Assembly: GCA_963422465.1 (NCBI GenBank)
Contig: OY730173.1
Coordinates: 558,001-622,000, forward strand
DNA: 64,000 bases
From: Lichina pygmaea
Lineage: Eukaryota; Ascomycota; Lichinomycetes; Lichinales; Lichinaceae
Direction of reading: 5' to 3'
Within the stretch, counting starts at the first letter, position 1. Every line of letters begins with the position of its first letter. Both the position numbers and the translations under genes were made by a program. The notes under the pieces were generated by a model. It was not told the DNA's origin, did not search any database, and saw only the letters and a list, made by a program, of their open reading frames with translations. Shown in pieces: positions 1 through 64,000 of this stretch.

Positions 1-968
1 TTTCCCTTTCTCCTCGTCCGTGGTCCCTCTCGCAAGGGTGGTGGCCACGGTCAATCTGTACAGTACGGTACGGTACGCAATACCCCAATAAACCAGACAT
101 TACACACATACGTGAGCTTGAGCGTGAGCTTGAGCGTGAGCTTGAGCGTGAGCTTGAGATTGAGCTCGTCACATGGGGGGCAAATTTCAACCCTCCAGAG
201 CTGTAGCAAGTATGCAAGTACATCGAATAATCTGGCTGTAGAACACAGACTACGTACGGCCCCTTGTTCGTCGTGAAACTGTTTCTCTCACAAGAATGTA
301 CTCATCACGAAACCTGATCATCGTTGGAATCATGGGTGAAATGCCGTGGAAAATATCAATGATGTACAGTATGTGTGTGCTGATTGCACCAGAGGACCAG
401 TGAGACTATTGACACTGGTGAGACCAGTGAGGCCGGTGATACTGGTGAGGTCGGTGAGGCTAGTAAGGCCAGTGAGGAAACTCAATCTACGTAATCGGAC
501 AGAACATGGATGATACAACCCTTGGGGAGTGTCTGAGCCTTGGGGAAGAAGAAGTGCGATACTTGGGAGAGAGAAGCGCCGTGATTGGAAACAAGCGTGA
601 TATGCTGCTTTGAGGTTCAAGCAACTAGAGGAAGAAAAAGAAATAGATAAACGCCCCCCCCTCCCCCCCCTGATGTGATTCCACTTGGGAACTTGCAAAC
701 TTGAGTACTTGCGCATCTGCGTATCTGAGCACTTGCGCGCTACTGTAGCGGGAAGAGAAAGGACGGACTAAGTTGCAACGCAACGGACGGACTGGTCACG
801 ACGCAACGAACGGAGAACTGGGAAAGGCTTTGCGTCACGTATATGAGGTAGTCTGTCTGAATGCGTTGGTCTTCCTTCTGCAGGTTGCAGATGGGAGAGG
901 ATCACGTAGATGGGAGGCAAAGAGTACTGGAGGACTGTGGAGAGGGGGATGAAGAGAAGTATGGATAT

Positions 969-1061
<93 letters not shown>

Positions 1062-1218
1062 TGTGAGTGTGTGTGTGTGTGTGTGTACAGAGTGATAAAA
1101 TAGCAGGTTCAGGCTTGGACGTGGCCATGGCCCGCCTTGATCATGTCGAGAAGGAGGAGTACCGTACCTACGTATCCTCGATCTTGCAACGGTCGTGATC
1201 AAGACGCGACTCGTCGTG
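1..1218. other. Left-edge intergenic region with simple repeats
   Basis: I see no credible gene here. The stretch holds a 12-bp tandem repeat (unit GTGAGCTTGAGC, about four copies, 111-159), a degenerate 9-bp minisatellite around 400-480 based on GGTGAGGCC, C-rich runs near 653-670, and a long GA tract followed by a GT tract. The open frames present are low-complexity translations of these repeats. It lies downstream of the MSP1 gene, so it probably contains that gene's 3' UTR. Confidence 0.6.
969..1084. repeat. (GA)n microsatellite followed by (GT)n
   Basis: About 90 bp of uninterrupted GA dinucleotides run to 1058, followed after a few bases by a short GT tract. It lies in the 3' flank of MSP1, outside coding sequence. 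Length is probably polymorphic between strains. Confidence 0.95.
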
Positions 1219-2687
1219 TCACCGTCGGCTCGATTGAGAGTCGCGGCTCTCGGGGACGTCATCGTCGACATCGTCAGCGCCGTCAGTGGGGTCGGCGCCC
1301 TCAGTGCCTTTAGTAAGACTCCTCCCGTTGTGTTGCGCAAAGAAATCGTCTGTGTGGACGCCTCTAACACTCTCAATGTCTATGCTGACAGAGCCGATCC
1401 CCTGTCCCACCTTTCTCCGCTCACGGATGAACTCGCGCACCGGGACCATGGCCGCTTCTCGGCATGCCTCTTTGATGTCACTCCCAGACAGGCCCGCGGT
1501 AGCGCGGACGATGGCCTCGGTATCAAAGCGTTCGTCGTCGACTTTGGTCTCCCGCAGGATCAGATTCAGTATGCGACGCCGTTGGGACGCCGACGGGAGG
1601 AAGACGGGGAACTTTTTAGGCATGCGGCGAAGAATGGCTTCGTCGATATCTTGGATGCGGTTTGTTGCGCCCAGGATCATGATCTGTTCCGACTCGCCCG
1701 TTGTCTTTGACGACGTGAGACCGTCCCAGTGTGTCATGAACCTAGTCCGAGAACACCGTGTCAGGTTGCCGGCCGGCATGCTCAGACCGCCGGCGGTTCG
1801 AGCGGAAGAGGATGACGTACTCGGCTTTGACCATGCCGCTAGCTTCATGTTCGCCGCTTCTTCGGGTTCCCAGCACGGCGTCAATCTCGTCGATAAAGAC
1901 AATGCTTGGTTGCAACTTCCTTGCCAGAGAGAAGACAGCGTTCACCATCTTGTTGGAATCGCCGTACCATTTCTCCGTCAAAGTCGAGATGTGTAGGTTG
2001 ATGAAGCAGGCCCCACTTTCGTGCGCCAACGCCTTGGCCAGCATCGTCTTGCCACATCCAGGCGGCCCATATAGGAGAACTCCTGATGGTGCGGAGAGTA
2101 AGGAGGAGCTGTAGGAATACAGATGTGGAAGCGTTAGCGGGTAGATGACGGATTCCTTGAGCTCTTCGATAATTTCATCCAGACCGCCGATATCTGCACA
2201 AGCAACAAACTGTCAGGAGTCTGTCGTATCGACCACGGCGGCCCGACGGGACAGATGGCACACCTTCGAAGGTCACAGGTATATCCTCTGGAGCCACTAC
2301 CTCCATCGCAACAGCTTGTTCGTACTGACTCAGCTTCAATTCTTCCTTTTTCGGTCGTCTTCTCTGGCTGTGCCTTCGCTCGCCGCCTCCTTCGCTGCTG
2401 CCTCTAGAGCCATCACGTCGTGTCGGGCTCGAATCCAGCAGTCCCTTGTCTCCCAGCCTGCGCAGCACCGCCGCGGACTTTTGCCGGGCGTCATCGCTCT
2501 CCCTTCGATCTGGATCCAATCGAGATACGATATATCGGATGAGGTAGTACGTGGAGACTTGCTAAAGGGACGAGCCGAGGTTAGCTGCCCGACGTCCAGA
2601 GCGAGAGCTGCGCATGTAACCTACGGCGGCAGCAACCAGGATGATATCCTGCAGGATCTGTAGCCTGCGTCCAGGACCGCTTGACAT
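1219..2687 (-). CDS. MSP1: MSP1-type mitochondrial outer-membrane AAA ATPase
   Basis: Msp1/ATAD1 extracts mislocalised tail-anchored proteins from the outer mitochondrial membrane. I join four exons: 2687-2625, 2561-2264, 2193-1821, 1741-1219, giving 418 aa. Introns of 63, 70 and 79 nt have GT..AG ends, and the first has a GCTAAC branch-like site. The N-terminus (residues ~9-30) is a hydrophobic membrane anchor ending in TYYLIRYIV, followed by a charged Arg/Ser-rich linker. The AAA domain starts with DIGGLDEI, then Walker A GPPGCGKT (~161-168), Walker B VFIDEID, the family segment KAEFMTHWDG spanning intron 3, sensor motif ATNR and RRMPKKF. The C-terminal tail is acidic. The start was chosen because only it yields the anchor in frame with exon 2. 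Length agrees with other fungal Msp1. Its promoter is shared with the divergent DUF7719-like gene. Confidence 0.9.
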
Positions 2688-3068
2688 GTTGAATCAGAAG
2701 TGACCAAGTCGGAAGATGTGGAGATTCAATAGGACATGTCGTGACTGGAAAGACTGAAGTTGATTTCAGCCGGGAACCATTGCCCAGTATCACGTGACAC
2801 TAACATCTCAGCTGATCTGCTCAGTGGAGCAGGAGGTGGCAGAATAAGTGGAGGATTTACCGCCTCAAACATGTACTTTCGAAAGTCGATCCTCTGCGAT
2901 GTCCGACGATAGAGTGCAAGTCGTCAACTTCTGCCATACCCGTGCCGAAGGAGGGATGTTGTCCCGACCGTAAGGGGCTAACGTACGTATATACTTCGTA
3001 CCAGTCGCAACTCCTCGGCGCCTGTCCTGTACGAGTATTCCATACATCGCCACAGAAGAACTTGAGCA
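2688..3068. promoter_or_regulatory. Divergent intergenic promoter, MSP1 / DUF7719-like gene
   Basis: This 381-bp gap separates two start codons pointing away from each other, so it must carry both promoters. A CACGTGAC element (E-box core) lies at 2791-2798. I see no other clear regulatory element. Confidence 0.5.
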
Positions 3069-4353
3069 ATGGCACGCTCCACTTCGGCAAGCACGGCGCG
3101 CAAGCGCAATCAAACCGCAGGGTCCAACGGGGATGGAGCACACCCGTCTATCCCTCGCTCGCAGCCGAAGCGCAGACAGGACGCAGGCCACGACGGCGTA
3201 CCAGTACCCACGTTGCTACAGTTTGCGCAAGACCACTTGCAGCAGCAAGAGCCAGCATCATCGACCGCATCCTCCTTAGACGGACGACAATTCGACAAAG
3301 GCTCCTTGTCAGTCATGACGTTCGACCAAGGGTCGTGGAAGACGCAAGGCGCGCAGGAAGAAACGACAGCGGAAGAAGCACGCAGAGCAAGCCAACCAAC
3401 GCAGGACGACAACGACGACGACGAAGAGGAGAAGATGTTCTCGGCCGTGGAACATGCTTTGTTCACCGCGGCGAGTCTGTCCATGCTGCATTTCACCCTC
3501 GATCTCCTCGTGCGGCATCAGTACGCCCAAGAGATTGATTGGTCCGAGATGCGCTGGAAGACCGTGAAGGCGTTTCCCGGTACGATATAGATTTTCTTAC
3601 TGTCTGTGAGGTTTACGCAGTGGTTTTTTTTTCCGATATGCTCTTCTTCTTTTTTCTTTCTCCTCTCTTATCAGGCGTGGATATGATCTTGCCCTGGACA
3701 AGACATGATAGATTTTCCTACTGGGTTTGGGCTGTTCATGACCGATTTTCCGCGCATGCAAGGTCCCATGTCCGTCTAGCTGTGTTCTCTCAGCTGGCGT
3801 ACGATCCATCTCATTTTCGACTCCCCGGCCCAAGCAAGACCCCTACAACCATGCCTTATCAGCCAGCTCCCCACTTCTTTTTCTCCTCTTGGTTTTGCCA
3901 TAATCTCGAGAAGAGTGTCGTTTCAAAAGGTTACCACCATAGAAACCGCCCTCAAGTCCAGCGATCTAAGAAACCTTGAACGAAACAGTCATATTCCTAC
4001 TCGTCCTTCTTACGACCTACATCCAACGACGTCCCTCGCCCCGATCCGTCCCTCAACGTCCACCCCACTCCCTCTCCCTCTCATCCTCTTCCTCATCCTC
4101 ATTCTCTTTCCCTTCCTCTTCTTCTCCCATCTCAGGACTCGTACAAATGTTCTTCTTCGCGCTCTCGCTAGGAGCCGGCTGTTATCTCGTGCACGCCACC
4201 AACGTCCAAGGCTATTTCGCCGTCATGAAACGCGCGCCGCCCCTCGGCACGCTCTGGGTCTGGAGCGTCATCGAGCTCAGGTTGGCTTGGGCCGTCGCGA
4301 GCGTGCTCGGTACCGGCGTTTGGTTCTGGTGGGGTGGATATTCAATATTTTGA
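3069..4353 (+). CDS. DUF7719-like fungal membrane protein
   Basis: Exon 1 (3069-3579) encodes a hydrophilic, Gln/Ser/Asp-rich N-terminus and then a segment ending RWKTVKAFP that begins the conserved region (EHALFTAASLSMLHFTLDLLV looks membrane-spanning). A 409-nt intron (3580-3988) joins in frame to VIFLLVLLTTYIQ. The C-terminus, MFFFALSLGAGCYLVH, RAPPLGTLWVWSVIEL and WFWWGGYSIF, gives further hydrophobic segments and resembles the uncharacterised fungal DUF7719 family. Function is unknown. Between about 4020 and 4136 the frame is a Ser/Pro stretch that looks like a polypyrimidine tract ending in TCTCAG, so a second intron there is likely; I could not fix its donor. It is divergent from MSP1. 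Confidence 0.75.
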
Positions 4354-5596
4354 TTCCCGGGCCTTCTGAGGCGGGCGAGTTGGGTTGACTGGGTTGATTG
4401 GGTTGACTGGCGTGGCCGGTGAGTACTGAATAGGCTACTTATCCGACCTCGTAGCTACTCGCTGGACCTTTATCTGGCTTCCGAAAATGTCCACTTGCTG
4501 CATCTGCCGACTGTCCGTCACAGCCCGATCATGGTTCCAGCCAGATCATGAGCGTGACGAGCATCGCCATGGCTGTCTCTACTTGCAAGAGCGGCTGTTC
4601 AGTCAGCACTGCCCCTTGCACTGGCCGCGACACGCCGGTCTTATCCACCCTGTACTACGCAGGAAGAACAGAATACTTGAGTAGAAGGAGACGAGCAGTT
4701 GGCGTCGACCAGTGAAATAGAGCCAGTGGACCTCCCACCTCCATTCCCTTCAAGAAAGCTAGGTAACGGTCCACAGAAGTGCCTTGTCCATACAACGATG
4801 TGCTACGATATGATGTAATATGACATGACGTGGTGAATGAACACAGACAAGACAGGCATCAAGCCAGAAGTGAATCGGATAAAACAAAAGTACAGCGGAC
4901 GGACCCACACACAGAGATTCTCGCTCAAGACAATTAGATAGTTGAATTTGGGAGGGGGAGCCCCACTGCTCACGGCAGAACCATCCTTCGTCGACAGGTG
5001 CTAGCTCAGCAGCGTACTATCTCCCGTACAACGGTACAGATGTAGCCTCGTTTGACATGATAGCTCCGGCATGGAAGAGGACGATATAGATGCTGAGAGA
5101 GATGGGAGATGATGACAGATGGTTGGTCAACACCAACACAGATCCAGCTCAGAGACCAGCCCTTTCCAGAGCAAGCTAGGAGAATTGTAGGCATACTCTC
5201 GAGATTTTAGCTTTTGCCTTTCCTCTCCGCCCTCGTCCCCCTCTCGCTCTTTCTGGGCATGTCCCTTTATGCATGCCGGCACGAGGCAATAAACACCACT
5301 AAATCATAGCCCAAGTCTGAAGCGGGGGAAAGCAAAACTGCGACTGCAGATGTGAGAGTGAAACATCTGCTTCATAGAAAGATAGACTTTTCGTGCCCGG
5401 AAGGCCTGCCTGCCGTGGCGACGGTTGCAAACACCGAATCGTGTGGTCAGAATAGAGTATAAGATGGATATGACGAAAGTGAAGACGAGCAAGGATATGG
5501 ACGCGGGTGTGGAGTTCCCAGGTCCGCCGATAGGACTGCCAGGTCGCTTCCCCACCGTCACATGTTCAAGGTCGACGGTCGGTCGCTTCGACGTTC
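4354..5596. other. Intergenic region, no gene seen
   Basis: This 1.24-kb gap lies between the ends of two convergent genes (DUF7719-like on +, arrestin on -) and presumably includes both 3' UTRs. Short open frames here have no recognisable motif, no plausible introns and no family resemblance. I see no repeat element. Confidence 0.6.
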
Positions 5597-6961
5597 TTAG
5601 AATTCCAAATTGCCAAGGTAATCCTCGATGTGAGTGTAGTGCGGTGGCGACGGTGGCACGTCCGTGTACATCGGTGGCTGCTCCTGGTCCCACGAGATGC
5701 CGAGGCCACGGTGGGCCGTGACGATGACCTTGAAGATCATGCGCAGCACGCGTGCGGCGCCGGTGGGTGTGATGAGCTTGGTGTTCCTGTTTGGACAAAA
5801 GTCCTCGGAGACGAGCAGCTCGAGAACAAAGTTGTGCGTGACGGCGGTGACGGCGGTGCCGGCGGTGCCGGCGGCCGACTCGACGTCGCAGACCTGGTTC
5901 GCGTCCGGGTTGATGGCGGCCTGGAACGCCATCTTGATCTGGCCGTCGACGGCCATGTCGGCGCTGGCGTGACCGTCGTAGTCGGTCTTCCAGCCGGATC
6001 GCATCTCACGGTATCCGATGATGCGGGTGTCCTGGTGCAGCACGCCCTTGCCGCCGCCGCCGACCTTGTGCGCGTGCTTGGCGCAGGCCGACGACATCGT
6101 CTTGACGTGCTGGTCGATGCGCCACTTCATCTTGCGTAGTCGCCAGCGCGTCTGAGTCTCCCTGCCCCGGGCGACGATGCAGTCGAGCCTGAGCCGCACG
6201 GGGAACTCGCCGATGGGATATATCACGGAGGGCAAGACGACGTGCGCGATCACGTTCGTGGGCGGGAAGGTCCTCGTCGAGAACCGGTCGTTGCCGGGGG
6301 GCAGGGCGCGCTGCACCGACAACGGCCGCTCGAGACGCAGCCGCGGTCGGTCCGCGACGTCCGCGCTCGCCGACAGCCTGTAGCCGATGGCGGCCAGTTT
6401 GCAGGCGGACGTGGCCGGCAGATGGCCAGGCAGAAGGTAGCTGAACGGGAACGGGTGCGCGCCCTCCTTGAGCGTCGTCGGCTCCTTGAGGAGCTCGATG
6501 CGGAGGAGATCGCTGAGCGTGGTGGCACAGTCCGGACAGTCCTTCCGCACGGGCTTCTTGGTGGTCGAGAAGGCCTGCAGGACGACGCCGATGCCGTCCA
6601 GGCGCAGGCCGCGCTCGTTGACCGTCACGATCAGCTGGCCCGACAGCAGTGCGCCCGTCGAAGTGGCCGGAGGGCCGTACAAGACCAGGGGCGGCGATTC
6701 GATGACGATCTCCAAGCCGACAGGGCACGGCGCCGCCGCGGCCGGCCTGTTCGACAGCGCAGACTTTCCAAACCACAAGATGTTGTGCTCGCGTTCGGCC
6801 GAGCCCCGACGGATCAAGTTCATACCTGAATGCGACTCCAGCGCCTTCCAGGGGCCCCGGGCAGAACACGATCGACCAAGAGTCAACGAGGGCGGGACGA
6901 CGCCGGGCATAGCGACGGGCGAGCTCAGCGCGTCAGCGACGGTGCAAGTCCGAATCGACAC
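5597..6961 (-). CDS. LDB19/ART1-type alpha-arrestin, Rsp5 adaptor
   Basis: Alpha-arrestins of the Ldb19/Art1 group recruit the HECT ligase Rsp5 to plasma-membrane transporters for ubiquitination and endocytosis. The open frame is 454 aa. The arrestin-N part begins at LEIVIESPPLVLYGPP (~82-97), with STGALLSGQL, a CPDC pair, LKEGAHPFPFSYLLPGHLPA and RPLSVQRALPPGNDR; the second sheet has FPPTNVIAHVVLPSVIYPIG and TQTRWRLRKMKWRID. The C-terminus carries two PPxY motifs, PPMY and PPHY, the expected WW-domain ligands. The first ~75 residues are poorly conserved. A GTATGA donor near 6823 and a GGAAAG acceptor about 70 nt on suggest an intron there, so the N-terminus is uncertain. Confidence 0.85.
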   Translation of the reverse strand: MSIRTCTVADALSSPVAMPGVVPPSLTLGRSCSARGPWKALESHSGMNLIRRGSAEREHNILWFGKSALSNRPAAAAPCPVGLEIVIESPPLVLYGPPATSTGALLSGQLIVTVNERGLRLDGIGVVLQAFSTTKKPVRKDCPDCATTLSDLLRIELLKEPTTLKEGAHPFPFSYLLPGHLPATSACKLAAIGYRLSASADVADRPRLRLERPLSVQRALPPGNDRFSTRTFPPTNVIAHVVLPSVIYPIGEFPVRLRLDCIVARGRETQTRWRLRKMKWRIDQHVKTMSSACAKHAHKVGGGGKGVLHQDTRIIGYREMRSGWKTDYDGHASADMAVDGQIKMAFQAAINPDANQVCDVESAAGTAGTAVTAVTHNFVLELLVSEDFCPNRNTKLITPTGAARVLRMIFKVIVTAHRGLGISWDQEQPPMYTDVPPSPPHYTHIEDYLGNLEF

Positions 6962-7643
6962 TCGACCGGGAGTGCCGTCGTCGTTCGTGTGACGACTGTA
7001 GAGGCTGTCTACGATACCTTCTCCCTCAAGGTACTGGCGTCCATGATATGTGTCCCTTGCAAGGCGGAGGGCGAACAGCTCTGATGGTGGGACGGATCGG
7101 CGTCAAGGCAAGACGGCACTTCGGCTGCTCCGAGATAGGACGAGACGCGGTCGAGAGGCTCGCAGATGTCGATGGCGACGACGAAGCCGGTGGGGGATGA
7201 GGGGCCGAGGCGAGCCGAGGCGTCCTGTGGCGGACGACGGTAAGGGCGACGACGAGAAGCGACGCTTCCAAGCCGAGTCGCCGGCTCGAGAGCCGCGCAC
7301 TTATACTTTTCCGTCATCGTCGTGTGAGAGACGAGAAGATCAGAACACGAACAATCCTCGCTCTCTTATCTGCTTGTGGGAAATTGGCGATATGTCAGGG
7401 CACGAGGCTCAATCTAAAGGTGCGATCGGCCCCGGCAACAAACATTCAGCGCTCATCGTCAACCCCACTTGCACGTCGCGCTCGCCCTAGCCCGGGTCGC
7501 CGTTTGCCTCCTGTCCCTTCGCTCGTACCCTCATGGGCGTCCGTGGTGTCTTCTACCCCACGTCCTCCTTCCTTCCCTTGGCTACCGGAAAAGAGGAGCT
7601 AACTCGCCCGTGTGTGTCTCTCTCTCTCTCGATAGAGCTGCCG
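6962..7643. other. Divergent intergenic region, arrestin / NDUFB7
   Basis: This 682-bp interval holds the promoters and 5' leaders of two divergent genes. A CT-rich run ending CGATAG just before the NDUFB7 start (about 7620-7635) looks like an intron acceptor, so a non-coding or very short first exon of NDUFB7 could lie upstream. Open frames on both strands here show no family motif. Confidence 0.5.
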
Positions 7644-8024
7644 ATGTCGGCGCCGAAGGTGTCACGACAAGAGATGGCCGAAGCCCGAGTGCCCTTGGCG
7701 TACCGTGACAGTTGCGCGCATCTGCTGATCCCGCTCAATCGCTGCCGGTTCGAGAACTACTATCTGACTTGGAGATGCCAGGTACGCGAGTGCCTACCCT
7801 GTCTACGGTCACTCTCTGCTTCCCTCTACTCGGCCGTCTTGTCTCTATCCGCCGAGGCTGCTGCTTCGTCTCTTTGGATGACTTGCTGATTGTCTGTCGT
7901 ACTTTGTGGGGCTTTACAGGACGAGCGTCACTCGTACGAGAAGTGCCAGTACGAAGAATTCAAGATACGCGTGGCCAAGATGGACGAGCTCAGGGCTGCA
8001 AAGGGGGGTGTCCGAAGCAATTAA
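7644..8024 (+). CDS. NDUFB7: NDUFB7 / B18 subunit of respiratory complex I
   Basis: This is an accessory subunit of NADH:ubiquinone oxidoreductase on the intermembrane-space side of the membrane arm. Two exons, 7644-7781 and 7920-8024, with a 138-nt GT..AG intron, give 80 aa. The twin CX9C disulfide motif is complete: C-AHLLIPLNR-C in exon 1, and C-QDERHSYEK-C spanning the splice junction, which confirms the intron. The family signature YRDSCAHLLIPLNRCR precedes the first pair, and KMDELRAAKGG ends the protein. Such proteins are usually imported by the Mia40 relay without a cleavable presequence. The size fits fungal homologues. The ATG used gives a normal short N-terminus; an upstream coding exon cannot be excluded. 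Confidence 0.9.
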
Positions 8025-9164
8025 GTGCCTGGGGATGCGCTTGCGAGCTGCTTGCGAGTTCGTCGGGATGGCCTGCTTGATGTTGTACTACACGGCGAAG
8101 CATAGCTACAAGATCTCACAGCGTTGCCGGCTGCCTTGTTGATATCCGGCCCGGGGGTAGGCCCGAGGTGCCAGACGCTATGGTGTTTGGTGTCTCGCTG
8201 TACAGTACAAGTGAAGCCAAGTCCTCTCTTGATCTTCATCCCATCTAGATCTCGTTTTACCAATACCGTACAGCGTATTCGATGTCCTGCCTCATAATCA
8301 TATTCAAACTCCGCCGACCCAGAAACCAGAGTAGCTTGTACCGGTATAAGTACTTGCAGAACCATTCTCAGGCCGAGAAATCCTACTGTGTGATTCACAC
8401 TTGATTCTAGCATGACATGGCACTACTCAGTGGAGTCTCAAACACCTAGGCTTTGCGAGCACAAGGGTATCTACATTCCTGTGATGAGTAGCGATACTTC
8501 CCAACATACAACAGAGTTGGTTGGATAGGTGCACAATCTTTCAGCCGAAGCGTCATTTCAAGGGAGTTGACCGTTCGACAATGCATCTTCGGCCTTGGTT
8601 TAGCGCATTGCAGCCTCACCTGTCTCACTGTATGGCGGACTAGGCCAGCCTTTCTGAGCCACAGGGGTATCGTGAGGCTGAGAGTGGCCCAGTGGAGAGA
8701 GGAGGACGGTATGAACAGTTCACCAAGCAGTTTCTACTTCATCTTGCTACATACAGGACTCCTGAGATCCAGGCGAATCGATTTGAAAGATCGACAGCAA
8801 CGAGAATATGGACGTAGACATCATGGACCCTCAGCGAGCTCCTCTGCAATGAAAGAAGAACTCATCTGACACTGTTCCGGCCGTAGGCCGCAGGCTAGGT
8901 GGCTTAGTCAGCCAAGATAGCTTAGTCGGGCGGGGCCATATAGCCCTGAGCCCTCGAGCGCCTCAATCTAGCGGACTTCTTCCCCCTCTCGATAGGCCGA
9001 CGCCTTGTAGATACTTGCAGCTGGGGTCCGCCGACGATCATTGAGGGAGTCGAGAAACTTGAGGCCTATACGAGCGTGACGCTGCGGCGGGACCTGCTGA
9101 TTTAGTATGCTGACTAAGCGCGTGCTCATGAGCTTACGTTACGTAGCCTTCCGATCGTAGATTG
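8025..9164. other. Intergenic region with a likely LTR relic
   Basis: No gene is visible. 8025-8870 is moderately AT-rich and without motif. From about 8875 to 9120 there is a GC-rich segment whose first part matches, with many C/T differences, an AT-rich segment at 37786-37910 (listed separately). Confidence 0.5.
8875..9120. mobile_element. LTR-like relic, GC-rich copy
   Basis: The segment begins TGTTCCGG and contains GGCTTAGTCAGCC and a CCATATAGCCCTGAG block. The same order of blocks occurs at 37786-37910 in an AT-rich version. The TGTT start and dispersed nature suggest the LTR of a retrotransposon (fossil). I cannot find the far end or a target duplication, so the family is open. Confidence 0.4.
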
Positions 9165-9394
9165 GACCACGTCGCAGGTCGTGACGTCAGTACCTAAAAA
9201 GCTTACAGGGGCCTGTGAATGGCCCCTGAAAGAGACCCTTGTATTACTCAGCGACCGGGGAAAGGGTTTACCCCACCCCGTTGACGTCATATGCTGCGGG
9301 GCATGTCTATTTGACCCCACCTCACTTCTTGCGGAAGGCCTCTTCTCTGCATTGCCCGTTGATCATCGACATCAACCCAGAAACAGAAGTCATC
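9165..9394 (+). promoter_or_regulatory. Upstream region with two CRE palindromes and an inverted repeat
   Basis: Two perfect CRE palindromes, TGACGTCA, lie at 9182-9189 and 9282-9289, about 205 and 105 bp before the start codon of the next gene. Between them is a perfect 7-bp inverted repeat, AGGGGCC / GGCCCCT with a 7-bp spacer (9207-9227), whose arms each contain the AGGGG stress-element core. CRE sites are bound by Atf1/CREB-type bZIP factors in fungi. Stress or developmental control of the downstream gene is inferred. Confidence 0.6.
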
Positions 9395-10966
9395 ATGGAA
9401 TCCATCACCAATGCAGCCAGTGCCGCGACCCGGGCTGTTTTTGGAGATAAACACGACGCGACAAACGTGTCTGGGCAGCAGTCGGGCAGTGAGCCCATCT
9501 CCGGAGTCACCGGTCCCGGGAAGCCCACGGAGCCGTACGATGCAGGTAATGCTGAAGGTGCCAATCGTCCCTACTCTATAATCCAGCACGCAAACATATG
9601 GTAATTTCCTGATAGAGAATCGACCCAAGTCGGACGCCATCGGTGGGCCCACGTACCAGCAGGAAGACACAGGCCGTCTCTCCCATGGAAGTAGTAGCCC
9701 ACACGCTTCAGATGCCACCAAGGGGAATGTCCCGACACACGACAGCTCTGTTGGATCTTCGGGGTATGATGCACGTGCTACTGGCGACCTGGACCCTAGA
9801 ACCGTGACCGACGCTGGTCTGTCGCCGAACACCACCGGCGACACCACTTCCGGCATCTTAGAGCCCTCAGACAAGCTGCGCGCTCCAGAAGAATCCTCCG
9901 GTCGCAGGTTATCTCTACTTGAGATCGGAGAAGCAGCAGACGAGCCTGGTTTTTCGAGGACGAGCGGAGAAACCCTCCAGCAGCCCCATTCCACGGCCAC
10001 GCCAGACTCAGCCGACACGCTGAAAGCCTCGGGAGAAACGTCGGGTCGCAGGCCGTCTCTACTGGAGATTGGAGAAGAAGCAGACAGACCCGGCTACTCG
10101 CAACGCGTGCCCGGCCAATACGACTCAGACACCCGCCCGTCGGGCGGAGTCGCAGAGGGTGGTCAGCCGCAAGGTGTTAACCTGACCGGCCAGGTTCCCC
10201 TGGAGCAGCAGCGAGACGGCACTTCGACCGGCTTCCACAGGAACCCGGGCCTCGACATCCACCATCCAAGTTCGGCAAACGAGCCGCCGGTCCCGGACAG
10301 AGGCCAGAGCCGGGCGCCGGTTGGAGGGTTTGGAGCCGTCGAGCCATCGGTCGGCGCTCATCCGACGAGCGGCCAGGAGCCGTTACAGGAACACCAAGGC
10401 GCCAACCGGCCGGGCGAGCAGCCGTCCGAGGAGGCCGTCGACGCGCTGCGTCGACGCAACGACGAAACGGATGAAGTCGTCAGCTCGCAGAATTACTCGT
10501 CGTTGATGCCAGAAGACTCGACGGCGTCGGAGCGTCGAGGTTCGACAACCGAAGCGAAACCGTGGCCGGAGAGGGGCACGGGCGAGAAGTGGGTCAAGAC
10601 ATCTGGATTCGCGGCCCAGGGAGGAGATTTTGACGCCGCTGCTCCCGGAGCGGGCAAGGAAGCTGATCGTAAGCTTTTCCACGGCCCGTTGCTCCTCACT
10701 CGTTCATCTCTCCCTTCCTCCTACACCATGAACCCTTTGGTCTTTTATCGAGGCCGTGAAAGGGGATGATGAAAAAGGCAGTCCGCTGATGATACCCATC
10801 CAACCCGTTGGAAAACGCAGGTCTCGTCGAGAAAACGGGTACCAGCCTCACGCCGCCACACAGTGAAGCGCACGGGCACGGCCACATGCTGGGCCATCGG
10901 ACCGACCAAGGATCCGGCGGTCTGGGCGACAAGATCAAGGAGAAGCTGCACATCGGTGGTCATTGA
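9395..10966 (+). CDS. Unknown hydrophilic protein with SLLEIGE repeats and KEKLHIG tail
   Basis: Three exons, 9395-9545, 9616-10668 and 10821-10966, joined by GT..AG introns of 70 and 152 nt with consistent phases, give 449 aa. I do not recognise a functional domain. The N-terminus (MESITNAASAATRAVFGD, EPISGVTGPG, PYDAGN) and the C-terminus (GLGDKIKEKLHIGGH) resemble a class of uncharacterised ascomycete proteins. Two near-identical internal motifs, SGRRLSLLEIGEAADEPGFS and SGRRPSLLEIGEEADRPGYS, lie about 40 residues apart; the rest is Gly/Pro/Ser/Glu-rich and probably disordered. There is no signal peptide or membrane segment. With CRE-type sites upstream, a stress-related or conidial role is possible but unproven. 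Confidence 0.8.
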
Positions 10967-11332
10967 ACGGTAGCCGTATCCCAACTGCCCAATTCACACG
11001 ATCGTCATTCCGCAGCTGTCAGTCGCCGTTTGCACCTCGACTTTTTCTCGGGTAGACGCTGACCCCGGCGTGCCTTCCCATCGTTTTTTTCCCTTCCATC
11101 TCTTCTCCGTCCTCGGTCCGATATATCTTATTTGTAATGTACGCGCGTTATGTAGCTTTCGAGGATGTTCGAGTCGGGCAACTCGATCGTGCATGACCCG
11201 ACAGAAGGAGTTCAATAAGTTGGTAGCCGCCGGCGCCTGAGCACCACCTAGACCGCTAGCATAGAACGGTATCACAATGGTCACAACAGTGTCACTGCAC
11301 GCTCTCGAGCCGGTCATTCGCAACCCTTCCTG

Positions 11333-11364
<32 letters not shown>

Positions 11365-11503
11365 TTCACACCCAGGTTACAGGTAGACTGCATAGCTTGA
11401 CACACGCACCAAGCCAGCGCAGGGGAACTTCTTTCTGACAAAAGCAAGAGTCTTGGTTCTACGTAAGATGTCCAACGCCGCAATGCGCCGCAGTAACCCC
11501 CGG
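10967..11503. other. Convergent intergenic region with a 31-nt C run
   Basis: This is the tail-to-tail gap between the unknown protein gene and NDUFAF6. Its only notable feature is an uninterrupted run of 31 C at 11334-11364. No gene or element is seen. Confidence 0.7.
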
Positions 11504-12820
11504 TCAAAACCGACGGCGGTAAAAAGCCCAGTAGGCCTTCCAGGGCAAGAGCCACTCTCTACGACGAAGCTCGGGACGAAAGACGTCGAAATCGGCCCGC
11601 TCGAGTCTGTCGAGCCACATGCCGGTGGGCAAGGCGTGGAGTAGAACACCAAAGGCGCGCTCGACCTCCTCGGCGGCGGCGGCGACGGCGGTGGTGGTGG
11701 GCGCACCCCGGGATGGCCCGCTTCGTGGACTTGGACTCGGAGCCGTTGCTGCTGCTGCTGCTGCTGGCTCGTGATGATGGCTCTCGTGCGCGTCGCCGTG
11801 GGCGTCTGCGTGGTCGTCTGCGTGCTCAAAGTCGTGTCCGGCGTCTTGGCCGGCTTGTATCCGTCCCAGCATCTCTCGCGCCGTGATCAGATGGTCGTTG
11901 GCGCGCGTGGCGACGGCGAACACGGCATCTTTCAGTCCCGCGGCCGAGGCGCCCTCCCGGAAGACGTCTTCTTCGCGCAGCCCGGCTTCGGCCATGACAT
12001 CGAGTGGGAGGGTGATGGTCCCCCGCCTGGACTCACCCGCGCCTCCTTCCGCCACGAAAGTGTCGCGTGGCACGGCCGCGTGGTTGGAATGATGCCGTTC
12101 GCGGGTTGGAAAGGCCACCAACGGCAGCCCACGCAGCACCGCGACTATGCCGCTCGCCTTCCCGAGGTGGGAGGCCAGATGGTCTGCCGTCACCGAGTGC
12201 AGCGGCAGCGCCGAGAGGGTCAGGTACGTCAACGTCGAATAGGTCGACTCCGCGTAGGTTTCAAGAGACGCTAGCGATGGAAAAGGCCGGTTGTCCAGGT
12301 ACCGATCCCTCGCCGATATGACTCGATTAAACCACGACTGGTTCATACGTCCACCGTGGCCCTGAAGTTGCTGCAAAGCGTGCGCCAACAAGCGGGTGAC
12401 GGGCTCTCTCGGCGGCGAGCCCTCAAAGGTTCTGGCGATAGCTTCGCGCCAGAACTCCATGCGCATGGCTCCGACTGTCTTGTTGCTGACACTGTCGGCG
12501 ACAGTGGCGATTGATACGTTGAAGGCACGGACCGCGAGGTAGGCATCTCGCGCCGACGGTGGGACGAAAGCTTGAAGAACAAAGGACGGCGTATCATGGC
12601 GTCTGGGCATGGCGCCGAGGTCTGTCAACGACGGATCCTACAAGCTATGCCAGAGAGACTCGGCTTACCGCAGGAGATTCTCGCAGTACGTCCTTGCCTT
12701 GATGACGTCTGCATCTGAGGACGCCGTCGGTTTGATGGTCGAAGCGGTCGAGGCGGCTGTTCTCTGTACGTGTCTGGGTTTCTTTCCGATCAGGTACGTT
12801 TGGCGGATGGTTGGGCGCAT
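11504..12820 (-). CDS. NDUFAF6: NDUFAF6-like complex I assembly factor (phytoene synthase fold)
   Basis: NDUFAF6 is a mitochondrial member of the squalene/phytoene synthase superfamily needed for early complex I assembly. Exon 1 (12820-12669) encodes MRPTIRQTYLIGKKPRHVQR, an Arg-rich presequence-like start, and ends TYCENLLR. A 66-nt intron (12668-12603) joins to RHDTPSFVLQAF in exon 2 (12602-11504), giving 416 aa. Conserved blocks include PSARDAYLAVRAFNV, VGAMRMEFWREAI, HLGKASGIVAVLRGLP and a C-terminal WLLPWKAYWAFYRRRF. A His/Asp/Ala-rich insert (HADDHADAHGDAHESHHHEP followed by a run of Ala) of about 60 residues precedes the last conserved helix. The gene is divergent from RAD5 with a 175-bp gap. 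Confidence 0.88.
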
Positions 12821-12995
12821 CAGACTCATGCCCGTACAGACATGAAGTACTATACCTGAAGGTGTTGGATTGAAGGCTTATGACGATAACTCTGTTCGGA
12901 CACAAGGTCGCGTGCTCACGTGACTTCGCTCCACTAATTAACGGCATCGCGTCTTTTTCACGCTTCAACCTCCAACTCATCGGTCCTCATCACAG
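12821..12995. promoter_or_regulatory. Short divergent promoter, NDUFAF6 / RAD5
   Basis: Only 175 bp separate two divergent start codons. A TCACGTGAC palindrome-like site (CACGTG core, 12917-12922) lies near the middle, the same core as in the MSP1 divergent promoter. Confidence 0.45.
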
Positions 12996-15900
12996 ATGAA
13001 CCAGTGCCAGCCATCGACGCGGCGGATGTCGGACTCGACCAGAAAGTCCGCAGACATGAGCTTCGCCGACGCTCAACCACCTCCGGCAAAGAAGCGCCGA
13101 TTCTTTGTGGACGCCTCACCCATCGCGGACCGATCCTGCGACTTGCCATCGAGAATCGCCGCGGACGAGCATGGAGCGGTCGACCTTGGCTCCGCAGCAG
13201 CAGCCTCCACCGCTATCGGCAGTGAGACTGATCATGGAAGGCCGTCCACTCTGCAAGCCGATGTCGGCTTCGACAGAGGTCTCTTGGAGACCATCGTTGG
13301 AGAAAGCCTGGATTCGAACGCTGTCAGACGGCTGCGCGAGGCATCGGGGAACAACACGGAACGAGGTAATCCAGTTCCTTGAGACGGACTTTTACAGGAG
13401 GTTCTGACCGGTCACAGCGATTGGCATCTACTTTGACGGATCATGGCGAGGAGAGGAGAGAGTACCACCCGACAGGCTCGAGGGCCATGTCACATCCTCT
13501 AATCCTACGCCGGATGTAGAAAGTCCGTCGGCTCAGAGAACTAGCTCTGAGAAATTACATCACGACGACAAGAGGTTGGACCTGGACACTTCAGTTCGAC
13601 GGTCGACGCCCGACTCACGCTACCTCGGCGCCTTTGGAGTCGAAGCTTGGACTACCAGAAGCGGGACGAATTCGGTGCGACATGGAGAGAGGGTAGGCAT
13701 CGAGCGACAGAAGATTCAGTCAAAGCCGCCTGTATCGAGAAGAGGTCGAGGGGCAAAGCTGGGAGCATCGGCCTCGCGTCCACCTCCGATCAACAAACGC
13801 GCCGACATCGTGGTCAGATTTACCAACTCGCAGGGCGACGAGGTCGGGAGACTACCACAGGATGTGGCCGCATGGGTATCGACGCTGCTGGATCAGAAGA
13901 TCTGCAGACTTGAAGGTCTCTGCGTGTACGCTCCGGACCGCGTCAGAATCAACGACACGATTTACTTGCAACTACGCTGTTTTATGCTGAGGAGCGCTTT
14001 TGAGAGTGCCGCTTTCAGACTGCAGGAAAACAATCGCGTCACGGGTTTGTTCGAGGCAAAGGAGACGGACGACGAGAAGAACCTGCGTCTTCGCCAGGTG
14101 GCGCTTGTCAAGCTCTTCGACGAGATCAATCTGCATCCGACACGGACCAACGATGCCGCTGAACGGCGGAAACGACAGGGGCTGTTGCAAGCGGCAGAAC
14201 TGGCGGAGCGCTCCACCAAAGAGGACGACAAGACCAAGACCAGACAGAGCGAGCGAGAAGGAGACTCGCCGCCTTCAGAAGAAGTCGAGCATGGAGCAGA
14301 GCTTGAGCAGAATCAGCTCGACACGCTGTATAAGAAGGCGCAGTCGTTCGACTTCAGCACGCCTCCCGCCGAGCCGGCCGATACCTTTGCGATGGAATTG
14401 CGTCAGTACCAGAAGCAAGCTCTGCACTGGATGATCGGAAAGGAGAAGAACGAGAAGCTCGAGAACAAGGAGCAGTCGATGCATCCGCTATGGGAAGAGT
14501 ACAACTGGCCCACGAAGGACGTGGACGATGCCCCGGTCGACCGGGTCGCCGGTCAGGATCAATTCTACGTCAACCCGTACTCGGGAGAGCTCAAGCTGGA
14601 TTTTCCCGTTCAAGAGCAGAATTGTCTTGGCGGTATCCTTGCCGACGGTGAGTCTGCCTCGATGCCGCGATCTTGTACGAGATGGAGATCCTGATATGCC
14701 ATGCAGAGATGGGACTCGGTAAGACCATTGAGATGTTGAGCCTTGTACATTCGCACAAGTCGCCCGTCGCGATGGACGTCGGCGAGTCGACGCTGCTCTC
14801 CGTCAATCAGCTCCCGCGCTTGCCGAAGAGCTCCTCGTCTGTGGAAAAGGCGCCGTGCACGACCCTGGTCGTTGCTCCCATGTCGCTGCTGGCGCAGTGG
14901 CAGAGCGAGGCCGAGAACGCGTCGAAGCCCGGGACGTTGAAGACGCTCGTCTACTACGGCAACGACAAGACGCCCAATCTTCAGGCTCTCTGCTGCGAGG
15001 CCAACGCCGGCTCGGCTCCGCATCTCGTCGTCACCAGCTACGGCATGGTCCTCTCGGAGTTTGGCCAGGTTGCGTCCAGCAGCGGGAACCGCGGCTCTCA
15101 CGGCGGCTTGTTCTCGCTCGAGTTCTTCCGGGTCATCCTCGACGAGGCACACCATATCAAGAACCGGCAGTCGAAGACGGCCAAGGCTTGCTACGAGATC
15201 GGTGCGACGCATCGATGGGTTCTCACGGGGACGCCGATCGTTAACCGGCTGGAGGATCTCTTCAGCCTCGTTCGGTTCCTGAAGGTGGAGCCTTGGAGCA
15301 ACTTCTCCTACTGGAAGACCTTCATCACGGTACCGTTCGAATCGAAAGACATCGTGCGGACTTTGGATGTTGTGCAGACCGTCCTCGAACCCATCGTGCT
15401 GCGGCGGACCAAGGATATGAAGACTCCCGATGGACAGGCGCTCGTCCCTTTGCCGCCGAAGACGGTCGAGATTGAGGAGGTCGAGCTGCCCAAGCCCGAG
15501 CGCGAGGTCTACGATCACGTCTACAACATGGCGAGGCAGACTTTCGCCGTCAACGTCGCCGCCGGGACGCTGCTCAAATCGTACACGACCATCTTCGCAC
15601 AGATCCTGCGCCTGCGACAGTCGTGCTGCCATCCGGTGCTGGTCCGCAACAAGACCATTGTTGCCGAGGAAGAAGACGCGGCGGCAGCGGCGGCGGCGGC
15701 GGACGCGGCCAACGGACTCGCCGACGACGTGGATCTGCAGGGGCTGATCCAGCGTTTCGAGTCGGAGGAGGGCGAGCAGAGCGTGAACAAGTTCGGGGCA
15801 CACGTCCTCAAGCAGATCCAAGACGAATACGCGCACGAATGTCCGATCTGCTCCGAGGAGCCCATGATCGATCAAACGGTGACGAGGTGCTGGCACAGCG

Positions 15901-17154
15901 CCTGCAAGAGCTGTCTGCTCGACTACATCGAGCACCAGAAAGAGAAGGGCGACCTGCCTCGCTGCTTCAACTGCCGCGAGCCGATCAACGAACGGGACGT
16001 CTTTGAGGTAATCAAGCACGACGAGGACATCTACGGCAAGGACGACGACGACGGCGGCGGCGGCGCGGCGGGAGGCACAGGCAGCCTTTCGCTGCGGCGC
16101 GTGCACTCGAACTCGTCCGCCAAGATCACGGCGCTCGTGTCGCACCTGAAGCGGCTGCGTCGCGAGGACGCCAGCATCCGATCGGTCGTGTTCTCGCAGT
16201 TTACGTCGTTCCTCGACCTCATCGAGCCGGCCTTGGCACGGGATCACATCCGGTATCTGCGCTTCGACGGGTCGATGCCTCAGAAGCAGCGAGCGGCGGT
16301 GCTGGTCGAATTCGCGGGGCCATCGTCCACGTCCTCCGCCAACAACAACAACAACAGCAGCGGCAAGATGTCCTCAAGTCTCTTCTCGAGCAGCAACAAC
16401 AACAATAGCAGCAGCAACAGCAACAGTCTGCAGGGAAGCACTACCAAGCCCCGTGCCACCGTCCTCCTGCTGTCTCTACGAGCAGGCGGCGTCGGCCTGA
16501 ACCTGACATCGGCCCAGCGTGTCTTCATGATGGATCCGTGGTGGTCCTTCGCCGTCGAGTCGCAGGCCATCGATCGCGTGCATCGCATGGGCCAGGACAA
16601 GGCCGTGCTCGTGCATCGCTTCATCGTCAAGGACTCGGTCGAGCAACGCATGTTGAAGATCCAGGAGAGGAAGAAGTTTATGTGAGTTGGCCAGTTCTTG
16701 TTTTCTTTTGGTGTTTTTCTTGCTCGTCGATGCTCTTCTCGTTGGCATTCCTCTCCCTGTTGGCATTCCTTTCCTCCTTGCAATTTCTCCCCCCGTCACT
16801 GTCCGGTTGGTTGTTCTCCTCATACGCCACCCTATCTTTATTCCCACCAATTTCAAAATGATGTGTGCATCATTCACTCTCACTGTTCCTTCATTCTCAT
16901 CTATCCTTGTTGTCTGCTTCTGTCCATCTCTTCTCTCAGGTACCCTCAAAAGGAGCAATCTTGTCATTTCACTCCCTCCTTCCTCTGCTCCTGCGACCCC
17001 CCCCCCCCCCCCCCTTCCAACAACAACAAAACTTCCTTCTGTCTGTCTTCTATCTAACGAAAGTTGTACCGACAGAGCAACATCTCTCGGCATGATGAGC
17101 GACAACGAGAAGAAACTGCAGACAATACAGGACATCAAAGACCTGCTGAGCTGA
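12996..17154 (+). CDS. RAD5: RAD5/HLTF-type SNF2 translocase with RING finger
   Basis: Rad5 acts in error-free post-replication repair, as E3 for PCNA polyubiquitination and as a fork-reversing translocase. Four exons, 12996-13365, 13418-14647, 14707-16681 and 17076-17154, with introns of 52, 59 and 394 nt, give 1217 aa. In order: PPAKKRRFF basic N-terminus, a GFDRGLLETIVGESL..SGNN motif, HIRAN domain (~250-325), Walker A DEMGLGKT (~534), DEAH (~678), C3HC4 RING (CPICSEEP..CWHSAC..CFNCREP, ~910-955) and helicase C with SLRAGGVGLNLTSA and IDRVHRMGQ. The last intron restores the family ending ATSLGMMSDNEKKLQ..DIKDLLS. Oddities: an Asn/Ser-rich insert of ~45 residues inside helicase C (~1070-1115) and a poly-Ala run (~857-868). 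The exact first Met is uncertain. Confidence 0.92.
16997..17014. repeat. 18-nt C run in the last RAD5 intron
   Basis: An uninterrupted run of 18 C lies about 60 nt upstream of the acceptor of the 394-nt terminal RAD5 intron, in a CT-rich stretch. Confidence 0.9.
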
Positions 17155-17887
17155 ACATAACACAAGTGGCGACTCTAGATACTCTTTTTGTTGTCACAGT
17201 GTTGGTCTTTCTGTATTATGGTTCTTTTTCTGTGTTTACTGTGTTGGTCTGTCTCCATGCTTACAATGTTGGTCATTCTGTGTGTTTACAATACTGGTCT
17301 TTCAGTGTGGTTCCTTACAGTACAGTACAACTTTGATCACGGTGGGTACAATCAACGCGGGTGGGGTGATATCTGCTGTGACTGCCCTCATCTTCTATTT
17401 TCCTTCCCTGTTTGTATCTCTGGTCCCACTCTTCTCTCTTTTCTCTCTCTTCTCTCTTTTCTCTCTCTTCTCTCCTTGTCCCACTCTTCTCTCAAGCCTT
17501 GTATCATCTTCTCTGTGCTTAGAAACTGTAGAGGGAGTATCTGTCAATTATCACTTTCTTCTTTGAGAGCAGTTTCCAGTGGTTTGCATGACTTGGAATA
17601 TTTCTCGATGGTTTTCAGATGATTCTTAGAGGGATTCTTGGCAGAGTGGGTGCTTTTGAGTATCTGCATACAAATGTACGGAGGTGCTCACTGAAAGTAT
17701 TCGCAATCCCGCCAAAAAGTGATAAGACTTGAAAGCTGACGTGCAGGTTGGGGAGAATGAGTAGATTGGTCTTGCTAACTAAAATCTAGGAGTGATAACC
17801 AAGAAGAAGGAGAAAACTCTGCACACTGTCATGTGCAGGCAAGACAAAAATTTAGCTGTCACTCAGGGGGAGGCTAATCTCAACACC
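17155..17887. other. Intergenic transition from gene block to repeats
   Basis: No gene is seen. It contains an irregular tandem repeat based on GTTGGTC..TTCTGTGTTTAC (17200-17320) and a TCTCTT-rich tract (17420-17500). Around 17683-17730 a GTATTCGCA..CCGCC..AAAAAGTG block resembles a Tc1/mariner end, but no partner end or transposase is present. Confidence 0.5.
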
Positions 17888-18329
17888 CAGAGCGGCATGG
17901 TGTAGTTGGAAGCTGGTGAGAGTTTCCTACTACGTGGCACCCATGACCCGGAACTAGTGGTGTCGGGCCTGGAGAACCTGACTAAACTAGTTATTAGTTT
18001 GAATCTGACCCACCCCACATTCTGCCACAAAAACCCCCAAGATTTATAGAACTTGTCTAAGATGTACTCCTCACAAGATGTATAAAACCTCTCAAGAAAT
18101 AGCTCACCTAATATCTGTCAAGATCTACAAAACTCTTATTACTGTGGTTTTCCTATTTTCTCTACAGAGTTTGGGGGTTTCCCACAGTACATACACTACA
18201 AACCACAGGGTGTACAGTAAATATATAAGGTCTCCAAGTTAAGTCTACCAGAGACAAAAATCCTTCAAGAAGTTCTGCATAGCTTAACAGCCAAATCAGT
18301 GTAAGAATCAAATCAAAAATCAAATCAAA
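17888..18329 (+). mobile_element. tRNA-headed SINE, copy 1
   Basis: This 442-bp element is flanked by an 11-bp direct repeat ATCTCAACACC (17877-17887 and 18330-18340). It begins with a tRNA-like head (A-box-like TGGTGTAG, T-arm, CCACCCC) and ends with the shared tail GTGTAAGAATCAAATC plus ATCAAA repeats. It is the most diverged of the five copies: the first bases of the acceptor arm differ and the body frame seen in the others is closed near its end. Its surroundings are not otherwise assigned. Confidence 0.85.
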
Positions 18330-18340
18330 ATCTCAACACC

Positions 18341-18470
18341 TCTGGAAATCCTCAGGCAACTCTTCCAGAGAGTCTCCAGTCAACACACTCTCTCAGTATC
18401 CTACTAAGTTCTTGACAAGCTCTCTGATGTCCACCAAACCCAGCTGCTATACAAAGACCTTATACTTCTG
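18341..18470. other. Unassigned AT-rich spacer
   Basis: No gene or repeat boundary is recognised between SINE copy 1 and the LTR that starts at 18471. Confidence 0.4.
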
Positions 18471-18864
18471 TGTTAAGGCCCAGGCCGGAACAGCTGAGCC
18501 GGCCAAAGCGAGTGTACCGAGGTACACAGAACAATGTTCACCCGAACTGGTGGACAAGGTGGATGAGGTATAACCAGCTTGACCACCTCATCCAAAGTGG
18601 CAGAGGTGGACAAGGAGAGTGCTCCTTGACCACCTTATCCACGCAAAAAGCTGATACCCCTTGGGGCAGACCCCCCCCCTCAGGCTTCTGTATATAAGAG
18701 AACCCAGATAGCCGGGGAGAATAGCTCTCCAGGCTGAACAACAAATACCAACAACAATAGCAAGAGAGTTACCCCACTTGCTATTCATCTATTGAGTCCC
18801 TGCTCTTATTGTCCAGACATGTGGACCACCTATATTCTGTGTGAACATGGACTGGCCCTTAACA
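18471..18864 (+). mobile_element. LTR of a second LTR-element family (fossil)
   Basis: The 394-bp segment starts TGTTAAGG and ends CCTTAACA, perfect inverted termini of LTR type, and contains a TATATAAG box near 18691. Related sequence occurs in reverse orientation at 37911-38283 and 38305-38975. I find no matching 5-bp duplication at its edges, so it may be one end of a lost element. Confidence 0.65.
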
Positions 18865-19002
18865 GTTTCAGCCTCTAACATATAGGACACTGGCTCAATA
18901 CAATAGCAGATCCACACAGCTCTACCCCTTCACAGGCAGACTGTGCTCGGGCTGCACCTCAGGTGCAAGCCCAGGTACTACCTGCTTCTACCACCCTTAC
19001 CT
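18865..19002. other. Unassigned spacer between two LTRs
   Basis: The sequence has no open frame or recognisable repeat. It could be a residual internal part of the element whose LTR ends at 18864. Confidence 0.3.
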
Positions 19003-21067
19003 TGTGACGAGGCAATGGCAGAGCAGAACTGAAGCCTAACTGATCCAGTAACCTTGACCTGATTTGGCTTGAGACTTGAGACTTGGATTGATGTTTCTAT
19101 TTTTATTTATTTTTTTTATTTGATTCTTACACTGGTAGTAGCTTTACAGCCATGCAGATCTTCTAGCTAATAGTGAACTCCTTCAGAAAACCTTTGAAGG
19201 GATAAAAACTGAAGGCAGGGTGTGACTAGGGAATGTAACAAAAGGAATCTTGAAGTTTCTGGTAAGAGAAGAGAATCTAGGTATTGAATTGGGAATAGTG
19301 GAGTTTGAAAGCTAGATTAAACTGGTTTAGTCTTTTCAAAGACATAAACCAGTACAAGAACTTCTGTAGTAGCTCTGGGTTTGAAATAATAGTGGTGAAG
19401 TCTTGGGGATTAAAAGAGACTTGTTGTCTTTGTCTTGAATAAAGAGAGCATGAAGAGGTGATATGTTTTGCAGTTTCTTCTGCTTGGCCACACACACATA
19501 GTGGGGTAGGGAAGTCAGAAACTCCAGCTCTGAAAAGAAAACTTGCCAGACCAATTCTTCCAGTCCTGATTTGCAGTAGTAGACTTGCCTCAGCTTTCTG
19601 TAACTCTTTGTAGAGCTTCAGATTGTTTTTGTGTGGCTTTTGACAGAAAGTCTGCCAGCCTGGATAGCTTCTTCTTTTCTTCTCTTCCCATTGGTCTTCC
19701 CACTCTTTAGTAAAGAGCTTTTGTAGTTCTTTCTTTGAACTAGCCTGGTTAGTAGTTACTTGACTTAACCAAGTGAATTTCCACTTAGGAGAGATAGTTG
19801 AGGATTCCTTTAAAGGTTTCTTCAAGAGAGAGGCATAGCTGGAAATAGTGGAAAAGATACTGTCAAGAAAGTATTTGAGAGGGGAGTTTTGAATAGAAGA
19901 AAGAAAACAGGCAGTGCGAAATTTAAAGTATAGGTCTAGAGGTAGAAGAAAAAGCTCACTCTCTAATAGAAAAGAAGGAGTGGCTTTGAAGGCACCCCCA
20001 ATAAGTCTTAGGCATCTGTTTTGAAATGAAACAAGAGAAGAGATATTGGAGGATTTTCTTAGAGGGTTAAACCAGATCCCCACTGCATAGCTCAGTAGAG
20101 ATCTCAGTATAGCAGTGTACACCAGACGTGATGTGTGAACTGGAAAGCCCCAAGTAGAATAGGAAGTTCTAGAAAGAGAAGAGAGTGCTTTCTGTGCTTT
20201 TTGAAGAATAATCCTCTGGTGTTTGTGCCAGTGGAGCTTTGCATCTAGGTACACTCCAAGTACTCGCACTTCTTCTTTTGGTTTGAGAATCATATTCCCC
20301 AGTCTGAGCTTGAGCTGAAGATTGTCTGATCTTCTTCTGGAAAAATGAAGTATTTTATATTTCTCAGGAGAGAAGACCATTCCATGTCTTGCAGCCCATG
20401 ATAGACATTTGAGGTGTGTGTTCTTTAACTTCAGAAGGTTACTTTTCAAGGAGTGACCAAAAGCAAGCAGATTTGTATCATCTGCAAACCCCAGGGCAGA
20501 TACACCAGAAGAGGGAGTATGCACAGTCTCATGCAATTCAGAAATGTAGAATAGAAAAAGAATAGGGGATAATGGAGAACCTTGAGGAACTCCACAATGA
20601 ATAGGAATTGAACAAGACTCAGAATCATCAAAGACAAGAGTGGTAGAGCACTTATCACAGAAGGAGTAGATCCAGGAAGCTAGCCAGGCAGGTATTCCTT
20701 TTCTTTTCAGAATTTGCTGTAGTATCTTGGGGAGAACTCTGTCATAGGCTTCTGAGATATCCAGTGAGAGTAGGGATGCAACCATGCCTTCCTTCCAGAC
20801 TTTTTCCACTTGGGAGGTTAGAAGGAAAAGTGCTGCTTCTGTGGATCTTCCTTTCCTAAAGCCCATCTGGTTGGATTGATGTACAAGACGAAAGACAAGG
20901 AAGGAAGAAAAAGAGAAAAGAAGAAGAGAAGAAGCTGGGGGAGCAGGAGAAGTTCTTATAGGCAGGGGATCAGGCAACAGCGGAGCAAGCAGGCAACAGT
21001 GCAGATGGGACTTCCCGGCAAGGTGCGTGACTTGCGCCAGATGTGCAACTGGGCCAGAACCGTGACA
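19003..21067 (-). mobile_element. Gypsy-family LTR (fossil) split by a LINE
   Basis: 19003-19094 and 20871-21067 together correspond to one LTR of the gypsy family found at 48160-53977 and 55176-60714, in reverse orientation (TGTGAC start, GTGACA end). It is split by a 5'-truncated LINE with a 12-bp target duplication. The outer flanks do not match each other: the right side is LINE, the left is not. It is a fossil with no coding part. Confidence 0.8.
19095..20870 (-). mobile_element. 5'-truncated LINE-A copy inside an LTR
   Basis: This 1.78-kb reverse-strand insertion is flanked by the 12-bp duplication TTGGATTGATGT (19083-19094, 20871-20882). Its 3' end has the usual GTAAGAATCAAATAAA-type tail (read on the minus strand near 19095-19135). 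It keeps the RT domain from QMGFRKGRSTE on, including LDIS.AYDRV, GVPQGSPLSPILF and FADDTNLL, through the C-terminal CxC..H..C motif, with the frame open to the normal stop at 19277. Truncation at the 5' side is typical of target-primed reverse transcription. Confidence 0.9.
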
Positions 21068-23115
21068 GGTAGAAGGCTGAGAAGACTGTTGAGGTACTTG
21101 TTTCCTGGTATGGATTTCTCCATGGTTCTTGAAGTGCAATCAGATCCACTTCCTGGAGTCTGGGGTTAGCTAGTAGAAGATCTTGACATGTCTGGCTTTT
21201 CTGCACATTATACTGGAGAAGGTTGAGAATTAGTGTACTCATCAAACCTCTGGGTTAGAATCCACAAGTATCTCAAAAGAGTTTTGTTTTGGAAGATTAG
21301 TGGTAGTCTTCAGGTTTTGCAGAGAGGTTGCTTGAGAGCTAAGTCTTGCACTTGATCTAGTTCTCACCAGCTCTCCCTGTTTTCTTTTCTTCCCATCCTC
21401 TCTATCAGATAGATTAGGACCACTTCCAATATTGGTGGTCTGGCTTGGAGAGAAGATAAAAGTGGAAGAGATGTTTTCTGGAGTGGTGTATCTTGCAGGT
21501 CTGGTGAGCCAGGATTCTCTAGCTTTCTGTGTAGCTTCCTGCTTTTTAGGGCAGACTTTTTCCCAAGCAGAGTGCTTCCCTCCACAGTTAGCACATTTGG
21601 GAACTAGCTTTTCTTGAGGAATTAGGCAATCTCTTCTGGCATGTTTTCCTCCACATGCTAGGCACTGTGCTTGAGCTTGGCAGGTTCTTGCCTGGTGTCC
21701 AAACTTTGAGCATTTGTAGCATTGGACCACTGATGTATCCAGAAGTGCTGGCTCTACTTCATGGATCATGTGGCCAAGTACAACTCCTCTCTTGATTAGT
21801 AGATTAGCTTGCTCAGGTGTTGCAAGATCTATGTGCAGAGATGTCATAGATTTCTTAAGAAGTTTGGACTTTCTGGTCCAGTAGGTTCTCAGAATTTTGA
21901 CCTGGTTTTCCATACTAGGGTTTTGTCTGAAGATAGTCTTAGTTGTCTCTTCCAGGTTATCTGGGTTAAAGTCCTTTCTTTGAACTCCATGAACCATGAC
22001 TGGGAAGATTCTGGAAGAGATCTTAGCTTCTTCAGAGAACACTGCAGAGATCCAGTTTTTGTTCTGTTCTAGTTGGGTCTTGGCTGAGGGAGATTCTAGA
22101 GAGATGATATTATCACCAGAAGAGAGCTTTCTGACTGCTCTGATATCTTTCTGGCAAGATGTAGGGACTTTGTTCTTGATAGCCTGCACAAGCTGGGAGG
22201 GTGTTCTGTTTCCTGTCTGTGCTGTTTGGACTCCAGGTCTGATAGTAATCTCACTGAAGATTCTCTGGGGAACTGGAATTTCCTGGACTGTGGCTTTCTG
22301 GACTGCTTGAGCATAGGAGAGATTAGATGCTGGTGTTTGCATATTTTTCTCAATTCTGTCCAGTCTCTGGAGAACTTTCTGGATCTCTTGTCCAGTGGTG
22401 GAAGGTGTGGCTATATAGCTTGCTAGCTGGGTGGTGATTTTCTTCCATGCTGTCTGTACCTTTAGGGGAGCTTTAGACTGGTTTAGCCAGACTTCAACAA
22501 TCTGGGATACTGGCAGTGTGTTTTCTCCAGCTTGTTGGTCTGGTGTTGCCAGAGAGGTATCTTGTTGGCTTGGCTCTGGGGGAGTAGATAAAGATGAAGA
22601 GCTGGATTGGATGTTGGGGGATCTGGGAGTCAGTATAGAGATTGGTACTCTAGAGTTGTGTTGGAGATGACTGGGTTTTTTCTTTTTTGAGGCCATAGCT
22701 CTGGGTTTCCAGTAGTGATATCTTTAGGGAGTTGAGAGAGTTGAGGGAAAGAGAAGAGTACCCTGACTTCCCAGCAGTAGTGATCTAGCCCTGAGTCCAG
22801 ACCTCAGAGCTAGACTTTCCTGGGTAGCTTCTTCCTTCTAAGCTCTGGGTTAGGTCTGGGAGTATTCACCTAGACTAGGGACCAGACCCCCTATCTAGAC
22901 TTTCCTTGAATTCTTGGATTCTGCCAGCCAAGAGTAGAGCTCAAGTCATTCCACTTTTCCACTCTCTGTTTTCCTCTTGAACTGGGAGTACTTACTCAAT
23001 CCTGGGACTACACCCCAAGACTGAGTGTTCCTAGGTAATTGGGGCCTGTCCCCAGTTCTCCAGAAAACCACTGGCCTCTCTCTCTCTTGTTATTGGTAGT
23101 CTGTCATTCAACTCT
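21068..23115 (-). mobile_element. LINE subfamily B copy, 5' half
   Basis: This reverse-strand element carries a 5' UTR (about 23115-22697) with the same GGGGACAGGCCCC and GTGGTCCCAGGATTGAG-type blocks as LINE-A, an intact ORF1, and the first ~57 codons of ORF2 (endonuclease start LLQYNVQKSQ..ALQEPW) before a gypsy LTR interrupts it at 21067. ORF1 stop and ORF2 start overlap as TGATG (21244-21240). The 5' end meets the 5' end of a forward LINE-A at 23116, head to head. ORF1 is clearly diverged from subfamily A. Confidence 0.85.
21242..22696 (-). CDS. LINE-B ORF1, zinc-knuckle RNA-binding protein
   Basis: ORF1 proteins of LINEs bind the element RNA. The intact frame is 484 aa: a basic start MASKKKKPS, a Ser/Thr/Pro-rich N-terminus, a central conserved part with SYAQAVQKA, DIRAVRKLSSGDNI, WTRKSKLLKKSMTSLH and LATPEQANLLI, and then three Cys/His knuckles beginning CYKCSKFGHQARTC (CX2CX4HX4C), CLACGGKHARRDC and CANCGGKHSAWEKVC. 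It is followed at once by the ORF2 start in a TGATG overlap, suggesting termination-reinitiation. The corresponding subfamily A start also reads M-x-x-KKKKP, which supports this start. Confidence 0.85.
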   Translation of the reverse strand: MASKKKKPSHLQHNSRVPISILTPRSPNIQSSSSSLSTPPEPSQQDTSLATPDQQAGENTLPVSQIVEVWLNQSKAPLKVQTAWKKITTQLASYIATPSTTGQEIQKVLQRLDRIEKNMQTPASNLSYAQAVQKATVQEIPVPQRIFSEITIRPGVQTAQTGNRTPSQLVQAIKNKVPTSCQKDIRAVRKLSSGDNIISLESPSAKTQLEQNKNWISAVFSEEAKISSRIFPVMVHGVQRKDFNPDNLEETTKTIFRQNPSMENQVKILRTYWTRKSKLLKKSMTSLHIDLATPEQANLLIKRGVVLGHMIHEVEPALLDTSVVQCYKCSKFGHQARTCQAQAQCLACGGKHARRDCLIPQEKLVPKCANCGGKHSAWEKVCPKKQEATQKARESWLTRPARYTTPENISSTFIFSPSQTTNIGSGPNLSDREDGKKRKQGELVRTRSSARLSSQATSLQNLKTTTNLPKQNSFEILVDSNPEV

Positions 23116-25815
23116 TCCCAGAACCATGTTTTTCAAGGACCATCATTTTTGACAAACACCAAAATTTGTCATATGTTCTGGAAAACAGCCGAGTTCCTCT
23201 CTGAAACCACCCAAACCTTAAGGTGAAAACCCATCACCTTTGACAATCACACCTGTTTGTCAAAAGTGGTGATCTTGAATCCACAATCTTCTTCTTCAAC
23301 AACCAGCAATCTACCCACAACCAGAGAGAGAGAGTCTTAGGATAAGAGGAATAGTTAGAGTCTGACTGACTCTGGAGCTAGCAGAGTCTTTGGCTCAAGG
23401 AAAGTCTAGATAGGGAGTCTGGTCTCTAGTCTAGGTTAATACTTCTAGCTTTGCCCACAGCTTAGTTGGAAAAAGCTGCCCAGGAAAGTCTAGTCTTGGG
23501 GATTGGTCCCAGGACTAGATTATTACTGCTGGGAAACCAGGTGACTCTTCTTTCTGGCAGTACTCTGCAGACAGGAAACACCCAACCAGTGCCAAACAAT
23601 CTCTAACATAACTCCCAAAAAGAAAAAACTCACCTTTTCAGAAAGTAACACCAGAGCTACACCAGCTATACTCTCCCAACCAGCTCCCAGTCTGGCTAGC
23701 ACCCAGTCCAGCTCTCCTACCCCCCAACCAGCTCCCCAGAGTGACTACAAACTAGTAGACTCCTGGATCAAAACTCAACCGGTCCCAGAATCTATTCTGA
23801 AAAGCTGGGAAAATATCAAAAAGAACTTCTTCCCTACAGAAGTCCAGTCTAGCTCTACTGGCCTCACCAACAGAATCTTCCAGGAGCTGGAGAATATCAA
23901 CAAGCGGCTGGACAAACAAGAAGCCAAGCCATCATATGCCCAGGCTGTCCAAAAATCTATTCCAGCACAAATCCCTCTACCTGCAAGAATTCTCAAAGAA
24001 GTTCTTGTACATCCTGGTATCCAGCCACCTGACATGGCTAATAGAACTTACATCCAGCTTTTCCAGACTCTTCAAGACAGACTACCCAGCCCCTACAACA
24101 AGCAGGTCAGAGCAGTAAGAAAACTTCCTTCAGGGGATATTCTTATTAACACAGAAAGCCAAGAGACTAAAGTCTTCCTAGAGAAAAACCCTGCCTGGGT
24201 ATCAGCTATCTTCACAAAGAAAGCAACCATCCAGCCCAAGAGATTTCCAGTTCTGATCCATGGAGTCAGAACAGAAGATATCCAACCTGAAGACCTGGAG
24301 AAAACCTGCCAGATAATCCAGAACAGCAACCCATCTCTGAGCAAGCAAATCACCATCCTGAGAGCCTACTGGTCTAAGAAGGCTATAGCTCAAAAGAAGC
24401 CAGTTACCTCTCTCCACCTGGATCTGGCTACCCCTGAACAAGCCAATCTTTTGATTGAGAGTGGGCTAGTGCTGGGGCACAGGATGCATGAAGCAGAACC
24501 TTTTCTGGCAGACACAGTTATTGCACAATGTTTCAAGTGCTTTGGCTATAGGCACCAAGCACACTTCTGCAAGAACAAAGCTGTGTGTGGTGCCTGTGGA
24601 GGCCAGCATGAAAAGAGAGCCTGCCAAGTTCCTGAACAGCTTCTCAAGCCAAAATGCTACAACTGCAGAGGAGCTCACCCAGCCTGGGCCAGTGTCTGTC
24701 CAGTACACCAGGAAGCAGCCAAGAAGGCAAGAGAAGCATGGAACACACGCCCAGGAAAATATGAGATCCCAACAGCTACCTTTGTTCCAGCTCTAAAACC
24801 CCCCCCAGTTATGTCTTTCCCTCTCTCTCAGTCTCTACCAGGGGGGAAAAAATGTAAAACAGCTGAGCCAAGCAGAAGCTCAGAGAGACTCAGAGGTGCA
24901 CTCCCAGAAGTGCAAATTCTTTCTTCAAGATCAGCCAACTCTGGAGGAAAGCTACCAGCTAACTCCTTCAAGATCTTTGATACTGAGATGTCTGCATGAA
25001 AGACACAAAGCTGACACTTCTCCAGTATAATGTGCAAAAAAGCCAATCAGTCCAAGAGCTACTGCTAGCAACCTCAGCTCTCCAAGAGGTGGACATTATT
25101 GCACTTCAAGAGCCCTGGAAAAACCCTCACCTAGAAACAAGCACTTCAACTGTTTTCTCTTCCTTCCTTCCTCTCTACTGTTCAGAGATTGGCAGAACAC
25201 TTTTTCTTATTAATAAAAATCTGAAACTCTCTTCTCTTCATCCTACCTTCTGGAATAAAGACTTTGTTTCTCTTGAAATCTACTTGGAAAACTCTTCTAC
25301 TTCTCTTTGGGTACATAATCTCTACTTCACCCCATCAAGTCAAGAAAACTACACAGAGGTATCAGAAGCTCTTCTCTGTTTACTCCAAAATGCTTTACAA
25401 GAACAAGGACAACATATTCTTCTCACAGACTCAAATCTTCACCACCCAGACTGGTCAAAGAAAAGAAGACTGTACTCTGAGACTGCAAACAAGTTTCAAG
25501 ACCTAATGAAAGATTTAAATCTGGATTTAGCTATTGCACCTTTCACCTCTACCAGAGCAAGATCTCTTTCTGAAAAACCATGTTCTACTATTGATCTGTC
25601 TTTTATTTCTTCTTCTCTTTCTAACTCTCTGATTTTCTCTAAAGTGGCTCTACAGTTCTTTCATGGGTCTGGCCACAGACCTGTACTAACCTGCCTGGAC
25701 CTGGATCCTCCAAGGAAAATCTGGAAACCAGAAAGAAACTGGAGAACACTGGACTCAAACCTTGCAAGAGTAGAGTGTGAGAAGCTACACCTGCCCTTCC
25801 ACTTCCAAGACAAAT

Positions 25816-26247
25816 TTTTGATTTGATTTGATTCTTACACTGATTTGGCTGTTAAGCCATGCAGAACTTCTTGAAGGATTTTTGTCTCTGGTAGACTTGA
25901 CTCGGGGACCTCACACATTTACCGTACACCCTGTGGTTTGTAGTGTATGTACTGTGGGAAAACCCCAAACCTTGTAGGGGAAATAGGAAAACCACAGTAA
26001 TGAGAGTTTTGTGGATCTTGACGGATATTGGGTGAGCTATTTCTTGGGAGTTTTCATACATCTTGCGAGTACATCTTAGACAAGTTCTATGAATCTCGGG
26101 GGTTTTTGTGGCAGAATGTGGGGTGGGTCAGATTTGAACTGACGACTAGTTTAGTCAGGTTCTCCAGGCCTGACACCACTAGTTCCGGGTCATGGGTGCC
26201 ATGTAGTGGGAAACTCTCACCAGCTTCCCGCTACACCATGCCACCCC
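25816..26247 (-). mobile_element. tRNA-headed SINE, copy 2
   Basis: This 432-bp reverse-strand SINE lies in LINE ORF2, with a 12-bp target duplication TCCAAGACAAAT (25804-25815, 26248-26259). The ATCAAA tail is at the left and the tRNA-like head at the right. The 69-codon body frame is open (26061-25852). Confidence 0.95.
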
Positions 26248-27299
26248 TCCAAGACAAATATGAAGTGGATGAGTACTTGGAGTATCTTGACAACTTTCTC
26301 CAAGAAATAGCAAGCAAATCCACACAGCTCCAGAAGCAATCTGGCCACTCAGTTCCCTGGTGGAATCAAGAGATCCAAAACAAGGTTAAAGAGGAAAGAA
26401 GAGTAAGAAGAAAAGTGCAAAAAAGGCAAGCAAGTCAAGAGGAACTTGAGCAAGCAACTAAGCTCAAGAAAAAGGCAGTCAGAGATAGAAAACAGAACAC
26501 TTTCAGACACCAAATCCATGAGCTGGCCAGCTCTTCAAAGTTCTGGAAGCTTGCAAAGTGGGGAAAGTCCAAAGCCAACAAGACTCCTGATCTTCCTCTG
26601 GTTCCTGACCTGGAAACACAAGAAGGAATAGCTAAAACCTTTGAGGAAAAGACTAAAGCCTTCTCACAGCAGTTCTTTCCAAAAGCTCTAGTTCCAGAAC
26701 CAGGTTCAGAAAGCTCCCAGACTATCTCTGAGATACAGCTCTCCCAGGAGGTAACATGTGAAGAAGTGGAGCAAATTCTGGCCAAGAAGAAACCTTTCAC
26801 AGCAGGAGGGAGAGATAAGCTGCCAAATGGATTTCTGAGAGCTCTGGGGTCTAGGTTCTGCCAAGCTCTAGCTATTCTGACTTCAACATGCTGGAAACTG
26901 GAGTACTTCCCTGAAAGATTTAAGAGTGCAAAAACAGTCTGCTTGAGGAAACCTGGCAAGAGAACCTACAATCAAGCTAAAGCCTGGCGCCCTATAGCTC
27001 TGCTAAACACAACAGGTAAGCTGATGGAAGCTATTGCTGCAGCCAGACTAAGCAAGATAGCAGAAGAAGCTGGACTATTGCCAGATATCCAGATGGGCTT
27101 TAGGAAAGGAAGATCCACAGAAGTAGCACTTTTCCTTCTAACCTCCCAAGTGGAAAAAGTCTGGAAGGAAGGCATGGTTGCATCCCTACTCTCACTGGAT
27201 ATCTCAGGAGCCTCAAAAAACTCTTCCCAGTACCACTACGTTCAAGGACCATCACTTCTGATAATCACCGGACTTTGTCAGAAGTTCTGGAAACCAAGC

Positions 27300-27800
27300 G
27301 AGTATCTGTTGGGAACCACCAAAACCTTAAGGTGAAAACCCATCACTTTGGGTAACCCAGCTTGTTTGTCAAAAGTTGTGATCTCTGAATCTTCGATCTT
27401 CAACTTCAACAACCAACAGACTATCTATAACAAGGCAGAGAGTGGCCAGTGGGATTCTGAAAGACTGGGGACAGGCCCCAATTACCTAGGAACACTCAGT
27501 CTTGGGGTGTGGTCCCAGGATTGAGCAAGTACTCCCAGTCAGACAGATAACAGCTTGAACTTCTCTCAAGAGAAACATCTAGCATCAAGGAGATCAGGGC
27601 TCCCAGGATAAGAGAAATGGTTTAGAGCTTGCCTCTAGTGCTGGTAGAGTTGAAAAACTCTAGGAAAGCTCAGGCAGGGGGTGTGGTCTCCAGCTTGAGT
27701 TAATACAGCCAGATTTCCCTAGAGTCTAGTTGGAAAAGACTGCCCAGGAAAGTACAGTCTTGGGGAGTGGTCCCAGGATTGTGCAATTACTGCTAGGAAC
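27300..27800 (+). promoter_or_regulatory. LINE-A 5' UTR with three imperfect repeat blocks
   Basis: Three related blocks, each roughly of the form AGGAAAG..CAG..GGGG.GTGGTCCCAG..TTGAG..AATACT, occur at about 27485-27545, 27655-27715 and 27745-27800, with a GGGGACAGGCCCC palindrome upstream of the first. Equivalent blocks occur in the other LINE 5' ends (around 23010-23100 reversed, 23390-23540, 47150-47290). They probably form the internal promoter. Confidence 0.5.
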
Positions 27801-27845
27801 CAGGTGACCCTTTGTGAACAACCCACTGTGCAGGTTACCTACCCT

Positions 27846-29246
27846 ATGCCTGTCAAAAAGAAGAAACCGGACTCCTCCCAGAACACTACCAGAAAAACAA
27901 CACCTTCTCCAACAATGCCAGCTCCCAGTTCTGCTGGTACTCAGCCTAGTTCTTCTACCCCCTATCCAGCTCTCCAGAATGACTACAACCTACTGGACTC
28001 ATGGCTCAAGACTCAAGCTACCCCAGAATCTGTACTGAAAAGCTGGGAGAATATTAAGAAAAACTCTTGTACTAATGAAGCCCAGTCCACCAAAACCCAG
28101 TCTCTCCCCACTGGTCTGACCAACAAGATTTTCCAGGAGCTGGAGAATATTAGCAAGCGGCTAGACAAGCAAGAATCTAAGCCATCATATGCCCAGGCTG
28201 TTCAGAAACATATCCCAGCTCAAATCCCTCTAGCTCCAAGGATTCTGAAGGAAGTTCTTGTCCACCCTGGTAACCAGACACCTGATATGGCCAACAGGAC
28301 TCACATCCAGCTTTTTCAAGCTCTCCAAGACAGACTCCCCAGTCCCTATAATAAACAAGTCAGAGCAGTGAGAAAACTTCCCTCAGGGGACATTCTTATT
28401 AACACTGAAACCCAAGAGACTAAGAGTTTTCTGGAGAAAGACTCTGCCTGGATATCAGCTATTTTTACCAAGGAAGCAACTATCCAACCCAAGAGATTCC
28501 CAGTGTTGATTCATGGAGTCAGAACCACAGACATCCAGCCAGAAAACCTGGAAAAAACTCGCCAGACTATCCAGAACAGCAACCCATCCCTGAGCAAGCA
28601 AATCACTATTCTAAGAGCCTACTGGTCAAAGAAGGCTATAGCTCAAAAGAAACCAGTTACTTCACTCCACCTGGATCTGGCCACCCCGGAACAGGCCAAT
28701 CTTCTAATTGAGAGTGGAGTAGTGCTGGGCCACAGATTGCATGAGGCAGAGCCTTTTCTGGCTAACACAGTGGTGGCACAATGCTTCAAGTGCTTTGGGT
28801 ATGGACACCAAGCTCGCCTGTGCAGGAATCAAGCTGTATGTGGTGCCTGTGGAGGCCAGCATGAAAGAAGAACCTGCCAAATCCCTGAGCAACTGCTAAA
28901 GCCAAAATGCAGCAACTGCAAAGGAGCTCACCCAGCCTGGGCTAGCACATGCCCAGTACGCCAAGAAGCAGTCAAGAAGGCAAGAGAGGCATGGATTTCC
29001 CGCCCAGGGAAGTATGAGATCTCCACTGCTACCACTGTCCCAGTCACACAGTCTCCAGTTACTTTCCCCTTCATACAGACTCTTCCAGGGGGAAAAAGAC
29101 GGAAAACCACAGAGCCAACTAGAAGCTCAGAGAGACTCAGAGGAGAGTCTCCAGAAGTGCAAATTCTGTCTACAAGATCAACAAACACAGGGGGAAAGCA
29201 GTCAGTCAACCCCTTCAAGATCTTTGAAGATGAAATGTCTACATGA
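27846..29246 (+). CDS. LINE-A ORF1, zinc-knuckle RNA-binding protein
   Basis: The frame is 466 aa from the ATG at 27846, chosen because its product MPVKKKKP matches the MASKKKKP start of subfamily B; an in-frame ATG at 27804 would add 14 residues. Order: Ser/Thr/Pro-rich N-terminus, a conserved centre (SYAQAVQKH, NKQVRAVRKLPSGDILINT, WSKKAIAQKKPVTSLHLDL, TPEQANLLIESGVVLGH), then knuckles CFKCFGYGHQARLC (CX2CX4HX4C), CGACGGQHERRTC and CSNCKGAHPAWASTC (~313-370), and a basic C-terminus with RRKTTEPTRSSERLRG. It ends in ATGA, overlapping ORF2 by 4 nt. The role is probably RNP formation with the element RNA. Confidence 0.9.
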   Translation: MPVKKKKPDSSQNTTRKTTPSPTMPAPSSAGTQPSSSTPYPALQNDYNLLDSWLKTQATPESVLKSWENIKKNSCTNEAQSTKTQSLPTGLTNKIFQELENISKRLDKQESKPSYAQAVQKHIPAQIPLAPRILKEVLVHPGNQTPDMANRTHIQLFQALQDRLPSPYNKQVRAVRKLPSGDILINTETQETKSFLEKDSAWISAIFTKEATIQPKRFPVLIHGVRTTDIQPENLEKTRQTIQNSNPSLSKQITILRAYWSKKAIAQKKPVTSLHLDLATPEQANLLIESGVVLGHRLHEAEPFLANTVVAQCFKCFGYGHQARLCRNQAVCGACGGQHERRTCQIPEQLLKPKCSNCKGAHPAWASTCPVRQEAVKKAREAWISRPGKYEISTATTVPVTQSPVTFPFIQTLPGGKRRKTTEPTRSSERLRGESPEVQILSTRSTNTGGKQSVNPFKIFEDEMST

Positions 29247-32200
29247 AGAATACAAAGTTCACACTTCTTCAATACAATGTGCAGAAAAGCCAATCAGTCC
29301 AAGAGCTACTTCTAGCAACCCCAACTCTTCAAGAAGAAGATATTATTGCACTTCAAGAACCCTGGAAGAATCCTCACCTTCAAACCAGCACCTCAACTGT
29401 TTTTTCTTCTTTTCTTCCTTTATATTCTCCAGAGATTGGTAGAACTCTTTTTCTTATTAACAAAAACCTGAATCTGTCATCTCTCCACCCTACTTTCTGG
29501 AGTAAAGACTTTGTTTCTCTTGAAATTCATCTGGAAAACACCTCTACTTCTCTGTGGGTGCATAATCTATACTTCACTCCCTCAAGTCAAGAGAACTACC
29601 TACAAGCATCAGAAGCTCTTCTCTGTCTACTCCAAAATGCTTTACAAGCAAAAGGGCAGCATATTCTTCTTACAGACTCAAATCTTCACCACCCTGACTG
29701 GTCAAAGAAAAGAAGACTATATTCTGACACTGCACACAAGTTCCAAACTCTAATGAAAAACTCAAATCTGGAGTTAGCTATTGCACCTTTTACACCCACA
29801 AGAGCTAGATCTCTTTCCCACAAACCCTGTTCACCTATTGATCTTTCCTTTATATCTTCTTCTCTTTCTAACTCTCTAATCTTTTCTAAAATTGCTTTGC
29901 AGTTCTTTCATGGGTCTGACCACAGACCTGTGCTAACTAGCCTGGACCTGGACTCACCAAGAAAAACCTGGAAGCCAGAAAGGAACTGGAAAACACTGGA
30001 CACAAACCTGGCAAAACAAGAGTGTAATAATTTGCAGCTGCCCTTCCACTTTCAAGATAAACATGAAGTGGATGAGTACTTGGAATATCTTAACCACTTT
30101 CTCCAAGAAATAGCAGACAGATGCACAGAACTCCAGAAGCAATCTAGCCACTCAGTCCCCTGGTGGAACCAAGAGATCCAAACTAAAGTTAAGCAGGAAA
30201 GAAGAATAAGAAGACAAGTGCTCAGAGGACAGGCAAGCCAAGAAGAGCTAGAAGAAGCAACTAAGCTCAAGAAGAAAGCTGTCAGAGAAGGCAAACAGAA
30301 CACCTTCAGAAAACAAGTTCATGAGCTAGCCAGTTCCTCAAAATTCTGGAAGCTTGCAAAGTGGGGAAAATCAAAAGCTAACAAGACCCCTGATCTTCCT
30401 CTGGTCCCTGATCTGGAGACTCAAGAAGGACTAGCCAAAAGCTTTGAGGAGAAGACAAAATCTTTCTCAGCTCAATTCTTTCCAGAAGCACGTGTTCCAG
30501 AACCAAGTACAGAAAGTCACCAGAGTACCCCAGAGATCCAGCTTTCTCAGGAGGTTACCACTGAAGAAGTGGAGCAAATTCTGAACAAGAAGAAACCTTT
30601 TACAGCAGGAGGAAAAGACAAGCTGCCAAATGGATTTCTGAAAGCTCTGGGTCCCAAGTTCTGCCAAGCTATAGCTGTTCTCACATCAACATGCTGGAGA
30701 CTGGAATACTTTCCAGAGAAATTCAAGAATGCAAAAACAGTCTGTCTAAGAAAACCTGGCAAGGGAATCTATAACCAAGCTAAAGCCTGGCGCCCTATAG
30801 CTCTGCTAAACACAACTGGCAAGCTGATGGAAGCTATTACAGCAGCCAGACTAAGCAAGGTAGCAGAAGAGGCTAAACTCTTGCCAGAAATCCAGATGGG
30901 GTTCAGGAAAGGCAGATCAACTGAATCAGCACTTTTCCTTCTAACTTCCCAAGTGGAAAAAGTCTGGAAAGAAGGCATGGTTGCATCTCTACTTTCTCTG
31001 GACATCTCAGGAGCATATGACAGAGTTCTTCCAGAGATTCTTCAAAAGATTCTGGAGAGAAAAGGAATCCCTCTCTGGCTAACTTCTTGGATCTTCTCTT
31101 TCTGTACCAGACGTACCACCACTCTAGTTTTTGATGACTCTGAGTCCTCTTCTATTCCTATTCACTGTGGAGTTCCCCAAGGTTCCCCTTTGTCTCCTAT
31201 TCTTTTTCTATTCTATATTTCTGAACTTCATGAGACTGTACATTCTCCTACTACTGGTGTTTCTGCTCTGGGATTTGCAGATGATACAAATCTGCTTGCA
31301 TTTGGACACTCTCTTAAAAGCAACCTTCTGAAGTTGAAGAATACACATCTTAAATGTCTATCTTGGGCTGCAAGACATGGAATGGTCTTCTCTCCTGAGA
31401 AATATGAAATACTTCATTTTTCCAGAAGAAGATCAGACAATCTGCAGCTCAAGCTTAGACTTGGGAATGTGATTCTAAAACCAAAAGAAGAAGTGCGAGT
31501 ATTGGGAGTGTACCTGGATGCCAAACTCCACTGGCACAAACACCAGAGAATTATTCTTCAAAAAGCACAAAAAGCACTATCTTCTCTTTCTAGAACCTCT
31601 TACTCCACCTGGGGCTTTCCAGTTCTCACAGCACGCCTTGTGTACACTGCAATACTCAGATCTGTACTGAGCTATGCAGTGGGAATTTGGTTCAACCCAC
31701 TCAGAAAATCCTCTAATATTTCCTCTCTTATCATATTCCAAAACAAATGTCTGAGACTTATTGGGGGTGCTTTCAAAGCCACTCCTTCTTTTCTATTAGA
31801 GAGTGAGCTTTTTCTTTTACCTCTAGATCTCTATTTTAAATTTCGCACAGCTTGTTTTCTATCTTCTATCCAAACCTCCTCTCTGAAAGACTTTCTTGAC
31901 AGTACCTTTTCTACTATTTCTTCTTATGCTTCTTCACTGAGGAAACCTTTAAAGAAATCCTCAACTATCTCTCCTAATTGGAAGTTCACTTGGTTAAGTC
32001 AAATAACTACTAACCAGGCTAGTTCAAAGAAAGAACTACAAATACTCTTTACTAAAGAGTGGGAAAACCAATGGGAGGAGAAGAAAAGAAAAGGCTATGC
32101 TGGATGGCAGGTGTTTTGCCAAAAACCTCACTACAACAACCTAAAGCTCTACAAAGAGCTACAGAAAGCTGAGGCAAGTCTACTACTGCAAACCAGAACT

Positions 32201-32485
32201 GGGAGAATTGGTCTAGCAAGTTTTCTTTTCAGAGCTGGAGTCCCTGACTTTCCTACCCCCCTATGCATGTGTGGTCAAGCAGAAGAGACAGTAAAGCATA
32301 TCACCTCTTCATGCTCTCTCTACTCAAGTCAAAGACAACATGCTCTCTTTAACCCCCAAGATTTCACTACTATTATTTCAAACCCAGAGCTTCTACAGAA
32401 GTTTCTGTACTGGTTTATGTCTTTGAAAAGACTAAACCAATTTAATCTGGCTTTCAAACTTCACTATTCACACTCCAACATCTAG
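29243..32485 (+). CDS. LINE-A ORF2, APE endonuclease and reverse transcriptase
   Basis: The intact frame is 1080 aa. The N-terminal APE-like endonuclease shows LLQYNVQKS (Asn12), ALQEPW (Glu39), LLTDSNLHHPDW (~143) and SDHRPVL (~226). After a Lys/Glu-rich linker, RT motifs follow: WRPIALLNTTGKLMEA (~515), QMGFRKGRSTESALF (~552), SLDISGAYDRV (~585), GVPQGSPLSPILF (~642), FADDTNLL (catalytic DD, ~678) and VRVLGVYLD. The C-terminus has a CMCGQ..H..C motif (~1008), as in many LINEs. No RNase H DGS/TDG motif is present. Translation probably depends on reinitiation after ORF1. It would nick target DNA and prime reverse transcription, and by inference also serves the SINE that shares its 3' tail. 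Confidence 0.93.
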   Translation: MKNTKFTLLQYNVQKSQSVQELLLATPTLQEEDIIALQEPWKNPHLQTSTSTVFSSFLPLYSPEIGRTLFLINKNLNLSSLHPTFWSKDFVSLEIHLENTSTSLWVHNLYFTPSSQENYLQASEALLCLLQNALQAKGQHILLTDSNLHHPDWSKKRRLYSDTAHKFQTLMKNSNLELAIAPFTPTRARSLSHKPCSPIDLSFISSSLSNSLIFSKIALQFFHGSDHRPVLTSLDLDSPRKTWKPERNWKTLDTNLAKQECNNLQLPFHFQDKHEVDEYLEYLNHFLQEIADRCTELQKQSSHSVPWWNQEIQTKVKQERRIRRQVLRGQASQEELEEATKLKKKAVREGKQNTFRKQVHELASSSKFWKLAKWGKSKANKTPDLPLVPDLETQEGLAKSFEEKTKSFSAQFFPEARVPEPSTESHQSTPEIQLSQEVTTEEVEQILNKKKPFTAGGKDKLPNGFLKALGPKFCQAIAVLTSTCWRLEYFPEKFKNAKTVCLRKPGKGIYNQAKAWRPIALLNTTGKLMEAITAARLSKVAEEAKLLPEIQMGFRKGRSTESALFLLTSQVEKVWKEGMVASLLSLDISGAYDRVLPEILQKILERKGIPLWLTSWIFSFCTRRTTTLVFDDSESSSIPIHCGVPQGSPLSPILFLFYISELHETVHSPTTGVSALGFADDTNLLAFGHSLKSNLLKLKNTHLKCLSWAARHGMVFSPEKYEILHFSRRRSDNLQLKLRLGNVILKPKEEVRVLGVYLDAKLHWHKHQRIILQKAQKALSSLSRTSYSTWGFPVLTARLVYTAILRSVLSYAVGIWFNPLRKSSNISSLIIFQNKCLRLIGGAFKATPSFLLESELFLLPLDLYFKFRTACFLSSIQTSSLKDFLDSTFSTISSYASSLRKPLKKSSTISPNWKFTWLSQITTNQASSKKELQILFTKEWENQWEEKKRKGYAGWQVFCQKPHYNNLKLYKELQKAEASLLLQTRTGRIGLASFLFRAGVPDFPTPLCMCGQAEETVKHITSSCSLYSSQRQHALFNPQDFTTIISNPELLQKFLYWFMSLKRLNQFNLAFKLHYSHSNI

Positions 32486-33462
32486 AAGCTTTTCCTACCA
32501 GACACTACAAGATTTCCTTTTGCTACACTTTCTAGTCACCTCCCTGTCTTCAGTTTTTATTCCTTTAAAGGTTTTCTGAAGAAGTTCACTATTAGCTGGA
32601 AGATCTGCATGGCTGTAAAGCTACAAACAGTGTAAGAATCAAATCAAAAAATCAAATCAAATCAAAAATTCAAAACTCCCCTCTCACATACTTTCTTGAC
32701 AGTATCTTTTCCACTATTTCCAGCTATGCCTCTCTCTTGAAGAAACCTTTAAAGGAATCCTCAACTATCTCTCCTAAGTGGAAATTCACTTGGTTAAGTC
32801 AAATAACTACTAACCAGGCTAGTTCAAAGAAAGAACTACAAAAGCTCTTTACTAAAGAGTGGGAAGACCAATGGGAAGAGAAGAAAAGAAGAAGCTATCC
32901 AGGCTGGCAGACTTTCTGTCAAAAGCCACACAAAAACAATCTGAAGCTCTACAAAGAGTTACAGAAAGCTGAGGCAAGTCTGCTACTGCAAATCAGGACT
33001 GGAAGAATTGGTCTGGCAAGTTTTCTTTTCAGAGCTGGAGTTCCTGACTTCCCTACCCCACTATGTGTGTGTGGCCAAGCAGAAGAAACTGCAAAACATA
33101 TCACCTCTTCATGCTCTCTTTATTCAAGACAAAGACAACAAGTCTCTTTTAATCCCCAAGACTTCACCACTATTATTTCAAACCCAGAGCTACTACAGAA
33201 GTTCTTGTACTGGTTTATGTCTTTGAAAAGACTAAACCAGTTTAATCTAGCTTTCAAACTCCACTATTCCTAATCCAATACCTAGATTCTCTTCTCTTAC
33301 CAGAAACTTCAAGATTCCTTTTGTTACATTCCCTAGTCACATCCTGCCTTCAGTTTTTATTCCTTCAAAGGTTTTCTGAAGGAGTTCACTATTAGCTAGA
33401 AGATCTGCATGGCTGTAAAGCTACTACCAGTGTAAGAATCAAATAAAAATAAAATAAAAATA

Positions 33463-34026
33463 CCACTCCAGAAGCTGGACAAGATGCTATACCAGGTGTC
33501 TCTCCAGCTTTGTGCTAGTCTATCCAAGGCCCAAAGCAGTATCTTAACACAGATGCACACAGGTAAGATTAGGCTGGCAGTCTTCCTCTACAGATAACAA
33601 GTCTCCAGCTTCCTGACACTGGCTTGTTGCTGCAGATTGCAGTGGAAGACTGCCAAGCATGTAGTCCTAGAGTGCCCACACCTGCAGTGAGTATGTTGCA
33701 GTCTCTATGCTGCAACTGCTACTACTGACTACCAGGTGATGATCTCACACCTGCAGCCTGCCACCACTCTCACCTTGTGGATCTTACACCACAGAGTTCT
33801 CTCCCAGTTCTTCTGGGCTCAGGAGCAGCTGGATACTGGTTGCTAACCAGTCACCCCCCATGTTCTACAGATTACTCAAAAGGATAGCACTGCCTGAGGC
33901 ATTGCAGGAAGAGGTTTTTTTTACTTGGTTGAGTTTTCCTAGCCGAATTCTATAGTTGACCCAGTGTAGCCTAGATACACTAGTGCTAGAATAGTGTAGG
34001 AATTCAATCAATCAATCAGTCAATGT
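33463..34026 (+). mobile_element. Degraded 3' end of a second LINE family, (CAAT)n tail
   Basis: After the LINE-A tail, a different sequence encodes around 33646 KTAKHVVLECPHL, the C-terminal zinc-finger signature of Tad1-type LINEs, with stops around it. It ends AATTCAATCAATCAATCAGT at about 34003-34024, a CAAT-repeat tail typical of another LINE family. The 5' part is absent. The tail directly abuts the MIP1 upstream region. Confidence 0.6.
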
Positions 34027-34431
34027 ACTCCCGTACAGTACAGTACCACGTCTATTACGTAAGCTTTTCTCGCTCGAGTCTCTGATCGACTGCCATGGCT
34101 ATCTTCAGGGACGTCGAACCGCCTGATTCACCGCACGTCGCTGTCGCTACTATGCTCAAGGACTTTGGGCCACAGTATCTGACCCAACATGCTGACGGCA
34201 TGTCGCAGCTCGCGGGGGACAGTCTGTCAGGTCTTCGCCCGTGCCCAACGATCGCGCGTCGCAATCGAGCCGACAGGCCTCCGCAGATCAGATGTGGTGC
34301 GCAAATGCTACTCAGGGCAGACGGTCGCGGTGGCTGGAGAAAACCAGGTCGATGGAAGAGGTCACGGTCGGTCTGATCGCAAGATGCTTCAACGTTCAGC
34401 CCTGGTCTGAGTGCTGACTTCTGCCGGATAG
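34027..34431 (+). promoter_or_regulatory. MIP1 upstream region and probable first exon
   Basis: The polymerase frame begins at an apparent AG acceptor (34430-34431), so a first exon must lie upstream. An ATG at 34189 opens MLTACRSSRGTVCQVFARAQ, an Arg/Ser-rich, acid-free start that fits a mitochondrial presequence. The donor cannot be fixed: several GT sites between 34345 and 34405 are possible. Only about 165 bp remain between this ATG and the LINE tail, so the promoter must be short or partly inside the repeat. Confidence 0.5.
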
Positions 34432-37400
34432 TCCAAGCGGAGGCGCGGTTTAATGAGATTGGTGTGCAGCAATTGAGCCGCCATGTCCATGCTCAGATCT
34501 TCGGAGAGAATTCGCCGCCGCCGCCGCCGAAGGAGCTGATCGATCTATCCAAGAGTCACCTTTCGCGCCATGATCTGTGGGGAAAATCGGTCGAGACGTC
34601 GCCGCCGGTCTCCTTCGATCTCCCAAAGCTGCTCGGGACCCGGCTGGATGAGCATTTCTACCGACTTGGCATGGACGCTGCGCAGCCGTACCTTGACTTG
34701 GCCAAGGAGTATGCTGGTGTCATCCTTCCGGAGAAGCCACGTCAATGGTCACGTCAGAGCGGGTGGACCAAGTATCACCCAGACGGCCGGATGGAGGCTG
34801 TTGACGCGCCACAAGAGTCGATCGTCACGTTTGACACGGAGGTGCTGTGGAAAGTGAGCCCTTTCGCCGTCATGGCTTCCGCGGTGAGCCCGACGGCATG
34901 GTACACGTGGCTGTCACCCTGGCTGCTCGAGGAATCGGATACAGATCGACATCTCGTCCCTCTTGGAAACCCGGAAACTCCAAGGATCGTTCTCGGGCAC
35001 AACATCGGCTACGATCGAGCGAGGATTCTGGAAGAGTACAATGTCGCGCCGACAAGGACGTATTTCATGGACACCATGTCGCTGCATGTGGCGGTCAATG
35101 GAATGTGCTCCCGACAGCGGCCTACCTGGATGAAGCACCGGAAGAACCAAGAGATGAGGGACAAGATCGTCAGCGAAAGTGCTCCCGGCGGGTTGGCGGC
35201 GCTGCTGGACTCGAAGCTGCTCCACGAGGAAGAGCAGGAGCTATGGGTCGGCCGGAGCTCGATCAACTCGCTGAGAGATGTTGCCAAGTTCCACTGCAAC
35301 ATCACGATCGACAAAGAGCAGCGCGACAGATTCGGAGAATGCGACCGGGCCGGCATCCGTGAGAAGTTGGACGAGTTGCTCGACTACTGCGCGGCCGATA
35401 CGGCGGTGACACATCGAGTCTTCAGGAGGGTCTTCCCGACCTTCCTGGACGTCTGCCCCCATCCCGTCAGTTTTGCTGCTCTGCGGCATCTTTCGTCCGT
35501 CATATTGCCCGTCGACAAGTCGTGGGAGGCGTATCTCGTAAACGCCGAAGCGACCTACCGAAGCCTCTCGGACGGTGTTCAGGAACGCCTTCTTGGCCTC
35601 GCGGAGCAAGCTCTGGCGATCAAGGACCAGCCAGAGAAGTACGGCAACGATCCGTGGCTGAGCCAACTCGACTGGTCCGGCCAAGAGGTGAAGATGGTCA
35701 AGGCCAAGAAGAAGGGGGATCCGCCGAGGCCGGCGGCGCGGCAGAAGAAGCCCGGCATGCCGAAGTGGTACAAGGATCTGTTCCCGAAAAGCAGCGGGCC
35801 CATTAACCTGACGGTGCGCACTCGCATCGCGCCGATTCTCTTCCACATGCAGTGGGAGGGCCGTCCGCTGGTGTGGTCGGACAGGTACGGCTGGACCTTT
35901 CGGGTTCCGGCCGTAGACGCGGCCGGATACGCAGACAAGCAGATGGTGCGATGTGACATGTGGGAGGAGAAGGATCCCAGGCTCCGGAACGACACGAGCG
36001 GGGTGTACTACAAGATCCCGCACAAGGACGGTCCGACGGCGCGATGTACGAGTCCTCTGGCCAAGGGGTACATGCAGTACTTTGAGAAGGGGACGCTTTC
36101 GTCCGAGTACCCGTACGCCAAGGAGGCGCTGCAGATGAACGCATCTTGCTCGTACTGGATCAGCGCACGCGACCGGATCACGTCGCAGCTGGTCGTGTAC
36201 GAAGCAGATGTCGCAGCCCACTCGAAGAAGCAGGTCGGAGGAGCGGATCGAGGTTTCATCCTGCCGCAGATCATCCCGATGGGGACGATCACCAGGAGAG
36301 CGGTCGAGAACACGTGGCTGACGGCCAGCAACGCGAAGAAGGACCGAGTCGGCTCGGAGCTCAAGGCCATGGTCAAGGCCCCACCGGGCTACTGCTTCGT
36401 CGGCGCCGACGTCGACTCGGAAGAACTGTGGATCGCGAGCGTCATCGGCGACGCCCAGTTCCGCATGCACGGCGGAAACGCCATCGGATTCATGACGCTC
36501 GAGGGCACCAAGGCCGAAGGAACCGATCTCCACTCGAAGACGGCCAAGATCCTTGGCATATCGCGAAACGACGCCAAGGTGTTCAACTACGGCCGCATCT
36601 ACGGGGCTGGGCAGAGGTTCGCGTCGACGCTCCTGAGGCAGTTCAACCCCGCTCTGTCGGAGAGGGAGAGCTCCGACACGGCCGAGAAGCTGTACCGGGA
36701 GACCAAGGGGAAGAAGACGACGCGGAAGATGATCTGCGATCGGCCGTTCTGGAGAGGAGGCAGCGAGAGCCTGGTCTTCAACAAACTGGAAGAGTTTGCC
36801 GAGCAGGAGCGTCCGCGCACGCCGGTGCTCGCGGCGGGCATCACGGAGGCCCTCATGCGCAGGTACATCAACAAGGGCGGCTTCATGACGTCGCGGATCA
36901 ACTGGGCCATCCAGTCGTCCGGCGTCGACTACCTCCATCTCCTGATCGTCTCGATGGACCATCTGATCCGGCGTTTCAACGTCGGAGCGCGCTTGGCGAT
37001 CACGGTCCACGACGAGATCCGCTACCTCGTCAAGGAAGAGGACAGGTACCGGGCCGCCATGGCGTTGCAGGTGGCCAACGTCTGGACGCGCGCCATGTTC
37101 TCCCAGCAGATCGGCATCGACGATCTGCCTCAGGCGTGCGCGTACTTCTCCGCCATCGACATCGACCACGTGCTGCGCAAGGAAGTCGACATGGACTGCG
37201 TGACGCCGTCGCATCCGAATCCGATCCCCCACGGCGAGTCACTCGACATCGGTCAGCTGCTCGGCAAGGGCGAGCTCGCCCGGCTGGACCCGAGCATCGA
37301 GCCGCAGCGACCGGCGCAGACGGAGAAATGGGCGTACACGCCGCGCCGCTCGGTCATGGACGGCCTGCAGGGCTCTTCGGACCTGACCTTCTTGCGCGCG

Positions 37401-37670
37401 CAGATCGCGGGCGACGACAACGAACTGAGAGAAGTGCTTCGCACGGAGCGCAAGGCCCAGCCATCGGCGCCGCGATCTTGGACGGCTCGCAGGGGGGGCG
37501 CGCGGGCACACGTGCAGCCGCAGGCAGTCGAGCTGCCGGACATTGGCACCATGATTCGGCAGAGACTGTGCACCGGTCCACCACCACCACCCCACCACCA
37601 ATCCCACCAGGCAAAACAACGTCTCTTTCCGCAGGACCAGTACCTTTCAAGAGCGGTCGGCAGGATCTGA
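34432..37670 (+). CDS. MIP1: MIP1, mitochondrial DNA polymerase gamma (main exon)
   Basis: This is the family A DNA polymerase that replicates mitochondrial DNA. The exon reads QAEARFNEIGVQQLSRHVHA from the acceptor at 34431 and stays open for about 1079 codons to TGA. Exonuclease motifs: TFDTE (~122, counting from 34464), GHNIGYDRARI, and YCAADTAVTHRVF. Polymerase motifs: A VGADVDSEELWIAS (~646), B GTDLHSKTAKILG..KVFNYGRIYGAG (~690-707), C AITVHDEIRYLV (~846). The C-terminal ~150 residues (Arg/Pro-rich) form the extension seen in fungal Mip1. The N-terminal presequence is on an upstream exon. The coding sequence is GC- and CpG-rich, unlike the repeats on both sides. Catalytic residues look complete, so the gene is presumably functional and essential for respiration. 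Confidence 0.95.
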
Positions 37671-37785
37671 CCCGGCCAGTTGTATAGTAACTCGAATTTT
37701 ATAGTACAACTTGACTTTTACTGTACAACTTGACTCCTTATTGTACAAGTCAAAATATATTGATTGATTGATTGAAGAGTGATGT
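37671..37785. repeat. MIP1 3' flank with short tandem repeats and a reversed (CAAT)n tail
   Basis: About three imperfect copies of a ~23-bp unit built on TAGTACAACTTGACT lie at 37694-37752. They are followed by TTGATTGATTGATTGA (37760-37775), the reverse complement of the CAAT tail left of the gene. A reversed copy of that LINE family, reduced to little more than its tail, may sit here. Confidence 0.5.
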
Positions 37786-37910
37786 TATCACAACACCCAC
37801 TTCTTGTTGTGGCTATACACCCACAGGCTAGCTAGCTTAGTCAGTCAATATAGGTTAGTTAGGCAGAGCTCACTATATAGCTCTGAGCTGTTGAGAGTCT
37901 TAATAGAACT
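37786..37910. mobile_element. LTR-like relic, AT-rich copy
   Basis: It matches block by block the GC-rich segment at 8875-9000 (GGCTAG..GCTTAGTCAG..ATATAG..TGAG), but with C and G widely replaced by T and A. It is the same relic family (fossil) at a different stage of decay. Confidence 0.45.
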
Positions 37911-38283
37911 GTTAAAGACCAGGCTAGGATCACGGAGATAATAGCTAGGACTTGTCTTCTGTGACAAGAATAGAAGCTCAGCAATAATAGATTGTTAACA
38001 TTTGATGTTCAGCCTAGAGAGCTATTCTCCCTGGGCATTCTGAGTGTCTTATATACAGGAGCCTGAGAGAAGAGTGTTCTCCTGAGAGGTATCAGCTTCT
38101 TGTGTGGACAATGTGAACAAGCAAGCTCTGTTGTCCAGCTTGTCCATCTTTCAACAACATAGACAAACTTGTTGGATCTTGTCCACCTTGTCTACCAGCT
38201 CAGGTGAGCATTATTCTGTGTACCTCTGTACACTTGCTTATGTTGGCTCCAGCTGTTCTAGTCTGGACTTTAATACTTGGATT
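37911..38283 (-). mobile_element. Reversed LTR of the TGTTAAGG family (fossil)
   Basis: Read in reverse it follows the LTR at 18471-18864 from end to end, including the GTACC..GGTACACAG block and the TATATAAG box, with many substitutions. Its termini are degraded. It lies 21 bp from another reversed LTR of the same family. Confidence 0.55.
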
Positions 38284-38304
38284 CCTACTGCTGGTGGGGC
38301 CTAG

Positions 38305-38975
38305 TGTTAAGAGCCAGGCCAAGTTCACACAGAAGGTGGCTGGTCTGTGTGTCTGGGTAAGAAGAACAGAGACTCAATAGATTTTGATTTGATTTGATTT
38401 GATTCTTACACTGATTTGGCTGTTAAGCCATGCAGAACTTCTTGAAGGATTTTTGTCTCTGGTAGACTTGACTCAGAGACCTCATGTATTTACTATACAC
38501 CCTGTGGTTTGTAGTGTACATACTGTGGGAAAACCCCAAACTCTGTAGGGGAAATAGGAAAACCACAGTAATAAGAGTTTTGTGGATCTTGACAGATATT
38601 AGGTGAGCTATTTCTTGGGGGTTTTCATACATCTTGCAAGGAGTACATCTTAGACAAGTTCTATGAATCTTGGGGGTTTTTGTGGCAGAATGTGGGGTGG
38701 GTCAAATTTGAACTGACAACTAGTTTAGTCAGGTTCTCCAGGCCTGACACCACTAGTTCCAGGTCATGGGTGCCATGTAGTGGGAAACTCTCACCAGCTT
38801 CCTGCTACACCATGCCAGACTCAATAGATAAATAGCAAGATAGGTAACTCTCTTGCTATTGTTGTTGCTATTTGTTGTTCAGTCTGGAGAGCTATTCTCC
38901 CCAGCTATCTGGGTGCTTTTATATACAGAAGTCTCTGGTGAAGAGTTCTCCACATAGAGGTATCATGCTCTGCCT
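38305..38975 (-). mobile_element. Reversed TGTTAAGG-family LTR (fossil) split by a SINE
   Basis: 38305-38382 and 38830 to about 38975 are the two halves of a reversed LTR (start TGTTAAGAGCCAGG; TTTTATATACAGAAG box near 38918). SINE copy 3 sits between them with a 13-bp duplication. The far end of the LTR fades out and is not sharply defined. Confidence 0.65.
38383..38816 (-). mobile_element. tRNA-headed SINE, copy 3
   Basis: This 434-bp reversed SINE is flanked by the 13-bp duplication AGACTCAATAGAT (38370-38382, 38817-38829) within an LTR. The tail (ATTTGATTTGATTTG as read on +) is at the left, the tRNA-like head at the right. The 69-codon body frame is open (38632-38423). Confidence 0.95.
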
Positions 38976-39545
38976 GCCCTGCCTTGTCAGCAAAACCTCA
39001 AAATTTGTAGGGTGGCTCAGAATACTATTAGTGTCTCACTATGCTCACAAACTCTTGTGCATACTATCAGACTCTCTGGAACACTACAGCTTCTTATCAA
39101 GATCTATAAGAAGACAGAACACAAGAAAGCTGGTGTCACTATTATCATCACCCAACTGAGATTATCTACCTCTACCAACTTCCAGCTCTCCCAAAGTTGG
39201 CTGACTGACTGAATATTAACAATAGTCTCTCTACAAACTCAAGATCTTATCACCTACTCTTATCCTGGTTGTGACAAGTGGTAAGTCTTCCTACTTACAG
39301 AGAAAAGACTTTGTCTAACTACAGTGAGTGTTCTCTAGTGTTGAGACACAGAGAAGTCTCCAGACCTATTACAACAGAAAACACTAGAGTGACTACACAA
39401 CCACTTCCCAACCCCATCAACCTTGTGTTTATCATGGATACCCCTGCTATACTCTCCCTGAGCTCCCACTACTGGATGAAGATAATACTATTGGTGATAC
39501 TTTGGCAGACAATAGTAATAGTGCTCAGTTACCACAAGATAAGAA
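38976..39545. other. Unassigned repeat-like DNA
   Basis: No clear gene. A 96-codon frame at 39278-39568 reads MDTPAILSLSSHYWMK from its internal Met (39434), faintly like the start of an LTR-element Gag, then becomes hydrophobic and runs into the neighbouring LINE tail. I would not call it a gene. The DNA is CpG-poor like the surrounding elements. Confidence 0.3.
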
Positions 39546-41040
39546 CATTTTTTATTTTATTTATTTGATTCTTACACTGCTAGTAGCTTTTCAGCTATGC
39601 AGATCTTCTAGCTAAGAGTAAGTCTCTTCAGAAAACCTTTAAAGAAATAAAAACTGAAGACTGGGAGTGACTAGGGAATGTAGCAAAAGGAAATCTTGTA
39701 GTGACTGGTAGAAAGGAAACTTCTAGATATTAGAGTGTGAATAGTGGAGTTTGAAAGCCAGATTAAACTAGTTTAGTCTTTTCAAAAACATAAACCAGTA
39801 CAGAAGCTTCTGTAGAAGCTCTGGGTTTGAAATAATAGTAGTGAAATCTTGGGGGTTAAAGAGAGCATGTTGTCTTTGACTTGAGTAGAGAGAGCATGAA
39901 GAGGTGATATGCTTTACTGTCTCTTCTGCTTGACCACAAATACATAAAGAAGTAGGAAAATCTGGAACTCCAGCTCTGAATAGAAAACTTGCCAGGCCAA
40001 TTCTCCCAGTTCTGGTTTGTAGTAGTAGTCTTGCCTCAGCTTTCTGTAACTCTTTGTAGAGCTTCAGATTGTTGTGGTGAGGCTTTTGGCAAAACACCTG
40101 CCACCCAGAGTAGCTTCTTCTTTTCTTCTTCTCCTATTAGTCTTCCCACTCTTTAACAAAGAGCTTCTGTAGTTCTTTCTTTGAACTAGCCGGGTTAGTA
40201 GTTATTTGGTTTAACCAAGTGAACTTCCAGTAGGGAGAGATAGTTGGAGATTTCTTTAAAGGTTTCTTCAGGGAAAAGGCATAGTGGGAGATATTGGAAA
40301 AAATATTGTCCAGAAGTGATTTCAGAGAGAAGGTTTGAATAGAAGAGAGGAAACAGACTGTGTGAAATTTGAAATAGAGATCTAGAGGTAAAAGAAAAAG
40401 CTCACTCTCTAATAAGAAAGATAGAGTGGCTTTGAAGGCACCTCCAATAAGTCTCAGACATTTGTTCTGGAATATCATAAGAGAGGAAATATTAGAAGAT
40501 TTTCTTAGAGGATTAAACCAGATCCCCACTGCATAGCTCAGTAAGGATCTGAGTATTGCAGTATACACAAGACATGATGTGAGGACTGGGAAACCCCAAG
40601 TAGAATATGAAGTTCTGGATGTCACAGTTCTGGCCCAGTTGCATATCTGGCACAAGTCACGCACCTTGCCGGGAAGTTCCATCTGCACTGTTACCTGTTT
40701 GCTCTGCTATTGCCTTGTTGCATATCTGGCACAAGTCGCGCACCTTGCTGGGAAGTTCCATCTGCACTGTTGCCTGTTTGCTCCGCCATATCCCCTGCCT
40801 ATAAGAACTTCTCCTGCTCCCCCAGCTTCTTCTCTTCTTCTTTTCTCTTTTCCTTCCTTGTCTTTCATCTTGTACATCAATCCAAGTCTCAAGTCTCAAG
40901 CCAAGTCAGGTCAAGAATACTGAATCAGTTAGGCTTGAGTTCTGCTCTGCTATTGCCTCGTCACACTGGAGAGAGAGGAGAGTGCTTTCTGAGCTTTTTG
41001 AAGAATAATTCTCTGGTGCTTATACTAGTGGAGTTTTACC
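39546..41040 (-). mobile_element. LINE-A 3' fragment split by a solo LTR
   Basis: This reverse-strand LINE runs from its tail (TTTATTTGATTCTTACAC as read on +) at ~39546 to 40619 and resumes at 40971-41040. It covers the RT C-terminal region and the CxC..H..C finger. The solo LTR insertion is bounded by a 5-bp duplication. The 5' side stops abruptly at 41040, where a forward LINE-A begins mid-ORF1, with no duplication visible. Confidence 0.8.
40620..40965 (+). mobile_element. Solo LTR of the gypsy family (fossil)
   Basis: This 346-bp LTR starts TGTCACAGTTCTGG and ends CTCGTCACA, with the 5-bp duplication CTGGA on both sides (40615-40619, 40966-40970). It contains a CCTATAAGAAC box and two copies of a ~95-bp block (GCATATCTGGCACAAGTC..). 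The intact duplication shows that a full element inserted here and was reduced by recombination between its LTRs. Confidence 0.95.
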
Positions 41041-44000
41041 AAGCCATCATATGCCCAGGCTGTCCAAAAATCTATTCCAGCACAAATCCCTCTACCTGCA
41101 AGAATTCTCAAAGAAGTTCTTGTACATCCTGGTATCCAGCCACCTGACATGGCTAATAGAACTCACATCCAGCTTTTCCAGACTCTTCAAGACAGACTAC
41201 CCAGCCCCTACAACAAGCAGGTCAGAGCAGTAAGGAAACTTCCTTCAGGGGATATCCTTATTAACACAGAAAGCCAAGAGACTAAAGTCTTCCTAGAGAA
41301 AAACCCTGCCTGGGTATCAGCTATCTTCACAAAGGAAGCAACCATCCAGCCCAAGAGATTTCCAGTTCTGATCCATGGAGTCAGAACAGAAGATATCCAA
41401 CCTGAAGACCTGGAGAAAACCTGCCAGATAATCCAGAACAGCAACCCATCTCTGAGCAAGCAAATCACTATCCTGAGAGCCTACTGGTCTAAGAAGGCTA
41501 TAGCTCAAAAGAAGCCAGTTACCTCTCTCCACCTGGATCTGGCTACCCCTGAACAAGCCAATCTTTTGATTGAGAGTGGGCTAGTGCTGGGGCACAGGAT
41601 GTATGAAGCAGAACCTTTTCTGGCAGACACAGTTATTGCACAATGTTTCAAGTGCTTTGGCTATAGGCACCAAGCACGCTTCTGCAAGAACAAAGCTGTG
41701 TGTGGTGCCTGTGGAGGCCAGCATGAAAGGAGAGCCTGCCAAGTTCCTGAACAGCTTCTCAAGCCAAAATGCTGCAACTGTAGAGGAGCTCACCCAGCCT
41801 GGGCCAGTGTCTGTCCAGTACGCCAGGAAGCAGCCAAGAAGGCAAGAGAAGCATGGAACACACGCCCAGGAAAATATGAGATCCCAACAGCTACCTCTGT
41901 TCCAGCTCTACAACCCCCCCCAGTTATGTCTTTCCCTCTCTCTCAGTCTCTACCAGGGGGGAAAAAACGTAAAACAGCTGAGCCAAGCAGAAGCTCAGAG
42001 AGACTCAGAGGTGCACTCCCAGAGGTGCAAATTCTTTCTTCAAGATCAGCCAACTCTGGAGGAAAGCTACCAGCGAACTCCTCCAAGATCTTTGATGCTG
42101 AGATGTCTGCATGAAAGACACAAAGCTGACACTTCTCCAGTATAATGTGCAAAAAAGCCAATCAGTCCAAGAGCTACTGCTAGCAACCTCAGCTCTCCAA
42201 GAGGTGGACATTATTGCACTTCAAGAGCCCTGGAAAAACCCTCACCTAGAAACAAGCACTTCAACTGTTTTCTCTTCCTTTCTTCCTCTCTACTGTTCAG
42301 AGATTGGCAGAACACTTTTTCTTATTAATAAAAATCTGAAACTCTCTTCTCTTCATCCTACCTTCTGGAATAAAGACTTTGTTTCTCTTGAAATCTACTT
42401 GGAAAACTCTTCTACTTCTCTTTGGGTACATAATCTCTACTTCACCCCATCAAGTCAAGAAAACTACACAGAGGCATCAGAAGCTCTTCTCTGTTTACTC
42501 CAAAATGCTTTACAAGAACAAGGACAACATATTCTTCTCACAGACTCAAATCTTCACCACCCAGACTGGTCAAAGAAAAGAAGACTGTACTCTGAGACTG
42601 CAAACAAGTTTCAAGACCTAATGAAAGATTTAAATCTGGATTTAGCTATTGCACCTTTCACCCCTACCAGAGCAAGATCTCTTTCTGAAAAACCATGTTC
42701 TTCTATTGATCTGTCTTTTATTTCTTCTTCTCTTTCTAACTCTCTGATTTTCTCTAAAGTGGCTTTTCAGTTCTTTCATGGGTCTGACCACAGACCTGTA
42801 CTAACCTGCCTGTACCTGGATCCTCCAAGGAAAATCTGGAAACCAGAAAGAAACTGGAGAACACTGGACTCAAACCTTGCAAGAGTAGAGTGTGAGAAGC
42901 TACACCTGCCCTTCCACTTCCAAGACAAATATGAAGTGGATGAGTACTTGGAGTATCTTGACAACTTTCTCCAAGAAATAGCAAGCAAATCCACACAGCT
43001 CCAGAAGCAATCTGGCCACTCAGTCTCCTGGTGGAATCAAGAGATCCAAAACAAGGTTAAAGAGGAAAGAAGAGTAAGAAGAAAAGTGCAAAAAAGGCAA
43101 GCAAGTCAAGAGGAACTTGAGCAAGCAACTAAGCTCAAGAAAAAGGCAGTCAGAGATGGAAAACAGAACACTTTCAGACACCAAATCCATGAGCTGGCCA
43201 GCTCTTCAAAGTTCTGGAAGCTTGCAAAGTGGGGAAAGTCCAAAGCCAACAAGACTCCTGATCTTCCTCTGGTTCCTGACCTGGAAACACAAGAAGGAAT
43301 AGCCAAAACCTTTGAGGAAAAGACTAAAGCCTTCTCACAACAGTTCTTTCCAAAAGCTCTAGTTCCAGAACCAGGCTCAGAAAGCTCCCAGACTATCTCT
43401 GAGATACAGCTCTCCCAGGAGGTAACATGTGAAGAAGTGGAGCAAATTCTGGCCAAGAAGAAACCTTTCACAGCAGGAGGGAGAGATAAGCTGCCAAATG
43501 GATTTCTGAGAGCTCTGGGGTCTAGGTTCTGCCAAGCTCTAGCTATTCTGACTTCAACATGCTGGAAACTGGAGTACTTCCCTGAAAGATTTAAGAGTGC
43601 AAAAACAGTCTGCTTGAGGAAACCTGGCAAGGGAACCTACAATCAAGCTAAAGCCTGGTGCCCTATAGCTCTGCTAAACACAACAGGCAAGCTGATGGAA
43701 GCTATTGCTGCAGCCAGACTAAGCAAGATAGCAGAAGAAGCTGGACTATTGCCAGATATCCAGATGGGCTTTAGGAAAGGAAGATCCACAGAAGTAGCAC
43801 TTTTCCTTCTAACCTCCCAAGTGGAAAAAGTCTGGAAGGAAGGCATGGTTGCATCCCTACTCTCACTGGATATCTCAGGAGCCTATGACAGAGTTCTCCC
43901 CAAGATACTACAGCAAATTCTGAAAAGAAAAGGAATACCAGCCTGGCTAGCTTCCTGGATCTACTCCTTCTGTGATAAGTGCTCTACCACTCTTGTCTTT

Positions 44001-45540
44001 GATGATTCTGAGTCTTGTTCCATTCCTATTCATTGTGGAGTTCCTCAAGGTTCTCCATTATCCCCTATTCTTTTTCTATTCTACATTTCTGAATTGCATG
44101 AGACTGTGCATACTCCCTCTTCTGGTGTATCTGCCCTGGGGTTTGCAGATGATACAAATCTGCTTGCTTTTGGTCACTCCTTGAAAAGTAACCTTCTGAA
44201 GTTAAAGAACACAAACCTCAAATATCTATCATAGGCTGCAAGACATGGAATGGTCTTCTCTCCTGAGAACTATGAAATACTTCATTTTTCCAGAAGAAGA
44301 TCAGACAATCTTCAGCTCAAGCTCAGACTGGGGAATGTGATTCTCAAACCAAAAGAAGAAGTGCGAGTACTTGGAGTGTACCTAGATGTAAAGCTCCACT
44401 GGCACAAACACCAGAGGATTATTCTTCAAAAAGCACAGAAAGCACTCTCTTCTCTTTCTAGAACTTCCTATTCTACTTGGGGCTTTCCAGTTCACACATC
44501 ATGTCTGGTGTACACTGCTATACTGAGATCTCTACTGAGCTATGCAGTGGGGATCTGGTTTAACCCTCTAAGAAAATCCTCCAATATCTCTTCTCTTGTT
44601 TCATTTCAAAACAGATGCCTAAGACTTATTGGGGGTGCCTTCAAAGCCACTCCTTCTTTTCTATTAGAGAGTGAGCTTTTTCTTCTACCTCTAGACCTAT
44701 ACTTTAAATTTCGCACTGCCTGTTTTCTTTCTTCTATTCAAAACCCCCCTCTCAAATACTTTCTTGACAGTATCTTTTCCACTATTTCCAGCTATGCCTC
44801 TCTCTTGAAGAAACCTTTAAAGGAATCCTCAACTATCTCTGCTAAGTGGAAATTCACTTGGTTAAGTCAAATAACTACTAACCAGGCTAGTTCAAAGAAA
44901 GAACTACAAAAGCTCTTTATTAAAGAGTGGGAAGACCAATGGGAAGAGAAGAAAAGAAGAAGCTATCCAGGCTGGCAGACTTTCTGTCAAAAGCCACACA
45001 AAAACAATCTGAAGCTCTACAAAAAGTTACAGAAAGCTGAGGCAAGTCTGCTACTGCAAATCAGGACTGGAAGAATTGGTCTGGCAAGTTTTCTTTTCAG
45101 AGCTGGAGTTCCTGACTTCCCTAACCCACTATGTATGTGTGGCCAAGCAGAAGAAACTGCAAAACATATCACCTCTTCATGCTCTCTTTATTCAAGACAA
45201 AGACAACAAGTCTCTTTTAATCCCCAAGACTTCACCACTATTATTTCAAACCCAGAGCTACTACAGAAGTTCTTGTTCTGGTTTATGTCTTTGAAAAGAC
45301 TAAACCAGTTTAATCTAGCTTTCAAACTCCACTACTCCCAACCCAATACCTAGATTCTCTTCTCTTACCAGAAACTTCAAGATTTCTTTTGTTACATTCT
45401 CTAGTCACACCCTGCCTTCAGTTTTTATCTCTTCAAAGGTTTTCTGAAGGAGTTCACTATTAGCTAGAAGATCTGCATGGCTGTAAAGCTACTACCAGTG
45501 TAAGAATCAAATAAATAAAATAAAAAAAATAAATAAAATC
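41041..45540 (+). mobile_element. LINE-A copy, 5'-truncated, one stop in ORF2
   Basis: It starts inside ORF1 at KPSYAQAVQKS, keeps ORF1 to its normal end (42114) and ORF2 from 42111 in the ATGA overlap. ORF2 is open for 707 codons, past FADDTNLL, to a TAG at 44232-44234 where other copies have Trp (LSWAARHG); the same frame then continues from 44250 to the normal stop at 45353. So one nonsense change separates it from a full ORF2. The 3' end has GTAAGAATCAAATAAATAAAATAAA. It is nearly identical to the copy at 23116-27213, suggesting a recent common source or duplication. Confidence 0.9.
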
Positions 45541-46866
45541 TCAGAACTGCACAATTCTGTACACACCCCTGAGAAAGGAGTTTCAGCACTTGGTTTTGCA
45601 GATGACACTAATCTTCTTGCATTCTCCTCTTTCTTGAAAAGCAACCTTCTCAAGTTGAAGTCTACACATTCCAAATGTCAGGACTGGGCAAGAAAACATA
45701 GTATGAAGTTTGCACCTGAAAAGTATAAACTTCTCCATTTTTGTAGAAGAAGAAGAGACAATCTTCAGCTCAGTCTAAGACTTGGAGAAGTGGTACTTCA
45801 ACCAAAAGAAGAAGCGCACATCTTGGGACTTTACTTTGACTCAAAACTTGTCTGGAAAAAACACCAAAAAATCATGTCACAGAAAGCCTCCAAATATTTC
45901 TCAGCTTTATCCAGAACAACCTACTCTACTTGGGGACTACCAGTCCTAACAGCACGTCATGTCTACACTGTTATACTAAGATCTCTTCTTAGTTATGCAG
46001 TAGGAGTCTGGTTCAATCCCCAAAAGAAACTCTCTAATATTATTTCATTATCTCCTTTCCAAAATAAATGTTTAAGAACTATAGGAGGTGTCTTTAAAGC
46101 CACACCTATTGTCCTACTTGAATCAGAACTATTTCTACCCCCTCTAGACTTATACTTCAAGCTGAGAACAGCATGTTTTCTTTCATCTTTCTATTCAAAC
46201 ACACTACCCAACTCTCCTTCTACACTTCTCCACAAACTACACAGTCAAATTTCTCTCTATGTTTCTTCTCTCAGAACTACACCAAATTCTCTGACAACTA
46301 TTTCTCTAAACTGGAGAACAGTCTGGCTGGAACAACTAACTACTAACCAAGACTTCTCAAAGAAAAGTCTACAGGAGGTTTTCCACAAAGAATAGGAAGC
46401 CAGATGGCAGGTAAGCAGAGGAAATTGTTCTGCTATTTGGGACATGTTCACCAGAAGGCCACAGAAGAAAAACCTCAATATCTTCAAAGATTTGAGAAAA
46501 GCTGAGTCTAGTCTATTTCTTCAAATTCTGTCAGCAAGAATAGGACTGGCCAGTTTTCTTTTCAGAGCAAATGTTCCAGACTTTAACTCCCCTCTATGCA
46601 CATGTGGTTTTGGAGAAGAAACAGCCCAACACATCACTTTTTTCTGTAACAAATTTTCAAACCAAAGACAACAAGTCCAATTCCCTCTACAAGATTTCCC
46701 ATCTATCTTATTCTCCTCCAAGCTACTTCCTAAACTTCTTTCCTAAACTTCTTTTCTGGTTTATGTCTTTGAAAAGACTTGACCAGTTCAACCTAGCCCA
46801 CCAACTCTCTTTCTAAGCTCTACCAAGTCAACTGTTTGTTTTAACAAATAGCTACATGTATCAAGT
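45541..46866 (+). mobile_element. LINE subfamily B fragment, RT C-terminal half
   Basis: It begins at SELHNSVHTPEKGVSALGFADDTNLLAF and continues through HILGLYFDSKLVWKKHQK and GGVFKATPIVLLESELF to a stop at 46395, then the C-terminal finger LCTCGFGEETAQHITFFC in a second frame piece (46444-46746). Divergence from LINE-A is clear throughout; it probably belongs with the ORF1-B copy at 21068-23115. The 5' side abuts the tail of the previous LINE-A. Residual 3' UTR runs to 46866. Confidence 0.75.
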
Positions 46867-48159
46867 CAACTCTTCCCATAACCACGTTCTTCAAGGACCA
46901 TCATTTTTGACAAACAACACAATTTGTCATATGTTCTGGAAAACAGCCGAGTTCCTCTCTGAAACCACTCAAACCTTAAGGTGAAAACCCATCACCTTTG
47001 AGAATCAGGCGTGTTTGCAAAAGTTGTGATCTTGAATCCACGATCTTCTTCTTCAACAACCAGCAATCTACCCACAACCAGAGAGAGAGTCTCAGGATAA
47101 GAGGAATAGTTAGAGTCTGACTGACTCTGGAGCTAGCAGAGTCTTTGGCTCAAGGAAAGTCTAGATAGAGGGTCTGGTCCCTAGTCTAGGTTAATACTTC
47201 TAGCTTTGCCCAGAGCTTAGTTGGAAAAAGCTGCCCAGGAAAGTCTAGTCTTGGGGATTGGTCCCAAGACTAGATTATTACTGCTGGGAAACCAGGTGAC
47301 TCTTCTTTCTGGCAGTACTCTGCAGACAGAAAACACCCAACCAGTGCCAAACAATCTCTAACATAGCTCCCAAGAAGAAAAAACCCACCTCTTCAGAAAG
47401 TAACACCAGAGCTACACCAGCTATACTCTCCCAACCAGCTTCCAGTCTGGCTAGCACCCAGTCCAGCTCTCCTACCCTCCAACCAGCTCCCCAGAGTGAC
47501 TACAAACTAGTAGACTTCTGGATCAAAACCCAACCAGTCCCAGAATCTATTCTGAAAAGCTGGGAAAATATCAAAAAGAACTCCTTCTCTACAGAAGCCC
47601 AGTCTACCTCTACTGGCCTCACCAACAGAATCTTCCAGGAGCTGGAGAATATCAACAAGTGGCTGGACAAACAAGAAGCCAAGCCATCATATGCCCAGGC
47701 TGTCCAAAAATCTATGCCAGCACAAATCCCTCTACCTGCAAGAATTCTCAAAGAAGTTCTTGTACATCCTGGTATCCAGCCACCTGACATGGCTAATAGA
47801 ACTCACATCCAGCTTTTTCAGGCTCTTCAAGACAGACTACCCAGCCCTGACAACAAGCAGGTCAGAGCAGTAAGGAAACTTCCTTCAGGGGATATCCTTA
47901 TTAACACAGAAAGCCAAGAGACTAAAGTCTTCCTAGAGAAAAACCCTGCCTGGGTATCAGCTATCTTCACAAAGGGAGCAACCATCCAGCCCAAGAGATT
48001 TCCAGTTCTGATCCATGGAGTCAGAACAGAAGATATCCAACCTGAAGACCTGGAGAAAACCTGCCAGATAATCCAGAACAGCAATCCATCTCTGAGCAAG
48101 CAAATCACCATGCTGAGAGCCTACTGGTCTAAGAAAGCTATAGCTCAAAAGAAGCCAGT
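46867..48159 (+). mobile_element. LINE-A 5' end and partial ORF1
   Basis: It starts with ACTCTTCCCA like the full element, has the 5' UTR repeats and ORF1 up to SKKAIAQKKPV, where a gypsy LTR begins (48160). As at 23594 there is ATA at the position of the ORF1 start in the intact copy, so the two copies share this state. The LINE sequence does not resume at the matching point on the other side of the gypsy element. Confidence 0.8.
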
Positions 48160-51100
48160 TGTCACAGTTCTGGCCCAGTTGCATATCTGGCACAAGTCAC
48201 GCACCTTGCCGGGAAGTTCCATCTGCACTGTTGCCTGTTTGCTCTGCTGTATCCCCTGCCTATAAGAACTTCTCCTGCTCCCCCAGCTTCTTCTCTTCTT
48301 CTTTTCTCTTTTCCTTCCTTGTCTTTTGTCTTGTACATCAATCCAAGTCTCAAGTCTCAAGCCAAGTCAGGTCAAGGTTACTGAATCAGTTAGGCTTGAG
48401 TTCTGCTCTGCTATTGTCTTGTCACACTATGAAAGACCTACCCAACCATAACACACTTCACCAAGCCATGTTCATGTCCTTGTCATGTCTCAACAACCAG
48501 ACCAAGCTATGCCAGTTGCTGGAAATGACAAGTTCCTTCACAACATGTTTGCAGAGTTCATGCGAATTCAGGGGTGGCATGGTGTAGCGGGAAGCTGGTG
48601 AGAGTTTCCCACTACGTGGCATCCATGACCCGGAACTAGTGGTGTCAGGCCTGGAGAACCTGACTAAACTAGTTGTCAGTTCAAATCTGACCCACCCCAC
48701 ATTCTGCCACAAAAACCCCCAAGATTCATAGAACTTGTCTAAGATGTACTCCTCGCAAGATGTATGAAAACCCCCAAGAAATAGCTCACCCAATATCTGT
48801 CAAGATCCACAAAACCCTCATTACTGTGGTTTTCCTATTTCCCCTACAGAGTTTGGGGTTTTCCCACAGTACGTACACTACAAACCACAGGGTGTACAGT
48901 AAATGTGTGAGGTCTCCGAGTCAAGTCTACCAGAGACAAAAATCCTTCAAGAAGTTCTGCATGGCTTAACAGCCAAATCAGTGTAAGAATCAAATCAAAA
49001 TCAAATCAAAATCATTTGAATTCAAGCTACTAACACTACTCCCAAGTCCAAGTCTGAACACACTGCTGACCCAGAGATCTTCAGTGGCGATGGCAGAAAC
49101 ACAGAAATCACGCATGAGAAGCTTGAGAGCTTTATCACGTCACTGTCACTCAAGATGACACTCAACACTGACTGGTACCCCACGGAAACATCACTGATTG
49201 TGTATGTCTTTTCACGCACGACTGGCACTGTGCAGTCCTACATCTCAGCTAAGATCATGGCTGGCCAGTACATTGACTGGCATGACATCATCCAAGATCT
49301 CCAGAACACCTTCTCTGACCCAGACCCAGAGTTCCTAGCTCAGAGGAAGCTCATCACCTTGCGTCAGGCCAACTATTCCTTTGCTGAATTCTTCACAGAG
49401 TTCAATCAGTATGCTCTACGCACAGGCTTCAACAATAAGGCCTTGAAGTGCCATCTTTAATGTGCTGTCTCTGAAGAGCTTGTCAAGCAGCTTGTCAGCA
49501 TCAACCTCAAGGACATCAGCTATCAGAAGCTTGTTGAGGAATGCCAGCTGCAGGACAACCAGTTACGTACCACTTCTGCCAACTCTCACTGTCCACGTCA
49601 AGCACCTCCCACCCAAGCCTCAGTTCCACAGTCAGGAGCTTCAGTTCTGTGTCCAGGGTTCATCAAGCCAGTCTTCACGCCACAGCCACCAAGTTCTACC
49701 ATAGATCTCAGCCACTCTACGCTGACACCAGAAGAGTGAGAACATTGCCAAAGCAAAGGCCTCTGCTTCTACTGTGGGAACCAAGGTCATGTCTCAACCT
49801 TCTGTCCAGTGAAAAGCATGCCTGCTGTTGCCACCACCACAACCACCACCAAATCTGCCACTGTTGAGACTACTCCAGAGTCGGAAAACAAGTAGTCCTT
49901 GGTCATCGTCATGCCCAAGGACATGAAAAGGATCTCCATATTGGCTATTTGTCTCCAGACCAGCAATTGGACAGTAAGTACTTGTTTCTTTCTTGTATCC
50001 TAGATGGGAAATTCAAGTGCAATACTCTTATTGACTCTGGCTGTTCAGCATTTGGCTGCATTAGTTCTTCCTTTGTACAATCTCTTCACCAAGAACCTCT
50101 CCCCTACCCACACACATTGTGATTGTTTGATGGCAAGACATCACAAACTACACATCTCGCCAAGACAATCATGATCACAGCACTATGGCATGCACCAGGA
50201 AGAAGTCTCTCTCTTTGTGTCTCCTGGTCTTCACTATGATGTGATTCTGGGGATGCTATTGTTCCAGAAGCACAGGCTACATATTGATTGGACAAACACC
50301 TCAATCATGTTCAAGTCAGATTACTGCTGATCTGCATGCCTCAAGTCAAACAATGGCTATCCAATCTCTTTAGATCTTGAAGCCAAGATGTCTGCTGGAA
50401 AGCCTCAGAATCCCAAGCCTTTTTCTGCTATGCCAATCCCCATCAATGCTGCTGCATTTTCTCTCCTTGCTGCCAAGCCAGATTACCAGGTGTTCAGTGT
50501 TTCTCTGAGAGACATTGAGCAGGTGTTGAAGCCAAAGAAGTGTGTGGATCCTGCCACACTTCTCTCTGCTCAGTACCACAAGTTCCTGGACGTCTTCAGC
50601 AAGAATGACACTGACAAGCTTCCTTCTCTACGCCCAGGAGTTGACTACAAGATCAAGATAGAACCAGGAACCCAGGCACCCTCTGGACCTCTGTACAGCA
50701 TGAGCAGAGAAGAACTTGAAGTTCTCAAGAAGTACCTGACAGAGAACCTGAACAAGGGCTTTATTCAAGCATCTTCATCACCTGCTGCTACACCAGTCCT
50801 CTTTGTCAAGAAGCCAGAAGGTGGATTGCATTTCTGTGTAGACTACAGAGCACTCAACACCATCACTATCAAGAACTGTTACCCCCTGCCACTGATCTGG
50901 GAGATGTTGGACCAGCTTTGCAAAGCTGTGTGGTACACCAAGCTTGATATTGTTGGTGCTTTCAACTGTATCCGGATGAAGGAAGGTGAAGAATGGAAGA
51001 CTGCATTCCGCACACACTCAGGCCTCTACAAATACCTTGTCATGCTGTTTGGTCTTGCCAATACTCCAAGCATGTTCCAGAACTACATCAATGATGTTTT

Positions 51101-53977
51101 GGGACCTGACATCCTTGATGTCTTTGGCACTACCTATGTGGATGACATCCTTGTCTACAGTCAGACACTCAAGGAACACCAGAAGTATGTCATGCTTGTT
51201 CTCAGTCAACTACAAGATGCAAGCCTGCAAGTCGATATCTCCAAGTGTGACTTTGAAGTCCATCAAGTCAAGTACCTTGACCTCATCATTCAGTCTGCCA
51301 CTGAAGACGGCTGACCTGGATCTGTGAGTATGGACCCAGCCAAGACTGACACCATCAAGGAGTGGAAGCCTCCTGCCAGTCTCAAGGAAGTGCAGAGCTT
51401 TATTGCTTTTGCAAACTTCTACCGCCAGTTCATCAAAGACTTTGCCAAGCTTGCATCCCTGCTCACAGCTCTGACTAAGAAGAATGTTGCCTTCAAGTGG
51501 GAAACCCCAGAGCAGTGCTTGTTTAAAAGTATCAAGAAGGTGTTCAGCACTGCACCCATCCTGCAGTACTTTGATCTGGAGAAAGAGTGTGTTGTTGAGA
51601 CTGACACTTCTGACTACATCTCTGGTGCTGTCCTGTCACAGCCAGATCATGAAGGAGTTCTACACCCTGTTGCCTTCTTGTCACACTGCCACCTGCCGGC
51701 AGAATGCAACTACGAGATCTACAACAAAGAGTTGCTGGCAATTGCCTGTACCTTTGAAGAATAGTGAGCAGAGTTTGAAGAATCTCCAGAACCTGTCAAG
51801 GTGATCTCTGATCACAAGAACTTGGAGTACTTCATGTTGTCAAAGTACCTTTCCCACTGTCAAGCTTGTTGGAGTGAGTTCTTGTCACACTTCAATTTCA
51901 AGATCAGCTACTGTCCAGGCAGTCAGTGCAAGGCTGACACTCTCACTCAACATTCCCAAGACCTCCTGTCAGACAGTGATCCCTGTCAAGACTTCATGGA
52001 GTAAGTCATCCTCAAGCCCAAGAATCTTGCACATTCAGAGGTTCAAGTCAAGCCTATCTAGATCCTGAGATGTTCAGAAGCTGTACCAGTTGACACTGAA
52101 CCTGGTGCTGCACCTCTTTCAGACATCATCTAAGCTGCCTATAACAACCTTGCTGAAGGTGATCCAGTGGTAACAGTGTCACAGATACTAAGGGATGGTG
52201 TCAGGCACAGTCAAGAAGTGTCTCTCTCAGACTGCAGCTTGGAAAATAACTGTCTTTTCTACAAGAACTGACTCTGGATCCCTGAGAACAATAAGCTACA
52301 CTTACACCTGTTCCAAGAAGCCCATGACCAAGCAATGGCTAGCCACACTGGGATTGCCAAGACCCACAATCTCCTGTCTTGTTGGTACTATTGGCCAAAG
52401 ATAGTGAATATCATATAGCAATACATCAGGAATTGTCATGTCTGCTCTTGAGCAAAGCCTGCCTGTGATCGCCAAGGAGAGCTGCTGTCTCTTCCTGTGC
52501 CTCAGCAACATTGGCAGGATCTGGCTATGGATTTTATTACTAACTTACCCAAGTCAAGAGATACCTGCTTCCCTGGTGCCAAGCACATCTGGGTCATCAC
52601 TGACTGTCTCACCAAAGAACACCACTTTGTGCTATGTGCTGAGATGACAACATCACATCTTGTCTGGATGTTCATCCAGTTTGTTGTCTGTACCCATGGC
52701 TTGCCCAGGAGCATTGTCTCAGACAGAGGAGGTCAGTTTGTCAGCTTATTCTGGAAAGCACTCTATGCCCATCTTGACATCATGCTACGACTATCCTCAG
52801 GACACCACCCAGAGATAGATGGTCAGACAGAACAAGAGAATCAGGAGCTTGAACACTACCTGAGGTCCTATGTCAAATATCTCCAAGATGACTGGGTCTA
52901 ATGGCTTCCTCTGGCAGAGTTCACGCAGAACAACTCCCAGTCTGATTCCTCTGGCATGTCACTGTTCTTTGCCAACAAAGGGTTCCATCCACAGCTCAGT
53001 ATCACACCCACAAGTGAAGCCTGCAACCAAGATGCTATGGAAATCTCTGGAGAAATGACGCAGATTCTGGAACAGTTGCAAGCTGAACTCCGACTATCCC
53101 AGGAAGCTCAAGCTCACACCGCCAATTTGCATCAAGTCCTGTCACTATCCTATCAAACTGGAGATCTTGTTTGGCTGAATACCAAGAACATCAGAACACG
53201 CCACCCATGCAAAAAGCTTGACGACAAGTGGATTAGACTATTCAAGGTGTTGAAGACAGTCAGAAGCTGTGCCTGCTATCTGGAGCTTCCACACTCTCTC
53301 AAGATCCACCCTGTCTTTCATGTTTCCCTTCTACATCTGACACCTGCTAATCCTATCCCTGGCCAATCAAATAAACACTCTGGCCCTGTCATTGGTCAAG
53401 ACACAGATGAAGAGTTCCAGGTTGAAGAAATCCTTGACTCCAAGCCAGCAACATCTTGACAGAAGTTCAAGTACCTGGTCAAATAGTCTGGATGGCCAAT
53501 TGAAGATGCCACTGAAGAGTCTATTGAGTGTCTTGACAACACCAAAGACACCATCTACAACTTCCATGAGAAATACCCAAGGAAGTCACAGCCACGGAAC
53601 TACACCCACAAGTGGTCTGAGGCTCAAAGGAGTTCACTATGTGAAGGAGGGGGGTAATGTCACAGTTCTGGCCCAGTTGCATATCTGGCACAAGTCACAC
53701 ACCTTGCTGGGAAGTCCCATCTCCACTGTTTGCCTGTATGCTCCGCCATTGCTGGGAAGTTCCATCTGCACTGTTTGCCTGTTTGCTCTGCTGTTGCCTG
53801 ATCCCCTGCCTATAAGAACTTCTCCTGCTCCCCCAGCTTCTTCTCTTCTTCTTTTCTCTTTTCCTTCCTTGTCTTTTGTCTTGTATATCAATCCAAGTCT
53901 CAAGTCTCAAGCCAAGTCAGGTCAAGGTTACCGAACTCAGTTAGGCTCAAGTTCTGCTCTGCCATTGCCTTGTCACA
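48160..53977 (+). mobile_element. Ty3/gypsy retrotransposon fossil, copy A
   Basis: LTRs lie at 48160-48426 (267 bp) and 53658-53977 (320 bp); the length difference reflects copy number of an internal U3 block. A purine tract (GAAGGAGGGGGGTAA) precedes the right LTR. Parts in order, roughly: Gag 49.0-49.7 kb, protease 49.9-50.3, reverse transcriptase 50.6-51.3 (YVDDILVYS-type catalytic block), RNase H 51.5-52.0, integrase 52.4-53.25, and a chromodomain-like tail to 53.64. A SINE (copy 4) lies near its 5' end. The coding region is broken in several places, so this is a fossil. The two flanks are different parts of a LINE and show no 5-bp duplication. Confidence 0.92.
48571..49017 (+). mobile_element. 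tRNA-headed SINE, copy 4 (best tRNA-like head)
   Basis: This 447-bp SINE lies in gypsy copy A, with a GAATTCA duplication (48564-48570, 49018-49024). The tRNA-like head spans 48571-48698: 5' acceptor strand GGGGTGG, A-box-like TGGTGTAGCGG, T-arm GTCAG-TTCAAAT-CTGAC (48675-48691), and directly after it the 3' acceptor strand CCACCCC (48692-48698), giving 7 paired bases. The head is about 128 nt because of an extra hairpin. The body frame is open at 48760-48969. The tail runs from GAAGTTCTGCATGGCT (48951) to ATCAAA repeats. Confidence 0.95.
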
Positions 53978-54492
53978 GGCTTTAGGAAAGAAAGATCAAC
54001 CGAATCAGCACTCTTCCTACTAACTTCCCAAGTGGAAAAAGTCTGGAAGGAAGGCATGGTTGCATCTCTACTTTCTCTGGATATCTCAGGAGCCTATGAC
54101 AGAGTTCTACCTAAGATCCTCCAACAAATCCTAGAGAAAAGAAATTCCTCTCTGGCTATCTTCCTTGATTCTCTCTTTCTACACCAGTTGATCTACCACT
54201 CTTGTGTTTGATGACTCTGAGTCTTCTGCTATTCCTATCCACTGTGGAGTTCCCCAACATTCCTCTTTATCTTCTATTCTGTTTCTATTTTATATTTCTG
54301 AACTTCATGAAACTGTACACTCTCCTTCCACTAGTCTTTCTGCTCTGGGATTTGCAGATGATACAAATCTGCTTGTATTTGGATACTCTCTAAAAAGCAG
54401 CCTTCTGAAATTGAAGAACACACACCTTAAATGTCTATCATGGGCTGCAAGGCATGGAATAGTCTTCTCTCCTGAGAAATATAAAATACTTT

Positions 54493-54938
54493 GGGGTGGC
54501 ATAGTGTAGCAGGAAGCTGGTGAGAGTTTCCCACTACGTGGCACCCATGACCCGGAACTAGTGGTGTCAGGCCTGGAGAACCTGACTAAACTAGTCGTCA
54601 GTTCGAATCTGACCCACCCCACATTCTGCCACAAAAACCCCGAGATTCATAGAACTTGTCTAAGATGTACTCCTCGCAAGATGTATGAAAACCCTCCAGA
54701 AATAGCTCACCCAATATCTGTCAAGATTCACAAAACCCTCATTACTGTGGTTTTCCTATTTCCCCTACGGGGTTTGGGGTTTTCCCACAGTACATGCACT
54801 ACAAACCACACGGTGTACAGTAAATGTGTGAGGTCCCCGAGTCAAGTCTACCAGAGACAAAAATCCTTCAAGAAGTTCTGCATGGCTTAACAGCTGAATC
54901 AGTGTAAGAATCGAATCAAATCAAATCAAATCAAAAAT
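54493..54938 (+). mobile_element. tRNA-headed SINE, copy 5
   Basis: This 446-bp SINE lies in a LINE, flanked by AAAATACTTT / AAATTACTTT (to 54492 and from 54939). It starts GGGGTGGCATAGTG, with T-arm GTCAG-TTCGAAT-CTGAC and CCACCCC. The B-box core GTTCGAATC is closest here to the canonical tRNA sequence. The body frame is open (54681-54890). Confidence 0.93.
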
Positions 54939-55175
54939 AAATTACTTTATTTTTCCAGAAGAATATCACACAATCTTCAGCTTAAGCTCAGACTGGGGAA
55001 TGTGATTTTAAGACTAAAAGGAGAAGTGCAAGTATTAGGAGTATACCTGGATGCAAAACTCCACTGGCATAAGCACCAGAGAATTATTCTTCAAAAAGCT
55101 CAGAAAGCACTTTCCTTTCTTTCTAGAACTTCATATTCTACTTGAGGTTTCCCAGTTCTCACATCACATCTTGTG

Positions 55176-58100
55176 TGTGACAAGGCAATGGCAGAGCAGA
55201 ACTCAAGCCTAACTGATTCAGTAACCTTGACCTGACTTGGCTTGAGACTTGAGACTTGGATTGATGTACAAGACAAAAGACAAGGAAGGAAGAAAAAGAG
55301 AGAAGAAGAGAAGAAGCTGGGGGAGCAGGAGAAGTTCTTATAGGCAGGCGATCAGGCAACAGCAGAGCAAACAGGTAACAGTGCAGATGGAACTTCCCGG
55401 CAAGGTGCATGCAGATGGAACTTTCCGGCAGGGTGCATGACTTGTGCCAGATATACAACAAGGCAATAGCAGAGCAAACAGGCAACAGTGCAGATAGAAC
55501 TTCCTGGCAAGGTGTATGACTTGTGCCAGATATGCAACTGGGCCAGAACTGTGACATTACCCCCCTCCTTCACATGGTGAACTTCTGTGAGCCTCAGGCC
55601 ACTTGTGGGCGTAGTTCTGTGGCTGTGGTTTCCTTGGATATTTCTCATGGAAGTTGTAGATAGTGTCTTTGGTGTTGTCAAGATGCTCAATAGGCTTTTC
55701 AGTAGTATTTTCAATTGGCTATGCAGACTATTTGACCAGGTACTTGAACTTCTGTCAAGATGTTGCTGGCTTGGAGTCAAGGATTTCTTCAATCTGGAAC
55801 TTTTCATCTGTGTCTTGACCAATGACAGGGCCAGGGTGTTTATTTGATTGGCCAGGGATAGGATTAGCAGGTGTCAGATGTAGAAGGGAAATATGAAAGA
55901 CAGAGTGGATCTTGAGAATGTGTGGAAGCTCCAGATGGCAGGCACAGCTTCTGACTGTCTTCAACACCTTGAATAGTCCAATCCACTTGTCATCAAGCTT
56001 TTTACATGGGTGGCATGTTCTGATGTTCTTAGTATTCAGCCAAACAAGATCTCCAGTTTGATAGGATGGTGACAGGACTTGATGCAAATTGGCGGTGTGA
56101 GCTTGAGCTTCCTGGGATAGTTGGAGTTCAGCTTGTAACTGTTCCAGAATCTGTGTTATTTCTCCAGAGATTTCCATAGCATCTTGGTTGCAGGCTTCAC
56201 TTGTGGGTGTGATGCTGAGCTGTGGATGGAACTCTTTGTTGGCAAAGAACAGTGACATGCCAGAGGAATCAGACTGGGAGTTGTTCTGCGTGAACTCTGC
56301 CAGAGGAAGCCATTGGACCCAGTCATCTTGGAGATAGTTAACATAGGATCTCAGGTAGTGTTCAAGCTCCTGATTCTCTTGTTCTGTCTGACTATCTGTC
56401 TCTGGGTGGTGTTCTGAGGATAGTTGTAGCATGACATCAAGATGGGCACAGAGTACTTTCCAGAATAAGCTGACAAACTGACCTTCTCTGTCTGAGACAA
56501 TACTCCTGGGTAAGCTATGGGTATGGACAATAAACTGGATGAACATCCGGACAAGATGCGAGGTTGTTATCTCAGCACATAGTACAAAGTGGTGTTCTTT
56601 GGTGAGACAGTCAGTGATTACCCAGATGTGCTTGGCACCAGGGAAGCAGGCATCTCTTGACTTGGGCAAGTCAGTAATGAAATCTATAGCCAGATCCTGC
56701 CAACATTGCTGAGGTACAGGAAGAGACAGTAGCTCTCCTTGGTGATCACAGGCAGGCTTTGCTCAAGAGCAGACATGACAATTCCTGATGTACTGCTGTA
56801 TGATGTTCACTATCTTTGGCCAATAGTACCAACAAGACAGAAGATTGTGGGTCTTGGCAATCCCAGTGTGGCTAGCTATTGCTTGGTCATGGGCTTCTTG
56901 GAACAGGTGTAGGTGTAGCTCATTGTTCTCAGGGATCCAGAGTCAGTTCTTGTAGAAGAGAAAGTCATTTTCCAAGCTGCAGTCTGAGAGAGACACTTCT
57001 TGACTGTGCCTGACACCATCCCTTAGTATCTGTGACACTGTTACCACTGGATCACCTTCAGCAAGGTTGATATAGGCAGCTTGGATGACATCTGAAAGAG
57101 GTGCATCATCAGGTTCAGTGTCAACTAGTACAGCTTCTGAACATCTCAGGATCTAGATAGACTTGACTTGAACCTCTGAATGTGCAAGATTCTTGAGCTT
57201 GAGAATGACTTACTCCATGAAGTCTTGACAGGGATCACTGTCTGACAGGAGGTCTTGGGAATGTTGAGTGAGAGTGTCAGCCTTGCACTGACTGCCTGGA
57301 CAGTAGCTGATCTTGAAATTGAAGTGTGACAAGAACTCACTCCAACAGGCTTGACAGTGGGAAAGACCCTTTGACAACATGAAGTACTCCAAGTTCTTAT
57401 GATCAGAGATCACCTTGACAGGTTCTGGAGATCCTTCAAACTCTGCTCACCATTCTTCAAAGGCACAGACAAATGCCAGTAACTCTTTGTTGTAGATCTT
57501 GTAGTTGCATTCTGCTGGCAGGTGGTGGTGTGACAAGAAGGTAACAGGGTGTAGAACTCCTTCATGGTCTGGCTGTGACAGGACAGCACCAGACACATAG
57601 TCAGAAGTGTCAGTCTCAACAACACACTCCTTCTCCAGATCAAAGTGCTGCAGGATAGGTGCAGTGCTGAACATCTTCTTGATACTTTCAAACAAGCGCT
57701 GCTCTGGGGTTTCCCACTTGAAGGTAACATTCTTCTTGGTCAGAGCTGTGAGCAGGGATGCAAGCTTGGCAAAATCTTTGATGAACCAGTGGTAGAAGTT
57801 TGCAAAGACAATAAAGCTCTGCACTTCCTTGAGACTGGCAGGAGGCTTCCACTCCTTGATGGTGTCAGTCTTGGCTGGGTCCATACTCACAGATCTGGGT
57901 CAGCTGTCTTCAGTGGCAGACTGAATGATAAGGCTAAGGTACTTGACTTGATGCACTTCAAAGTCGCACTTGGAGATGTCAACTTGCAGGCTTGCATCTT
58001 GTAGTCAACTGAGAACAAGCTTGACATGCTTCTGGTGTTCCTTGAGTGTCTGACTGTAGACAAGGATGTCATCCACATAGGCAGTGCTAAAGACGTCAAG

Positions 58101-60714
58101 GATGTCAGGTCCCAAAACATTATTGATGTAGTTCTGGAACATGCTTGGAGTATTGGCAAGACCAAAGGGCATGACAAGGTATTCGTAGAGGCCTGACTGT
58201 GTGCGGAACACAGTCTTCCATTCTTCACCTTCCTTCATCTGGATACAGTTGAAGGCACCAACAATGTCAAGCTTGGTATACCACACAGCTTTGCAAAGCT
58301 GGTCCAACATCTCCTGGATCAGTGGTAGGGGGTAACAGTTCTTGATAGTGATGGTGTTGAGTGCTCTGTAGTCTGCACAGAAACATAATCCACCTTCTGG
58401 CTTCTTGACAAAGAGGACTGGTGCAGCAGCAGGTGATGAAGATGCTTGAATGAAGCTCTTGTTCAGGTTCTCTGTCAGGTACTTCTTGAGAACTTCAAGT
58501 TCTTCTCTACTCATGCTGTACAGAGGTCCAGAGGGTGCCTGGGTTCCTGGTTCTATCTTGATCTTGTGGTCAACTCCTGGGTGTAGAGGAGGAAGCTTGT
58601 CAGCGTCATCCTTGCTGAAGATGTCCAGGAACTTGTAGTACTGAGCAGGGAGAAGTGTGGCAGAATCCACACACTTCTTTGACTTCAATACCTGCTCAAT
58701 GTCTCTCAGAGAAACACTGAACACCTGGTGATCTGGCTTGGCAGCAAGGAGAGAAAATGCGGCAGCATTGATGGGGATTGGCATGGCAGAAAAAGGCTTG
58801 GGATCCTGAGGCTTTCCAGCAGACGTCTTGGCTTCAAGATCTAAAGAGATTAGATAGCTATTGTTTGACTTGAGGTATGCAGATCAGTAGTGATCTGACT
58901 TGAACATGATTGAGGTGTTTGTCTAATCAATGTGTGGCCTGTGCTTCTGGAGCCATGGCATCCCCAGAATCACATCATAGTGAAGACCAGAAGACACAAA
59001 GAGAGAGACTTCTTCCTGGTGCACACCATGGTGCTGTGGTTATGATTGTCTTGGCGAGATGTGTGGTTTGTGATGTCTTGCCATCAAACAATCACAATGT
59101 GTGTGGGTAGGGGAGAGGTTCTTGGTGAAGAGATTGTGTAAAGGAAGGACTAATGCAACCAAATGCTGAATAGCCAGAGTCAATAAGAGCATTGCACTTG
59201 AATTTCCCATCTAGGATACAAGGAAGAAACAAGCACTTGCTGTCTAACTGCTGGTCTGGAGACAGATAGCCAACATGGAGATCTTTTTCATGTCCTTGGG
59301 TGTGACGATGACCAAGGACTACTTGTTTTCCGACTCTGGAGTAGTCTCAACAGTGGCAGACTTGGTGGTGGTTGTGGTGGTGGCAACAACAGGCATGCTT
59401 TTCACTGGACAGAAGGTTGAGACATGACCTTGGTTCCCACAGTAGAAGCAGAGGCTTTTGCTTCAGCGATGTTCTCACTGTTCTGGCCTCAGATTAGAGT
59501 GGCTGAGATCCATGGTAGGACTTGGTGGCTGTGGTGTGAAGACTGGCTTGATGAACTCTGGACACAGAACTGAAGCTCCTGACTGTGGAACTGAGGCTTG
59601 GGTGGGAGGTGCTTGATGTGGACAACAAGAGTTGGCAGAAGTGGTACACAACTGGTTGTCCTGCAGCTGGCATTCCTCAACAAGCTTCTGATAGCTGATG
59701 TCCTTGAGGTTGATGCTGACAAGCTGCTTGGTAAGCTCTTCAGAGACAGTACATCAAAGATAGCACTTCAAGACCTTGTTGTTGAAGCCTGTGTGTGGAG
59801 CATACTGATTAAACTCTGTGAAGAACTTGGCAAAGGAATGGTTGGCCTGACACAAGGTGATGAGCTTCCTCTGAGCTAGGAACTCTGGGTCTGGGTCAGA
59901 GAAGGTGTTCCGGAGATCTTGGACGATGTTGTACCAGTCAATGTACTGGCCAGCTGTGATCTTAGCTGAGATGTAGGACTGCGCAGTGCCAGTTGTGCAT
60001 GAAAAGATGTACGCAATCCACGATGTTTCTGTGGGGTACCAGTCAGTGTTGAGTGTCATCTTGAGTGACAGTGATGTGATGAAGCTCTCAAGCTTCTCAT
60101 GCGTGATTTCTGTGTTTCCACTATCACCACTGAAGATCTCTGGGTCAGCAGTGTGTTCGGACTTGGACTTGGGAGTAGTGTTAGTAGCTTGAATTCACAT
60201 GAACTCTGCAAACATGTTGTGAAGGAACTTGTTATTTCCAGCAACTGGCATGGCTTGCTCTGGTTGTTAAGATATGACAAGGACGTGAACATAGCTTGGT
60301 GAAGTGTGTTATGGTTGGGTAGGTCTTTCGTAGTGTGACAAGACAATAGCAGAGCAGAACTCAAGCCTAACTGATTCAGTAACCTTGACCTGACTTGGCT
60401 TGAGACTTGAGACTTGGATTGATGTACAAGACGAAAGACAAGGAAGGAAGAAAAAGAGAGAAGAAGAGAAGAAGCTAGGGGAGCAGGAGAAGTTCTTATA
60501 GGCAGGGGATCAGGCAACAGTGGAGCAAACAGGCAACAGTGCAGATGGAACTTCCTGGCAAGGTGTGTGCAGATGGAACTTCCTGGTTGGGTGCGTGACT
60601 TGTGCCAGATATACAACAAGGCAATAGCAGAGCAAACAGGCAACAGTGCAGATGGAACTTTCTGGCAAGGTGTGTGACTTGTGCCAGATATGCAACTGGG
60701 CCAGAACTGTGACA
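55176..60714 (-). mobile_element. Ty3/gypsy retrotransposon fossil, copy B
   Basis: This reverse-strand element of 5.54 kb has two 381-bp LTRs (55176-55556, 60334-60714) and a perfect 5-bp duplication TTGTG (55171-55175, 60715-60719) in LINE DNA. Parts, read right to left: Gag ~60.3-59.5 kb, protease ~59.3-58.9, reverse transcriptase ~58.6-57.9, RNase H ~57.7-57.2, integrase ~56.8-55.95, then a chromodomain-like tail. The LTRs differ at roughly 20 of 381 positions by my count, almost all transitions, which suggests an insertion perhaps up to a few million years old, less if mutation was accelerated. The coding region is broken in several places. Confidence 0.93.
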
Positions 60715-61465
60715 TTGTGTACACTGCAATACTCAGATCTTTACTGAGTTATACTGTGGAGATCTGGTTCAATCCTCTAAGAAAATCTTCTAATATCTCT
60801 TCTCTTAGCACATTCCAGAACAAATGCCTGAGACTTATTGGAGGTGCCTTCAAAGCCACTCCATCTTTCTTATTAGAGAGTGAGCTTTTTCCTTTACCTC
60901 TAGATCTCTATTTCAAATTTCACACAGCCTGTTTTCTCTCTTCTATTCAAACCTTCTCTCTGAAAACACTTCCGGACAATATCTTTTCCAATATCTCCCA
61001 CTATGCCTCTTCTGTGAAGAAACTTTTAAAGAAATCCTCAACTATCTCCCTCTATTGGAAGTTCACTTGGTTAAACCAATTAACTACTAACCAGACTAGT
61101 TCAAGAAAAGAACTACAGAAACTCTTTGTTAAACAGTGGGAAAACTAATAGAAGGAGAAGAAAAGAAGAAGCTACTCTGGGTGGCAGGTGTTTTGTCAAA
61201 AGCCTCACTACAACAACCTGAAGCTTTACAAAAAACTACAGAAAGCTGAGACAAGTCTGCTACTACAAACCAGAACTGGGAGAATCAGCCTGGCAAGTTT
61301 TCTATTCAGAGCTGGAGTTTCAGGTTTTCCTACCTCTTTATGTGTCTGTGGTCAAGCAGAAGAGATAGTGAAATATATCACCTCTTCATGCTCTCTTTGT
61401 TCAAGTCAAAAACAGCAAGCTTCTTTCAATTCTCAAGATTTCACTTCTATTATTTTAAACCCAGA

Positions 61466-61722
61466 GTGTTGCGGTCTGTACCCTACTATCCTATCCGAGT
61501 ATAGGATTAGGGCGAGAGGTGGAAGGCAGGTTGGTTCTCGCAGGAGAGGAGTGTCAAGGAGTGTGAAGGGGTTTGGTGGAATGTTGTGGTGATGACATCT
61601 GATCAATGGCTTCGTACAAAAGGATTGTATTGAAGTAGATCTAGTTGTCTGGATCACAACATAAGTTGAAGACAATCATTCTATAAGGGAACTATCACCA
61701 GACTATATAGTGCTCAGTTCAT
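61466..61722. mobile_element. LTR-like segment of another family (fossil)
   Basis: A sharp change from LINE DNA occurs at TGTTGCGGTCTGTACC. A TCCTAT..ATAGGA inverted repeat follows within 50 bp. The TGTT start and position suggest an LTR fragment, but no second end, duplication or coding part was identified. Confidence 0.35.
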
Positions 61723-61925
61723 GAGCACAGTGAGCTCTGCTCACTTTGCTCACAGTTCATGCATGCTGCGGTGAGCTGGGTGAGCTCTGCTCACTTTGCT
61801 CACAGTTCATGCATGCTGCGGTGAGCTGGGTGAGCTCTGCTCACTTTGCTCACTTGTTCATGCACGCTGCAGCAAGCTGGGTGAGCTCTGCTCACTCTGC
61901 TCACGCATATGCATGCTGTGGCAAG
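61723..61925. repeat. Tandem repeat, ~50-bp unit, four copies
   Basis: Units of 50-51 bp based on GTGAGCTCTGCTCACTTTGCTCAC plus TTCATGCATGCTGCGGTGAGCTGG. Two units are identical over their full length, the third and fourth diverge. Each unit contains the palindromic GTGAGC..GCTCAC arms, so the array can fold into hairpins. It lies upstream of a TATA box and the Cys-rich frame. Confidence 0.9.
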
Positions 61926-62096
61926 CACCCCCTGGTTTGTCTCACTGGTCACGTGACTGGTTCCTGTGTCATGCTGTCTGGTACTTCTGTCCAGTATCCT
62001 GTCTGCTGCTTTCTGTGAGTATATAAAGACTGTGTTCCTCCTGGGTTGTAACACTATCCTCCTCTCTATCTTTCATCATCTTGATGAAATCTGGTC
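61926..62096 (+). promoter_or_regulatory. Promoter-like segment with TATA box
   Basis: TATATAAAG at 62020-62028 lies 69 bp before the ATG at 62097, followed by a CT-rich stretch typical of fungal transcription starts. A GGTCACGTGAC site lies near 61948. Together with the tandem repeat upstream it looks like an intact promoter, perhaps of LTR origin. Confidence 0.4.
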
Positions 62097-62411
62097 ATGC
62101 CTCCAAAGTCACATGTGACTGTTAGCCAAACTCAGCTTGCTGCTCAAATCTGCGATCAGGGTTTTGTTTTGTGTACACCCTGCAACTTTTGTGTTCTCCG
62201 TGGTTGTCTGTGCTTCCAGATGCTGGGAGAAGACGATAAGTTGAAATGTGCTGTGTGCACTCAGCACAGAAGGTCTTGTGTCTCTGTGTCCTGGGAATCT
62301 CTGAACATGTCCCAGGACAACCTCTGTGAGGATGTGGCTGCTGACAAGGCAACACACAACACACTCTTTGAACAACTTGCCACAGTGCAGGCTTGTCTGT
62401 CTCAGAAGTGA
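62097..62411 (+). CDS. Small Cys-rich protein, unknown
   Basis: The frame is 104 aa: MPPKSHVTVSQTQLAAQ, then a Cys-rich centre (CTPCNFCVLRGCLC, then KCAVCTQHRRSC) and an acidic, helical-looking C-terminus. The spacing CX2C..CX2CX6C suggests zinc binding, faintly like short DNA-binding fingers encoded near fungal retroelements. I do not recognise a family. It may belong to a mobile element rather than the host. Confidence 0.35.
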   Translation: MPPKSHVTVSQTQLAAQICDQGFVLCTPCNFCVLRGCLCFQMLGEDDKLKCAVCTQHRRSCVSVSWESLNMSQDNLCEDVAADKATHNTLFEQLATVQACLSQK

Positions 62412-62880
62412 AAGGTGTTGGAGGGTGCTGAGGTCTGTGCGAGGCAGAAGCTTCAGTGCTTGGTGAAAGAGATGGAGTCAGATGGCGAGGATTTGACTTG
62501 ATCAGTTATTGACACATCCCTCCTGCAGGCTGAGCTGTTTGGTCCTACTTCTGCCAAAACTGTCGCAGAAGAAGCTGGCAGTTCACAAGGTTCTTGAGTG
62601 GTTCCCAGGTATTTTCTGAGTCTGGGTATTCTTTCCACTTGACAAGGTATTGCTGACTTTTTCTAGCCAGGATCTGTTCAACTTCAAACTCTTGTTCTTC
62701 TTCAGGTTCATAATGGAATGTTTCCTGCAAGGGTGTGCTCTGGTCGGCTGGTTCAATCATTGATATATGAAAGTTTGGATAGACTCTGGCATCCCTTGGT
62801 AGTCGTATCTTGATGTTGACTGGTTCTGTTTTCTCTTTGACTGAAAATAGTCTGACCTTGATATTGTCAAGTTTCTTTGT
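62412..62880 (-). mobile_element. Ty3 integrase C-terminus and chromodomain (fossil)
   Basis: The reverse strand (about 62880-62545) encodes the end of a Ty3/gypsy polyprotein of a different family: VYPNFHISMIEPAD after the integrase core, then a clear chromodomain (EFEVEQILARKSQQYLVKW, KEYPDSENTWEPLKNL). Only this end is present; it is cut off at both sides, so it is a fossil fragment. Confidence 0.8.
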
Positions 62881-64000
62881 CTTTGGCCTGCGAAGACTCA
62901 AACCTCCACGCGGTGCAGGCTGGGAACCTCGGGGCAGCGATGGCAGGCAGTCTCCCAAGCTGCTTGTAGTCGCTGCACCGAGAGCTAATTGAGTCACCGG
63001 TCAAGCTGCTGGTGCCCGTGGAGTGACGGGCCACCGGAGGTGTCGTGCAGGCACCCTGGACACCCCTGTGAAGTGACATCAGCAGAACAGAGGACTTCGA
63101 CCAAACTGGTTATGAAAACCACCTGACGGATGTCTACCGTGTACGCTACAGCCTGAAGCCAGCCTTGCAACTGGTGGATGTGAAGTCTAGACACCTGACA
63201 GGGCACCTCTGGAGTAGACGAGAGGAGTTCCTATCACACACCCCCCTTCTGGCAGAGTCTCCAGCAGCTGATGCATCGAGGATCTTGTTCTAGGAGGGGA
63301 GTGATGTCTGTACTGCGGTGTTGTTAATCAAACGGGGACTACGTGTTAAAGAAGGTGAGCAGGTGGCACGAAGAGTTTCCGCCACTCCAGTACCTAAGGG
63401 CTGTGTGATAGTCAAAGTGCTGGCTTGATGGTTTTGCCTAAGGTCTTGCCACAGATTCTCTTCGGGCCACCTACGGACCGGGGCTAGGGCACTGGAGGTT
63501 CTCCAGTGGGCCACCACGTACATCCGGGGTCCCACAGGCGACAGCGGGCAGACGGAGACTTCTCCCTACTTGGTTAGTGGGCTGGAAAGGCAGTCCTGCA
63601 GGTGCTGGCATGGCCTGCAGGGTCTGTAGAGCCTGCGAGGCATGGTCGGCCTCTGTACAAGAGATCTACAGAGATAACACGAAACAGCGAGAGCTGCGGG
63701 GCGTGGTATATAATGGCAGTGACGGCAGTAGGGTCTGGGCCTACTACGAGACTGTCTATATGGCCCGAGAGGACAGAAGCGCATGCCAGTCCGTACAGAG
63801 TGCAGGCTCAGGCTGCAAATGACAGACTCAAGGAGCAAACTGCAGTTGGAGCGTGGGCTCCGGGCTGGCAACCCGGCGCTCCGAAGCAGGACCTAGGGGT
63901 GAGTGTACACGGCGGAGCGCAAAAGACCTCAGGACTGCGGGGAAGCGTGGCAGAGACCCTGCACGGGATGTCGACTCTGCGCTATACCTCGGCATAGCTC
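62881..64000. mobile_element. GC-rich LTR-element fragment reaching the window end (fossil)
   Basis: GC content rises sharply at about 62880. Around 63100-63290 the forward strand reads like the tail of a polyprotein, followed by a purine tract (AGGAGGGGAGTGA) and, at 63305, TGTCTGTACTGCGGTG, the arrangement of a polypurine tract and 3' LTR. A TATATAATGG box lies near 63707. The LTR end is not identified and may lie outside the window. Frames here are short. Confidence 0.4.

Follow-up and report, generated by a model that had tools for sequence, protein, structure and literature searches.

Five copies of a SINE of about 440 bp, flanked by target duplications and in three cases matched by empty sites, share their 3' tail with a LINE family of the same locus, one member of which, LINE-A, is a candidate partner with open reading frames. 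All of this was established directly in the analysed stretch of DNA (64 kb, 49.0% GC; below, the window). The element is very probably a SINE that uses the tail of this LINE family, and our confidence is lower for LINE-A specifically. Since the SINE ends in the tail of the LINE, it most likely moves by borrowing the copying enzyme of the LINE. The initial annotation had read the locus as a LINE-tailed SINE accompanied by a LINE whose ORFs are open and whose terminal repeat matches, and the sequence supports this reading. Host genes are mixed in the window with nested retroelements. Four of the ten window ORFs scanned with Pfam are host-like (a mitochondrial DNA polymerase exonuclease domain with DNA polymerase A, an LDB19-type arrestin, a SNF2 helicase and a squalene/phytoene synthase), and they suggest a fungal host.

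BLAST of the window recovered all five copies where they had initially been placed (target duplications are given in SINE sense):

17888-18329, forward strand: S1, the most diverged SINE copy; 12-bp target duplication AATCTCAACACC
25816-26247, reverse strand: S2, inside a LINE-B copy; perfect 12-bp duplication ATTTGTCTTGGA; empty site in the LINE copy at 42890-42970
38383-38816, reverse strand: S3, first 5 nt missing; 13-bp target duplication ATCTATTGAGTCT
48571-49012, forward strand: S4, the subject of the finding; duplication of ~12 bp at 48559-48570 / 49013-49024 (CATGCGAATTCA / CATTTGAATTCA, two mismatches between the sides); empty paralogous site at 60165-60235 (reverse strand) in the second copy of an LTR-type element, where the duplication sequence reads CATGTGAATTCA
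54493-54938, forward strand: S5, inside a LINE copy; duplication of ~10 bp with one mismatch (AAAATACTTT / AAATTACTTT); empty in three other LINE copies (31360-31440, 44228-44308 and 20335-20415)

The shared tail and the candidate LINE partner

The tail of S4 and the LINE 3' ends compared with it are located as follows:

48951-49012, forward strand: LINE-like 3' tail of S4, (ATCAAA)n, possible hairpin TGGCT-TAAC-AGCCA
32599-32667, forward strand: 3' tail of LINE-A, compared by BLAST and shuffle test
33398-33461, forward strand: 3' tail of LINE-B1, AATAAA-type repeat
39549-39609, reverse strand: 3' tail of LINE-C, AATAAA-type repeat
45466-45526, forward strand: 3' tail of LINE-B2, AATAAA-type repeat
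19113-19164, reverse strand: 3' tail of LINE-B3, AATAAA-type repeat; the copy is flanked by a target duplication of 12 bp, ACATCAATCCAA

Comparison of S4 with the window by BLAST yielded all five SINE copies and, in addition, five LINE 3' ends (E from 9e-14 to 2.5e-8 for the S4 tail, terminal repeat included). The match spans the last ~45 nt of the SINE, and 36 columns are invariant in a 53-column alignment of the five SINE and five LINE ends. As judged by eye, a longer homology of the tails is possible via a deletion of ~18 nt (SINE AAGAAGTTCTGCATGG against LINE-A AAGAAGTT + CTGCATGG). With the terminal repeat removed, the local alignment score is 51 for LINE-A and 47, 47, 47 and 44 for the other four LINE ends. 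The match of the SINE tail to LINE-A proposed in the initial annotation stands for the core, but every one of the five LINE ends shares this core, and only ATCAAA, present in one LINE copy, is peculiar to LINE-A.

The terminal repeat is ATCAAA in all five SINEs and in LINE-A, and of AATAAA type in LINE-B1, LINE-B2, LINE-B3 and LINE-C. The matching repeat unit that characterizes a stringent SINE/LINE pair is found with LINE-A. LINE-C is nearer to LINE-A (88.6% identity of the 3' ends) than to LINE-B (83.9-84.3%) and yet has the AATAAA-type repeat, so the repeat type does not simply track LINE relatedness. As two repeat types occur in adjoining LINE subfamilies, the part of the tail which sets the pairing could be tested genome-wide.

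LINE-A, the proposed partner of the SINE, contains two long overlapping ORFs:

27217-32667, forward strand: LINE-A, ending in (ATCAAA)n
27804-29246, forward strand: ORF1, 480 aa from GTG (by the rule of the tool), CCHC-type zinc knuckles read by eye
29243-32485, forward strand: ORF2, 1080 aa, endonuclease and reverse transcriptase

In this LINE, initially described as intact, both frames (480 and 1080 codons) are open, and ORF2 has the endonuclease and reverse transcriptase domains (Exo_endo_phos_2 and RVT_1 by Pfam). The zf-CCHC domain of ORF1 appears in Pfam at E 8.4 only. LINEs of the Tad1 clade have an ORF1 with CCHC knuckles and an ORF2 with APE-type endonuclease and reverse transcriptase. 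LINE-A has these domains, the knuckles by eye, and is a candidate member of this clade. We do not assign it to Tad1; the solved structures nearest to its reverse transcriptase, R2 and L1, are not discriminating. No RNase H was reported by Pfam in ORF2 up to E 10, a search in which the HMMER filters may drop weak matches, and the structure model of the ORF2 C-terminus (mean pLDDT 36) is too poor to judge this domain. ORF2 (29243-32485) ends with a CxCG...H...C-type motif, with no RNase H in Pfam between the reverse transcriptase and the motif. An RNase H domain is described in ORF2 of an Aspergillus Tad-clade element in the passage cited (PMC5063351).

Of the LINE copies under comparison, LINE-A alone has a full-length stop-free ORF2. 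The region matching it contains one stop in LINE-B2, three in LINE-C, one in LD1 and two in LD2; LINE-B1 (24900-27215 only) and LINE-B3 are free of stops there, yet they are either interrupted or truncated at the 5' end. A search of viral_contigs for the LINE ORF2 gave three pattern matches and no confirmed relative, and exact patterns of the SINE tail matched nothing in viral_contigs or genome_contigs.

Several further features of the LINE copies were observed. At the site of LINE-A (27200-27220 / 32660-32680), the LINE-B1 around it lacks about 850 bp; either part of the target was lost when LINE-A inserted, or the two pieces of LINE-B1 belong to different copies. Directly after the LINE-B2 3' end there is a distant relative of LINE-A (45538-46797, ~67% nucleotide identity), hence a more diverged LINE lineage is present in the same locus. 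At the LINE-B2 5' end lies an inverted LINE piece of 71-74 nt (40966-41036), such as twin priming would leave behind.

From these sequences we infer that LINE-A mobilises the SINE. LINE-A is also the presumed driver in preference to another subfamily; ATCAAA is here known from just one LINE-A copy, and the core of the tail matches nearly as well in the other subfamilies. The driver may instead be the LINE-B and LINE-C subfamilies, whose tails are of AATAAA type, or indeed any member of the family, ATCAAA merely reflecting the ancestor of the tail. We regard this as an appreciable possibility, though not a likely one. It is favoured by the core scores of these LINEs (44-47 against 51 for LINE-A) and by the three LINE-B copies, which moved recently, as they are 97.7-98.6% alike across their 3' ends; it is opposed by the presence of ATCAAA in all five SINEs and, among the LINEs, in LINE-A only, as well as by the intact ORF2, which LINE-A alone retains among the copies compared.

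Far weaker is the explanation by chance or by the simple repeat alone, for which the A-rich, low-complexity repeat could be invoked: its probability is negligible, and it is ruled out by a shuffle test with the repeat removed (S4 as the sole SINE query, last 400 nt per LINE, 2000 dinucleotide shuffles each), in which the shuffle maxima were 34-37 against the observed 44-51 and 0/2000 shuffles reached the observed score at any of the five LINE ends. Within the window, the resemblance is therefore not limited to the simple repeat, a limitation that would have refuted the initial annotation, and the SINE 3' end is homologous to the LINE 3' end beyond it, as in other shared-tail pairs.

A two-step stem (CTG/CAG + TGGCT/AGCCA-type) can be formed in nearly all SINE and LINE tails. 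Its cells pair in 98.6% of cases against 15-52% when the stem is slid, with one pair broken in S1; no pair is altered on both sides in a compensatory manner, and shuffles pair equally well. Five tails folded singly were no more stable than shuffles (z from -0.3 to -1.7), and the TGGCT-type hairpin belongs to the best fold in three of them (S4, S5 and LINE-C). A shared 3' hairpin is plausible by analogy with the stringent LINEs described in PMC4176376, but it is spoken against by LINE-A, the tail of which, like that of LINE-B1, folds best into a different hairpin.

The SINE head

The head of the SINE folds most stably in S4 and S2, and its elements in S4 are the following:

48571-48700, forward strand: tRNA-like head with acceptor-type stem GGGGTGG/CCACCCC, two long hairpins and T-arm GTCAG-TTCAAAT-CTGAC (z -4.4)
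48580-48591, forward strand: A-box-like TGGTGTAGCGGG
48675-48691, forward strand: T-arm with B-box-like GTTCAAATC

The ~130-nt heads of S4 and S2 fold with about -60 kcal/mol (z -4.4 and -4.2, that is, about -4.3 in the two best heads). The fold is composed of a 7-bp acceptor-type stem, two long hairpins standing in place of the D and anticodon arms, and a canonical T-arm (5-bp T stem and 7-nt loop TTCRANY). The other heads fold less stably (S1 -41.7, S3 -43.5, S5 -52.0), and the full acceptor stem is not formed in S1 and S3. Over the five heads 95.2% of the cells pair, and compensatory support was not found, no pair being changed on both sides.

The window was scanned with the consensus pattern of A box and B box. 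This pattern occurs at three window sites, all of them the best-preserved SINE heads (3/5 copies); shuffled windows give a mean of 0.4 and a maximum of 4 matches, and three matches are not rare by number alone. The internal Pol III promoter typical of SINE2 elements is represented in these three copies by A and B boxes as sequence motifs. The geometry of acceptor stem and T-arm selects the same three sites and was found 0.0 times per shuffled window in 100 shuffles, in a scan devised after the fold was seen and with the three matches being copies of one family. The B box carries substitutions in S1 and S3, i.e. it is damaged in two of the five copies, and the head of S1 has an altered start.

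The head had initially been called tRNA-derived. This is borne out in three copies by the A and B boxes, the 7-bp acceptor stem and the T-arm, but not by the standard tRNA searches: the Rfam tRNA model gave no match to S4 (the one copy scanned) at E<=10, where only sub-threshold matches to unrelated families appeared, and ARAGORN at its default score threshold, with or without introns, called no tRNA in the SINE heads. Relaxed ARAGORN proposed Ser(aga) with a 48-nt insertion in 4/5 SINE copies against 7/200 controls. As some call was made in 200/200 control pieces, the relaxed mode is unspecific, and its calls, mitochondrial mode included, were regarded as noise. A scan for bacterial promoters and terminators found nothing and is uninformative here.

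It is conceivable that the head comes from a small structured RNA other than a tRNA, with a motif resembling a B box; the element would then be a SINE-like non-autonomous retroposon. The silence of Rfam and of default ARAGORN, the unspecific relaxed calls and the replacement of the D and anticodon arms by two long hairpins all speak for such an origin. Nevertheless, we find it doubtful, because acceptor stem, T stem and T loop co-occur with correctly ordered A and B boxes nowhere in the window but in the SINE heads, and because the Ser(aga) call is made in most of the copies and in few controls. If the head is tRNA-like, the locus might represent a fungal SINE family in which the tRNA-type acceptor and T-arm were kept and the rest was replaced by two long stable hairpins, with a LINE driver apparently devoid of RNase H. 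Taken as a whole, this is a speculative proposal and rather an unlikely one. If it is true, fungal SINEs would include a novel type of head, an enlarged cloverleaf that may have been retained because it stabilises the RNA or helps it dock on the LINE machinery.

SINE insertions and the proposed mode of movement

The five SINE copies (432-447 bp, all within the 64 kb window) are 90.6-97.0% identical in pairwise comparisons over 427-445 columns. They are short (<~700 bp), dispersed and flanked by duplications, as is characteristic of tRNA-type SINEs (SINE2). The initial annotation had indicated duplications of 7-13 bp at each copy. Target duplications of LINE type do flank all five copies, but their range is about 10-13 bp, and that of S4 measures ~12 rather than 7 bp. 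The end of S4 had been placed at 49017 and actually lies near 49012, because the 7-bp GAATTCA noted there is the right part of the ~12-bp duplication. A similar duplication is also present on a LINE, namely the 12-bp one of the LINE-B3 copy.

SINE-free paralogous sites exist inside the window for three of the five copies (25816, 48571 and 54493), and for these copies the insertion is thereby proven. The target junctions of the five SINEs in SINE sense are CT|AATC (or CTA|ATC), CAT|ATTTG, TTT|ATCT, GTT|CATG and ATA|AAAT; those of the LINEs are TGT|ACAT for LINE-B3 and CT|ATTC for LINE-A. Read by eye, the junctions mostly have a T|A step, and the AAT/ATC of the tail itself can overlap the target. 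Segmental duplication instead of retroposition, which the large duplicated and inverted blocks of the locus might bring to mind, has practically no chance of being the source of the five copies and is ruled out by flanks and target duplications that differ at all five and by the clean empty sites at three.

Two inverted copies of an LTR-type retroelement with TGTCACA-type ends were observed at 48161-53977 and 55177-60714 (reverse strand), 94% complementary over 4.7 kb. The LINE fragments flanking the first copy do not belong to the same LINE region and thus point to recombination more than to a simple insertion. In S1 (17888-18329), 8 of 13 C>T changes are located in CpA and 6 of 10 G>A changes in TpG; this pattern resembles mild repeat-induced point mutation.

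The proposed movement of the SINE is as follows. The element would be a short non-autonomous retrotransposon headed by an altered tRNA-like RNA gene whose Pol III promoter is internal, and its last ~45 nt were probably acquired from the 3' untranslated end of the local LINE family. The SINE RNA would be made by Pol III. This cannot be taken for granted, since Pol II transcription is reported for Eg-R1, a SINE-like fungal element (PMC6022598). The ORF2 protein of LINE-A type would then recognise the 3' tail of the SINE, perhaps via the hairpin, plus (ATCAAA)n, and nick the target, in many cases between a T and an A. Reverse transcription of the SINE RNA at the nick would give rise to target duplications of 10-13 bp.

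Comparison with known SINE/LINE systems

The principle of a SINE copying a LINE tail has long been known. A full-text search for short sequence words of the present SINE and LINE returned no match, few papers printing sequences, and the pair may be an already-known Repbase family. The likenesses given here follow the descriptions in the passages cited.

The mechanism proposed for the present SINE is like that of the stringent fish LINEs UnaL2 and ZfL2 and their SINE pairs, in which the ORF2 protein recognises a shared 3' stem-loop followed by short repeats (PMC4176376, PMC3747384); zebrafish L2 LINEs recognise their own 3' stem-loop (PMC4176376). Retrotransposition and binding assays are described for UnaL2 and ZfL2 (PMC4176376, PMC3747384), whereas the present pair is known from sequence alone and its hairpin is without compensatory support. 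SINE/LINE pairs are also reported for the Tad1 clade (PMC4176376).

Eg-R1 of Blumeria graminis is, like the present SINE, a short non-autonomous non-LTR fungal retroelement, and an abundant one. In contrast to the present element with its A/B-box motifs, Eg-R1 is described as having neither A nor B box and as being transcribed by Pol II with an AAUAAA signal (PMC6022598).

AfuSINE2-1a of Aspergillus, with I-1_AF / I-4_AO, is likewise a fungal SINE; it is tRNA-related and has a 3' part resembling the 3' UTR of a Tad1-type LINE (PMC5063351). It differs in ending with ACT repeats, not ATCAAA, and in the LINE similarity spanning its positions 210-335 (PMC5063351).

Two fungal SINE/LINE pairs are tabulated in PMC3747384, Mg-SINE with MGL/MGR583 and SINE2-1_BG with Tad1-24_BG, and the present pair can be likened to both by description. 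SINE2-1_BG of Blumeria graminis is of tRNA class and is paired with a LINE of Tad1 name (PMC3747384). Mg-SINE of Magnaporthe grisea, also of tRNA class and with 472 bp about as long as the present SINE (PMC5063351), mimics the tail of MGL (PMC2104539), its 3' end resembling that of MGL/MGR583 (PMC3747384, PMC2104539). The present SINE/LINE pair is a further member beside these known fungal tail-sharing pairs, and its locus offers a well-resolved, probably fungal case of a LINE tail copied by a SINE, with a candidate driver within the same 64 kb.
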